Below, piece by piece: positions 1 to 64,000 of a stretch of DNA of 64,000 bases. Origin of the DNA: Ornithodoros turicata. Taxonomy: Eukaryota; Arthropoda; Arachnida; Ixodida; Argasidae. The notes under the pieces were generated by a model, which was not told the DNA's origin, did no database searches, and saw only the letters and a program-made list of their open reading frames with translations. Positions within the stretch are counted from its first letter, which is position 1, and the number at the start of each line of letters is the position of its first letter. The stretch is from NCBI RefSeq assembly GCF_037126465.1, contig NC_088206.1, positions 28,212,790 to 28,276,789 of the forward strand, given 5' to 3'. The position numbers and the translations under genes were made by a program.

Positions 1-263
1 CACTTTCACTGATCCAGTCATGTTGCAGCATAGCACATATAGTCACATATAGGCGCATGACTATCCTTGCCTGCCAGTCGTGGCAGATCGTGTGGTGGAG
101 GTGGTGCTAATGAAAGAGCTCGTCATTGTCTGCCTCACGAAGTGAGCAACGTCATTACTAATGCCCTGTGGAATGTTTGTCCTGGGCCTACTTCTAAGGG
201 AACTGTGTTGATATGCCTGACAGCGTCTGAGGAAAACCCAGGAAAAAGCACACCAGCACAGCC

Positions 264-331
264 TGCACCAGGATTTGAACCCTTCTCGATGTGGAATGGC
301 CAGCATGCTAGTCAATCAGCCACACGAGCAG
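264..331 (-). repeat. tRNA-derived SINE head (relic)
   Basis: Read on the minus strand, this stretch has a B-box-like GGGTTCAAATCC and, about 40 bases upstream, an A-box-like TGGCTGATTG segment. It shares the core 'AGCATGCTGGCCAT' with 2612-2692. Repetition of the same tRNA-like head in unrelated sequence indicates a tRNA-derived SINE (ticks carry such families), not a functional tRNA gene. The acceptor stem cannot be paired convincingly. Confidence 0.5.
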
Positions 332-2030
332 ATTGCGTGTTCCATGGTGTCCGTGTTTCTTGAAAAGACGTGCTATCCTCCTATCGTCAGTCCAGTCTAA
401 TAGAGTAGTTTCGTTTCCTCCAATGGCTCTCTACAAACAGAAGAATAAATACCTGCACGTGTTCTGCATATGTGCCAAGTGCCTTTCCATGGGTTTTGTG
501 GTTAAGCACAACCTGCCATGGAGCGTAAGTGACGTGTGACCGCTGTTCCAGATGTTCCCAAAATATGACGAAGCAAAGCGCTACAGGTGCGGACAGACAA
601 AGACCACTGCCATCATCGGTGAAATGGCTGCGTCCTAAAAGGTGCAATGTTGTAGAGCCAGTTGACGACGCGTCTTCGCAATTGCGGTAGACGGAAGCAA
701 CGGTAGTGTGTCACAGCTGCACCCGGTAGCGGCTACCTAAGATGTAGAGGAATCGCAATACAGTTGGTGGCAATGATATCTCGAGTGCACAAAATTAATG
801 CATAGCATCTACTTCCCCCCTCCCCTCCCCCCAGTCGCACTGCAGGCAATCTCCCGAATTTTGAGTTCGTCAGGTTGACAGCTCCCACAGGAAGAGGGGA
901 CTCTGTTACTTCCTTTTGAAATTGCACACTTCGCAACATGTTCATCCCTGTCATTTATAGGCTCTTAAGCACACTGCGCTCTCACTTTGCTCTTGGAGGA
1001 TATTGCAGTGAACATGCCCATTTCCTTTGTTTTCAGTATTTAAAAAAATTATAAGTTTACTTCTTGATTATTATGCTTTTACCAGCCGCCTTGCCGCCGA
1101 ATTCTGATCACTATACACAAGAAAGCATTTTTATGAGTATCGTTACAATCAAAGTCTTGTTTACATGGGCTTCAGCTGTGTAAAAGCTTCCCACTCTACT
1201 GCTCACAGTTCACTTTAACGAGTGATATCTTCCCCCCATGTTACGCATGTGGTAGTACAAGTATTTTCAAACAACTCAATAAGATGAGGATAAGGCTAGT
1301 AAAGGCGACCATACTTACGAGCTATGCATTTTTGTGCTTTTATACGTAGTGGAGTTGCATAGGTGCAAAGGTCTGTCAAAGATGTAACGTACCGGAAGCA
1401 TCTATTGATCTGCATGTAAAGAAGCGGGCGCTCGACCTACCATTGCATGCATGAACGCATACATGCATATAACATTCGCTTTCATTTTGTGTTCACTGCT
1501 CTGAGAGGAAACACTTCTCTAATATGTGAGTCAGAGCCCCGCTAGTATTCCATACAGCAGCATTTCATTGTCCTCACTATCTGCCAGGTGAAGTTCTTTC
1601 CTTGTGAACCACCCCGCCAATGTACCCCTAATGATGTAGATGGGGGTTTTGGAAAATGTGAACAGAACACTTCTGTGTGTCAACAAAGATTGTCTGGAGC
1701 ACTGACATCTGTAAAACTATTAGGTAGTATCATGTTTCGGAGGGGAAGTGGAAGAAGCTTTCGTATAAGCACTGGGAGTATAAAACAAGTGCACTGCTTC
1801 TGAGTAACATTTGGTAACATTTTGGGATAGGACATCACATTTTTTGTAAGACTGCAGGATGCAAATCTGCAAGGTAAACTGCTGGATTCTCATATGAATG
1901 AATGAAAAATGCATGCATTTGCGCTTTAGGTTCTCTACAACAAATTCGAGACAGTTATCTCATTCCTTACCACGCCCACAGAGAGTCGATCAGCGGCGCT
2001 CGACGGTTTGACAACCGTGCTGCTTGAGCC
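332..2030. other. Intergenic or intronic sequence, no gene recognised
   Basis: No ORF here resembles a known family and no bounded transposon was found. Since TUBGCP6 is read rightwards from 3505 and its upstream exons are missing, this may be intron of that gene. I found no exon encoding the preceding GCP segment. Confidence 0.4.
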
Positions 2031-2310
2031 GTTGTGAGATTTGGTGGATACTACAAACACTACAGAATGAGTTTCGCTTTCACTTTTAGCTTTTCCTTGT
2101 GGTGGCGATTTATGAAGCTGGCTCTGCACCAAGGAGGCAGTGTGGAGATTTTATCTTGGTTGCTGCGGCGCGTTCCCATGGCGGACCTCTTTCGCAGATG
2201 CGCAGTACTCGCATTTGAAGCATATTTGGGTTCGATTTAGTTTATTACAAACTCAAATAATGACTCTGAATATGTTAGACAATCAGATTTTGTCCTGAAT
2301 GCATGAATAT
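2030..2310 (+). repeat. Dispersed repeat A (copy 1)
   Basis: About 280 bases that recur, diverged and inverted, at 21215-21490. Matching landmarks include 'CAGAATGAGTT', 'GCGATTTATGAAG', 'CAGTGTGGAGATT' and 'ATTTGAAGCATATTT'. The second copy lies inside an hAT-like element (20101-22056), so this copy is probably a fragment of a related element. No coding potential is recognised. Confidence 0.6.
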
Positions 2311-2611
2311 GTATAGGGAGTTTTCATGTACGTCACATTGTGACGTGGCAGTGACATAGCATGCTAGTCAGCTCCTCCCATTGGTGGTCACTTTTTGTGC
2401 TAGCGGCATTGAAGGGTGACAAACTGCTCGACGTGCTCCGACATGACGTTTCAAATTATCAGCCAATAAACAGGCTTCATTATCAGCTGTGAGGTGGAGT
2501 GCTCCGTTTGTCTGTGTGGAACTACATTTTGCGCTCTGTGATTCCAAAATTCAACGTCATGGCATCAACGTCTTTGGCGGCACATATATCAACAACTGGG
2601 CTGCTATCATA

Positions 2612-2692
2612 TGACGCGATTCGAACCCGGGTACCTCCCAGTCACGACGTGACATGGCCAGCATGCTAACCACTGTGCCACATGAGCTAGTG
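2612..2692 (-). repeat. tRNA-derived SINE head
   Basis: On the minus strand this region reads as a tRNA-like module: an A box around TGGCACAGTGG followed about 35 bases later by a B box GGTTCGAATC. It matches the relic at 264-331 in the segment between the boxes. A SINE promoter is the best reading; a real tRNA would need a paired acceptor stem, which I do not see. Confidence 0.6.
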
Positions 2693-2939
2693 ATGCAATA
2701 CCGCATGGCTGAAACCAAGGTATGGCAGCCCTGCCATCGGAACCATTTGAAGATGACCCATTGCGCATCGACCTAAGACTCCGGAGCTGTAGCGCAGGAT
2801 ATTCGTTTGCGCTTGTGGTGTGCTGCATGCTAATGCACGGAAAACGTAGTGCGCGTGTGATACTTAAATTGAACGCATTTCTTTTCCACTTTTAGGTTGT
2901 AACTGTTTAGATTTTGAATAGAAGAAGACTCACATTCAT

Positions 2940-3200
2940 CTAGTCCATTTCCGCAAGTGAAATAAAATCGTACGTGGAACCTTTGATCGTAATTTGTGAG
3001 GAAGGCACCACGTCAAAATGACGTAGAGTTAGAGCGCAGGGCGGAGCTAAAAAGCGAAAGAGTGCAGTGAATATTTCATCCCTTTGCAAGCGCCTTTTGG
3101 TTTTGAGTGCTAGTAGTTGCAAGGAGCTTTCACTGCCTAAGTTGCAATAAGATAACACAGAGAAATGTGCACCTTGTATACCTGTTTACAGCCCCTTTAA
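2940..3200. mobile_element. TTAA-target MITE fragment (right end)
   Basis: The right end 'CCTGTTTACAGCCCCTTTAA' and the sequence before it match the right end of the intact element at 36419-37129, including 'GTCAAAATGAC' and 'AGAGTGCAG' landmarks. TTAA at 3197-3200 is the expected target site. The left end was not found. Confidence 0.5.
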
Positions 3201-3504
3201 GCACGACTACATTGCTGGAGAACTTAATTCAACTTACATTGCAAAGTATTGACAAAGATATCTGTTGTATCATTGAAGGCACTCATGTTTGTGTATGTTA
3301 AATGCTGCCATTTGTTATGTGATGAATTCAATTCCTCCTTGCATGTGGAACTCCGTTCTTTTCTCTTCTTCTTGTTCCTTTTTTGTTTGTTTTTTTCCTA
3401 TGGGAGTGAGCAATTGTGGTTTTAGAGGGTGTTTTAACAGCCATCCCTTTTCTGCATATGTTGTTACTTGGTTATGCATGATATGTGACATCGTTGCCTT
3501 TCAG

Positions 3505-3646
3505 AATGCACCTGGTGAACAGAGCTGCTGTGGACTATTTTTTGCACAAGCTCGAGCTACCGAGTCACCTACAAGCAATAGGAGACTTTTTCTGCCTGCA
3601 GGATGGAGATTTTGCTCAAACACTCTGCTCAGGCATCTGTGAAAGG
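3505..3646 (+). CDS. TUBGCP6: TUBGCP6 exon (GCP domain, HLVNRAAVDYF segment)
   Basis: Acceptor TTTCAG at 3499-3504, donor AGG|GTAGGG after 3646. The exon enters with one base of a split codon, then has 47 codons with no stop. It aligns with the GCP6 segment that contains the conserved 'DGEFAQSL'-type motif (here DGDFAQTL). Confidence 0.85.
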
Positions 3647-6600
3647 GTAGGGCAGCATTCATGACTTTGCATGGGTCATGTCAGGAGCAGCTTTTTGGCA
3701 CAATCAGAATCAAGAGTGATTAAAAGTTTTCTTGCAGATAACGACGTCTCAAGCTCCTTCTGACCTTCTGAATCGTTCCACACTGGGCAGCATTCTCTCA
3801 GATGCTCTGGCTGCATCACCACGGGGCAATTCACTCCATGTTCGTCACCTTGCCATGGATGCTCGTAACATCCCAGAATCCTTTTCTTCAGGTATGAGGC
3901 TCCTTGGACAGCGGTAGAAAATGACCATGAGTCACCTTTACAGGTGATAATGTGCTGAGCAGCATCCTCCTGAGCTATGAGGTAAGAGGCTAATACAGGG
4001 AGGACATTTGATAGTAAATTTGGGAGCGTAGCACATTTGAGGTTGAAAGTTATGAACATACGTATGCGAGACACAGGTTGGGGAGCCATAACTCACGTAA
4101 CTTGTGCCATTCTTAAATATGTATGAGCGGCTAATTACTTTTTGTTTAATTTGTTCATTATGGTCCAGTTATCACATTTGGGAACCTTTTCTTTTTATGC
4201 TTTAGCTGCAACCTTCTGTTTGCAAACATGCTCATTTGCCTTCCTGCTCTCCTTGTTCATGCAGGAAGGCATTGTGATGCATGTGGTTTTAATTGAACCA
4301 TATGCACATGAATATAATCATGTCTTGCTTGTCCCGGCACCTCAGTTCCGACCTTCTATGGACCGGGTAGCGAATTTCTGAATAAGTGAACGAAGTGCAG
4401 GAAACGAAATTAAGAGTTGAATCTCGCTTACCAATGCAGTTTTGTAAACGTTGGCTTCTTTTTTTATAAGCATGTGGTTGGTGACAAGGGCATTCCAACT
4501 TAAGCCAACCAACCAACCAACTTCGCTAAACCATGCGAGAAGCATTTGCACATAGGAAGCTGGATATCGAATATGAGTCACTCGAAGTATTCGACTCACG
4601 ACTCGAGTATTTAATATATTCAGTGCTTCGAATATACGACTATCTCCTGAATATTCCATTTACTTTGCAAATATATACAGTCAACCCTCGATTTATGAAC
4701 ACCCTCGGTTCCCCGAAAAATCGTTCATAAATCGAGGGATTCATAAATCGAAAATTCCTTTAAGTGAGTACTATCAAGCAAATGGAACAGTATTTCCGAG
4801 TTGGTATTGTGTTTATAATGCAATATATATATATATTGCATAATTTTGCTTTCGACCATGCTTTCTGCTGTATAAATCTCACAAAGCACAGATGTTAGCG
4901 CATTCACACTCTGTTTATTATGCAATACTAAATAGTTTAATTTTGCTTTGGACCATGCCTTCCGCTGTGTCAATCTTGGAAAGAGGAGATGTCAGCACAT
5001 TCGGGCTCAACTGGTCTCGGATTTCCTCTGGGGTTTTTAACCTATGTTTATTAATCTCCGGGTGACAGCGGACACCTTATTCATGAATTGAGGTCAGGAA
5101 CACTTCTACAAAAACTCGTTTGTTGTTCGGATTTCGAGGGGTTAAGAACCGAGGGTGCAATACCTTGAAAACGTTTTGTCTGTTCAGGCGTCATTCATAA
5201 GACCACGAATAATCTCTTTGAAGGTTTTTATTGGCCTTGGAACGATCCGTTCATAAATTGAGGGCAAAAACGCTGGGCAACTCCTAGTTGGTTCCCAGAA
5301 ATTCCATTCATTATTCGAATATCGAGGTTCATAAAACGAGGGAAAAATGCATGTACAAAGTTTGGTTCCTCGTGTTAGTGTTCATAAAACGAGGGAATTC
5401 ATAAATCGAAGGTTCATAAATCGAGGGTTGACTGTATATATAGGGCGGCAGGGCATCGTGACATAAGCATCTTTACTCTGTGCTAGGGTTTGAATCCCGG
5501 GATCCTGGCATATTTTCATGTTCCGAAATCCTGATTTTTCACGAGGCCAAATCCCAAGATATGGCAGTGATAAAATTGGGCATTCCTGACAAAGAATGGT
5601 TGGCAGTATGTGTGAAAAAGAAAAAACAGTATCTTACTGACCTTTGTTTTCTGGCATACCGTACCTTCCACAAAAATATCCATTGCAATCCATCCAAATA
5701 TCCATTGCAGAAACTGAGCTAAGCGCATCGTCCGCGACACATGACTGACACATCAACATCTGACCCCACCCATCACATAGCCCATAGCCGAGAACAGCCA
5801 TCAAGTAGCATTAAAACGCTTACGAAATCACGGGGATTCTTCCTATCCGCGAGACTACACAAAGACTGCAGATCTCCCTTCCTCTCTCCTTTGGCATTCA
5901 TCAGTATGTTGATTTGAAAGTGAAAAAAAAAAAAAAAAAAAACGAGGTGGAGACAGTCTTTGCAGAAAACTAGACTCGGCTGCTCCAGACCAGAACACAA
6001 TCAGGGAAGGATAACGGACGTATTTTGATTACCGTTTCTATTTTCATTACTGCTATATTTTCGTTTCCGTTATCCGTTTCTGATACCGGCCTTTCAATTT
6101 CGTTTCCGTTTCGTTTCCGTTACTGTTTCCGGTAATGGAATGGTTGTCACAGAGCTGCGAGAGGACAGTCCGTCCGGCTCTATCAGCACCCTGTTTTGCC
6201 CAAGTACTGCTCGGTGTCACGCGTACACACTACAAAAGTAATTTTACGTCGTTGGGATGCGCACATGTTGCAAGATAAAAAAAAAATTATATACGTACTC
6301 ATAGGAACATGTTTTCAGTCTTCAGTCATCCAGCAACTCAAGATGGGCGTAACTTTCATCCAATGTCGCATTCATAAGTGGACGCTCTCAATAGTAAATA
6401 ATACTGCCATGGCCACAGTGAAAAGAAAAAAGTACAAGATATGTAACTAAAAATCATAGGCTGGCATTCTCGTGCTATGGTGGAGTATAAGCATGTGTTG
6501 ATGTCAGAGGTTATGAGGACTGGGGCGAGGTAAGTGAGGAATGCATCCTCGAGATCCAATTTGCACTTTCTTTTCATGCTCTCGTGTAGTATTTAGGGCA

Positions 6601-9600
6601 TTACAGGGAATGAAGTCATCAAAATACAAAAACAAGAAATGAAAAGTCACTCAAATGTCATCGCACAACAGGAATAGCCATTACCCGAATTCAATACCGG
6701 ACGATAAATTCGTTTCCGTTTCTGTTTCTGGTAATGGAGGACCGTGGTATGCGTTTCCGTTTCCGTTATCGTTACCATCTCCAATTTCGGTAATATACCG
6801 TTTCTGTTTCCGTTACCATTACCGTTACCCTTCCCTGAACACAATACAGCATAACCGAAAGTCACACATACGCACCCATATCCTGGCCGATGGATGAGAA
6901 ACACTATTCAAGAGGCAATTTACAAGACCTGCACAGTTCTAACCCTTTATTTCATCTTGATTGGCAGAAATCTGTTATATTCGCTTGAGGCGCTGCACGT
7001 TTCCCCGTTTTAGTTTGCCGACATGCCGGCGCTGTGCGCTTCCTCGTGGCTTAGCCCCTTTCCCAGTTTATAAAAGTCATGCAGTTCCAAGATGACCTTG
7101 CCAGACATCACCCTTCTCCTCGCACTTTGAAAGGAAGAATGCTCGGCTGTGCCGAAGGCCGAAGGGACAGTGTGCATGACACTACGACTCACAGTCTCTC
7201 TAACCTGTAAAGGCTGACCTGTATGGAGCGACTTTTGCACGCAAAACGTGACGCGTGACAAACTCTGTCACCGACGCGAGTAACGCACCAATATCGTGGC
7301 CAGAACGACAGGACAATTTGAAGACAGGTACAGGACAGACGTACGGATTGACCAACAAGTATGCAAAAAACCACTGTGGCTCAAGTGGTTATTCAATGCA
7401 TGATGTTCAGAGCCTGAAGTTTTTTTGGGAGATATTTTTTTCTATATTTGGGGAGTAAAAACCAGGTAAATAAACATGTGCTTTAAATTCATGAGAATTC
7501 AGGTGGAAAAACTTCCAGTACGCTAAATTCAGGGAGAAATCAGTCTCAGTTACTCAAACTCACTGAACTGGTTTGGTACAAATGGTGATATAACTGCGTT
7601 TGCTGCCAAACAAGGTAGTGTGCATTCCTTCAGACGTCTCTGTGGGGGCAATGTGCCGAGTAAACCCCGGCCAAAAGCCGGGTTTCACCTTAAAGAGGCA
7701 ACCTTCAATTTGGGGTACAAATTTGGGGAAGAATCGGGTTAAACCCTACAATTTCAGGCTCTAATTATGTTTAATGGCACCCCCCTCAGGGACTCGGCTC
7801 GAGTACTTTTAAAGCGGAAATACGGCTTACGTGAGTACGTTTTAATGAGGTTTTACTAGTAGTTACTATTTGGAGGAATAGAAAGAGAGAAGAGTAAAAC
7901 GCAACAATAAGGACGAAACTCGCACTGTATTGCTTTTACAGTAGCGGGGATTCGCCAGTGGATACATCCTATACAACCTCGGGGGATAGTTGCAGAAAAA
8001 CCCCGATCCTGTCTCGGGATCGTGGAATTCACTTTTAGAAATCTTGAAGTCCCAGGACTGCAAAAATAGCTCGGAATTTCGAACCCTGCTCTGCGCATAG
8101 TTTCACTTTGCGTGTCTGGAATGTGTCTTCACATAACTGCATTTTGAAAACCGTTCCTTTGCATCAAATGAGTCAGAGTACTTTGAGAGTGCCATATAGA
8201 GTGTGCTGCAGGGCTCCAGTTTGGCACCTCAGCTATTTTCAGCCTTTATTAATGATATTGTCTCTGCCGTTGAGCAGTCCAAAATATTGCTGTACACAGA
8301 CGATGTGAACATTTTTGTACATGTCCGCACCTTAGACGGCTGTTTCCTCCTGAAAAGCAATGTTAATACAACATAACTACCGGTGCTGCAATAATCGTCT
8401 CCCTATAAACCCCACCGAACTAAAGTATCACGATATGTTGAAAGAGCAGTCCTGTGACTTTCATGAATGTGGTACATAGTAATGTCATTAGCCATGTATC
8501 AAGCATTCGTGATTTGGGTGCTTACCTAGATTCTATTCTATGTTACGCAGATCACGTGTGTGTTAATGTCAGCGTTACTACGCGATTACTTGGTGTTTTA
8601 CAAGGGCGTTCAAGGTTGACAGAGACTTTTGCTCGAGAAAAATCATGGAGTAAATGTAATTAAATCAAACTTTCGGAGGACAAAGTGCACTTCTTGGGTC
8701 AGCGGCACATGAAGCATGTGCAGCAGTGGCAGCTGTCATGGCTGAGAGCAGTGTCTCTGTAGTTGTGGAACAGCGATGCACAATCAAACTACTTATGAAG
8801 AAGAATGTCAAACCAGCTGAGATTTTGCAAAGATCTACATGCAAGTTTGGGAAACAAACGGTGTCATAGTGAAGAGTGTATGAATGGGGCAGACAGTTTG
8901 GCAAAGGACGGCGTATGGTGACGAATGGACCACATGGACACGTTCATCCGACTGCAGTCACACCAGTGAACATCGCAGGCGTTAAGGTAGCCATCCTCGT
9001 GAACTCGCAAGTAACCGTTTGGGACATTGCAGTCCAGCATAATTAGTGTCGGCAGTGTGGAGACAATCATTCGCCTACTGTTCTGCAAAGTGTGCATAAG
9101 GTGGGTGCCTCAACACCTCACTTGTGACCAGAAGGGAGTGCACATGGCAACTCTCTCTGAGAAACTGCTGAACCAGTTTGAAAAGGGACGAATTTTTACA
9201 TGTCAATCATTACATGTGATGAAACCTGGATGCATCATTGCACCCCGGAGATAATAAGAAAGAGCATGGAATGGCAAGATAAAGCTTCCCCGCTGCCAAA
9301 GAAAAGGAAGATAGAGCCGTCTGCTGAGGGGTCCATGAGAATTTAGATTTAGATACCAGATTTAGCCCCTGAGCAATTACCATTTGTTTGGCCCCTTAAA
9401 GAGCACCTTGGAGGAAAGACCTTGCACAAAAATGAAGCCCTCCAGAAAGATGTCCTGTAGTGGCTGCGACAGCAGCCCACTTCTTTCTACGCCAAAGGCA
9501 GGAAAGAGTTGCTACAGCAATGGCAGCGGTGTCTACGTGCACATGGTGAATACTTTGAGAAACTGACTCAGTTTGGTGCTTCCCAAATTTTCTATTGTAT

Positions 9601-12600
9601 TTAAAGAAATAAGTCTCAGTCGACCTTGACCGACCCTTGTATGTCGCCTAACGAGACATCTTAAAAGCTTCCATTGTCTCGTTCACCTATATTGTACTGT
9701 TGTACAGTCAAGGCTTAGATTCGCCTCCATTGTGTGGAACGGTTTACCTAAGTGCTACAAGAACGTGCAAAAGCGTTTTGTTCGCATTGTTTACGGCAGG
9801 TACTTTGAGCGTAGGTATTACTACAATTGTGCACATGTCTTATCAAAGCTTGATTTGAGTATGCTGTACAGCCGCAGGTGCACGCGGGATGCTTTATCTT
9901 TGTACTGAGCTGTAAATGGCAGTTTAGAGTCAGGAATATCTTATCCTTTCACCTGCCTCTCAGGTATAATAGACGTGTTTCATTGTTTTTTGCAACGAAC
10001 CAGTTGATGTCTTCACCATTGTCAAGTTTACAGATTTTGTATAACTCCCTTCCTCCTGATATTGACCTTCTTTCTGTTCTCAGCAAGTTTAAAGGGACCA
10101 TGTAGACATCCCAAAAACCTCTGCAAGCATATGTAATGCATTCCTAGCTGCTCATCCATTCACCATGTGGAGTATGACCCCAATATTGGTTAGTACAATG
10201 GAAATAGGTATTAACTAAAGGTCATGGCCAAAAAAGGCGACTGCTTCGACACCACTGCTGCAGGCACAATGGAGAAACTGGCTGGGACGTTACCTCAGCC
10301 ACCGGCGGGTTAGCTTGGTGCAACCTTTGAGTGAGCAAAGGACGTACATGACGTCGGTCTGCTTGCAGAGGGTGTGTCGGGTGACCGCTCGATGCCTTTT
10401 TTTTTTGCGCATGAACTGCTTCCGCGTTAAATGCCCCATGGCAAAAATAGGGTATATTTCAGATAATAGGCCTCCTTGCGAGCAGTTTGCCACTGAGAAC
10501 TCAGATTTTTTGGCTCAGACTCTATTCATGAACCCTCTTAGGATTGTCTTTTCACCTATTATTCTTAAAGGAGCATGGAAAGACTTGAGAACAAATATGT
10601 CGGGAGAACTAGAAATTAGGATTACGAGCCCTGGGACACACATTTGCACAAAAACTACGAGTGCAGTGCGTGATCCTGGAGCACAAGAGAGCTTTCAATC
10701 TCACAGGTCAGAAAACCTGCTCTCTTTGGCTGCCAGTCTACAATGTCATTTGCCTCACCAATACTGAGGCGAGCAACTTCTCTCTTTTTTTCTTTTTTCT
10801 TTTTCCAGTCACGTTTTGCGCTGCTCTCGCATCTCGACTAGTCACTCTCGCTAGCAGATGATTCTCAGTGGCAAATGAAGAGTCCTCTGCCACCTGATGT
10901 CATGAGACACGAGGAGCCGCTGGGTGAGGTTATCGCCGCTGATCGCACTCTTGTAAAGCAATTTTCTCAGTAAATTCGCATTTCCCAAAGAAATATTTTG
11001 CGTGACTGTGCCTGAAGGTGGTATGCTCATATGATGCAGAAAAAATATATATATATTCCAAGTCTTTTCCATGATCCTTTAAAAACGAATTTTTAAGCAT
11101 TGTCCTGATGTTTATATAAGTGCAACATTCTAAGGCGCTTATGCTGTTGCGTGCACTTACAAATAAAACAAAGTGCAAAAATGTGGAAGCATTTCATGAA
11201 AGTTTTGTCCAAAGAAGCTACTTGCAGTGTGTGCAACACTGCGCTAAAGACTCCACATCATTAATCACTTCTCCTATATACTTGCTTTCTGGAGGAACCA
11301 TCCAAGAAACCCGCGACAGAAGGTGTAAGCTCACAGTAAACTTTACAGTTGGCAGTATCAGAGGTGAGCTCTGTCAGAGAAAGAACATGATACAATAACT
11401 AAAAACATTGAAAAGATACTTGCAATAGGCCTTCAACCAGTTGGTACTGTGGAACACAGAACGTTTAGAAAACTGATTGTGCATCTTCAACCTTTGTAGA
11501 AATGGGCTGTATGAAAGCACAGTAGAAAAGGTAAAGAATAACATTCATTGTGTAGTGCAAGACTTGAGTGTACCTCTTTGACAAAAGACTTGTGAACGTC
11601 CAGAGCTAACCACAGCGACATCACAATTTGTAATTAAGAGCATCACCCTAGCAATTGTACATGTGCCTGAAAAGTGTGTTGTTTAAAACATCCAAGACAG
11701 GCTGGCATCTGTCATAGAACAGCAAGGACTACCTGTGTTTGTTGTGACAGATAATGCTAGGCACATAATTTCTGCTGTTAAGTGAGGTTACAGTTTCTGT
11801 GTGTGGCTCACATGCTGCAATTTGCAGTTGAGATGCAAAATGGCTGCACTTTGTGCAAATATTCTGAGACCTGTGCCTGGGCCCCGTGAATGTGGTCTCC
11901 CTGTATGAAAGGATGGTGACACTACGATGCAAAATACACAGAGTACAACCAACCTTTCAGAGGTGTCCTCGGCTATAGTTATCCGTCCTGCGTAAAAACC
12001 CTGGATGAACAATGTAGTGTGATGGCTGATGCCTAGCGTTCTTCATTAACTATGATTTTTCACAATAGTTCCCCCCAAACAAGTTCTCAAGAATTTCGGG
12101 TAAAACCTGATATCTACCCGAAATCCTTGCCTTCCTTCAACTTGTCGTTCTCGGTAAACTGTCGGAAAAGTGAATCATAATATCAGCAAAGAGAGCTATT
12201 TGTGACAACCTATTTGTCCTCCTTTTATAATCTCCTCCTGCAGGAGTCAAAAACGAGCTTTTATGGAACTCGGGGCAAGTGTTTGAATACCACAGTTATT
12301 CACTGCCCCAGTTCCGAGCAGAAATATAAAGATTCTTGTTTCTCGTCACAGCAGAGGCTTGTTTCAAATGCCTTTCCTTTCACCCGAAAATTCCCCGATG
12401 ACACGTGAAACAGACATCATAGCGCCCGATTTCTCTCCGAATTCTCATGTGTAAATAGCAGCCGATTTTTCCCTCCCGAATTTGAAAATATAAAACCCAA
12501 AAACGAAGAACCCTCCTCATGCCATAGTTGGAGACTACAAGCATGGCCCACAGGCACTCGAAAGACTCAGTACCAGCAGAGAATGGACATTGCCCCAGTT

Positions 12601-15600
12601 ATGCTTATCTAGGATGTTGACACAAAAGCAGGAACAGTGAATATGACATGATCTGCAGGCTGCTAAAGCTAAACAAAGAAATCACACTTGAGCACAAAGA
12701 AATCACACAACATCTGACACAACTGTAGGAAACTTGACTCCATGTGCTCATCGTGCTAAAGTGGCCATGAAGTATCTAGAGATACCAGCCACAGAAATTA
12801 TAAATGAATGTCTTTTTTCAGTAGCCAGTAGCATCTGAATTGTGCTGTAATTGCAAGCCTCACACAGAGAATGTGGAACATGTAGTTTCCTGCACAACAA
12901 CGTCTAGACTGTCTCAGATTCAAGAACGAGCTAACTTTAGTTGCTCTGAGTCGTTGTTCTACTTTTTATTTTACAAGTAAGTCTGTAACTGCAAACTATT
13001 TTTAGTTTCAAAAATAAATATTGAAAAATGTGCAGGAATATTCAATATTAGATTTGGCATTCGGCCCTTTCTCTCTCTCACACACATTCGATTCAGTATT
13101 TGCTTTGACTCCAATATTCAGATTTGTATACCCCTTATAAAATATCTAGACGTTGCAAAGCAGATTTTCCCTTTTTTTTTTTTTTTTTTTGTAAAGCCAT
13201 TTTGCAAAATATGGAACATGCTGTTGAAATATGTACCATTATTTTTAATGACACCAGTTCACAGGCTTCTCAAACTCATTCGAAACAGGAATTGAAAAAT
13301 TGTTGTAAAGCACTTTGAATTGTAAAGTAGGTGGTGTCCCTCTGCAAGTCCTGTCCTGATGATGGTGACTGACCTGATGTGATAAAAGGGTCTCCTAGAA
13401 CATGTAGCCTCAGTCTAAGCATTCACCAGCAGAGGGCAGATGAGGGTAGAGTGCACTCACCCTCACCTCACGCACAATGAGGTGAAGTGAGATGAGGAAA
13501 TCTCCTCGAACAATGAATTGAGGTGAGGTGAGGTGAGAAATTTTTTTACATGGACGTTGATCATCAACGTACACTGTTGAAAAAGTCTAGAGGACACTCG
13601 CTGCCTGTTGACACAAGTATGGAAACTGGTCTTCAACTGACAGCTATAAACTGATGTCGTCGGAGTTCCGGCTAGGCCTAATCATTATTTATTTTGACAT
13701 TGTGGATTTAAGGGCGTGGATTCTTAAATGGTTTATTTCAGCAGATGGACTTTGACGGGTGGAATTTTAAGCGTGGATTTTCTAAGTTTTTAATTAGTGT
13801 CGAACATGGTGTTCTTCCACACGAATCCTGACCGGCAGTGACGGGATGTCCCAGCGGGCAGATGTTGGGGTCCTCATTTAAAGATGGTGGTGCGTGGCAG
13901 CAAAGGCACATTGTTGCTGTTGCACACAGGCCACCAAAGTTTATTTCGGGGTAGAGAAATATACGTGTCTTCATACTCTCAGAACACAATGTTTGTTCGT
14001 TACATGGCCCATGCCCGGTTACTGGGGTCGAGCTAGCTAGGGTGGTAGTACCTCGTACTTTGAATAGATCAGGGTTTTCGATAATTTGGATCGAAGGCGC
14101 GCAGTTGAACTCCATGTGTAAAAAGTAGTAGTCTCACGAACCAACCAAACTATTTAAGCTTTACTTACACTGATGTCCAACTTAAGGATGAAGGTTGTCA
14201 CAGCGCAGCTCGTGGTATTCATTTTCCACCTCAACACTGTCACGCACTGTCAGATACCAAGCATGGCTGATGGCGAGCCTCGGTATGCTCCAGCTTCACT
14301 CAAGAGGGCTCGACAATATCGTGGTCACATAACTCCTAGTTCTGGTGAAACCTGGTTGAGAACCACAGTCTTAACCTCTGCATTACAACCACCCATTAGT
14401 TGTCAGCGATGACACAAAGAACTTTTTTGGTCTGAAAAGACAAATACCTTGTACTATGTATGCCATTAGCCTTGTTCGTTTCATAAATAAATTTGTTGTT
14501 TGTTAGTTTCATGTACTCACGTGTCTATCTCACTTACAGGTGCAGTGGCCCCTTAATCTGGTGATAACTGACAGTTCCTTGCAACGGTACAACAAGGTCT
14601 TCCACTTCTTGCTCCAAATTCAGAGAGCTCATTGGGCTTTGGCTGATGTATGGTTTCGCATCCGGCCCTGCGGTAATCCTGCTTTTCTGGAAGTGAATGC
14701 TGCTGTAACAATGGTATTTAATCTCTTGCAGCAACAAAAGCAAGTAATTACAGTGGCCCTCAGTTGAGGAAGCTACACGTAATACGGTACGATTATCTTA
14801 TGGACATCTCGAAAGCTGTTCTGTTTCAAGTCACTGGCATTTGTTTGGTGACAGTTTGGTGTGCCAACTGAGTGTGACTCTGCTGCAGTAAAACTTAAAT
14901 GTGTTTGACTTAACTTACCTTTAAGTGACTTAGGGAACTGAAAGTTTGTTTACACTTTCCACTGCCTTTCATCATTGCAAAATTGTTTTTACTGTATCAC
15001 TTAATGTTAGGTCAGCTTGTGTGAGCAGCACCAAGTAACTTTCAGAAACATAAATAACATGCGACAGTGAAACTAAACGTTGAAGCGCAACGCTAGGATG
15101 TCATTTCTACCACATTACAGTCAAACCTCGTTACAACGAAACGCGATATAACGAAATTCGCGATAGAGCGAAATAATTTGGATTCCCCGGCAGAGGGCCA
15201 TAGAGATCAATGTATTTTAACTCCAGCTACAACGAAACACTTTTCAGCCGCCGCCTGGATACAGCGAAAGAACAAGATAAGGTTTATGACCCCAAAGCCG
15301 ACTTTAGGGTCATGAAAACAAAGGGCGCAAGCAGCGTCCTGTTCCCGCGGCGAAAGATGGCACGCGCGATTAGGGTCGGGAGGAATCTGGTGCCTACAAA
15401 AGGAAGTCTGAGTCATTGGAAGGTTAGGGATTTTCTTCCGAGGCTTCTCCTCCTCCTTTTCGCGCTTGTTTTGAACTGTCCGGTTGCAGCCAAGCAAAAA
15501 GAGCACGAGACGCAAGGCGCCTTCGCACGCGTGGGAAACGCTTCGTTCGCGTGGCGGCGTAAGTGACGAAATCAGCCTAGATGAATTTCTTGATGGGGAC

Positions 15601-16897
15601 AAACATGCCATAGCAACGGAGAGCCTTACGGAAAACGCAGTGTCATAGACGTAGAAGGTTTGCGTGAGATCGCAACACGATATGGAGAAAGCTGCGGAGG
15701 CTTCGGCGGCGTACGAACAATGCATGACACCGCGTCTTCTAGGCACGACGCAGACGCGTATAACCGGCTATTTCACGCAAGAATAAAATACCGTAGCTGC
15801 ACTTTGGCGCTGTATTTGTAGTTGTTGTCATTTTTCACGAAAAACGTTTCCGCGTCGTAGCGGGAGTTATCGACGCACAGTGCGCGCCCTCGCAAAGGTC
15901 GCGATCCGTGACCTTGAATTCGGTACAACGAAATGTTCGATACAACGAAAGAAATTGCAGTCCCCGTGGGTTTCGTTATATCGAGGTTCGACTGTATTGG
16001 CATGAGGAATATTGTATCTACTGCCAAGCATGTGAACACACTGTGTCCATAGCATGCTGTGATACATGGAGGTTGTCCGTGAATGGGTTTCATTCAAAGA
16101 AGTGGCAGGTACTTTTCTGGAGGTCATATCCTGGAAACAACTTATTTGAGCATTGTTCGTACCATGCCAACGTATCAAACTGTTTGAGGGACCCTTACAT
16201 TTGAGGTACATTTCTGTTCAAGCAGTTAAGTTAAGCAATGTTTCAGTTGTGACAAGGTTGTAACCCATGTAGAGCAAAGTTTTTTTTGTTTTTGTTTTTT
16301 CAACAAATTTTAGTATTACGAAATATTCAAAACAACAAAGAAAATCTCGAATTGCGCCAAATCAAGCTGCAACGGCATTTGCTAACAACAAACATCTACG
16401 CTTTTGGAAATGCACTTTGCATGTCCTTGAGTCCGTAGCAATACTGCCGCTGTTCTTGCCCAGTTTTATCATTCTGAGTAGCGTAAACTTCCCTATGTTT
16501 GGACCACAGGTGGCTGCTTCTATTCCTGAAGTTTTCACGTATGTCCGTTTTAGGCACGAGATGGAGAATTTTGTGCAGCAGCTGGCATCCTATGTCAACA
16601 GTCAAGCAGTGGAGGTAACTCTGAGGGAGCTACAAGACAGTCTCTACAGTAAAGTGCAAACATTGGATGACATTCGGCAAGCACACACCACGTGTGTCTC
16701 CAGACTGGGACGCCGCTGCCTGCTTGTCAAACGAGCTGCCCCAATCGCAAGGGTCCTGCACAGAGTGCTGAATTGCATTATGCAGCTGCGCACTTGCGTG
16801 GTGGGGCAGCCTTGGGTATCTGGAGACCAGGGGGCATTTGAACAGGTGCTGCGTATTCACGGCCAGTTTAGGGGTGAAACAGGAATGCTTTCCCAAG
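3505..16897 (+). CDS. TUBGCP6: Gamma-tubulin complex component 6 (partial, four exons)
   Basis: GCP6 is a large subunit of the gamma-tubulin ring complex, which nucleates microtubules at centrosomes and other organising centres. Four exons are recognisable by similarity to the C-terminal GCP domain: 3505-3646, 3738-3891, 14540-14672 and 16532-16897. Their order and orientation match the protein. They begin with an 'HLVNRAAVDYFLHKLEL' segment, pass through 'DGDFAQTL', then 'QWPLNLVITDSSLQRYNKVF', and end with 'KRAAPIARVLHRVLN', which fits GCP6 better than GCP4 or GCP5. Upstream exons lie off the left edge or went unseen. A micro-exon of about 15 codons expected between 3891 and 14540, and the last exon of about 30 codons, were not located. 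The 10.6-kb intron 3892-14539 is packed with transposons. It is either an intact gene with large introns or a degraded copy; no stop interrupts the four exons, favouring a working gene. Confidence 0.85.
3738..3891 (+). CDS. TUBGCP6: TUBGCP6 exon (LNRSTLGSILSDAL segment)
   Basis: Acceptor CTTGCAG at 3731-3737, donor G|GTATGA after 3891, leaving phase 1. It begins in phase 0, compatible with the exon only 91 bases upstream. The translated 'DLLNRSTLGSILSDAL' and the terminal 'IPESF' correspond to the GCP6 'LLNPLVLNSVLSKAL...LPETF' region. Confidence 0.85.
3892..4677. other. TUBGCP6 intron, left part
   Basis: No exon recognised. Bases 4556-4670 are rich in TCGAATA/ACTCGAG motifs that resemble the subterminal repeats of the hAT-like elements at 20101-22056 and 39182-40534, so a fragment of such an element is likely here. 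Confidence 0.4.
4678..5434. mobile_element. Tigger/pogo-like MITE, 757 bp
   Basis: Terminal inverted repeats CAGTCAACCCTCGATTTATG (left) and the complement ending at 5434 are flanked by TA (4676-4677 and 5435-5436). The TIR-like motif 'CATAAATCGAGGG' recurs several times inside both ends, so the ends can fold back. No transposase remains. TA target duplication and CAGTC termini are typical of pogo/Tigger elements; mobility would have depended on a full copy elsewhere. Confidence 0.85.
5435..5993. other. TUBGCP6 intron, no gene seen
   Basis: Contains an A-rich tract (5923-5942) and a B-box-like GGTTTGAATCC near 5489 that could be a worn SINE. Nothing else is recognised. Confidence 0.35.
6002..6837. 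mobile_element. hAT-type non-autonomous element, 836 bp
   Basis: Inverted ends CAGGGAAGGATAACGG and CCGTTACCCTTCCCTG are flanked by a perfect 8-bp duplication AACACAAT (5994-6001 and 6838-6845). The subterminal sequence is repeats of a CCGTTTCCGTT motif, facing inward from both ends, as is usual for hAT transposase-binding sites. No transposase ORF is present. An 8-bp target duplication and CAGGG ends identify the hAT superfamily. Confidence 0.85.
6846..7399. other. TUBGCP6 intron, no gene seen
   Basis: GC-moderate sequence without recognisable coding similarity, between two hAT-type insertions. Confidence 0.35.
7408..7763. mobile_element. hAT-type MITE of the 'GAGCCTGAA' family, 356 bp
   Basis: Ends CAGAGCCTGAAG and TTCAGGCTCTA with near-identical 8-bp flanks ATGATGTT (7400-7407) and ATTATGTT (7764-7771). 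The inner sequence has GGGTTTAACCC-like blocks. The same family occurs at 17499-17857 and 38010-38365 with nearly the same length, and worn at about 12085-12515. Confidence 0.8.
7772..8104. other. TUBGCP6 intron, no gene seen
   Basis: Short stretch between a MITE and a LINE. A worn tRNA-like B box (TTTCGAACCC near 8078) is the only motif noted. Confidence 0.3.
8105..10112 (+). mobile_element. Degenerate non-LTR retrotransposon split by a mariner
   Basis: Two segments (8105-8680 and about 9700-10112) translate, with stops and frameshifts, to parts of a jockey/R1-like reverse transcriptase. The left segment has the 'GSSLAPQLFSAFINDIV' motif and a 'YTDDV' catalytic box (normally YADD). It ends in the 'SIRDLGAYLDS' thumb region. 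The right segment has 'ASIVWN', 'RFVRIVYGRYF' and 'LYNSLPPDID' C-terminal signatures. The interruption is filled by mariner sequence. The element is dead. Confidence 0.8.
8690..9690 (+). mobile_element. Degenerate mariner transposon inserted in a LINE
   Basis: Plus-strand fragments give the mariner N-terminal helix-turn-helix region (from about 8738, 'MAESSVSVVVEQR') and the linker 'RWVPQHLT'. They continue with 'DETW'-like and 'SMEW' segments and a C-terminal 'HLFGPLKEHLGG' block at about 9385-9560. Stops, frameshifts and a deletion around 9340-9385 remove much of the catalytic core. The flanks belong to one LINE, so this is a later insertion. Exact ends and TA duplication were not resolved. 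Confidence 0.8.
10115..10564. other. TUBGCP6 intron, no gene seen
   Basis: Contains an isolated TTTAAAGGGACCATG motif at 10088-10102 resembling the start of TTAA-type elements, but no matching right end. Otherwise unassigned. Confidence 0.3.
10569..11078. mobile_element. TTAA-target MITE, 510 bp
   Basis: Ends AGGAGCATGGAAAGACTTG and CAAGTCTTTTCCATGATCCT form inverted repeats flanked by TTAA at 10565-10568 and 11079-11082. The target site suggests a piggyBac- or Kolobok-type transposase in trans. No ORF of its own is convincing. Confidence 0.75.
11400..12980 (+). pseudogene. Degenerate hAT transposase
   Basis: Broken translations give successive blocks of a hAT transposase. These include an 'FRKLIVHLQP'-type segment near 11460 and the RNase-H-fold segment 'PVFVVTDNARHIISAVK' near 11730-11790. 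Near 12755-12835 follows the C-terminal dimerisation segment 'KVAMKYLEIPAT...ECLFSVASS'. Many stops interrupt it. A worn copy of the 'GAGCCTGAA' MITE family (about 12085-12515) lies in the middle. The element has been dead for a long time. Confidence 0.75.
12085..12515. mobile_element. Worn MITE of the 'GAGCCTGAA' family
   Basis: CGGGTAAAACC/ATAAAACCC blocks at the two ends resemble copies at 17499 and 38010, but the terminal repeats are degraded and no clean duplication was found. It sits inside the hAT pseudogene. Confidence 0.5.
12981..14539. other. TUBGCP6 intron with AGGTGAGGTG simple repeat
   Basis: Bases 13460-13545 carry an (A)GGTGAGGTG/CCTCACC inverted simple repeat, probably the core of a small MITE. 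A 125-codon minus-strand ORF (13738-14115) has no recognisable family. No exon of TUBGCP6 was identified although a micro-exon is expected somewhere in this intron. Confidence 0.35.
14540..14672 (+). CDS. TUBGCP6: TUBGCP6 exon (QWPLNLVITD segment)
   Basis: Acceptor CTTACAG at 14533-14539, donor G|GTAATC after 14672 (phase 1). The frame opens on GTG, which is a valine codon after splicing, not a start. It matches the strongly conserved GCP block with 'W(P)L..V.T......Y..VF.FLLQ' and 'DVWF'. Confidence 0.85.
14673..15117. other. TUBGCP6 intron, no feature seen
   Basis: AT-rich intron sequence directly left of a Tigger-like insertion. Nothing recognisable. Confidence 0.35.
15118..15994 (+). mobile_element. 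Tigger/pogo deletion derivative, 877 bp
   Basis: Inverted ends CAGTCAAACCTCGTTACAAC and its counterpart ending CGAGGTTCGACTG are flanked by TA (15116-15117, 15995-15996). Bases 15570-15640 translate to 'DEISLDEFLDGD...ESLTE', resembling the acidic C-terminus of a Tigger transposase. The DNA-binding and DDE parts are gone. It lies in the TUBGCP6 intron between exons at 14672 and 16532. Confidence 0.8.
16532..16897 (+). CDS. TUBGCP6: TUBGCP6 exon (RHEMENFVQQL to LSQ)
   Basis: This is the longest exon seen. It encodes 'YVRFRHEMENFVQQLASY', then 'LDDIRQAHTTCVSRL' and 'KRAAPIARVLHRVLNC', ending 'GMLSQ'. Donor G|GTGAGC follows 16897 (phase 1). The acceptor is chosen as TGAAG|TT because it joins the phase-1 donor at 14672 in frame. 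An alternative CACAG at 16509 would need a different donor. The final ~30 residues of the family should lie in a further exon that I did not find. Confidence 0.8.
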
Positions 16898-17046
16898 GTG
16901 AGCTCCTCAGAGTATACAAATTGCACTTATTTTTATCTGTGAAGGCAGTGGGAAATTCAACAGTTGTAACCAACGTAGTACCCATAGCCAGACCTTATTT
17001 GTAAACACTTTTAGTAGCCCCTCTTTTTAAATTTGCTTGTTTGATA

Positions 17047-17293
17047 CCGTATTTACTCGCGTAATGAACGCATTTTTTTTTCCAAAAAGCTTAGCACCAA
17101 AGAGGGGGTGCGTTAATTACGCGGAGAAAAATTTTGACCTCGACAAGAAAAAGTGCACTGAAGTACCTGTTTATTCAGAAATGTCGGAATCACAGTCGTC
17201 TGTGCAAACGGAAACTTCATCGTCGCTGGAATGACGGTCCTCCCATACGACGTCATCTTCCGTGCAGTCGAGTGCTGACGAGATGCCCGTGAC
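17047..17293 (-). mobile_element. pogo-type element, truncated 3' part
   Basis: The left tip CCGTATTTACTCGCGTAATG, preceded by TA (17045-17046), matches the tip of the complete element at 61806-62679. Read on the minus strand, bases 17170-17293 encode an acidic pogo transposase C-terminus ('GISSALDCTEDD' then an Asp/Glu-rich tail and stop). The other terminus is missing, so the copy is truncated near 17293. Confidence 0.75.
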
Positions 17294-17498
17294 TTTAAAA
17301 CTTTTCACAACTATCTACTATCTTAGATTACTATCTAACTATATCTTAGTTGCCTTATAGGTTCTTCCTTATTTTTATAGTAACTTTTTGCTGAAACACT
17401 TATTGCACTACATCTCTGAATAGGCCTGCCTAAGACTTGGGCCTTAGACTTGCTATGCTGTGCCCAGCATCAACAGCAGTTGCAGCACACACTATACT

Positions 17499-17857
17499 TA
17501 GGGCCTGACTTTTTAGGGTTTAGGGCCTGACCCGTATCCGCCCGATATTTACCCCCCGAACGAAATCTGTAAAATTCGGGTTTAACCCGAATCTACCCGA
17601 AAACATCCGGGTCGCGTGGCACACTCATAAGCGTGCATTAAAATAAAGTTTGATAACTTTGCTAAACATTAGTTCCATGTTAAGACAAATTTTTATTAAA
17701 CAAAAAAAAATCACCCGAATACACCCGAATTCCTGACGACAGAATATGCCGTAACGGGATTTAACCCGAATACACCCGAATTTTCAAATGAAAAATATCA
17801 CCCGATATTTACCCCCCGAATTTGGCCAAAAATAAAACCCGAAAAAGTCAGGCCCTA
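17499..17857. mobile_element. hAT-type MITE of the 'GAGCCTGAA' family, 359 bp
   Basis: Ends TAGGGCCTGACTTTT and AAAAGTCAGGCCCTA, flanked by a perfect 8-bp duplication ACTATACT (17491-17498 and 17858-17865). The interior is built of CGGGTTTAACCCGAA-like palindromes. This is the best preserved of the three sized copies. Confidence 0.9.
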
Positions 17858-17865
17858 ACTATACT

Positions 17866-18890
17866 TCAAAGTGACACACAACCAACGAGAGGACAATTCT
17901 GCAGCACAAGACTTGATTTCTCTCTAGTAGTGCACAAACTACACACTCAGTGCTCATGGAAAAACTGCTATGCTATCTGTGATAAAGGACTGTTTGTCTG
18001 TCTGTGTGTTCCAGCATTGGAACATTTACCGCATTTAAGTGCATATAAAGCAAACCTGCGTCTAATGCGAGGTGATTCTTTGTCCCACGGGACAAAAGCC
18101 ACTGCAAAGCCACGAATAGCGGGACTGCTGCATTCTCCTGCAGGAATAGTTAACACTGCAGAGGCTGAGCAGAGGTTGATCACATATGAACATTTCCCAG
18201 ACGATTTATTGAGCAAAAACGTCATGCACCATTTGCGACCATTTGCCGCTGCGTTGGCAACATCGCTATCGCTTATCTTACGAGAATCATCAGGATCGTC
18301 GAGTACCTGATGATGATCGATCTTTGGATAAACTCCAGACTTCGGACAACGAAAGCCTTTCTGTGTAGACGCACAGAAGAACAGCAATGTCCCTCATTGA
18401 CACCAACGACGAATGTTCAACTCGGTCACACTGAACTTGCAGGATGCCGATATGTTATTGAAAGCCTCAGTTTCCAGTATAGCTTGCCTTTTGAATTTTG
18501 CAATGTAGGCGGTATTTTCAAGTGTCTTTCAGTTTTGCCAGCACACGTGTCCAAAGCAGATGTGCACCCACCAACACATGTGAAAGAGTGACATGCTTTC
18601 CCTCCACCCTCTCTCAGTACTTGCCTTGTCACGTGACGTGGTGCCGTAGACGAATCGCTGCAGAGCTGTGAAGGGCACATTGAAAATGTTGAGGGTGAGA
18701 GGCCTGTGATGGAGAGTGCTGCGCCTAGAACAAGGGTCGGGAACTTTTGCAATCCTGAGGGCCACATTTCATCCTCACCTAGTTGATTTTTTTCCAGGGG
18801 CTGCAGAACAAACTTGAAACCATTTCAGAGGAAGTATAAATTAGCCTTGTGCAATTATTAAGTGGCAAACAAGCTGAAAATTCCGTTAAC
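17866..18890. other. No gene recognised; hAT-like tip near 18729
   Basis: Bases 18042-18308 form an open plus-strand stretch without recognisable similarity. At about 18729 'AAGGGTCGGGAACTTTTGC...GAGGGCC' resembles the tip of Charlie-type hAT elements, but no right end is seen. Confidence 0.35.
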
Positions 18891-20030
18891 TATTACTTTT
18901 TAAGTGTAATGTACTGAAAGCTCAGCCAGTCCAGTCTTGGATAGCCTCTCCTCAGGCCCATAACCAAGAACATGTGGCGCCACCGACGATGACACTCTCG
19001 TGCCGTGCCGGCTATAGTTTAGGTGCGCGGGGCTCGCAAAATAAAACCATTCACTTTGTTCTGATCTGCTAGCGGCTCCGGGCCTCTTTCTTTCATGCCC
19101 TCGATTGAGGCCACACATCCGGTGACCCGAACAATGGATGACGCCAGCGCCCCAGAGGGAAGCAACGCCGAGTCGCGTCTTCACGTTGGCCATGTATCCG
19201 TGAAGCTTCCGCCGGTCTGGAATGCCAACCCGAGCGTGTGGTTCTCTCAGGTGGAGTGCCAATTCCACCTCGCCGGAATTACGTCGCAGCTCACACGCTG
19301 CTACCATGTCGTGTCCGTTTTACCGCCCGAGCTTCCCGCTGAGCTCGCCAACATTGTCTGTGCTCCACCTCGTTCTGCGCCATACGACAAGCTCAAAGTG
19401 ACCATTATTGAACGCACAATGGCTTTGGAATGTAAGCGCCTCCAACAGCTTCTTTCCGCTGAAGACCTCGGTGACAGGAGGCCGTCGCAGTTTCTCTGGC
19501 ACATGCAGAACCTTTTGGGAGCCCGAGCTGCGTCCGTCGACGAACCGCTTCTCAAGGAACTCCTCCTTCAGCGCCTTCCTGCAACAGTTCAGATGCTGCT
19601 CACCACTGCTACCAACCTGTCGAATGCCGAACTTGCTGCTCATGCGGACAAAATTATGGAAGTTGCTGTGCCGACCATTGCCACAGTGAGACACCCTGAG
19701 GTGGTAAGCGTTCCTACGCCTTCTCTGAACCCTTCAACCGGTCCGCACGCTCTTGATGAGCTGCGGTCGGATGGTTACCCGCATGACCGCTCTTTTGGCT
19801 GCCGTTCTGCCCGGCAGACGGGACATCTCTGAAGAGCGAACTCCGCGCCAGCAGCACCGTCGGCGCCGCTCTCAGTCCCCTCGACGCCCTCGCTCCACAC
19901 AAACATCTCCTAAGCACTGAAATTTTTGTAGTGTGCTTGGTCTGCGCTGGGCCATAGCCGTGGAACAACTGGGTGCAAGCGGGTCGTGGGTTCCCTACCA
20001 CTGGCCTAGAGCACACGTGTCTCATCGTTT
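18890..20030 (+). mobile_element. Ty3/gypsy fragment: LTR 3' part, primer site and gag
   Basis: The region starts with LTR-like sequence containing AATAAA at 19041-19046. A TGGTGACCC-like primer-binding segment (CCGGTGACCCGAAC) follows at about 19120-19133, then a gag ORF. No pol follows; homology fades after about 19920. It is a decayed 5' piece of an LTR retrotransposon of the mag-like type. Confidence 0.75.
19134..19832 (+). pseudogene. gag: Ty3/gypsy Gag, frameshifted
   Basis: This encodes the structural protein of an LTR retrotransposon particle. I take the ATG at 19134 (MDDAS) because it directly follows the primer-binding segment; the open frame extends upstream to 19095. Motifs typical of mag-like Gag are present in order: 'PPVWNANPSVWFSQVE', 'VSVLPPELPAELANIV', 'PYDKLK', and 'LGDRRPSQFLWHMQNLLG' through 'LLQRLPATVQMLL'. 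The frame ends at 19832. A basic Arg-rich tail continues in another frame to 19918, so there is a frameshift near 19765. No CCHC knuckle is left. Confidence 0.8.
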
Positions 20031-20393
20031 ATGCAAGCCCGCATATAATACGATCCCATTTTTAAGGGCCGTTTACTAGGTAAAAGCCTTGCATTATATG
20101 TAGGGCTATGCAAGTAGCAAAATTTTCAAGTTCAAGTCGAGTTCAAGTAATACCAAATCACACTGTTTGGAGTATCGAGTCGAGTTCAAGCAGTTGGTGT
20201 TCCATTAAATGATAGATAATGTGTAGAAGCAGGAAGATAGATATAAAATTTCAAGCTGCTTTAGTGCCGCTTTTTTGCCAACTTCCCTTTAAAAATGTTC
20301 AACAAAGCTACAGTTGACATCAAAAAATGAAATGAATGAAGATTATAAGAGCAATGAAAAAATGGCTAGGAAGCAAGCGAGCTGGTGAAGATG

Positions 20394-20530
20394 ATGCATA
20401 ATGTAAAAACCCCGAGACTAGGGAACACGAAGGGACAGACACAAGACGAAGTCTCAATCTTCGAGACAAGACTTCATGTTGTGTCTGTCCCTTCGTGTTC
20501 CCTAGTCTCGGGGGTTTTTACATTATGCAT
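20394..20530. repeat. Near-perfect 137-bp hairpin
   Basis: Arms 20394-20446 and about 20477-20530 are inverse complements with very few mismatches. The arms contain 'CGAGACTAGGGAACACGAAG' and its reverse. The ~30-base centre includes a second small inverted repeat (GAAGTCT/AGACTTC). It sits inside the hAT-type element. Confidence 0.85.
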
Positions 20531-21214
20531 TATAAGGAGCGTTATAAAAACAATGGGCCACCTAAGGACAACATTGCTAAATGAATATTGCTACCATAAA
20601 AGATTTACAAGTTATGGAGAGGAAAACTGGTCTTTCTACAAGGTGCGGTTTAACTCTTTTCTTACCGCCGTAAAAATGGCCATTTTCGGGTGGTTTGACA
20701 ATATATTTTTCGTGGCTGATAGTATTACTTCAAAATATGTTGCTATATAGGAAAATGTATACATATCAATGCCCTATTGAATTATCTAAGTTTCATAAAC
20801 CAAGCTATCCATGTATTTCCAAAATTGATTTTGGGACACCAAAAAATTGGTGCAAACAGCAGAAACCTCATGAATATGTGCCTGAATATTGAACAAAAAT
20901 ATCAATCTACAAATTCTGAAATATACAAACTGTGGCAATCTTTTTGAGAAAAATAATATCTGAAAATATCAACCCTCTGGATCAAGAAGTTCATAAGTTG
21001 CGGAAAATAACGTCAACACTGCATGTTGTTCATGTAACTGAGTGACAGTGTTTATTGAAGGGGTAAAATGGAAATTAACATAGTAATCTCTGTCGAAAAC
21101 TTTAGTTTCATGCTCAACTTTCTGGTTGTACCACATATTGCTATTTCACCACTCTTCCATTCCTCCCAGTTAGTTTTGAGACAGGAAGAACAGCACTAGT
21201 GCAAGTTATACATG

Positions 21215-21490
21215 CCCACACATGCAGGACAAGAATCTGATTGTCTAACACCTTCAGAGTTGTTATTTATGTTGTAATAAACGAAACGGAATCAAAATAT
21301 GCTTCAAATACGAGCATTGCGCATTTGCAAAAGAGCTCTGCCGCGGGAACGCGATGCCGCAATCAAGGTAGAATCTCCACACTGCTCCTTGACACAGGGC
21401 CAACTTCATAAATCGCTACCACAAAGAAAAGATAAACGTGATAATGGAACTCATTCTGAAGTGTATATAGTATCCAACTAATGTAACCAC
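21215..21490 (-). repeat. Dispersed repeat A (copy 2, inverted)
   Basis: Inverse complement of 2030-2310, diverged by scattered substitutions. Located within the 20101-22056 element. Confidence 0.6.
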
Positions 21491-22064
21491 TTGTCCAAAT
21501 CTACTTTGGACGTGGTAAGGAAGCGTTTGTTCCTGAAATTTTCGTAAAGTATTCCTACACAAAGCTTCCAGCCCTTTTCAGTTGTGTGCAGATGCACTTT
21601 CTTCACTCTTGTCAGGCATGTCTGACTTTTATGAACTAGTAGAACCGAAACAGACTCCCGCTGAAGAAATTAAACTACGATAAGCGCTCCTCCCATGTCA
21701 GATACGCTTCCCCGCGTGCGACGCCTCCATGGCCAGCAGTAGCCAGTTGAAGCCGGTTTGCCATTCATAGCCACTACTCAGTCTGTAGCCAAGTCGAGGT
21801 TAGCCGCCGAAGCTAGTAGTGAAAACAAGATGGGGGAATTGTGACAGTGATCACAGCAGAGCCAAATGCATGTTTCCAAAGGATGGAATCGTTGTGACAG
21901 GTTATATCTTACATGTGATGGATTTTAATGTGGATCCAATGGAGCTCGAAACGATATCGAGTACTCGAAAGTTGGCAAGTCATCATTTGTCGAGTTGAGT
22001 ATGAGATCGACTCGACTCGACTCGAACTCGGAATTTCGAGTACTCGCACAGCCCTAATTATATG

Positions 22065-24419
22065 TGGTCAAATACGGCACTTTCAGAACCCTTAAATGCC
22101 ATCTTAAATCGTGTCCTGACTACATCTGTCATGAGACAAACAATTTAATTGGAAATAAACTTTTTTAAAACACATTTTCAACTCTGCTTGCTAGAACTAG
22201 TCTTGTTTTTTTTTTTTACTTGGGCATACAACACAAACATTTGTTTTAAAGAGGTACCCCAAGAAATTGCACCCAAAGAAATACCCGAAACGCCCATATC
22301 TACACCCGGTCCAAGTTGGCCATTTTCTTGGGTTTAACCAGACTTCTCTTCAAAAGTCACTTACGTCGGCCGTCCCTGGCATTGCCATCGATGGTACTTA
22401 CAGACAACATGGTCATGAAACAGTCAAAACTAAGACTTGGATATTGACATTATCGCACTGCGGCCAATACAGACTTGCTAATTGCTAATTGCTTGCGAAT
22501 TGAAAGCGTCTTGCCTCCCGCTTATTTCTCCGGATAAACATGCAACGTAGAACACAACATGTGACCAATATCAGCGTAGTTGCATCTGCCTGACAATGCA
22601 CGTACTTGGAAAGGTTGCGAGTCTGTGAGAAGTTGCAGATTGTGTCCCCTCTTGACTGTAGTGTTATCTGTCACGTAAATAATTGCTGACCGTGGAAGCT
22701 TGTCGTCATGTTTATTTTATCTTTTACTTTCCACGCTGCATTTCTCACAAATTAACAGTCCGAGGACAGATGTACCATCTATTATTATTGATAGTATTTG
22801 CCTCGAGTAGTTGCTCTAATGGTATGCAGTGATTCTTATTTGATTGTTTGTATATCCCCATCTGTGTGAAGTGTTGGCTGATCACCTTGCAATGTTCAAG
22901 CCTTTTCTCAGGGAGGCAAGCCTGAAAAGTTCACGCTTTTTTTTTTCTCGCTTTTTTGCACATATCATCTTTGCTACAGTGTAAGTTACTTTTCAGAAAA
23001 ATGTATCATGCACTTTTAGCAACATGGTGTACTGCATGTGTGATTTTCATGTTTGTACATCAGAAACGACAACAAACGGCTCTGCATAGTGGTCTTCATC
23101 AAATTTCGTATCAACTTCTTTCATACATGAGCACAAGCAGTCATGTAGGATTTCTTGGCCAGCCTAGAATATTGAGTAAAATTATTGCCATGGCTCAACT
23201 CCACATAATCCGAGCTCCCTCATAGGTTGGGTGCAGATTTTTTGGATTTAGACCCAAAACATATACTACCGGTAAAATTTAAAGCAAACTAAATGGAACC
23301 TCCTCCAAATATGTCCAAGGATAAGCTCAGAGAGTGCAGATCCCTAACCATAACCTGTACCATGAGCATCCACTTGAGTTATCTGTTCCTAAGCTTCTCA
23401 CAGTTGTTTACAGATTACCTCTGACATCTTTTTGCAGCACTCAAGTGGTGGGGAACATCTGCATCGCTCCCTTGGTGTACAAGGCTTTCCTCTGTGATTG
23501 CTCACGGAGAAAATTTTATGGCAAGTGCGGTGGGCTAGAAGAAAATATTGCAGCTTAACTAACTTGTATCTATTTATGTGAATACAGTATCTTTTGAACA
23601 TAAAAGCTGTGTGGAAGCGAGCTGGTACATGCTTGACGTTGACAACATTTCCCTGAGCTTGGGAAAAAGACAAATGGATTGAACTCGGAACATAAGCCGT
23701 TTGTCTTTTCCCCAAGGTCAGGGACATGGTGTTAATGTCAATATACTTTGTTATTTACTAAGCATGAAGGCACGGTACACTTTCATCAAACATAAGGGGT
23801 CACAGCCATTGGCTTTCATATGGAACTACAAGCATGCCATCCAAGATGGTTCAAGTCATTTTTGTCACTCGTTTTGTGAAACCTACATATAACGATATTG
23901 GCGGTAATTGCAAATTCTATCATTATACGGGGTACGTCGTTAAAGGAGGATTGACCTAAATAGCGCGTCCCTGAAAAGTCGCACGCCACCCCGCATGTAG
24001 CAAAAGAAACAGAAACATATGCTAAAAAGCTGCGAAGCTGTGTGACATCGCACTTGCTTGGGAAAACAGTGACCAGAACTCGTAGAGGAAACCAGGGAAC
24101 ATATCACAACAACTTCTGGCAACATTACACACCATTCACCAGTCACCATTCAGCAAGTCTACGTCACCTAACGCCTGCTTGCTTTAGGAGATGCTTGGTT
24201 TAGAACGCTGTCGCGTGGCTTTTGCACGGGCCTTTTGAATCATCGCGCAAATTTGAATAGCATTGGCCAAATATGGAGACATAAAACCGTTACCACTGAC
24301 CTCTTTCACTGACAGTATTGGAATATGAACAGTCGCTGTCTATTTTCTTGCCTCAATTTCTATTTTGGTTTAATTCTTTTGATACGAATTTCGGATGATA
24401 CGCATTTTTTCCTCTACCC
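22065..24419. other. No gene recognised
   Basis: AT-rich sequence with only short ORFs. A stretch at 23437-23560 has a splice-acceptor-like TTTTTGCAG ahead of an open frame, but the translation resembles nothing I know. Confidence 0.35.
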
Positions 24420-24656
24420 CGTGAGATTCGTATCGTCGAGATTCTACTGTATCTTATTGCGGCGATTTTTGCTGCAAAGTTACACGCACGAGACAGTGTC
24501 CACAATCATTATACGAGTACTCTGAACCGTGGTCTCCATCGCTGTAAGCAAGTCGTTTCCCCATAGAAGCAATGTATATTTTGACGGAAAAATCATAAAC
24601 CATTGTTTTACGAGGGATATCGTTATACGAGTTATTGTTATCCGGGTATTATACTG
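24420..24656. mobile_element. Tigger-like element fragment (right ends)
   Basis: 'CGTCGAGATTCTACTGTA' at 24435-24452 and 'GTTATCCGGGTATTATACTGTA' ending at 24656 look like worn right ends of pogo/Tigger elements. The repeated 'TTATACGAG' motif supports this. Left ends were not found. Confidence 0.45.
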
Positions 24657-25840
24657 TACTGCCCGACGTCGATGGTCTTGGTGATGTAAAGTCACTTACC
24701 GTGAGCAGCTTCATTTTTCTTTCTGTGTCTATAAAGTCTAAAACGCTTTGCAGCAGTGAGTGCCACATTTTTAGCCTGCTCTTTCCTGTATGTCACGTTT
24801 TCTTCATTTTTAAAAAAATACTATTGTTGTCTCATATACGTATGCCGCCATTGTCAGGAAATTTATATACTTCGGTGCACTATTTTGTGTACAACTTTCA
24901 AATGCAAAATCCTTTTTTTTTAATGCTGTTACGCGTACAGTTAGAGCTTGCCAAGACTAAACATTTGACATCCGATTTGTTTTGCTGGCGACATTTGTGC
25001 CCTGACCTGCGCAACACACTGCGGTCCCCCACAACATTGCCGGTGACATGTGCATTGTCACATGAAGCTTTTCACTCACTTCATTCATTCCAAAACATTG
25101 AATAGTTTTGAAATTATGAACGTTTAAAACTACTATCATTTTCATAATGCATCCTTGCCGGTCACCGCACCCCACACATGCTGGAAAGAAAGACTTGGTT
25201 CTACATCAAACAGATATTTTTGAATGTAAAATAAGTACCCGTGAATCTGTGAATGAATGTGCTTGGACAGTGTAGGAAGGGCAAAACTGAAAAGCATTGT
25301 TTCAAGTGGCAAAGCTGCAACAATGCCAAGCACTGTGAAGGTCATGAGTGCTCCCCTGTTTGAGAATTGAACATGCACCGATGCAGAAGACGAAAGTTCA
25401 AAGCGACACTCCAGCGCCAAAGAACTGTTGCCACATAATTTCTTATGAAATGACACTCAAAATTGATATATGTAGTACAAAGTACAGTAAACCCTTGTTA
25501 GAACGATACCACTTTTTTTTTTAATTATCACTATGTCCCAGCCGAAACACAAGTTTTGAACCAGATTATTCTGAGTGACCTTTGTGATTTTTGCACATGC
25601 TCAAACTTTGCATCAAATTGTGTGATATCACATTATCGTCTCATAGTGTTGCCAGTGTTGCTGCATGTACACTATTTGTAGTATATTTGTTATCATACCT
25701 GTTATGGGGTATTAGTTATTCTTATTAAAAGAAATATTTGAATTTATTGCTGACTGTCACTTAGTTCATTTAGCGTGTTTCCAGTTTCTGCTTTGTGCAG
25801 CAATTTATCTTCTATAAGTTGCTTCTACTTGAGCGGAACC
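24657..25840. other. No gene recognised; Tigger tip at 25483
   Basis: 'TACAGTAAACCCTTGTTAGAACGA' starting at about 25482 resembles a Tigger left end, but no right end was found. Other ORFs are short and unassigned. Confidence 0.35.
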
Positions 25841-26110
25841 TCCTGCCTTAGAACATGGGTTCCACCAGAAGGTAGGCTGAAGTGGAAGCACTCCTACATT
25901 GGGACACGATATTCCAACTGGAGACATGCTGTATATCCACCCTTGTTCCATCCTGTGTCCGCTGTGGAACTGGTTCTAGACCACTCTTTCTCCGGCTGGA
26001 TGCAGCCTGTTTGCAGCCTGGGGCAAGCCCGTTTCCAGGCTAGATCCAGTTATATTCCAGGCTGGAACCAGTCCAATAATCTAGCTGGAATTCCCACTGC
26101 ATTTCCAGCT
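25841..26110. repeat. Degenerate TTCCAGCTGGAA palindrome cluster
   Basis: The motif TTCCAGCTGGAA and variants (TTCCAGGCTGGAA, GGCTGGAACCAG, TCCGGCTGGATGCAG) recur about ten times in 270 bases. Each unit is itself a near palindrome. It looks like a degraded palindromic minisatellite. Confidence 0.5.
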
Positions 26111-27576
26111 GGAATATTTACTAGGGGGAAGAACAACAAAGGGACATAGCATCCATGTGGCTCACACAGAGCCTACCCTAACGAAAAAGTACGAGACAAT
26201 AAGTGATCGCCTATTTTAGCATGCTTAGTTGAACCATAACTGTCTTAATTAGAAAAAGCTGCAGAGCTAGGAATGCTCGTCAGGTATGGCGGTATAACTT
26301 GTTCCATTTGCAAGTAGTGTGAGGAAAAAAGAACAATTGAACAACTGTTTTCTGCAACGAAACTCACTTATGAGGTTAACGTGGTTCCGTAACTGTGACA
26401 TAATTATAATGTAACCCACAGCTAAATATTTGTAACTGAATTTCCTTGGCAGCATTGCAGCAGCACCTATTTTATAATGTTACCTGACTCCAAATTTTTA
26501 CCTGTGAATCTTCAAAAAGATACTCCAAACAAAACCATTTTAGCAGCCCTGGGCTGCACACAACCCCAGTGCATGTGAATATGTGCCCCCTTGGATACAA
26601 CACATATGCAGCTCATTTTTCTGGTTCATGTGGAAAATTGCTGGACATTACTTCACAAAGTTTTGTATACTGACCAGGTTGTGAAGCGTATAGTAGTTAG
26701 TGTGAACTTGGCACAGTTACATTGGCGCAAAAGGCACGGATACAAAAGAATGTAGACAACACACCACTAAATGAAATTTGCCTATGGCATCCATGCATAC
26801 TGTAGAAGTAATAATTTTTGCAAGGACCTAATATTTACAGGTTCTGAAATCATGACTTTTCTGCATAATTAAAATCCTACTGAATATCTGTAACTCTACA
26901 GGAAAGTGTAGGCGTTGGAATATGCAACAAATGAGTTTCACATAGAACGCAATTTGCTATGCCATTTTTACCACACAATAAAACTTGGTGACATTTTCAC
27001 TTCTGGCCATCGATACCCTCACTTGTTCCAGCATCGTTTTCTCATTCCACACTGGTTTTCAACCCTCAAATGTTAGCTAGAACATCAAGTTCACCAAATA
27101 TGTATATTTAGGCTCTGTGGGGGTCTTGCAGATGCACTACTCCTACTTTGGATGCAGTGCAATCCTGCCAAAGTAGACTTCTAGGCTTGTAGCCTGAATG
27201 AGGTGTACAGTGCAGCAGCAAAATATTCTCCAAACGTGCTTCCATCGCAAATTGTAAAGGTCACAAAATTGACCACTTTTACAGTACCTCATAATCAATC
27301 AGCCACAGCTTTAACCTTGTAACTAGTGGGTAACTCTGGACTTCACCTTTAAAGCATGAGGTGTAACTGTCCTTATAGATGAACCTTTTTCGTGCGTGTT
27401 ACCAAGTGCAAAATTACAAGTGCTGATTTAGTGTGGGGCAAACTTCCTTCAGTCAGGTTGCTTTGCCTGCAAGGATGCTGTGATGGGAGTAGAAGTCATA
27501 GCCGGCATGTTGCTGCAGTGTGTCAACAAGGTGTACTTCTTACATTGATGATTTGACAAATTTGAAGTTAGCCGGA
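26111..27576. other. No feature recognised
   Basis: AT-rich sequence without convincing ORF, terminal repeat or tandem repeat. Confidence 0.4.
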
Positions 27577-27584
27577 GTCAAAAC

Positions 27585-28404
27585 CAGGGATCTGAACCGA
27601 AACTGAACCGGACCAAAAACTGCTAAAAACCCGTATTTTTCGCGGAACCAGAACTGAACCGAACCAAATTTCTTTTCTCACGTTGAACTGAACGGGAACT
27701 GCACCAAAAAAAATTTGGCAGTTACTGGTTCGCAAAACGGTTCAGAAATAATGTGCGTTGCGAGAGGCTGGAATTACGATTTACATAGCGGATTGAACCA
27801 CGTTGCCAAACAAATTCTAAACCTCAACAAAATAAAAATGCAACCTTAGTACGCGAGGTATATCGTATTTCCTGCTTCGTATGTCGTGTGGTAGGCTGAG
27901 CCTGAATTATCTTAGGCAACTCACTAAACCGAGGGTTCCTATAATATTACCATAAGAAAAAAAAAAGAGAAACGAAACGCCCAGGAATGCCTGTACAGGT
28001 GGTACATTACTCACTTCTGGAATATATGTGATCGGAAAGGGCTAGAAGCACCACTGATCATGTTTCATTTTCTTTCTACTTTTTGCAATTGCGGGCTTCC
28101 TTATACGCGATTTTTGTCGTCCAGAACCCCCGTGGTTGCTATGTGACCATGGCTGCTGTGAACCACTACTGTGTTGGCAACAACAACAACAAAAGAATAT
28201 TTCCGTTATTTGAGAATTGTAAGGATGTGCTTGCTTTTAACCTATGACAATCTGCTCATAATTTGCTTTCCTAATCCGGTTCAAACCGACATTTTGCCCT
28301 CCTGTGGAGCTGAACCCGAACCGGACCAATATGCCCGAACCTGAACCCAAACCGAATCATCCCCCCCATCCCACCCCCCCAAAAAATAATGGGTCCGATC
28401 TCTG
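27585..28404. mobile_element. hAT-type non-autonomous element, 820 bp
   Basis: Ends CAGGGATCTGAACCG and CGGGTCC-like...GATCTCTG lie between 8-bp flanks GTCAAAAC (27577-27584) and GTCAAACT (28405-28412), seven of eight matching. Subterminal CTGAACCGAACC repeats face inwards from both ends. No ORF of note. Confidence 0.8.
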
Positions 28405-28412
28405 GTCAAACT

Positions 28413-29161
28413 GTGAAATAAATGTGTTAATGACAAGCCAACTTCTGAAGACACTAGCAAGGTAACATATAACAAATGGCATGCTCTTAACCAAAAGACA
28501 CAGAAAAGACAATATGGTAAATCATGACTGTGTGACATGCATTGTAATAAGGTTAAAATTTGGGTAGGTTGGCGAGTCATCTTAAAAGGAATAAAAACCC
28601 CCAGTGCTGTGGTGAGACGAGGACGAATAAAGGAAGGACAAACTGTCGCACTGAACTGCAACTTGCACTGGACAAACAAAATACTCGGATGATGATCGCG
28701 ACTTTGCAGCAGTAGTGATGTCTAGCAAAAAGGCAATAGAGTGCGTGCACAAACCAAGGGACTTCTGTACCCAGAATGACTGAGCGACGAGGAATTCAGT
28801 TGCCGCAACATTGTTGGGGACGCAAAAGTGCAAGCCACGGTCACGAAAGCTATGTCAGACAAAAATCAGTGTTTTTTCAGGCTCCCTGAGAATGTTGAAT
28901 ATTTTGTTTTCTCTGCAAGGAATCTCCACGCTGGTCAGTCCAGTGCACGACATGGTATAACAGAAAGGCGAATGCTCAATCTCGGGCATGTAATCACCAA
29001 AAAATGTGATATTTGGTTATAGTGCGACATTGCTTGTAGTGTGGATTTTCGGCGGTCCCACGACACACGTTATAAGCAGTCTCCGCTTGAACACTGTAGA
29101 ACATACATACTTGAACATCGAACTTGCATTGTATACCTTATGTTCAGTAACGTTCCTCTCT
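28413..29161. other. No gene recognised
   Basis: Lies downstream of TM2D1 (minus strand). Short ORFs only. Confidence 0.35.
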
Positions 29162-29167
29162 TTTATT
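29162..29167 (-). terminator. Candidate TM2D1 poly(A) signal
   Basis: AATAAA on the minus strand, about 165 bases beyond the TM2D1 stop codon. It is the first canonical hexamer I noticed downstream of that gene. Confidence 0.4.
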
Positions 29168-29330
29168 TACGGGAAAGCCGATAACAACCGAAATCAATCG
29201 ATAAAACAAAACATATTTTACGCGATCAATTGACACCGACATTCGTAGCATCACTCAGTCTTTCTCCGAACGATGTTCGCCCTTCATGCCGCCCCTATAT
29301 ACACAGACACCTTGTGCATAAGCAACACAG

Positions 29331-29876
29331 CTACCAGTCGTCCTGTGGCACAACATAAGTGTCGTTGTCAACAGCTAGAAACGAGAGCCGCGGCCCGAAA
29401 TAGTCGATGACATAATTGGAACCATCCGCGGGCTTAACTACTTGCATGGAAATGAGCGCAATGTCCACCAGCTGACCAAGGAACATAAACCCTAGGGTGC
29501 AAAACTTTGCCAAACCAATGGCCGGATAACCTAAATAAAAGCGGTCCGCTCCAAACATCCCCAGAAACACAGACAGCAGAAGCGACGTTTCAAAGGAGTA
29601 ACCTCGGGTGTAGCTGCAAGGAATGGGTCGCTCGAAGCTATCTTTGCTTGTGCCCGTGCCGTTTATGCACACAACACCTTCTGCTGGAGTACACTGTACA
29701 TGAGCTACATTGTCCGGTCCGCAATTGCGCGGCTGTTGCGTAGTTGAGTCTATGTCGGGAGGCGCACATATGTACTGGCCCATGAGAAGGGAGCTGCAGT
29801 TGGCCTCATAAACAAGCGTGGAAGAAAGAGGAAAGTGACTGCAAAATATGCTTAAAAGAAACGCTGTCGATATCAT
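29331..29876 (-). CDS. TM2D1: TM2 domain-containing protein 1, single exon
   Basis: TM2D1 is a membrane protein of the secretory pathway. In flies the TM2D family acts with Notch signalling, and the human protein was described as an amyloid-beta-binding protein. The 181-residue product starts at the ATG at 29876; the open frame extends two codons upstream to a TTG. Residues 1-20 are a signal peptide. Residues 27-87 form a Cys-rich lumenal region with 'GQYIC' and the end motif 'RPIPC'. Residues 93-147 are the TM2 domain: two hydrophobic helices separated by the conserved GADRFYLGYP with DRF at 111-113. The tail 'DGSNYVIDYFGPRL' is characteristic of TM2D1. Vertebrate TM2D1 has several introns; this copy has none and no visible poly(A) tail, so it is a compact gene or an old retrocopy. 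A 6-codon upstream ORF overlaps its start. Confidence 0.92.
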   Translation of the reverse strand: MISTAFLLSIFCSHFPLSSTLVYEANCSSLLMGQYICAPPDIDSTTQQPRNCGPDNVAHVQCTPAEGVVCINGTGTSKDSFERPIPCSYTRGYSFETSLLLSVFLGMFGADRFYLGYPAIGLAKFCTLGFMFLGQLVDIALISMQVVKPADGSNYVIDYFGPRLSFLAVDNDTYVVPQDDW

Positions 29877-29893
29877 GACCAAAACGCTGTCAT
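29873..29893 (-). promoter_or_regulatory. Upstream ORF overlapping TM2D1 start (ATGA)
   Basis: An ATG at 29893 opens a 6-codon ORF (MTAFWS) whose TGA stop at 29873-29875 overlaps the TM2D1 ATG as ATGA. Such an arrangement can lower initiation or allow re-initiation at the main start. It is directly visible; translation is inferred. Confidence 0.6.
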
Positions 29894-30205
29894 GGACCCA
29901 GAGTACGGCCTAGAAGTGCTAGAAGCTCCACAACTCACATTTGACAAGAGGCTCGTAAACAAGACGATAGCTGGATTGGATTGGCTAAGTTCCTCCATGA
30001 ATGAAGAAGCTTTCCCCCAAGTAAATTATTGTTAATTTATTAAGTTAATTTGTTAAGTTATTAAAATTGTTATTTGTTGCGTCAAGCCGGTGTGCAATTT
30101 CGTTGTTTTCTATCATGACTTCTCCTGGCTTCTGGAATATTTTTGCAAGAAGAAGAAGGTCCCCCAAGGTCGCCATTTTTCCCATGTATTTGTTCCTATC
30201 CCGAT
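29894..30205. other. TM2D1 upstream region
   Basis: Probable 5' leader and promoter side of TM2D1 on the minus strand. It includes an AT-rich stretch (30020-30070). Confidence 0.35.
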
Positions 30206-30249
30206 GCGTGCAATGCCGGAGGCCGCCCTTAGATACCCCATTGTTACCA
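30206..30249 (-). promoter_or_regulatory. Repeated GGGGTATCTA/GGCGGCC motif, copy facing TM2D1
   Basis: On the minus strand this reads GTAACAATGGGGTATCTA, GGGCGGCC and then GCATTGCACGC, pointing toward TM2D1. An almost identical block, pointing the other way, lies at 30575-30617. Two outward-facing copies about 330 bases apart suggest a shared promoter element or an inverted repeat. Confidence 0.45.
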
Positions 30250-30574
30250 GACGTTGGCTTGCGTGGATTGTAGCGCGCTAAAGATCCAGTTGAAGTACAA
30301 TCCAAGCCGGGCCAAGTCACCGAAGGAGAAATGGACGACTGCAGCGCCTGCGGCGCCTGGTACGACAGGTACGCTATGTGATTATGTGATGCACGCAGCC
30401 GTGCACTAGATCCTTGCGATCGCTCAACACGTTTAAAAACGGGACCAAATTAGTGAAACACGACAGAGAAAGTTGTTATACGCTTTTTATTTGGACATAT
30501 AAAGACTAGATTCATTCGAAGAAACAACAAAAACATTTTGCCGCTAAACTTAGCGCGTTGAAGTGATCCGGAAC

Positions 30575-30617
30575 GGCAACAGTGGGGTATCTAGTGGCGG
30601 CCTTCTTCGTTGCACGC
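30575..30617 (+). promoter_or_regulatory. Repeated GGGGTATCTA/GGCGGCC motif, copy facing right
   Basis: It reads GGCAACAGTGGGGTATCTA, GTGGCGGCC, then GTTGCACGC. A good splice donor GAG|GTGAGT follows at 30626/30627. This could be a first non-coding exon for a rightward gene, possibly the THAP gene at 33656; that link is inference. Confidence 0.4.
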
Positions 30618-30639
30618 TTTTCCGAGGTGAGTTTGGGGG

Positions 30640-31227
30640 ACCTCTTAAGCGCGGACCCCATAACAAGCGACACGCGACGCGCTGCAGAATTTGTCGCTGT
30701 CGCGTCTGGTCATGGCGCGACTTCCTGGTCCATTTGAGCAGCGACATTTCGTCGCCGAGAAATGATGTTTTTGGAGAAGCATTGCTTATTTTATTCGAGC
30801 TAAGTTGTAAATTGCCATAAATATACCAAAAATAGTATTTCATTCGTCAAAACGAAGAGAACTTGTAATGAAGGTGCTATGTAATATTCGCCGTAACGCA
30901 GTGGCGCTGCGGTTTAAGTTCCCAACGCCCCGCCCACTTCTTCGTCTGCTACTTTTGTTGGTTGCCCTCTCCACCCTTTCCCTTGCCCACGCGTTCAGTT
31001 CTTGTTTCACGCCGTCAAATCTAGCTGGTTTTGTCAAACAACAGGCAACGAACTCAGCGACATGCTACAAATATCTACTGGGAGTAGATGCAGAAATATT
31101 CAGCCGCGACTGAGCTTTTTTGACGCTCGTGTGGCGGCAGTGACGTCGATTTTGTCGCTTCTCGCGTGTATCTGCCGGATCTGCCGCGTGTCGCTTGTTA
31201 TGGGATTCGGGCTTTAGAAGTGTTCGT
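30640..31227. other. GC-rich stretch, no certain gene
   Basis: A plus-strand ORF (30868-31113) contains a Leu-rich, signal-peptide-like segment, but the rest shows no family. The G+C is higher than in neighbouring sequence. It may be promoter-proximal. Confidence 0.3.
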
Positions 31228-31988
31228 CAGGGTTGCCAGATTGGCCTATAAACCGCCAAATTGGGCTACTTTTTGTGACAGTTGGCGGGATCTATTTGGC
31301 TATTTTTGGGCGTTTCACGCCTTGCGCTCGGACGACAGCACGCAACCACACGACGACTGTCACCTCGATCACCCCTCGTTTCTGCATTTGTGTCCCGGCA
31401 CATAATATGCACTGATGTCTGTCGAGACTGAATAAAGTAATTAGATATGAGCAGACACGAATACACATATGTCGGAATCCTTTTTCAGAATTCGGTAATC
31501 CTGTGGCGGACACAGGTGGTGACACTGCAACGCAGCTTTCGTTCGTGTACAATCAGAATTTCGAAGTTCCAGGAACCAATTCCCGTGCGACTTTATTCTT
31601 CTTCTGAACTTGCTGTGTTTGAATAATTTGCGCGCACTGGAGAGAGTATACGTATAGTGCCTTGGGCTCGCTGGTGTTCCATTATTAAAAGCCCCAAAAC
31701 TAATGCTGTTGGAATATTAAAGACTAACCATGCACAGGTCTGTGCACAGTTTAGTAACTATACAGCGCGCATATAAACGGTTGCTCCAAGTAAAAATTGG
31801 CCGGGTCCCGGGCAACGCGAGTTGCTAACTTCAAGGTCAGGTTCCCAGCTTCACATAGCAACTCGCAATGTGGCGAGCATGGGAGCACCTTCGCGCAAAG
31901 CTGCCGCTTGTATATGGGACCTGTACTTGATATCATGCTGCCTCCGACTTAGAGTCGTTGAAATGACCTTTCACAAGTAAACAGAAAA

Positions 31989-32100
31989 CGGTTGAGAGCA
32001 TTAAATATAGTTTAATTAGCGGAAAACGAGACTTTCGTGCAGTAGGCTCTACTTCTTCAGGTTCTTCAGGTCATTAAACTATTTAATGCGCTCAACCGCG
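31989..32100. repeat. Hairpin with ~30-bp arms
   Basis: Arms 31989-32017 (CGGTTGAGAGCATTAAATA...) and 32072-32100 are inverse complements with a few mismatches. The loop contains ACGAGACTTTCGTGC and a tandem CTTCAGGTT. Confidence 0.7.
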
Positions 32101-32490
32101 TTGAATCGTTATCGTCGGAAACTTGCATATTGTTTTTTCACGCTCTACAAAGTGACCTTTATTTACATAAGCCATAAAGTTATAAGATATACGTGGTGCA
32201 TCATACCTGATTCAACAAATATATTGTTCTATATTGCTCTATATTGTTCTATACATGCCGTTTGTTCCACTTTATAACACCGGAAGAAAACATTTGCCAG
32301 CGACTTAACACAACATAGAATTACAACATTTAATATGATACTTTTGTCTCCTTATACAGGAGACTTATCAGCCCGCGGTACGGGACGTTGCTGAAAAGAC
32401 TTTATGCCATCCGAATTCTACCTGAATAAGTTTACAAGCGAACTTATGTATCCATAATCCAGGAGAAGTTGCATGCCTCTATCTTATGCT

Positions 32491-32560
32491 CAGGGATTTC
32501 CCTACAGGGTAGGGTGTAGGGAAATTTCCCTACACCCTACCCTTAGGAAAATCCCTGGAA
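32491..32560. repeat. Short palindrome with CAGGGATTTCC ends
   Basis: The two halves around GGGAAATTTCCC are near-perfect inverse complements, beginning CAGGGATTTCC and ending GGAAAATCCCTG. It looks like a tiny foldback MITE. G and C runs follow at 32568-32576 and 32599-32617. Confidence 0.65.
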
Positions 32561-32839
32561 AGCCCCTGGGGGGGGGTACACCCCCTGCATTTTTGCAACC
32601 CCCCCCCCCCCCCCCCCGAAATTTCTCAGGTGACCACTCGGCCACCAACATGTTCTGCTAGAGAGTCCGGCGCAGCGAATTACATCCTGTACTGTCAAAC
32701 TTGGGCTGTAGGACCACAATCATGCAGATGATCATACCATGCATTTGTCCAATCTGTGTGCTAGGTATACATTGAGCGCTTCGTGAGACAACTAGGTGCT
32801 AGTCTTTTTTCTTTGTCAGTCGTGTGATTATGCATCTTA

Positions 32840-33058
32840 GGCCCGGTTTCCCCAACGCTGGTTAACTTTGAACCAAGATCAAGCGTTGCTAAAACTTGAA
32901 GTTAACGCTCAATTCTTTTTTGCAAACGCTAGTTGGTGACGTGATGAATGTTTCAATAATAGTAACTGTCTTTTGTGAAGCACAGTTAAGCGCTAAATTC
33001 AAGTTAAGGAACCGTTGATCTCGGTTCAAGCGTTGATCGGCGTTGGTGAAATCGGGCC
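32840..33058. mobile_element. PIF/Harbinger-type MITE, 219 bp
   Basis: Ends GGCCCGGTTTCCCCAACG and CGTTGGTGAAATCGGGCC are flanked by TTA at 32837-32839 and 33059-33061. A 3-bp TTA duplication with GG...CC ends is the mark of PIF/Harbinger. No ORF. Inner GTTAAC-like repeats are also inverted. Confidence 0.85.
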
Positions 33059-33288
33059 TTAATGTGGAAATGCCGTTCATAATGAATCTGTATTCCCCCC
33101 CCCCCCCCCCAGCAGTGAATTTGTGGGGAAATCACTACTTATGCTGTATATTCTCCCGGTTTTGTGAACCGAGTAACGAAAACACTTTTAGCTATTTTTT
33201 CTTTTATGCGTTGGCGTGAGTTTGCTATATTTGGGCTATTTTCTGAATCAGTTTTGACGGGAGATCAGTTTGGCATCTGGCAACCCTG

Positions 33289-33655
33289 GTTCTTGAGGCG
33301 TTGTGTGATTTTCGCATGGATTTTCGATTGTCCCTCTTCTGTGTTTCAGCCTCAGAGCATCAATTTCAATCGTGTCCTTCCTCCATGATTGGCTCCATAA
33401 CTTGTGGTCAATGACACCTGTATCCCTGCCTGTATAGGAGGCATTGTTGGGCTGTAACTTGCCGCCTTCACCGAGCAGACAGACCAGGACCAGACCGCAC
33501 CTCAGTACACTTCGTACGCTCACGTGCTAACCTGCGCCTAGCGGCCTAGCCATCCATCCGTCCACAATTTAGGTGAAAAGTTATTGGCTTGCTGCGACTG
33601 TGAGACCAGTGAAGCCGTGAGACTTTCGCTTGTGAGTGTGATTTCTGACGTGACC
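33289..33655 (+). promoter_or_regulatory. Upstream/5' leader region of THAP gene
   Basis: Immediately precedes the ATG at 33656 (context GTGACCATGT). The reading frame is open to 33584 but only from a TTG, so this is probably leader. No clear TATA box was noted. Confidence 0.4.
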
Positions 33656-33970
33656 ATGTCGGGCATAACACGGTGTTACGTTCCTGGCTGTACGAACACG
33701 TCAGGCGCTAACCCAGAAGTGACATTCCACAAGCCCAGGGACAGCAACGCAAAACGAATGTGGGAGGCAGCACTCGTCAGCAGACATCCTGATCTACAAG
33801 GAGAAGTAATACATGTGTCTCGCATCTGTTCTTCACATTTTGCGGACGACGCGTACATGGAGACGGATTCTCTGCAAATCCGCCTTGGGGTGCCGCGAAG
33901 AAAGCGGCTGAAGCTTGACGCCGTTCCCACAATATTTCCAGAACGAAGAGAACAACTGTCGTCTGCTGAG
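33656..33970 (+). CDS. THAP-domain exon (exon 1)
   Basis: A 105-codon exon ending at a consensus donor GAG|GTGGGT. It holds the whole THAP zinc finger including the downstream basic 'RRKRLKL' and AVPTIFP. Reading through the donor continues 47 more codons in frame to a stop at 34111, so an unspliced form would also be open. Confidence 0.85.
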
Positions 33971-36900
33971 GTGGGTGACAGCTTTCGTATGTGTCAAATA
34001 GGAGCCCGCAAAAGGAAAAGGGGATGTAGCTTACACACGTTCCTCGGCATTCGTTTGCACGGTACGAGCATTCGCGAGAGAAGCTATAGCATTGGAACAG
34101 CCTGCTATTAATGCTTACTGAAAATGCCTCTTATAGAAGAGGCTGTTGGTAGAGTATATGCGAAAGCATTTAACCCACGGGCGTACCGATAGGGAGGGAC
34201 GGGGCCCCAACTGGAGCTCCAAGGTAGCTTGTGGAAATTGTGCGCTCTTTAGTCATAGGTCGTAATGATCATCCTCAGATGTCATAATAGGAACCTCTGA
34301 ACATCCGCACAGTCCACAATGTCCGACTTCAGAATTAGAGGTGGCATGTGTGCGTGGGCTGGGGGGGAGGGGGGCACGCTTGTCCCCCCTCCCCCCCTCT
34401 GGAAAAAATACTGGGAACGCCCATGCTTCAACCACGCATCGCTGAGAAAGGGTGGTTTTATCCCCTGTACGGTCCCATTCAGTGTAGATTTGCCCCGTAA
34501 ATATGCATGCGAGACACGCCTTCAAAGTTTTGTATTGGAAAAACGGCTTGCATGATTAAAAAGTGATATAGCAGCAGAAAAATAATGGTTTTGTTTACAG
34601 GTCCAGTCTGGTAGCTGCACTGAATCTGCTTCAAGTGGTACGTACAGTAGAAAACTCTCATAACATGCATTTATCTACTTGCATGACAAATACAGCTTCT
34701 CATGAGTCACGAGCTTCGCAAACTGCACTGATGTTCAGAGCTGTTTCAGTTGCAGATATTCCTGTTAGTTATTTTATTCCTGACTGTTATATAAAGTAAT
34801 AGGTATGACACAGTGTTTACATTGTAGACGTGGAAAGGACGGAATCAACAAGCGGTGTTAGTCCATGGTCCACCACCCTGCAATCCATGGCAGCGGCTGT
34901 TCCAGAAAGGGGTGTGTACGCAAACATTTATGGTCGCTATTGATTGAATTAATTTGAATGCATGGGTAATTACTTTTGAAATGTGTGGCTTTTCCTTGCA
35001 AATAATGGAGAACACCAATCTTATCATCTGACATATAGTAGCAGACTGATTTTTCGGCTGCCAATTACTTGGACTTGTTTGATGCTTCGGACTCCCACTG
35101 GGAACGGCGACCTTCACCGTAGGATTAATACATTTTGCGAGCGTTTTTCCAGACATATCGAAGGCTTGATTTTCCAGACCATAACGCTTGCGAAGAAGCA
35201 CCTACACCACTATTTTCAGCACTGCGGTGGCAACTTCGAAACTGCCATTTTAGATTATGCACTTGGATTGATAATTGGAGTCCTAGGCGAGACTACTTTA
35301 AAGCTTCCTAATCTTATACCCCTGTCACACGGTCAACGGAAAATGACAATCGACTAGAAGGCCTTCGGGATTTTATATCGCCTTTGAACTTAAATGGATT
35401 GTCTCGGTGCCACACGGGAAGTTTTTGATGGCCGTTGAAAGCTTCCGCATTTGGCCTTCAAAATGCTGCAGCGCGCCAATCGCGATGTAGCTCCTTCAGC
35501 TTCTTTTCGTCTGGCCACATTGTTTGTTGTTTATTGTTATTGTATTGTTTTGTTATTGTTATATCTTTGTGCTGTGGTTTGACTCCGCGTATCCTCTCGC
35601 AGGCGCCGGTGAAAAAAGCAGGGAAATGCATAATATGCAGACTAAATACAAACGTACCTTGAAAAAAAAAAGAATATGAAGCTTCCAATAAATACAAAAG
35701 CAGAAACCGCGTCAGGAAGTGTCGTCTGATGCAAAGAAATCTCGTTTACAGCGCATTTAAGGCGAAGACAATGTACCCGAGAGTGTAGGGATCCTCGTCC
35801 CGACGGCCTTCGAGACTTCGAGGGAGTTCTGTGGCTCTCCCTTGACCCACTTGACAGTCCGGCCGAAGGCCATCCCGAAACGCCGTGTGGCAGCGCACAA
35901 TTGGCAGCTGAGTCAATTGATAACAGCCCCAAAGGCCTTCGAGATGCCCGTGTGACAGGGGTATTACCTCTAGGTGACACCACGGCGGATTTTGGTAGTG
36001 GGGGGCGCTCTCCAGAGTTTGTTGGTGCACACTGTCGCTGTTTGTCAGCTTTCGACGCTATGGGGGTGTCTGTTGGGTCAATTGTACAGCCGGAAAGTGA
36101 GTCACACTCTGCAGACGATCACCTTGACCGTCAACAACTGTCGACCGCAGGCATGGTGAACGTGTTGTCGCTATTGTGAAATATACGTGACGAACCTATG
36201 AAGCTTGTGCAAATGCAAGCAGATATCATGACACGCAGGCGCCAGATGCAGTAGGGCACTTATTATAGACTTCTTTGGTGCAACTGTGCTGAAATAATGT
36301 TGAATTTAGTGATCGTCAGGCTTTGCGGACTGCTGTATTCCTTTTTGCCGCCTCGTCAAGTCTGGAAAATTGGTCTGCTACTGTACTTTGTTTTCATGGC
36401 TATATGATTTAATCTTAAAGGGGCACTAAGCAGTTTGACAAACATTGTCCAATTATTGTGAAAGAACTCCACATGAAAGAACGCTCACGATTTTGAAATA
36501 TGTAATCATTTACTTCTAGCGAGTGTATTTACCATGAAAAAATGCCAATCAAAGAGCATAATCTGTGTGAGTCTCTCCTTCATCCTTGGAATGGAGTCCC
36601 ATCACGATGTTCCAATGTATAGCAACGCTGCATTCTAGGCGGTGGAGACAGGGGAAGGTTTTGCTATCCCAGCCAATAACGCGTCCCATTGGGACAAGCT
36701 CGAACGAAGGAACCAGTTGCGGGAGCATCACGGTGACTTCGCGGAGCAATACAGGACTCGGAATGTAGTGCGCGCATGAAATGGAACATTGCAGGCTTTT
36801 GGTACGGTTTGAACTGGCTACCTTGGGATTGGCAGGTGGAAAGATATTTAGAATATACCTCACATCTCGATATTACAACAGAGCCAATGGATAAGCGTCC

Positions 36901-37686
36901 TGCATTTTGAATGGTTGATGGTACACAAGGTCAAAATGACACATGGATATTGTTGCCAGGGCATCGCGGAGCAGGGCATGAGCGCAAAAGAGTGCAGCAA
37001 ATATTAGGTAGATTTGGAGCCATTGTTTACTTTTTTTTGCGACAACAATTTTTGGAAAACATTCACTGTCGGTAGTGTATCACAATACATAAAAAAAAGG
37101 TACACCTTGTATGCCTGTTTATTGCCCCTTTAATTTGTATGCCTTTTGTGTATCTATCTTGTTTGTATGTCTTGTTCTTATGCTTTTTGTTTTTGTTTTT
37201 TCAGTACTAGTGCTGGATGAACTGCCCCTACCACCTTTGGAGCCCTACCAGATAGTCAGCCAATACGGCTTCCATTACATATTAGTGCCGCACACACCGT
37301 AATTCTCATCCGAAAAGGTTCAGCTCAAGAAAACACAGGCAGCTGTTCGGACATTGACTTGGTAATACTGCCGAGGATATTTTTTATTTATTAGATTATG
37401 TTGATGGCTTGACAGAGGAAACAGGCTCTTTATATGCTTAACTTACTATATGGTTTGCAGGAACTTCCACATGCCGAGTAGGGCAAGCCAGACAGACGTG
37501 AGCCTTCTGCCTTCTAGCACACTTCTCTTATCACAATCCAAACTAGCAATGGAACATCCGGAAGACAGCAACGTTGCAAGTGCAGAGTTGTCTGCAGGAC
37601 ATATTCCCCCACAGCTCATGGATGCACCAATATTTGATGAACCAGTGCCGACAGATGTGTTTGACACATCCGGTGTTCCTCCCTAG
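33656..37686 (+). CDS. THAP-domain protein, six-exon model, 292 aa
   Basis: A likely nuclear DNA-binding protein; THAP domains are zinc-dependent C2CH modules. Proposed exons: 33656-33970, 34601-34637, 34828-34911, 35974-36096, 37205-37298, 37461-37686. All junctions have AG/GT, all phases agree, and the sum is 879 bases (292 codons plus TAG). Residues 1-95 are a complete THAP domain: C7, C12, C58, H61, the invariant W36, and the closing AVPTIF at 89-94. The rest is Ser/Pro/acidic and unrecognised, without a transposase or coiled-coil. Two MITEs lie in introns (35317-35963, 36419-37129). Exon 1 is sure; the later exons rest on splice signals and phase and would need transcript data. Confidence 0.65.
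35317..35963. mobile_element. TTA-flanked MITE, 647 bp
   Basis: Ends TACCCCTGTCACACGG and CCGTGTGACAGGGGTA are flanked by TTA (35314-35316, 35964-35966). It carries several AAGGCCTTC/GAAGGCCTT blocks. PIF/Harbinger-like by target length. Its right end lies only 10 bases before the proposed acceptor of THAP exon 4. Confidence 0.8.
36419..37129. mobile_element. TTAA-target MITE, 711 bp
   Basis: Ends AGGGGCACTAAGCAG and CTGTTTATTGCCCCT between TTAA at 36415-36418 and 37130-37133. The right third matches 2940-3200. It lies in an intron of the THAP gene model. piggyBac- or Kolobok-type by target site. Confidence 0.75.
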
Positions 37687-38001
37687 TCCATGAATGGCTT
37701 GACACTGCTGTTGGATCTACATGGTATGATGTAGTATAACTTCGAGTGTATTTTATTGATGCATAATTGTTCTCAATACGCATTTTCATGAATTTAAGGA
37801 CCTCCTCCCCTACTTTGGACAACCTGATTTTGAAAGAAAGTTTACATGCAAATCTAAGGGCCCTTCCCACTTCGCTCACCCAATCGCGTAAGCATATCAC
37901 ATGGTTGTGAGTCAGTCGGTCACCTTTCATATTGCCTGAATGAGAGCCTCCTAATTTGCTGTGACTGAAAAGAAAGTTGCCATGATGAACCCAAAGATGG
38001 C
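37687..38001. other. Region after THAP gene stop
   Basis: No ORF. 'AAGGACCTCCTCCCC' at 37799 resembles a sequence near 38969, possibly element ends. No canonical AATAAA was noted just after the stop. Confidence 0.3.
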
Positions 38002-38009
38002 ATCATATT

Positions 38010-38365
38010 TAGACCCTGAAGTGTTCGGGTTTTATTTTTTTCCAAATTCGGGGGGTAAAATTCAGGTCAATCACTTGATGTCAAAAATTCATGCAAATTC
38101 GGGTGGAAAAATTACCATCAGACTGAATTTGGGCATAAATCGGGCTCTATTGTCGAACAAACGTTTGTTGTACAGCCTATCCAGAGTACCAGACGTTGAG
38201 ATCGACCGTGTATTTTGTGAAAAATTAGTATGTCATTGCCGTGAGGCGCCTAGCTTAGGAGCAGTTTTGCGGGTAGAAATCGGGTTTAACCCTAAACCGG
38301 TGAACCTCGATTCGGGGTGCGAATTCGGGGAAAAATCGGGTTTAACCCTAAAACTTCAGTGTCTA
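38010..38365. mobile_element. hAT-type MITE of the 'GAGCCTGAA' family, 356 bp
   Basis: Ends TAGACCCTGAAG and CTTCAGTGTCTA with a perfect 8-bp duplication ATCATATT (38002-38009 and 38366-38373). Interior CGGGTTTAACCC blocks match the copies at 7408 and 17499. Confidence 0.9.
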
Positions 38366-38373
38366 ATCATATT

Positions 38374-38880
38374 CCGTGCACTTCAAACAAAAGGTTGTGA
38401 CATCTCAGTTGATCATAGACTGGCTGAAAACTGTGTTGTTGCAGCGACCTGGCACACTTTTGCACATGCCGTCAGTATTGGACCCATCCCATGGCCACTT
38501 GACAGGCGAAGGGAAAGAGCTGTGCAAAAATGACATCAATGACTTGGTGGTTGTCCTTGGTGTTGCAGCCTTGAACGTTTTCATGAACAAGCATATTGAG
38601 AGAAACCACTGCACAGTTTTATCGAAGAATGGGCCAGCAGCTCAGAGCAGATACTGACCGGGAAAATACGAAGCGTGCTGCCAGGGGTCATCGTGCAGTG
38701 GGTATCTGACGCGTAGGACATACAACAAAATATTATTGAGGAGTCATTTAAGTGTGCCATGAGCAGTGCTTTGGATGGAACAGACTTTGCGAGGAACTTG
38801 GAGTCACCTGCGTAGATAGATGGCGGAAACGACTCAAGCAGTGAAGCTGTACATAGCTGTATTTAAATAATTAATCGTAA
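38374..38880 (+). pseudogene. pogo-type transposase remnant
   Basis: Broken frames give DDE/C-terminal pogo-like pieces. The most telling is at about 38735-38800, 'EESFKCAMSSALDGTD', which parallels 'IKSFKVTGISNNMDGTEDD' in the element at 61806-62679. A Ser/Asp-rich tail follows. Several stops interrupt it. Ends not defined. Confidence 0.6.
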
Positions 38881-39181
38881 TAAATAATTTGTTCTGTTCA
38901 GTGCATTAAACTTTGTTTATAATTTTTATTTACTTAAAATAGTGTTTCTAAGTTCCCTGTACTCAAATGTAAGGACCCTTCCCCAGTTTGGAGAGCCTCA
39001 TTTTGAAAAGGGGGGTCCTTAGAATCGAGAAAATGCACTAGTGCTAACTTAGCTAACACAAATGCTATCTTAGTGTAATCAACTGATGATGAAATGAATT
39101 ATATTTGGGGCTTTATATTGGTGAGACCAGTATGGTGATAGATGAATACTGTAGATGAATATTGCCACTTGAGGTTTTTTA
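38881..39181. other. No gene recognised
   Basis: Contains an inverted AAGGACCC...GGGGTCCTT pair at 38968-39022 that may be a worn element tip. Confidence 0.3.
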
Positions 39182-40534
39182 TAGATGTGTGCGAATATTG
39201 AAATTTTCGAATACGGATATCTGCAAACATTTTCCTTCGAATATCGAATATCCCATCGTAGGATAACTGCTTCTAAGACTTAAAAAAATCTTTCATGCAC
39301 AGTGAACACCTGTGTTGGCATTGTAAGTGCTGGTGAAACAGACAATTGAAGCAAAGGGCAATGACATGTTCAGAATGTGGGATGGTTTACTGAAGAACAC
39401 ATCTCAGAAGGAAAATGAAGGTAGCAAGTGCTCTTTTCTTGCACTGACAATGCCTTCCAAATTTGTTTGTAGGCAAGAAGGTGCACGGCTTCACAGTGCT
39501 CTGATGCATGATGTGACGCGAGACCACCATTCCTGACAGTAATGCAGAGTTTCGAACAGCCCCTTCATCAGCACAATAAAACCGCGATCCTCGATGATGT
39601 TGTATGGCTGTGCGTGTCACATGTCTGTGAGTGTTTCTGCGACGTTTGTGTTCAGCGCTTCTTTCATTTCAGAGAGAAAATCTGTGTGCGTGCCTCAAAA
39701 CTTTGTCACATCGATGCAGACGCGCAAAAGTCGAGAGCAAAATTGCACCATGCGAGCCGGGCTGAAGGCTATATGCGTCTTGCTGCCATCTGTAACAACA
39801 GTTAGCGCAGTTTCAAATTAATTTGCACCATTATTATCGCCCTAGTTGGCACCTTAACATCCAGTCGCACAGCGCCGGATTTGACGAAGCTGTGTCGAAA
39901 TATCGTCATGTCCCGCTCCTGGATTATTGCTGTCATCGCACGTGTCCATGATTCTATTACACTGACTACCACAAAACGCGTTCGAGGCTCAGGTTTTGGC
40001 TGTGCATGCAGTGGCATGGTGAACAGCAGTGTTCAGCTCAATGCCAACAAAATTTCGATATCTAACCAGAATCTTACTGAACTGTAGGCCTCACATGAAT
40101 GTTCAGATTTTGTTGGCAATCCACTAAAGCTACGACTGTGATGACAATGCACAAAGCGCAGCGTTGTTTCGCGTTTGGCTGGGGCGGACTTTAATGGCAG
40201 TTGCACACCACTGTGTACTGATTTCTGTTTCTGTTACCGAACGTGCAGCAATGCATTCGCAGATGAGTGTACCGCAAAAGCTTCGCGCATCTTTTTGCTG
40301 CTGTTCTACTATTCATGTTCGTCACTGTTACCGCAACACATAAATTCCGGCGTGCAGCCAGCAACAGCTTTGTAGTAAGCTGTTATAATACAAAGCTGTA
40401 TTCGAAAAAATTCTAATATTTGAACGTTAATGAATATTCGAAAACTTTGAATAGCAAATTTTTGAATACGAATCGAATCGAATATCGGAAATATTCGATT
40501 CATATTAGAAATCTGAAATATTCGCACACCTCTA
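39182..40534. mobile_element. hAT-type non-autonomous element, 1353 bp
   Basis: Ends TAGATGTGTGCGAATATT and AATATTCGCACACCTCTA are inverted repeats. The 8-bp flanks are GTTTTTTA (39174-39181) and CTTTTTTA (40535-40542), seven of eight matching. Subterminal TTCGAATA repeats are typical. No transposase is recognised inside. Confidence 0.85.
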
Positions 40535-40542
40535 CTTTTTTA

Positions 40543-41548
40543 ATGTCCATGTGGAGGATGATGAGCTTAAGTGACTTGTACCCTGCCACAAAGTTGCTAC
40601 TGTACTTGATCGGGTTTAAACCTGTGATCATTGGATCAGAAGCAGTTACCAGTGGATTCATTGAGGCTACCTTAAGATGAATAACATAGATGTATTACGC
40701 GAAGGTAAAAAATAGTCATTTCTTCCTGCATTATAGCCCACCTGATGCAAAGGACTGGACGTTTCATCTATCTGAACTAACAGATGGATTGGATACTGAA
40801 GAGTAAGCGTCGGACTTCTAAACCAATTTGAATTTTTACATTGAAACAATTTTTTTCCTAGTGACAAGTACGAGAAGGAGCATGATGTGCATCATTCTAA
40901 GTCTCGTGTGCATCAAACGTAAGTGCAGCATGCTCCCAAATATGCTGTGCTAAGATATAGAAATATTTGATTGCTTTTCAGGTTAAATCCTGAGGAATAT
41001 CTATATATGGTGGCATCATCTAATCTATGAGAGCTTCTACCCGGGTCCTTCTTGCGGTAGCAGTGACACTGACACAGAGTCTATGACAAGGAGGCGCATG
41101 TCTCAAGAGGCAACAGTTTACAGCTATAGCAGACCTTGTACGTGCTCCAGCCAGCCATGGGTGGAAGACAGGCGAATCTGGAACATTCTGCTCTATAGTT
41201 TTCTGTCATGAAGATAAGCAAGGCATTTTGTATCTTCGTCACAATGAAGGTACCAACGGAGGCAAAGTTTCCCTAGTGAATAGAACCAAGACATTTTGTA
41301 GCGTCTACACGATGGTGCCAACACTGACAGTGTCACAGTACCTCAGAAGACAGAAGCAGCACCTTTTTCATGCTGTGAATGATGTGAGTGCATTAATAAC
41401 TAGGGCCCTCTGTTTTAAGGTAAAACCCGTTTTAACCCCCGATTTGCATCATCACTTAGTGTAAAACTCTAAACGAACTTTGCAAAGTGCCAATTCAGCG
41501 TCCAATACGGGCACTGGAGATCACTAAGCATTGGACAGTCAGCACAGC
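40543..41548. other. No gene recognised
   Basis: An open stretch at 41200-41462 (from 'HEDKQGILYLRHNEG') looks exon-like in composition but matches nothing I know. It may be a piece of a transposon flanking the next structure. Confidence 0.3.
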
Positions 41549-42428
41549 GACTATCCTTGACTTTGCTGACCAAGAGCGAGGGAGGCTCTGCCCCCAAGTG
41601 GCGCGCCAATAGGAGGACTCTGGAGGCGGAGCGCTGCGGCCTCTACTCTTGCCTAATAGATGGCGCATCGGTAGCGCTCGGCTCGGGATATGTGAGCCGC
41701 TGTCGTCTGCTTCTTCCGGTAGAGCTACAACCTTGAAGCCTCTGCTCTCGCGTAAGAGATGGCGCAACATTGGCGCTCGGTAAGGGCACGTGTGGTCACC
41801 ATTAGAGCCACTAAATAAGCGTAGCTTATTCAGTGGCTCTAGTCACCATAACTTTGAGCCTCGACCTTGAGACTGGCCGGTAACCTAAATTCCGATGACG
41901 CGGCGATAGCAAACAATAGTGCATAGTTTTGACGATTATGCTTCATGGATATGTCATTACATTACCAAATTTGTGGCCAGTGCGACGTTTCACTCCGCTC
42001 TTTTGCGTAAACATTGTCTCAGCTCATGAAAAATGAAAGAAATATTTGTTCTACTCCTCGCACTGAAATAAATTATTTAAGATAATTGTACTGTGCGTTT
42101 CTTTTTTTCTTTTTGTAAGTAGTTACGCAAGTATGTAAAAAGGACAGAAATGTTGCTGCTTGTTCTACTCCTCGCACTGAAATAAACAATTTAAAATAAT
42201 TGAACCTCTAGGGGATAAGTCGAAAAATCCCAAATGGGAAAGGGGCCTGATATGATTGTCCGTCCCATTGACACACATGCATTTCCCGTTTTTTTTACCA
42301 TGCTGTAGCGGGCCAACAAATCGCAATAAGGTTTTCATTGGCAGGTGCATACTGGTATGTAGATGAAATTGCAACAAAACTAGTAAAAAGAGGATAAGTC
42401 GACTTATCCCCTTATTGCATACAGAGTT
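41549..42428 (+). repeat. Left inverted arm
   Basis: Carries the tip, the gene-like GC-rich first half, a TTGACGATTATGC block, two units of the ~115-bp tandem repeat (CTACTCCTCGCACTGAAATAA), and an inner GGGGATAAGTCGA/TCGACTTATCCCC-bounded segment (about 42213-42412). It differs from the right arm by the 39-bp insertion at 41803. Confidence 0.85.
41803..41841. mobile_element. 39-bp hAT-like micro-MITE
   Basis: Consists of almost nothing but inverted ends: TAGAGCCACTAAATAAGC and GCTTATTCAGTGGCTCTA, three bases apart. It is flanked by a perfect 8-bp duplication GTCACCAT (41795-41802 and 41842-41849). The matching place in the right arm (about 50998-51008) has no insertion and one copy of the target. 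Confidence 0.8.
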
Positions 42429-43299
42429 GGACCAGTTGGACGTGCGACGCATGCGCGGGCCGCGCCGCGCCGCCGCCATCATCTTTGGTGGCTCTCCGTG
42501 GTCAGAATACGCTTCGTGCAAAGCGTCCGCCGCGCCACGGAGAATCCTGGCGGCAGCCATAAGAACTTGTTGAGTCCGCTCGGTTCTCGAGGGTTATTCG
42601 TACGCTTTCAATATTCACCTTGCTTCGGTGACGCCGCGCCTGAGTTGATAGCTGCTAAAAGTAATGCCGCAACGAACTGTTGCGTCGTTGGGTGCACAAA
42701 TACGTACGAGAACGCCGGGCGTAGCAAAAAAATGGTCCCTGGTTGTGTGGGCAGAAAAATGGTCCCACATGTTCCTGCGCGCCCAAAAATACAGGGGCGT
42801 GGTTGCGGATAACTGATGAAACAAATCACAGCCGACCGAGTGTTACCACTCGCTCTCCCCATTCGTTGAAAAACGAGGCATAGGCCTTTTTCATCTGTTA
42901 ATAGATAATAAAATCTGCAGGTCATTCAATGAGTAACATAAAAGCGACATAATTCGCAGCACTAGTTGGCTAGCGATATCGTTCGCTGGATGCTAGTATT
43001 TCTCTACTGTTGGTCAGACACCAGTTTTGAGTTTATAAGTTTGAGCTTCATTGTAAAAGAAGAAAATAAAAGGAGACACGAGTTTTACAATTGTCCCCTG
43101 CAGCTTTTCCGTGTTGATGTTTATGGACAATGAAAGCTGTTGCCCTCTCACTCGGTGATTCATTGGCTCTTCAACTCCACTTCTGCTGACCTAGAAAGTA
43201 TGACAGAACAACTGTAAAAGCTGTCTGACCAACAATAGGAAAACACTAGCTTGAATTGGGAATCGTAACATTAGGTTGAATAGGGAACTACATCCAACG

Positions 43300-43301
<2 letters not shown>
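42429..43301. other. Interior segment with THAP exon fragment
   Basis: Bases 42653-42720 encode 'NAATNCCVVGCTNTYENAGRSK', the start of a THAP zinc finger (first two Cys), followed by unrelated sequence. It may be a truncated P/THAP element. Nothing else recognised. Confidence 0.5.

Positions 43302-43351
<50 letters not shown>
43302..43351. repeat. 50-base poly-C tract
   Basis: Fifty consecutive C. It could form an i-motif on this strand and a G-quadruplex on the other, or be an assembly artefact; its true length is uncertain. Open frames through it (poly-Pro or poly-Gly) are not genes. Confidence 0.9.
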
Positions 43352-43352
<1 letters not shown>

Positions 43353-43998
43353 TACAGCAAGTGTTAGGTGGGAGCCACTCGGCAATGCGCTCAATACAGC
43401 CGGTGCAGCGAATGTAATCGCTTTCCCGCCAAATCCACACGAACTGGACAGGAGTAGAAGATGAGTGTGGGCCGTCAAACGTACGTGTCACAAAATAAGC
43501 TACTCCATGAATTCCGTCTTTTTTTTTTGGCCAATGATCCTAATTGATTGCCGTAATCAGACCGCATATCGTTCGTGATGTATGTTTTCAATTCAGACAT
43601 GAACTTCCAACTAGCTTGGACCTTGTCGCTTTGTCCCGCTCAGGTAATGAGACTTCTGCATCCTTTTGGTGTGGGTGCAACCTTTGCAAAGTTACTGTAA
43701 AATGTATAAAAGAAAACACATGCAAGTGCAGTGCGCAGGAAGAAAAGCTAAAAAAAATTGTAATAACGCTGACAAACCTGCTTCTGCATATGGTCTTATG
43801 CCTTATTGACCGCTGAGGACAGAAATTAGTCGTTCTCAGTTTAAAGCGATTGAAACCGGCAAAATTACACAACCGATTCACACATTTTTGGTCTGCATGA
43901 CGCCCCCCACATACACTCTTGACTGGTTCCGATATCGGACGACTCATACGAAAAGTTCGCTTTCCCACCGCTACGTGGCCACGCAAAGCGCAGCCTTT
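43352..43998. other. No gene recognised
   Basis: Sequence between the poly-C tract and the P-type element. Together with 46559-46630 it was contiguous before that insertion. Confidence 0.35.
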
Positions 43999-44006
43999 AG
44001 TCAGTG

Positions 44007-46550
44007 TATGGTGGCTAGATGAATATTGTCTGGTGTGAGGGGCGGCGCAGCCGAGGCGGCCCGTTCGCGGAAGACGCCGTCAGGTGGCGCGCCAACACGG
44101 ATGTATGCGAAGATTCTCCCGAACGCTCCCGAAGCGCGTCTGCTGAACGGGTCGTTTTCGCACATGTGGCCGAGAAGTTTTGCGGAGGAATGGAACGGTG
44201 GGAGGTAAATATCAATGGAAAACAAAACAGTAATGGTAATAGCTTAAAACACACTGAAGACCGCTTATTCAAGCACGCAAAGGAACAGGTATTCAGCTTT
44301 GTATGTCCCATGCGTAGCTTGGACGTCACAAAGCTGACGGCAACCCTCCTTTTCAACTTTTGTATCTCTTTCTTTTATCAGGTTACTTTTCTTTGTTCAT
44401 TCTTACTTTTAGTTCTTTTTTTAATGTCACAGCAACGAGGCCGGTTAATCTTTCTTTTTGTTCATCGATGTATAAAGTTTCCTATCAGTCAATGAAGACA
44501 CGATCACCTCCAAATTTCAACCTCGCAATGTCAAAACAAGATTTATTATACACAGCAATAGCAACAACCTGTTTCGTCCAATCATCATGATATAGTATAT
44601 GTACATACATATGCACACAATGAAAACAAAGAACATCTGTACACGAGTCTGAATGCTCACATAAGTGTATTCACTGATGGAGACGCGCCTCCTTTGAAAG
44701 TTTCTGTTTTTTGCTCCGCTCTGCGCGAGGACGGTTAATGCCCTTTACGGGGAAGTGCATTCTCATCACAGCATAGAATTTTACAATGTTCATTGTGAGA
44801 TATTCGCTATGGGTTCGACAGCCAACATGCTCAAGGCTTCGCCTTGTCAGTGATGGGAAAAGTACCTCAAAATTGTACTTAAAGTAAAGTACCAAGTACC
44901 TGGCGTCATTAGTACACTACAAAGTACCCAATTCCAAATGTACTTCAAGTAAAGTACAAAGTACTAGGCAAAGTACTTCAAGTATTCATCAAGTACATTG
45001 CGAATTTAATTTGTACACTTTGCATTTCACTGTTTAGTATATGTGTCTTGCTTGTCTGGCAAAACTTTAGGGAGCATTGTTGACAAATGCTCTAAAGCCA
45101 TAAAGCCTTAGGTTAAGTGCTAACCCGTGAATATGGACTTAATCAGATGACATAATTTGCAGTTACATGTAGAGAGGTAATCAGTCAGCTGTGCTGTATT
45201 ATGTATTATACCCTGACTGATCGAAGATCACCTGCCTAGTGTGGTGTTCCGGTACTAATCTTCTGTTATAACAGGCTAGGAAATTTCAAAGGGGGGGGGG
45301 GGAAGTACAGGCCAACGGAGATTATATATTTCTGGCCATTCCATGGTGCTTTTTGAAATACAACATGTTTGAAAAAGAATACGAAGAAAATAAAAAAGGA
45401 TGAAGCACAATGCAAGCCATGATTTTTATACGACTGTGATCTGCAGCAATCTAATCCATGTGACCAATTAAAAAACGTAAAATGTAAAAAGTAAAGCATG
45501 TGTGTCTTTCAGAGTGTTCATCATGTAATGCAATCACACACTGTGATATAAAATGATTATTAATTGCCAATGAACGAAACAATATAAAAAAGCATAGAAC
45601 CCTGCATTGGAAGAACTGAAATGACAATTGACCAAGTCATTGTGCTGCCGGTTGCAGTGTTATAATGTGGGATGTCTGTGCATTCCATTCGTTTTACATA
45701 ATCATAGAAGTGCTGATACTTTTTCAACGTTCCCAGCCTCTCAACAATAAATTTGCTTCAACAAATATGCCCCTTAACAGCACAAAAATCCTTTTTGGTA
45801 AAATGTCAGACGGACTCTTGGTACAGCATCCCACTAAAAGCAATAATGGGCATTTGATGAGCATTTTTGATACTCTTTTGTGACTTTTTGTCTGGAGCCC
45901 AAGTTTGTGTACTTGAGTACTTGATAGGAAAGTATTTGGAAAAAAGTACTTTAAGTACGGTACAAAGTACGCGGTTTAAAATGTACTTAAAGTAAAGAAC
46001 AAGTACACAGAAATGTACTTAATGTTCTAATTGAGTACTTGGTACATCAAGTACTGCCCATCACTGCCCCTAGCACATGCCAATTTCTAGTAGGCTGTCT
46101 GCATGCCTTTTATGATATGAAAACAGCATTGTGAAGGTATCTTCAAGTTTGGAGACAAGCTTGAAGAGTGTTTCTGAATAGTAGCGTGGGCCCCCCTGTT
46201 GAATTTGTTCATGTACGACGACGGATGGTCGGCGCTCTGTTCGTTTTTGCACGCCGCTTTTTCGTCACAGGGGCGTCAGAAGTCTGCTAAAGGTTCACCA
46301 TTCCATAGAAACAGTGCACAGCCGACGATAAAGTAAAATAAAGCACTTCAAAGACGCGACAGCGTCGCTATCCCACCCTCTGATATGTCACGGCGAAAGA
46401 ACTCCGCCCGGGGACCAGCCAGTGCGCCCAGAAACTAGCATACATCCGTGGAGCAGCGCGCCTGGCGGCCGTCTTCCGCAAGAGTCCCGCTCCGTCGGAT
46501 AGGAGGCTGTGGGCGCTCCTCACACCAGACAATATTCATCTAGCCACCAT
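44007..46550 (-). mobile_element. P-element-type transposon with nested hAT
   Basis: Inverted ends ATGGTGGCTAGATGAATATT and their complement at 46517-46550 are followed inward by ~90 more bases of weaker pairing. A perfect 8-bp duplication AGTCAGTG flanks the element (43999-44006, 46551-46558), the length used by P elements. On the minus strand two pieces of a THAP9/P-type transposase C-terminus remain: 'ETLFKLVSKLEDTFTML' (46100-46250) and 'IVKFYAVMRMHF' (44670-44845). A hAT insertion separates them. The rest of the transposase is deleted. Confidence 0.7.
44848..46066. mobile_element. hAT-type non-autonomous element, 1219 bp
   Basis: Inverted tips CAGTGATGGG and CCCATCACTG. Subterminal sequence is dense with AAGTACTT/GTACTTAAGTA repeats at both ends. 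The 8-bp flanks match only partly. It lies in the P-type element and separates two parts of its transposase reading. Confidence 0.8.
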
Positions 46551-46558
46551 AGTCAGTG

Positions 46559-47180
46559 CACGAGGCGTTCGCGTATTCGGTGCGAAAAATGCAACCAAAC
46601 GATGCGCTGCCGTTGGTTGCACAAGTGCATGTAGCTCTTAGCTGCCTTATTTTAGCCTTCTTATCTTCAGCTTCATGGGTTGTTTTTGTTCGTCAACCAC
46701 ATAAAAGCCATTCTTGTATACCGCTGAAAGGGCACACACCCTACCCATACTGTGTACAGTAACCCAAGAAATGTTTAATGTGTCTGGTATGACTGCTGCC
46801 TTGTAACAGTATACTAGGCCCTCATGGGCCTTGTTCCACATTTCTTTGCCGTTATCTGAAGGAACATCCGCCGTGTGTAATCCACTTGCCTATAAACACA
46901 TTCCTCATGCTAACCCACTTTTTCACATCCAAGAAGCGGTCCAAGAGCCTGGGTTGTTCACCCTAGCCCGTTCGGCCACTTGATAGGTTTTTCTGCTCCG
47001 ACACATAGTGACTAAACATGCCATATATGATTTTCCCCCATAATCCCCAACACTTTGTCAAAGAATAAGTGATGTCAAATAATAAACATTTTTTATAAAT
47101 AAATCAAATAATTCTATGACATTTTTCGATGATTTATTCGCATCGAATGTAGACAAATTTTAGCAACGTATTATTAATGC
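46559..47180. other. THAP start fragment and unassigned sequence
   Basis: Just right of the P-type insertion, bases 46588-46638 encode 'NATKRCAAVGCTSACSS' then stop, another THAP-like N-terminus. The rest is AT-rich and unassigned. Confidence 0.45.
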
Positions 47181-47564
47181 TTGTATTTAACTGACCATTG
47201 TATAGGACAAAGAAGAGTTTTGGTTTATTTACTTTGTGCCTATGTTCAAGTGAATCTAAATTTCCTCTTCCAACATACATGTTAGTGAACAAGTCCCTCG
47301 TAACCTAGACAATATAAGCCGGGGAGCGGATCCTTGTACTGTCTCTTCTTTTCTTATTTTTTGATAGCGTGCATGTGGAGGGACCGACAGTGCAGATGCA
47401 TACTCTAAACAAGGTTGAACGAAGGTTTTATATGCCGGACAATTCAATATCTTTCGTTGAACCATGGCGAAATTTCCCTCTGAGCATCCACAGACTTTAA
47501 GTGGCTTTCGCGCATATATGGCTATCCCATTCCAGATCGTTCCCTTTAAATATGCCGCCAGCAA
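47181..47564 (-). mobile_element. LINE reverse-transcriptase C-terminal fragment
   Basis: A minus-strand ORF contains 'YKTFVQPCLEYASAL' and 'RLILSRL', hallmarks of the region after the RT domain in jockey/CR1-like LINEs. Only this ~100-residue part remains. Ends undefined. Confidence 0.65.
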
Positions 47565-48019
47565 TTAGAAGGGTGCCAGAGGAAGCACGGATTATTGGCT
47601 GTGCTCAACATGAGGCCATTTTCTTCAAGATGTGTCCTACTGGTACGCCGGATTGTTCCCCACTGTTCTATTCAACTGTGCTGTTCGTGAAAGACAAATA
47701 TATGCAAATAACCCGTGGTCTTCCCTCTTCAACGGAAAAAGCAAAGAAAAAAAGAAAGAAAGCAGATGACACTGGTTGCCTGCTCCGTACGCTCAGAGAG
47801 TACCGTCAAAAGTTACAGAAAAATAGGTGTGAACAACACACTGAACTCCCTTCGATCAAAAGTATTTCGAACAAACGGTGTCGATCAACCGGCTTTCGAC
47901 CAAACGGAGTTCGATCAGATGTCTCCAATCACACGGCGTTCGACCAAATCTGCAGCCACCGCAAGTCGCGCGAGCCACCAACCGTGTTTCCGACTCCTCC
48001 CGCTAGAGGCGCTTTTCCG

Positions 48020-49090
48020 CTCTGGAAAAGGTCCATTGTACTGTGTGTTTCTTTTCACTTTTTTTTGTTAGTAGTTACGCAAGTATACTGCGTAGTTTTG
48101 ACGATTATGCTTCATGAATGTGTCATTATTACATTACTAAATTTTTTGGACAGTTCGACGTTTCGCTTTGCTCTTATGCGTGAACATTGCCTCAGCTCAT
48201 GGAAAAGGAAATAAATTTTGCTGCTTTTGTTCTACTCCTCGCACTGAAATAAATAATTTAAAATAATTGTACTGTGTGTCTCTTCTTTTTTGTAAGTAGT
48301 TACGCAAGTATGTAAAAGGGAAAGAAATGTTGCTGCTTGTTCTACTCCTCGCACTGAAATAAATCATTTACAATTGTACTGTTTGTGTGTCTTTTTCTTT
48401 CTTTTTGTAAGTAGTTACGGAAGTATGTAAAAAGGAAAGAAATGTAGCTGCTTGTTCTACTCCTCGCACTGGAATAAATCATTTACAATTGTACTGTTTG
48501 TGTGTCTTTCTTTCTTTTTGTAAGTAGTTACGCAAGTATACTGCGTAGTTTTGACGATTATGCTTCATGGATGTGTCATTACATTACCAAATTTTTTGGC
48601 CAGTTTGACGTTTCGCTCCGCTCTTATGCGTGAACATTGCCTCAGCTCATGAAAAAGGAAAGAAATGTTGCTGCTTTTGTTCTACTCCTCGCATTGAAAT
48701 AAATCATTTAGAATAATTGTACTGTGTGTTTCTTTTTTTTTTTCTTTTTTGTAAGTTGTTACGCAAGTATGTAAAAAGGAAAGAAATGTCGCTGCTTGTT
48801 CTACTCCTTGCACTGAAATGAATCATTTACAATTGTACTGTTTGTGTGTCTTTTTCTTTCTTTTTGTAAGTAGTTACAGAACTATGTAAAAAGGAAAGAA
48901 ATGTTGCTGCTTGTTCTACTCCTCACACTGAACTAAATCATTTGAAATAATTATACTCTGCTTCTTTTTTTCCTTTTTTGTAAGTAGTTACGGAAGAAAA
49001 TAATTGTAGTGTGTGTGTGTGTGTGTGTCTTTTTTTTTCTTTTTGTCAGTAGTTATGGAAGAAAATAATTGTACACTGTGTGTGTGTTTC
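48020..49090 (+). repeat. ~115-bp tandem repeat array within inner left arm
   Basis: Units begin 'TTCTACTCCTCGCACTGAAA', pass through 'AATTGTACTGT' and a T-rich tract, and close with 'GTAAGTAGTTACGCAAGTAT' and 'AAAGGAAAGAAATGTTGCTG'. About seven units are present (48230-49090), some partial. The first part (48020-48220) copies the 'GACGATTATGCTTCATG' block of the outer arms. Confidence 0.8.
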
Positions 49091-49097
49091 CTTTTTG

Positions 49098-49832
49098 TAA
49101 GGGTTCCGGGACATTTGATCGAACGTCGTTTGGTCGAAAGCTGTTTGATCGAACGCGGGACATTTGGTCGAAAGGCATTTGATCAAACCCGTTTGATCGA
49201 GACGGCAGCAGTCGTTCGATCGATTCTTTTATTCGTTCGCTTGGAGCGTTGATGAAACAAAAAAGAAGAAAACAACAAAAGAAAGCTTCAGTTCTAAATG
49301 ATGTTATCCCAAGGAATATTTCACTCTGTGTCATCCGCTCGCCCATAAACACATTCCTCATCCTAATCCACCTTTTCGCATCCAGAAGGCGATCCGATGA
49401 TGTGCCTTTGTTTCTTTTTTTTTTTTTCGCTATTTATTTGCATTTGCTGAAACTGCGTTTGCAGGAGCTTTGACAGTAAAATTAGACGTTTAGCTCCACT
49501 CTCATGTCCTCGTGGCTGATACTGTCTCAGCGTATTGCTAAAAGTACGCCCAAACATTTCATTTGGTAAAATGCTCCGCAAACTGGGACAATTTTTTCCT
49601 ACGACCACGCCAACGTGAGACATGTGGTTCGCTGCGTTTTTCCAACATATCTGCAGGAAATATGCAGAAGGTATGAGGGCCTTGGGGAATCGCTTCTTAA
49701 TCTTGTCACGTTGTCTGTGTGTTCTGTTTCATGACCGCTGCCGTTTCGGTCAAACGGTGTTCGATTAAATGGCTTTCGTCCAAATGTTCCGCGACAGCTT
49801 TCGACCAAACGACGTTCGATCCCGGAATCCCT
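49098..49832. mobile_element. Foldback with GGGTTCCGGGA ends and TTTGATCGAACG repeats
   Basis: Left tip GGGTTCCGGGACATTTGATC and right tip GATCCCGGAATCCC are inverted. Both ends hold several TTTGGTCGAAAG/TTTGATCGAACG units. A similar cluster occurs at 47875-47960. No ORF of interest. It marks the centre of the inner palindrome. Confidence 0.7.
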
Positions 49833-49839
49833 TACAAAA

Positions 49840-50411
49840 ACGAAACAGTTTCTTCCGTAACTACTTACAAAACGAAAAAGACACACACAGTACAATTATT
49901 TCAAATGATTTATTTCAGTGCAAAAAGTAGAACAATCAGCAACATTTCTTTCCTTTTTACGTACTTCTGTACTTACAAAAACGAAACACACACACACACA
50001 CACAGTACAATTATTTTCTTCGGAAACTATACTTACAAAAAGGGAAAAAAGAAACAGCGTATAATTATTTCAAAGGATTTACTTCAGTGTGAGGAGTAGA
50101 ACAAACAGCTACATTTCTTTCCTTTTTACATACTTCCGTAACTACTTACAAAAAGAAAGAAAAAGACACACAAACAGTACAATTGTAAATTATTTAATTC
50201 AGCGCGAGGAGTAGAACAAAAGCAGCAACATTTCTTTCCTTTTCCATGAGCTGAGGCTATGTTCACGCATAAGAGCGGAGCGAAACGTCGAACTGGCCAA
50301 AAAATTTAGTAATGTAATAATGACACATTCATGAAGCATAATCGTCAAAACTACGCAGTATACTTGCGTAACTACTAACAAAAAAAAGTGAAAAGAAACA
50401 CACAGTACCAT
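49840..50411 (-). repeat. Inner right arm (inverse of 48020-49090)
   Basis: Inverse complements of the tandem units and of the 'GACGATTATGC...TCATGG' block. With 48020-49090 it makes an inner palindrome centred on the 49098-49832 foldback. Confidence 0.8.
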
Positions 50412-51239
50412 TGAACCTCTGTCTGCAATAAGGGGATAAGTCGACTTATCCTCTTTTTACTATTTTTGTTGCAATGACATCTACATACCAGTATGCACCT
50501 GCCAATGAAAACTTAGGACCTTGTTGCAATTTGTTGGCCCGCTACAGCATGGTAAAAAAACGGGAAATGCATGTGTGTCAATGGGACGGACAATCATATC
50601 AGGCCCCTTTTCTCATTTTGAGATTTTTCGACTTATCCCCTAGAGGTTCAATTATTTTAAATTATTTATTTCAGTGCGAGGAGTAGAACAAGCAGCAACA
50701 TTTCTGTCCTTTTTACATACTTGCGTAACTACTTACAAAAAGAAAAAAAGAAACACACAGTACAATTATTTTAAATTATTTATTTCAGTGCGAGGAGCAG
50801 AACAAATATTTCTTTCATTTTTCATGAGCTGAGACAATGTTTACGCAAAAGAGCGGAGCGAAACGTCGAACTGGCAACAAATTTGGTAATGTAATGACAT
50901 ATCCATGAAGCATAATCGTTAAAACTACGCACTATGGTCGCGTCATCGGAATTTAGGTTACCGGCCAGTCTCAAGGTTGAAGCTCAAAGTTTTGGTGACC
51001 ACACGTGCCCTCACCGAGCGCCAATGGTGCGCCATCTCTTACGCGAGAACAGAGGCTTCAAGGTCGTAGCTCTACCGAAAGAAGCAGACGACAGCGGCTC
51101 ACATATCCCGAGCAGAGCGCTACCGATGCGCCATCTATTAGGCAAGTGCAGAGGCCGCAACGCTCCGCCTCCCGAGTCCTCCTATTGGCGCGCCATTTGG
51201 GGGCGGAGCCTCCCTCGCTCTTGGTCAGCAAAGTCAAGG
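50412..51239 (-). repeat. Right inverted arm
   Basis: Inverse complement of 41549-42428, ending CTCTTGGTCAGCAAAGTCAAG. It lacks the 39-bp insertion. Immediately outside, 51240-51287 repeats the arm tip in the opposite direction, making a ~70-bp hairpin at 51215-51287. Confidence 0.85.
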
Positions 51240-51289
51240 CGACTATCCTTGACTTTGCTGACCAAGAGCGAGGGAGGCTCTGCCCCAAG

Positions 51290-51667
51290 CAAGACCAGAA
51301 AACCACTAACATTGCAGAGAACTTTTATTTGCTCCCGAAAAACGTCTGTGAGCTTTGTTTGCACAGTTGGGAACGTGGGCACGATATTTCGTCCATATGC
51401 AGAGAGGGCTTCTAAAGCTAGCTCCTGATTTTTGTTGGCCCCCATGTGCTGACGGAGAACATTGATTGCATCGAGCATCTCGTAAACTGTTGGCATGGCA
51501 CACACTTCTTCGGCGGAGTCACTGGCACTGTCATCGTCGGTTGTGCCTTGCCCGGCGACGATGTCAGTAGTACGAATAGAAGTCCTATAGCCAGGAGCTT
51601 TCTCTAATCCAACAGAGGCCAATTCTAATCCAATTCTAAGCCAAAATCCAGTTGTAATCCAACACAC
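51290..51667 (-). pseudogene. Tigger-type transposase C-terminus
   Basis: The minus-strand frame reads 'DDDSASDSAEEVC', then 'VYEMLDAINVLRQHMG' and 'ALEALSAYGRNIV', then 'QTKLTDVF'. This is the usual layout of a Tigger/jerky-like transposase tail (acidic segment, helix, QTKLTDFF-like end). The beginning of the ORF is repeat sequence, so only the tail is real. Confidence 0.65.
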
Positions 51668-51679
51668 GCCAATTCCAAG

Positions 51680-52080
51680 CCATCTGATTGGTCAGTGCAT
51701 AGCTCTGCCCCTTTATGATAATGAGACAGCTTGGCTTCGCCTCAAATGCTGATTGGTCCGCTCCAAACCTACTGATTGCTGCTTAGTTGACCGTAGCTTC
51801 GCCCCTTTATGCTAATTAGTTGGCTTGGCTCTGCCCACTGCACGTTGATTGGTGCATGCTAAGCCTGCTGATTGGTGAGCATAGATCCGCTCCTTTATGC
51901 TAATTAGCTGGCTCCACCCCCACTTCAGGCTGATTGGTCCATTCTAAGCCTACTTGTCCTGATTGCTCCTCTGCACATTTTCCAGTCTTCTGTCGAACCC
52001 AGATCCGTCCCCATTCTAAGCCTACAGATTGGCCCTTCGCGTTGAGTGGCCCATTCTAAGCCTACCTATCACTGATTGGC
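51680..52080. repeat. CTGATTGG minisatellite-like array
   Basis: CTGATTGG (an inverted CCAAT) recurs about seven times, alternating with 'CTAAGCCTAC' and with 'CGCCCCTTTATGCTAATTAG' (three times). Spacing is irregular, 25-60 bases. The array lies between a Tigger fragment and the Polinton. Confidence 0.7.
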
Positions 52081-52421
52081 TGGAAGATTCGATTTTAATC
52101 GTCTACCCTCCGGTGTTGATAAAGCATGCGCGAAAGCTGTGCTAAAAGAATTGAAGAAAGTTTTCACCTGGCAGGCGGATAATGTGCTAGTATATAGAGG
52201 GAAGCGAATCAACCGCTCAGACCTTGTGGCTCTCGTGAGCTACTTCACACGTCATAGCGCGCTCATCAAGAAACCCAGTCAGTACAAAAAAGTATCGGAA
52301 ATTATAAGCGCTCTGAAAATACCACAAATTGCTCACTGGAGCAAATATGGGCCCTATAGAAAGATCAAGGAGAAAGGGTTAGGTGGAGTGGATCAGTACC
52401 ATCGTTATCACAAGCTCACGC

Positions 52422-54465
52422 CACGGTCCTTTGATACTCTCTCTGGTCACGAAACTCTGCTGGAAAGTTAGCCCAGGGACCGGAGCTGCCGCGCGGCACG
52501 CACATAAGCAACAGGGGTGACGATCGCGTCTGGCGCATCGTAGCCGTACGTTCACGCGTATACTGAGCTGGCTGTTTGGGGTGGTTTTTGGACACAACAA
52601 ACCAAATAAGGTTGCTCAGCGTATTTGAATTTTGTTTTATTTTGCACATGCACGGCTGTGCAGCGACATACAGCTCTCTGTGCAGCATAATCAGTTGCGG
52701 AGAACGCAGGAGAACTTTCAGCGAGCAATGGCTTTCACATACCGACGTCCAAATGGGACTGACCACAAATTTGAAGCGGCGCTTAAGATGTTAGCGATTT
52801 GGTACGTGGCTTTGTTACTTAAAAACGCTGCATGTAGGCAGCATTTATCGCCTCGGCACGTTTTACTGTACGTGTTTCGATCGCGTTTGATGTCTGAAAA
52901 AATGACTCCACCTGCGCTACAGCAATGCACCCAATCATCCTTCATTGCAGATTTACTACTTTAGGTATAGCAGAACTCTACAATGCTGCTATTGCAGTGT
53001 GGTTCCCACACCATGGAGGTTTTAATTGACTACATTTTATGATTTTATTATACATATTGTAACTCGCGAAACAAGACTGATCACAATCAGTGGCACTGGC
53101 AATGAGGACTTTATACCACAGGACAATGGCCATGAATGACTGGGTTTTACATAATCCGTTATGATAATCGTCAAAAACAATGTTCCAGGGCAACTCATGG
53201 AATGACTAAATGTCTTACGGCCTTGGATGGCCAGACTTATTTGCACTATTCGTCGTCAGTGGTGAATCTTTCCTGCCACCTACAGCAGGGCATGATCTGG
53301 GACTAGCCAGGTTAAGCTTCTTGCACTTTTCGCGGGAGAAGAGGTGCAGCTGACATCTTACAAAAAAATGAAGCACTTCAGCTGTTTCCTGGATGTAGAG
53401 TGCACAGCATCCCACGCTAGCACCCAGACATATGACATACATGTGAGGTACATGTGACACCTTGCAGGTTGCACAGACCTGTGCCAAATTTCTCTGCAGA
53501 GTGTGCAGCTTCTTTTGTGTGTCCCACAGCTTCCGCTTTATTCGGTCAAGTTCTGCTTTTGTGCAGACATGTGAATCAGTTTGACATGACTTGGTGCAGG
53601 CTTCATTGCAGGCTAGAAAAGATAAATACATGAATGCGACTTATTATGGCCTCTTGTTGGCTGCATTGCAGTCATGTGTTACAACAGACAAGTTTCAATG
53701 GGTTTCTATGAATAGCAACGCACCTTCTGTTTCACCTGATGTGCCCAGCTGTCAGTCTTGAACACAGAGTTCTCCTGTTCTAACGTCGACGAGAGGTGCC
53801 GAGCATGTACCAGCACTACTCATCAGTTTTCTTTTCGAGGACTGATTCGCTGCTGACAGCCTCCTCATTGCACGACCTTTGGGCTTTGGGTTGCTCAAGC
53901 ATTGCGGACACCCGTAAAAAATTCATGGCCCGGCCGAGGACGCAGTTTTGGCGCGAGGCATTGCGACCTTCTCTTTGCTTGCGGTGCCATTCAGAGCTTC
54001 CCGTGTCACGAGGAATTCGTCCACTCTGACGATGTCGGACGCATCAGAGTGCTTTTCGCACACATGTGTCCACTTTGACCCAAAGCTGAAACTCGAGTCC
54101 TCTTTCCGAGGTATCGAACACTTCGACTTCTCTCGCTCGATGGCATCGTTCGGCAACGCGTAAAACGATTCCTTTACACCAGAATTATCATATCCCGAGC
54201 GACATGCCGGGACACAACACGTCTGCGGCATGCAGAGATTAGCCGAAATCTATTCACAGTTCAAGGATGCACGTGGATCTCAGGAAGAAGCTTCTGCACT
54301 GGTCAAAATGTAGGCAGAAGAAGAGGTGTTTACCCGTATCAGCTGGCGTTTTCTCCCGACGTAGCGACACGCGCGCTTTCGCGCGGCGGCGGTTCGCCCT
54401 AGGCAAACCTGACCGATTGTTCCCCAGTGGAGTTTCGTGACCAGAGAGAGTATTAAAGGACCGTG
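52422..54465 (-). mobile_element. P/THAP-type element, 2.04 kb
   Basis: Inverted ends CACGGTCCTTTGATACTCTC and their complement (about 36 bp, two or three mismatches) enclose minus-strand THAP and coiled-coil exons. The 8-bp flanks GCTCACGC (52414-52421) and GCTCATGC (54466-54473) differ by one base. The flanking DNA reads as one Polinton integrase when the element is ignored. This fits a P-superfamily transposon; most of the catalytic region is missing. Confidence 0.75.
53560..54231 (-). pseudogene. THAP/coiled-coil protein of the P-type element
   Basis: The ATG at 54231 opens a THAP domain: CCVPAC for the first Cys pair and 'HVCEKH' for the last pair. The usual HF is HS and the invariant Trp is replaced, so zinc or DNA binding may be lost. 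The frame stops at 53923 by a TGA where the family has a codon before 'IF'. A second exon (about 53615-53465), after TTTTCTAG, encodes a coiled-coil 'ELDRIKRKLWDTQKKLHTLQ'. No catalytic domain is recognised. Confidence 0.65.
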
Positions 54466-55139
54466 CTCATGCGCGGAGAAGCCATCGACCAGCTGAAAAA
54501 AGATAATTACACCCTTCACAAGCCGGTGAAGAAAAAATTTAAGCGGCGCTCTATCATCGCAGCTCACGTGATGGATTTGTATCAGGCGAACCTCCTGGAT
54601 ACGCGTTAATATCAGAAATTTAACAAGGGCTACAAGCACATCTGAACGGTCATAGATACGCTATCGAGGTACCTGTACACGGTCCCCATTCACACAAAGC
54701 GCCTGCAAGACATAAAGAAAGCTTTCTAATGAGTTTTTCATCATGGAATTCTAAAGAATCCTCACCGATCGTGGAAGCGAATTTTGGGGTTCCCCCAATC
54801 GTCAGTATCTTCAGTCACAACTAAATCATTATGCAGCAAAAGAATGCAGCACGTAGATCTGCATACAGGTTTATCGGATGATGTACATGTTAAAGCAGGA
54901 GTCCCCGAGAGGTCCGTTTCTGGGCCTCTCTTGGTTTTAATTTATATTAATGACATTGAATCTTGTGTTAATGGTCCTGTTACGATTAGATTATTCGCAG
55001 ATGATTGTTTAATATATTGCCCTATCAGAAATGTTGCTGATCAAAAATTACTTGCTGGATCTATCGAAATGGTGTGGTGATTGGGGAACGCATATTAAAG
55101 TAGCACAGAAGTCATTTTTAACACCCAGTTTTCTTCTTA

Positions 55140-55795
55140 TAAAACTGTTAAGTAGGCCAGTAAGATGCACCATGCGAAGTAATTTACACCACAGAGTCAT
55201 AATTATCGCAGAAATTGAATTTAAAATACGCCGCAAAAAGCGACCGTGCGCAACGGTTGTGAAGAGCAGTACCAGCCTGTAATCTGCCTGGAACCTCGCG
55301 CTGACGCTATAAGGAGAACGCTCGGTGATTGGCCTAGAGAAATGTTGTCTGCTACCCCGCTGTCGTCTGCTACTGGGCTGTTCGGGGTTCTGATAAAGCC
55401 TTTTTCCTTGCTCGGTAATGCTTCGGCCGCTCCTTCTATCCCCAATTCTCCGGAAAAATTGGCAAAACAGGTTTACGGCGGCAAAGGGACAAGACGCTGA
55501 CCCCCACTGACCGGCGAACCAGAACGAGTCTCCTTATACCGTCATCGGTGACGTGCCATCATACCTCCTCATCCTCGTTATAGCTGGAGGGGCGAGTTAA
55601 GAGTGAACGCGCGGAGCTATGTTTATGTGAGCTTTTTTTCTGGGAAACAAATTGCACTCATCAAAACCTTTCGCGCTATTCGGTATAATGACACACACAC
55701 TTTCATCAGATGTCTTAATCTGAAATTTTTTTGGATGGCCCTCTGTACTCCTTTAACTGTCGGAAAACTGTTTTCTCTCAGCTAACAAACAAAAG
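55140..55795. other. Unassigned insertion in the LINE
   Basis: LINE coding similarity stops near 55140 and resumes near 55800 ('IQGHKLIRADSFKYFGN'). The segment between has CCAAT-like and GC-rich pieces but I could not find its ends or family. Confidence 0.45.
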
Positions 55796-56370
55796 ATCTA
55801 CAGCATAGTTTGAATATGGTATCCAGGGACATAAATTAATTAGAGCTGACTCATTTAAATATTTTGGTAATAATGTGGCATGTAATTTGCAGTGGGACAA
55901 GCACGTGAATGAAATATGTTTGAAGGCTACGAACAATCTTTGGTTACTTAAAAGAAAGCTGAAGTTCAGCTCGAGAGATGTGAAACTAACTGCATACGAA
56001 ACATTGATCCGTCCTCTCTTGGAATATGGTAGTATAGTAAGGGACCCATACAAAAAGAATCTGGCGGCCCAAATAGAAACAGTTCAAAGGTTGGCAGCCC
56101 GTTTTATAATGTCCAACTTTTGGGGAACTGACTCTGTATCTAATACGTTAGAAGTCTTGCAATTAGAAAGCCTAAAAAGCAGACGTAGATTAGCTAAATT
56201 TGTTTTTTTTTCTGCTATATCACAATAAGCCAAAGCTCAATAGCCAGAGCTATTTAGAATCTTTATCATCACGGTCCTTACGAGCATGACATAGTAAGGC
56301 TGTAAAACCATACGAAGCAAGGGTAGACTTGTTCAAGTATTCATATTTCCCACATACAATCACAATCTGG

Positions 56371-57670
56371 TGTGACGTCCCTCGCCGTAGCCGTAAGGGG
56401 GACGGAGCACAAAATTACCGAAGAAAAGGGGATACACTCAACGTGGGCACCCGCAGAGGCGAGAAGGAATGACAATCACACACTTCGTTAACAACAACAA
56501 AGCGTGATTTAATGAAAGCTCAACTGCAACGGTGTTATTCACTTTACATGAAAGATTACAGGAATCGCGACAATGATACACATGAGATAAAGCGGACCCA
56601 ACTTAACTATATCGCATGATATACTTCAAATGAACAAGTATACAAAAACGCGCGGGAAATGAATAGCGAATCATGTACAAACGAGGCAGACAGAACAAGC
56701 GGCAAGAGTGACTGACCCTGATTTTGCGCACCCCGACGACACCACATCTTCACCAGGCCATGGACGATGGCGTGGCAGACGAGCTCTGAAGATGACTTCA
56801 GCAGTGACCTACACGGCCGCCTTTCCATGCTGTGGCTTTGGGTTGCTGCTTCCGTCGATCTTCATCCGCTCTGGTCTCCATTCTTGGTCCACGGCCGGGT
56901 CAAACAATAGCGAAGACGGCGACTTGGCGGCAGGCCTACCGTCCCACTTGGAGGCTCGGTCCCAGGAGCTCGGCTGCCGCCCTCGTCGATCCGTCTCTTC
57001 GCTCGCCACATCGTCGTCGGGTGCACCTCTTTCCGGTCAGTCACCGCCAGCTGGGCCTCCTGTTCGTAACTTCGGTTGCCCGGACGTCAGCGCTGGTGGA
57101 AGGACACTTCGGGGACGAACCCTCAGGTCGAAGGTGGGTTCCATTCATCAAGGCGCCGCCGTTGTCCATCTCCCTCCGTCCGGGCTCCCGCTCTGGATCA
57201 CATCTCGACGACTCTTTTCTGGTTCCGACCCTCGACGCAAACTACCACTGACTGTTTATGCGACTGTCCCACTCTCTCCCTCTCTCGAAGTCACCCCTGG
57301 TTTATATAACCTTCCCGCGCCATGACACAGCCCGGGTCAGTTACGTACGCCAAACCAAAAACACATGTGCGTCCGAGACTGCATTCGAAGAACGCTGTAA
57401 TTGCCACTGCTTCTGTTAACATACAGTTATGCTGCCCTCTACACAAAGCCGCCTCTAGGGGAAAACAACACTGTCTAAGGGGGAGCAGATGTCACCCTAC
57501 CCACGGAGAGACACTGCGCACATGCCAACTAAAGTTTTATGGTTTTCAACTGTGGGGGAACACGAGCTCTCGCAACCGTTTGGAAGTAACAGGGCGCGCT
57601 GTCCCTTTGATGCTAGATAAATGGAAAAAGTCTGTGAAACCAATTATATCGAGAAACTCGGACCGTCACA
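56371..57670 (-). mobile_element. Solo LTR, 1.3 kb
   Basis: Starts TGTGACGTCC and ends GGACCGTCACA, with CTGG on both sides (56367-56370, 57671-57674). Removing it and one CTGG restores the LINE frame from 'TITIW' into 'NALPQRV'. On the minus strand it has a TATATAA-like box near 57303 and ATTAAA near 56508, so it reads leftward. No internal coding region remains. Confidence 0.75.
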
Positions 57671-58524
57671 CTGGAATGCATTACCTCAACGTGTAATAAC
57701 TGTGCAAAATGTCTCTGCCTTCATGTGAAACCCTGAGCAATACTGATTTAATATAATGTTAAAGCTATAATGTATTGTGGTCCCTCAATGAGATTCTTTG
57801 ATTTGTTAATTTTGTTGTTTGTGATTAGTGTTATGATTAGTGATTATGGTAGTGTTGAACTCCCCTGTAACGGTCCCACTTGGGACTAACAGTATTGGAA
57901 AAAAAATTATACAGCACAAAGTTGAATGAAAGGGGCCTCCTGCGAACGTGTACAAAGAACAATTAGAGAAAGAATAGCCAGACATTTCACTAGTACGGGG
58001 AAGTTTAATTATATGAACGTGCTACCAAGATAGTGGCAGACTATAACAACTCTGTACATTCCGTCACGGGCGAAAAGCCGAAAAACGTGAACTCCTGGAA
58101 TGAAGTAGCTCTGTTCAACAGATTGAATCATAAGACTACCTCCGCACGAGAGCAAGTATAAAATAGGGGACCAGGTGATGCTCGAGTTAGATCGCGGCGT
58201 GTTCGCCAAAGGCTACGATCAAAGGTGGACGGCTGAAGTGTTCGAGGTATCGCGAAAGAGAAGCACCGATCCACCCGTAGTGTACGTGAAAGATTTGACG
58301 GGAAAAGAAATATTGGGATCATTCTACGAGCAGGAATTGCAGCCCGTCCATCATCTTTCCTCATACGATAAGCGACTCATATCAATCCGGAGTGATTAGA
58401 AAGAAGAAAATTAATGAGGTGCACTACTTGGTTCGCTGGTTCGGATATGCCAAAGATCGAGATTCTTGGGTGCCTGCCAGCGATGTCAGAAAATGAATTT
58501 TACGTGTAGCTCTCGAATGCCAGC

Positions 58525-59003
58525 ATGGACCTGCTCCCGTCCAACACGCTGAACGGCTTCACGATCGCGTTAGCTAAGCCGCTACACCTGGATGATTCGT
58601 ACGTTGTCAGTCTGAAGAGATTTTCCATTCCGAATAGCTTCCTGAACGTGAACCAAGCGCCGGACAACCTGATAACGCTATCAACGGAGAACAGGCAAAC
58701 AAAACAGCTCACGCTCGAAGATACACACTATTGAATAAAATATTCCCCGAATATGGGATAGAGTGGACTTACGATGAAGATCGCTATGTGTTTAAGCTAT
58801 CATCGTGCATGTGTTCAGTGAAATTAATCGACAGACTGCTGCATCTCACTTTTGGAATAGCCGATGTCGATGGAGAAAATCTGGAGGGCAGCACCAGCAC
58901 CGTACGCACGGTCCCAAACGTGTTACCGCTTGCGGAGGAAAGAGGCATTATTATGCGAGTTCGCCGAGTGATACCGATCAATAACGATTTAATTTTAGAT
59001 TGA
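58525..59003 (+). pseudogene. Polinton ORF (LPSN-type), frameshifted
   Basis: Starts MDLLPSNTLNGFTIALAKPL and follows the layout of a conserved arthropod Polinton protein of unknown function (LPSN near the start, hydrophobic beta-rich middle). The first frame ends at 58734; the next (58731-59003) continues the protein, so one frameshift is present. It is then cut by the SINE-like insertion at 59000. Confidence 0.6.
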
Positions 59004-59290
59004 TTGATTGATTATGTGTTTAATGGCACAAAGGCAACAAAGGCCATAGAGCGCCAAAACTATGGTGAGTGTGTCGGAGATGATTATGGGAAAGATGTGA
59101 GAGAGAGTGTGTGGTAGTTAAAACCTATCTACAGGTATGAGCGATGAGATTGACCAGGATAAGAGAGAGAGGAGGAGGACGATAGCAAGCGAGCATGGCA
59201 GTTAAAAGCTATCTACAAGTGTGACAATGAGATATTTACATGAGGAGTTCGGTGATATTGGATAAAAGCGGAGCAATGCTTATCATCTAC
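59000..59290 (-). mobile_element. SINE/LINE-tail insertion, 291 bp
   Basis: Flanked by a perfect 13-bp duplication ATTTAATTTTAGA (58987-58999 and 59291-59303). Read on the minus strand it ends 'TTTGTGCCATTAAACACATA' plus a short (ATCA)n tail, which is the way many arthropod LINEs and their SINEs end. No pol III boxes were found, so it may be a truncated LINE 3' end. Confidence 0.85.
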
Positions 59291-59303
59291 ATTTAATTTT
59301 AGA

Positions 59304-59910
59304 ACCCCGATCGCTAATTACAGACACATTCAACAAATTCGAATTCAACGAAGCGATGAACGATACAGAATCAGGGGTGGAATACAAGGACAACACTTAC
59401 TCGCTCTCTCTCCCGGTGAATTTCAACTTGTCAACAGAGTTCCTGGGCCTCATTCAGGTGAGGCATATCCTCGTTGAAGGGTCCCGAAAGTGCATCACGT
59501 GTAATTCGATAGTGAAGACGTACCGCATTCACATAAACTCTCGAGAGACAGAAACTCGGCTCATTTCACTTCCACGAGATTACTACAAAACACCCGAAGC
59601 TCTCGTGAGCGCCGTCAATGAGCGTCTTGCAACCCGAGGCTCCCTCGCGTACGATGCGTGGGTGAGGAGGTGCTCGCGCTGAGCTTGCGAGGGAACGTGT
59701 CGGTTACATTATCCGATTACTTTGCGTACCTTCTGCGAAAACCGTATTTACCAAAAATGATACGGGCGTCGACGGGCTGTATTATGATATAGCGGATCTC
59801 GTCACGCCCTCCGTAGTAGGAAACGAGCGCCATCCGATACTGACATTAATTCAATTCGTTTACGATAGAACGAAAGAACAGAGTTTCTTCCCATTCAGTA
59901 CTTTTAGTTA
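59304..59910 (+). pseudogene. Polinton ORF, continuation
   Basis: After the insertion the frame continues ('MNDTESGVEYKDNTYSLSLP', 'YYKTPEALVSAVNE'). It shifts near 59640 and ends around 'VGNERHPILTLI' and 'FFPF'. The pieces match the C-terminal half of the LPSN-type Polinton protein. At least two frameshifts. Confidence 0.6.
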
Positions 59911-59958
59911 GTGCAACGCGAAATTTCCTCAGTTACCGTCTCTATATACGACGACAGG

Positions 59959-60112
59959 TGTCACGTAGTGGACTTTACCTGAGGTTTTATTTTGACCACC
60001 TCAGCCGTTAGCGGCTCACACAATAATGATCACCATCATCTCTTCCTCGTCTTTCCTGTTCAACGCTCATCCTTCGTCGTCCTTTTTCACACCGGGCCCC
60101 AATCCTGTCACA
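59959..60112 (-). mobile_element. Ty3/gypsy 3' LTR (154 bp)
   Basis: Starts TGTCACGTAG and ends CCTGTCACA, giving TG...CA ends on both strands. It lies just downstream (minus strand) of the integrase stop and contains AATAAA on the minus strand near 59988. The partner LTR is not in the window. Confidence 0.65.
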
Positions 60113-60833
60113 TGCCGGCGCCAAGAATGGCATCGTCCCGATGTCAACAGTTTTACAATAAAAATATGAAGAATAGCTCTACACAATGACAATGACTATG
60201 TACAATGACGGCACTGGGTGGCGTGTCATGTCTGTGTGAAGTAAGAGACAGGTTGAAAGTACGGTTTCAACTTCTCTACGTGGACGAGGTCTGTCCCTCT
60301 TCCATCTCCGTACTCTACCTCGTAGACGACAGGCAAAATCTGTGACAGGATACGATGCGGGCCTTCGAATACAGCCTTATTCTTTATCCCCACTAGCGGG
60401 CTCTTCAGCAACACCAGCTGTCGTTTTCCAAAGACGACGTCGCGGCGGTGTCTGTCAAAAAGGCACTTCTGCTTTTCTGGGGCCAGCTTCGTGTGCTTTG
60501 CGGGCAACTTACGAGCTCGGTCCAGGCTCCTTCGCACAGTTGCTGCATAGTCTGACGTCTGCTCAAGGTCAGCCAGTTGTCTATGATTGTAGGCTACGTC
60601 CAATGGTAGTGCAGCATCACGTCCATAGACTGGGTAGAAAGGCGTGTGATGCGCATTGTACTGATAGCCAGTGTTATAGCAGAACACGACGTAGGGTAAA
60701 ACGTCAGGTGATTTCTCGGATGTTTCTGCCTCAAGAATTCTAATCATGGTCTTTAAGGTCTTATTGGCTCTTTCGACTAGTCCGTTGCCAGCCGGGTGGT
60801 AAGCAGTAGTGGGAGAGTGGCGTACCCCACGAT

Positions 60834-60853
60834 GGGGGGGGGGGGGGGGGGGG
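60834..60853. repeat. 20-base poly-G tract in integrase
   Basis: Twenty consecutive G interrupt the integrase between the second Asp and the Glu regions. The frame differs on the two sides. Length may be unstable or misassembled. Confidence 0.85.
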
Positions 60854-61805
60854 CTCTAAGTACTTTTCGGTGGATCTCGCCATCATCTGTGTCCCTCGGT
60901 CCGTTATCAGCACTGCAGGGCAACCGTGTATCAGGACGATGCGTTGTTCGATGAATTCCTGGACGGTCCTTGCCTCGATGTTCGTAACAGCTTTGGCTTC
61001 AACAAACTTTGTGAGATAGTCAATGGCTACAATGACATACTTGCACAGACGAGCTGGTTGTAGTGGACCAACGATGTCGAGTCCTACCGTGTGGAATGCG
61101 GTATCTACTTCCACTGGCTGGAGCTACCCAAAGGGAGCAGACTGTGTACACTTCGTCCGCTGACACAGGTCACAACTTTGAACAAGCGTTTGATGTCATT
61201 GTACATCTTCGGCCAGAAATACCTTTCTTGGACACGTTCAAATGTACGACAGATGCCCATATGGCCACCGAATTTCCCGCTGCGGTATTCACGTAGGACG
61301 TCTGACCGAGCGCTGCCCGGGTGACACAAAAGGTACCGTACCAACAGAGGACCAGCGTCTTTCTTGTAGAGGACGCCGTCAAACAAGACGTATTCTTGCT
61401 CACCCTCTTTTTCTCCTTTTTGGTGCCACGTATCCCGGCAAGTATATCGAGGTACTTCTCGCAGAACGAGTCCTTTTGCTGGTTGGTCTGGATGGCCGCG
61501 GATGTGACTTGAAGTATATCGCAGGACACAGCCAAGAGCTTGTCCTTCCCCTTAGTTGTCGAGTGTGGCGTACGCGATAGGCAATCAGGGCCTGTGAGTG
61601 ACTCCTCATTATGGATCACTTCGAAATCGTACTCTTGAAGTGCCAATGACCAATGCAGCAGTCTCTGGTTCCCCTCTTTGTAGCGAAGGAGCCAACACAG
61701 AGCGTGATGGTCCGTAACTACTTGGAATTTTCTTCCGATGAGTAATGGGCGCAGTTGGTCAAGAGCCCATTTGATGGCGAGTGCCTCGAGCTCTGTGGAC
61801 GCATA

Positions 61806-62679
61806 CCATATTTACTCGTGTAAGGCCCGCACTTTTGTTTCGGAATTTTGAGGAGGTGCGGCTCTTACACGAAACAGGCTCGTCAGAACCGCAACTTCGC
61901 CACGGTGGCTAATCAGAGTAACGTAGTAATAACTCGTAATAACGCTGTAATAACTCGTCAAGCAAACATTTCTTTACCAACGATCGCAGACCTTAATAAT
62001 TGTCTTCGTCATCATCTTCGCTCGCGGTATCACTTGCGCTGTCGTCGTTCGCGTCAGCCCAGAGGTGGTCGTCTTCGGTGCCGTCCATGTTGTTGGAGAT
62101 TCCAGTCACCTTGAAGCTCTTTATGATGGTGTCGAATGACACGGAACGCGGAATGTCCATGTGACGGGCGATGGCGAGTGCTTTTACGCGTATCATTTCG
62201 GTTGATACCGCATGACCATTGTTCCTCGTCCTTTTCACGTAGTCCACAAGTTGTGCTTCGAGTCTTGGGATCTTGCACTGTTTTCCACGTAACGCTTTTC
62301 GGTTGCGGCTGGTCCCGGCGAGCTGTTCTGATGTATCCAGGAACGCACACACTTCTCGTCGACGCCAAATCCCCGACCAGCTGCACGCTTGCCGTGCTCT
62401 TCAGCGTACTGGACGACTCGTAGCTTGAATGCTGCAGTATACGCACTTAGACGATTCTCCATGACGCAAACTGACGATCCGAAACTTGCGGGAAATGCGC
62501 GACAGAGCTCACGTGGGAAAGGCGTGGTCTAGCGTCTGCAAATGGATGGTGCGATGGAGAGTGGCGGGTGGGTGGGTGGCGCCCCCTTTTTGCTTCGTTT
62601 TTTTTTCTTCAAAAAGTTCAGCTCAAAAGTGGGGGGTGCGGGCATTACACGAGGGCGGGCCTTACACGAGTGAATACGG
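61806..62679 (-). mobile_element. pogo-type deletion derivative, 874 bp
   Basis: Ends CCATATTTACTCGTGTAAGG and the complement of CCGTATTCACTCGTGTAAGG, flanked by TA (61804-61805, 62680-62681). Removing the element and one TA restores the gypsy RNase H codons 'AEENYASTELE'. On the minus strand, 62462-62235 encode a psq-type helix-turn-helix ('YTAAFKLRVVQYAEEHG', 'VDEKCVRSW'). 62300-61993 encode a CENP-B-like second domain and an acidic tail ending EDDDEDNY. One frameshift lies near 62330. The whole DDE catalytic domain is absent. Confidence 0.85.
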
Positions 62680-62797
62680 TAGTTTTCTTCCGCAGGACGA
62701 AGGGAACGTCTGAGGTAGATAACTGGCTGAAAATTCCCAGTGTCGTCTTCTTGCAGAAGAATCGCGCCAAGGGATTTCTGGGGCTGACTTCAGCGTC

Positions 62798-64000
62798 ATG
62801 GACAGCGAGGCAAAATTCAAGGCATACCAGTCCTCCCTCGAGGAAATTTCTCGGTTGAATAAAAAAGTCGAAGCATTGGAACAGCGAGTCGCTGAGAAAC
62901 CTGAAGATCCTTCTTCTGAGCTGCTGTCCGTGCCGTCGGACCAAGAGAGTTCCGCTGTACAGAGCACGCAGCAGGCTATGCACGATCTCATTTGTGGACT
63001 CTTGGCTCCCATCGTACAGCGCATTGAGCAGCTTGAGCTTACTGTCTGCGGTCGCAAAAGCCCAGCTCCTGACGCTCCGCTGGTGAACCCTGGGCCTCGG
63101 TGAACCCTACTCGGCCACCGTCTTCCGCGCATTCAGCTTCGGCCAAGGGGCAAGTAACAGACGCCACCGAGGCGGTATCATCGCCTACACAGCTTTCCAC
63201 AGCTGTGGTGAACGCTCTCCCAGTATTTTCAAAAGACGTTCTGGCTAGGATTCATCAGACGGAATACTGGATGAAAATATATCGCGTTCCCAACAACGTA
63301 GCTGTGCCGCTCATCGTTCCGAAAATGCCGTCCAAAGATTTTGCATGGATGAGGTACCAGATGGGAGTGAAGAAGCTGTTCACCTGGAACGATGTCAGCT
63401 CGGCCCTTCGATGTCACTATCACCCCAATAAGCCAGCAGAAGTGGCACAGAGGATGTTTTTCAGAGGCCAGTGTCCAGGAGAATCTTGTGTGGACTACGC
63501 CATACAGAAGCTTGAACTTATGGATGAATGTGGCTACTCAGGAAGTGAACAGGAAAAATGTGACATCATCCTGGGTTCACTCTCCAGTCAGACAAAACGT
63601 CGATATTTTGATCGCACATTCGCTTCACTGGATGAGTTGCTGAATTCATTCCTGCTGTGCGATAGGGTTGGCACTTCTCAAGAAACGTCGAAAGATAAGA
63701 CGCAAGCTTCGTTCACGGCTCCTTTGCATCGACTTGTAGACACTACAAAGTCGAGCTCTCCACAGCGACAGGAAGGGCCTCAGCTGTCTAAAGTCGACAA
63801 CGCCCATTCGAAGAAGAGCCCCCGCCAGAATCGTCGCTCGTCGGCAGCGAGTTCAAAAGCAGGCACCACGAGGGGTCATACCGATGTTCAAAGGATCTGC
63901 CTCAACTGTAAGAGAAAGGGACACTTTGTCACTAGATGCCCCGAGCCTCTGTCACAGCAATTCCTTGACTGGCAAGCGAGCTTTCTTACAATGCCTTCTC
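62798..64000 (+). pseudogene. gag: Ty3/gypsy-type Gag, runs off right edge
   Basis: The ATG at 62798 opens MDSEAKFKAYQ, with a coiled-coil-like N-terminus, to a stop at 63101-63103. From 63100 another frame continues without stop to the window end. It has a capsid-like stretch ('MKIYRVPNNV', 'FRGQCPGESCVDYAIQKLEL') and one CCHC zinc knuckle at about 63898-63939 (C-x2-C-x4-H-x4-C). The shift coincides with a near-duplication GGTGAACCCT at 63082 and 63099, 17 bases apart. It abuts the minus-strand pol without an LTR between. Partial because the window ends. Confidence 0.75.

Follow-up and report, generated by a model that had tools for sequence, protein, structure and literature searches.

The window, the whole 64,000-nucleotide stretch of Ornithodoros turicata DNA that was analysed, contains the relic of a Polinton/Maverick element whose genes are interrupted by other mobile elements. 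The features were annotated as follows, with identities of the Polinton pieces given as means over 19 sister copies.

51566-52086, + strand: left end of the Polinton, with a terminus starting AGTAGTAC, then divergent short tandem repeats
52087-52348, + strand: 3' part of an upstream Polinton ORF (268 aa in sister copy L010), which abuts the terminal region
52349-52421, + strand: Polinton integrase gene, piece 1 (94.7% identity)
52422-54465, - strand: P/THAP-type DNA transposon, 2044 bp, with 42-nt terminal inverted repeats (TIRs), a THAP domain and a 7-nt target duplication
54466-54843, + strand: Polinton integrase gene, piece 2, with stops (85.9% identity)
54844-57905, + strand: non-LTR retrotransposon (LINE) with a 5' truncation and two interruptions; 5' border known to within about 5 nt
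55099-55752, no strand assigned: TTAA-flanked 654-bp element in the LINE, with TTAA at 55095-55098 and 55753-55756
56371-57670, no strand assigned: solo LTR of 1300 bp, TGTGACGTCC...GGACCGTCACA, in the LINE, with target duplication CTGG (56367-56370 and 57671-57674)
57917-58490, + strand: Polinton integrase gene, piece 3, with the C-terminal chromodomain region (90.2% identity)
58491-58986, + strand: Polinton ORF after the integrase, part 1 (86.2% identity)
59000-59290, - strand: 291-bp SINE-like element (or short LINE tail), with a tail of TCAA-like repeats
59304-59958, + strand: Polinton ORF after the integrase, part 2 (82.2% identity)
59959-64000, - strand: left portion of an approximately 11.6 kb insert bearing Gypsy-type integrase domains, continuing past the window to L029:7577

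An earlier note on this DNA had described a stack of nested transposons. The four inserts that it named were real and lay close to where it had put them, but its anatomy needed correcting. All of 52084-52470 had been taken for integrase, but 52087-52348 is the end of the upstream ORF and the integrase gene starts near 52349, a position set by eye from the integrase ORF of L010. Both the P/THAP element and the LINE do interrupt this gene, the LINE lying about 375 rather than 390 bases further on. Overlooked had been the TTAA element at 55099-55752 and the approximately 11.6 kb insert at 59959, and in the Polinton itself its terminus (51566) and the stretch absent at 52086/52087.

Sister copies of the Polinton were sought in the same genome; scoring was applied to the 40 best of 354 candidates, and 19 other copies (L010-L028) were read. 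Among sister copies, an rve integrase with a chromodomain and a polymerase-B ORF are shared with Polinton/Maverick elements, and there is a candidate adenovirus-protease-like ORF; the termini seen begin with AG. The integrase of L010 showed rve (E 1.4e-8) and Chromo (E 5.3e-7) domains, both above cut-off, and the integrase pieces of the window matched L010. A 1178-aa polymerase ORF of L031, a sister copy outside the window, had 4247 homologs to residues 500-1178, and several of the listed homologs carry PF03175 (DNA_pol_B_2); the ORF itself had no polymerase match in Pfam. Part of a sister-copy polymerase shares 96% identity with a protein of Ornithodoros turicata, so the host is a tick. Matches below cut-off were obtained for a Peptidase_C5-like ORF (L031 1845-2279, E 0.0027) and an ATPase-like ORF (L030 6554-7171, AAA_18, E 0.0061). 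Unlike typical Polintons/Mavericks, the copy in the window has broken genes, an unseen right terminus and no counterpart of the stretch with the ATPase-like ORF of sister copies, the latter being absent at 52086/52087.

Termini of Polinton/Maverick elements are 5'-AG...CT-3' with a 6-nt target duplication. The terminus at 51566 resembled those of L030, L032, L033 and L034 (AGTAGTATAGA...) when compared by eye, so that the left AG terminus is common to the window Polinton and four other copies; L035 has N at this place. The adjoining repeat region gave matches of 67-78% to L030 and L032-L035. A right terminus with its 6-nt duplication was not found in the 20 kb past the window. No relatives of two Polinton pieces turned up among public viral contigs, nor did a protein search find any for the 59356-59682 piece. 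The integrase tail, the reverse transcriptase (RT) piece and the polymerase had no useful matches in PDB, and PHROGs offered nothing convincing (best E 0.016).

The P/THAP element is bounded by 42-nt TIRs that are 93% complementary and by a target duplication with one mismatch, CTCACGC (52415-52421) and CTCATGC (54466-54472). Its THAP domain (53923-54231, minus strand) was above cut-off with E 1.8e-5. Scoring covered 40 of 519 candidates, the element itself among them; 20 other places matched over at least 1.8 kb at 82-88% identity, and in 13 of these both ends were reached within a few nt. Relatives in this family share CACGGTCC ends. Exact 7-nt duplications were seen in three of the seven other copies fetched (L003, L004 and L007). 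Kolobok, which duplicates TTAA, was set aside as a home for this element because its family has 7-nt duplications. The predicted assignment to the P superfamily is supported by the THAP domain, the TIRs and the 7-nt duplications, features also found in other THAP-carrying transposons of this kind. Duplications range from 7 to 8 nt in the superfamily; the family differs from classical P, which duplicates 8 nt, in its 7-nt duplication and its length of about 2 kb, and the element is probably non-autonomous.

The LINE is flanked by an imperfect 11-nt target duplication, ATTATGCAGCA (54828-54838) and ATTATACAGCA (57906-57916), with one mismatch, possibly an indel. Its RVT_1 match (E 2.7e-4) was below the gathering cut-off; judged by eye, RT-like coding picks up past both of its inserts. 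Copies of this LINE begin at many places, and most matches to its 3' piece extend to its last base. It is 5'-truncated and carries a solo LTR, as had been proposed. In 17 LINE copies the LTR is absent, and the overlap between the two pieces at its site is exactly 4 nt. Three further copies show a small gap there, at most about 32 nt, in place of the overlap and lend no support. The LTR has TG..CA ends, and among 40 of 316 candidates scored it matched 39 other places at 86-95% identity, both ends being present in 33. An exact 4-nt duplication flanks 9 of 15 copies of the family, and a relative with two LTRs was found in the pair L042/L045, 2.5 kb apart and 0.5% different. The solo LTR presumably arose by LTR-LTR recombination.

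The other insert in the LINE belongs to a very abundant family: 39 other places matched its whole span between the TTAA sites, give or take a few nt, at 95-97% (40 of at least 3000 candidates scored). Ten LINE copies lack it and have the two pieces abutting exactly; in one more (C3:24835) about 380 nt separate the pieces at this site, and this copy gives no support. Non-autonomous DNA transposons that duplicate TTAA include piggyBac- or Kolobok-derived MITEs. The element resembles these in its TTAA on both sides and its very many copies, but its inverted-repeat ends are weak (9 of 11 nt) and no better than shuffles, the local alignment score being equalled in 904 of 5000.

The neighbouring Polinton ORF, a single open frame in L022, was said to have received a SINE-like element. 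An insert is present, with an exact 13-nt target duplication ATTTAATTTTAGA at 58987-58999 and 59291-59303; it may be a SINE or a short LINE tail. At least one relative (L006 1019-1322) has the same 5' end and stops at the base corresponding to 59290. A scan of the window for tRNA and Rfam families at gathering score gave none. The same ORF is interrupted near its end by the approximately 11.6 kb insert. The 19 other Polinton copies align to each other past this site, and in the window copy the Polinton resumes at L029:7577. The insert is flanked by CAGG on the left and CACGG on the right, an imperfect duplication with 1 nt missing, and the alignment between its two ends covers only 79 positions, matching at 85%.

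The earlier note had proposed to look for Polinton loci lacking each insertion, and this check, run within the same genome, succeeded: the P, LINE and SINE-like sites are empty in all 19 other copies read, which is beyond chance. Some inserts could nevertheless be common to a Polinton sub-lineage and have multiplied with it instead of striking one copy, since scoring took in the top 40 of 354 candidates, 19 others were read, and older sisters of the window subfamily might share an insert. Their absence from 19 of 19 copies makes this unlikely; an insert of about 480 bp that L018 carries about 18 bases from the P site differs from the P element. Wrong joining of different repeats during assembly is the least probable explanation and can practically be dismissed. 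Repetitive DNA is the most difficult part of any assembly and L035, of the same Polinton family, contains a run of N, but the P, LTR, TTAA and SINE-like junctions coincide with the ends of other element copies and with short target repeats, the Polinton is back in register after each insert, and the assembled sequence has no N within 51500-60300.

The nesting depth is three: Polinton, LINE, and solo LTR or TTAA element. A four-level stack recording the full chronology of P, LINE, SINE and LTR events, as the earlier note had it, is very unlikely: all four named inserts are present and the LTR is inside the LINE, but P, LINE and SINE-like element each sit directly in the Polinton. Because these three and the large insert lie there side by side, nesting gives no mutual order, and ordering P, LINE and SINE-like element from nesting was rejected. 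What is shown, besides the insertion boundaries and the empty sites in paralogs, is a partial order in which the Polinton precedes the P, LINE, SINE-like and large inserts, and the LINE precedes the TTAA element and the solo LTR. Thus the claim that the order can be read directly holds for inserts against Polinton and for LTR against LINE, but not among the three siblings, which family divergences order only roughly.

Dating each layer by divergence had also been proposed. Family divergences agree with the nesting, with a median of 4.2% for the LTR (15 relatives), 3-5% for the TTAA element, 9-16% for the LINE, varying by piece, and 7.7% for the P element (from the majority of 8 copies). The Polinton copy itself is 10-12% distant from the other copies, but since the 19 others form a young group this distance reflects subfamily separation and not time since insertion, and its use as a date was rejected.

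We consider it highly probable that a decayed Polinton served as the target for P, LINE, SINE-like and Gypsy-type inserts, with the TTAA element and the LTR landing in the LINE. A Polinton/Maverick from a large family in a soft tick would have lost the stretch with the ATPase-like gene and then been hit by other elements. Two of these, a DNA transposon of THAP/P type and a LINE truncated at its 5' end, would have entered the integrase gene; the ORF after the integrase would have taken up a SINE-like retroelement and, at its end, a large element carrying Gypsy-type domains. Two more would have landed in the LINE, one of TTAA type and the other an LTR element that is now a solo LTR. The copy was presumably already dead when it was hit, and the ATPase stretch may have been lost ahead of the insertions.

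REANNOTATE reportedly infers transposition history from interrupted elements. Nested transposons and interruption-based ordering are already known, and the stack is an ordinary kind of genomic fossil. Nested insertions, with interrupted elements used to infer transposition history, are treated in an earlier paper (PMC2517846). The present case differs from such analyses in being one tick locus with a Polinton as outer host, and it adds no new principle. A literature search of titles and abstract openings found nothing on this transposon stack. The locus alters no concept. It is a clean, paralog-checked example of Polinton, THAP-type, LINE, LTR and TTAA-type elements all having been active in a single soft tick lineage, and their order can be read in part.

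Its wider value is the large, little-diverged Polinton family behind it. The 19 copies have a median identity of 98.2% (171 pairs). Tentatively, and with some doubt, we suggest that the relic might come from an older branch of its Polinton family, which would have expanded recently in this soft tick, where Polintons could be mobile or virus-like now, the older copy having served as a landing pad for at least six elements, four direct and two in the LINE. Long uninterrupted ORFs are found in some of the copies examined, one of them having polymerase, protease-like and 431-aa ORFs and another the integrase.

The window (positions 28212790-28276789 of contig C6, assembly size 1.07 Gb) contained four pieces, 52087-52421, 54465-54832, 57915-58999 and 59291-59962, that matched a single stretch collinearly and on one strand in each of 19 other loci, with partial matches of the first piece in L016 (only from 52175) and of the last piece in L027 (only from 59358). 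These 19 sister loci were the best of 39 other scored places, with 40 of 354 first-look candidates scored, the window itself included. Identity among them was 95.2-99.6% (median 98.2%, 171 pairs), and the window showed 88-90% identity to the 39 other places over 57918-58998. On sequence grounds we identified the outer element as a Polinton, because sister copies encoded an integrase with rve and Chromo domains adjoined by ATPase-like, protease-like and long polymerase ORFs. Pfam support for the ATPase-like and protease-like ORFs was sub-threshold only, and the polymerase ORF had thousands of homologs, some with DNA_pol_B_2, its residues 500-1178 in a sister copy showing 96% identity to an O. 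turicata protein. This identity points to a host that is the soft tick O. turicata or a close relative of it, and supports the tick assignment implied in the earlier note. The integrase gene of sister copy L022 was split into two ORFs, so not all sister Polintons are intact.

Features of the nested locus (window positions unless a stretch is named)
52422-54465: P/THAP element, THAP domain on minus strand, TIRs of 42 nt
54844-57905: LINE, RVT_1 E 2.7e-4 (below cut-off)
55099-55752: TTAA element inside the LINE, TTAA at both flanks (55095-55756 inclusive)
56371-57670: solo LTR inside the LINE
59000-59290: SINE-like element, exact 13-nt duplication ATTTAATTTTAGA
from 59959, ~11.6 kb: large insert, minus-strand Gypsy-type integrase domains, Integrase_H2C2 E 5e-13 (above cut-off)
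L010 (sister copy) 1035-2078: integrase ORF (347 aa), rve and Chromo domains

The left terminus of the window Polinton was located at 51566, a terminus common to four other copies. The window copy was without the stretch bearing the ATPase-like ORF, 52086 being joined to 52087. Of the stretch described in the earlier note, 52087-52348 is the counterpart of the 3' end of a separate upstream ORF of 268 aa in L010, and the two reading frames are merged in the window. Since the integrase starts at about the end of this ORF, the gene struck by the P element was the integrase, in its early portion.

Relatives of the P/THAP insert in this gene matched over at least 1.8 kb at 20 places (82-88%), and 13 other places had both ends to within a few nucleotides. 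An exact 7-nt duplication was present in three of seven other copies fetched; in the remaining four the search pattern missed one or both ends. The window duplication reads CTCACGC/CTCATGC; a single CTCACGC was found in the 10 of 19 sister Polintons containing the searched motif, and the other nine were likewise contiguous by match coordinates. The window copy differed by 7.7% from the majority of eight copies, the others by 3.8-5.9%. Another insert of ~480 bp lay in the integrase gene of sister copy L018 (~643-1143), ~18 bases downstream of the window's P site, and did not match the P element.

Some 375 bases of Polinton separated P element and LINE, in line with the spacing proposed earlier. 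The LINE is called 5'-truncated because the weak reverse transcriptase (RVT_1) match spans only a later part of the domain; RT-like coding was detectable by eye beyond both of its inserts. Its family membership is clear from sequence comparison: a 614-bp piece had 10 other full-length matches at 88-91% (best 40 of 45 candidates scored), and copies started at many different points while matches to the last piece mostly reached its end. The target duplication was imperfect (ATTATGCAGCA/ATTATACAGCA), and the site was uninterrupted in all 19 sister Polintons.

The earlier note rightly saw a solo LTR in the LINE, the one insert that it named there, but two are present. The TTAA element matched 39 other places from TTAA to TTAA within a few nucleotides at 95-97%, and a further one at 79%. 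The element is extremely abundant, with at least 3000 first-look candidates, and given the close similarity of those 39 places to the window copy a recent burst is likely. LINE pieces abutted exactly at the TTAA site in 10 LINE copies and agreed within 1-2 nt in two more; one copy (contig C3, 24835) had ~380 nt between them. For the solo LTR, matches of 86-95% identity were scored at 39 other places, and 33 of these reached both of its ends. Among 15 LTR copies fetched, nine carried an exact 4-nt duplication, L048 one off by one base and L039 none; L038 and L050 lacked one searched end, and L042 and L045 were the two LTRs of a single element, with agreeing outer flanks (CTAG) and 0.5% difference. 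At the LTR site, LINE pieces overlapped by exactly 4 nt in 17 LINE copies, at the position of CTGG in the window. Three further copies overlapped by 2-3 nt because alignments ended early, three had small gaps of up to ~32 nt, and none of these copies had an LTR-sized gap.

The SINE-like insert was absent from all 19 sister Polintons; in L027 a deletion starts a few bases past its site. L022 has the ORF that this insert interrupts as a single open frame, so its earlier description as a neighbouring ORF was correct. A relative in L006 (1019-1322) showed 83.6% identity over 59010-59290 and stopped at the same base. Tail and size fit a SINE, and a short LINE tail would be an alternative; searches of the 64-kb window for tRNAs and Rfam families gave no match.

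At the right edge, the Polinton ended at 59959 and resumed ~11.6 kb further on, at position 7577 of the adjoining stretch L029. The large insert between also had an Integrase_p58_C match just below cut-off (E 1.3e-5). Its ends matched each other over 79 aligned positions at 85%, and its LTR structure is thus only partly shown.

That the order of events can be read directly, as the earlier note held, was true in part. Nesting makes the Polinton older than the P, LINE, SINE-like and large inserts, and the LINE older than the two elements inside it, but it gives no order among P, LINE and SINE-like elements, nor between TTAA element and LTR. The proposed empty-site check agreed, the same Polinton lacking the P, LINE and SINE-like inserts in all 19 sister copies. 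Inserts inside the LINE were ~3-5% from their nearest relatives and LINE and P ~8-16%, figures that are distances to relatives rather than ages and are consistent with the nesting order. Nested insertions and their analysis are already established (PMC2517846, PMC2672092); this locus is a new, unusually well-bounded instance.

The large size of the Polinton family, the median identity among sister copies and long uninterrupted ORFs in some copies (polymerase of 1178 aa in L031, the L010 integrase) suggest recent amplification in this tick. L031, a further Polinton-bearing stretch, also had an uninterrupted 431-aa ORF, a putative capsid by position only. In another, L036, a ~130 bp tandem repeat (939-2559) lay where the Polinton match turns repetitive, and did not match the polymerase gene further along.

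Elsewhere in the window, 48032-50943 held an array of ~115 bp diverged repeats in both orientations, with arms of up to 233 nt at 95% complementarity and a 73.7% match in L030 (2813-3017), also Polinton-bearing. A second, better THAP domain ORF (33584-34108, plus strand, E 7.5e-14) lay outside the stack. Fragments of a gamma-tubulin complex component (16417-17001, E 7.7e-19) and of a TM2-domain protein (29331-29882, E 3.2e-15) likely belong to host genes. An ORF at 19095-19829 matched DUF7041 (E 3.7e-21), a domain common in gag-like proteins of retrotransposons.
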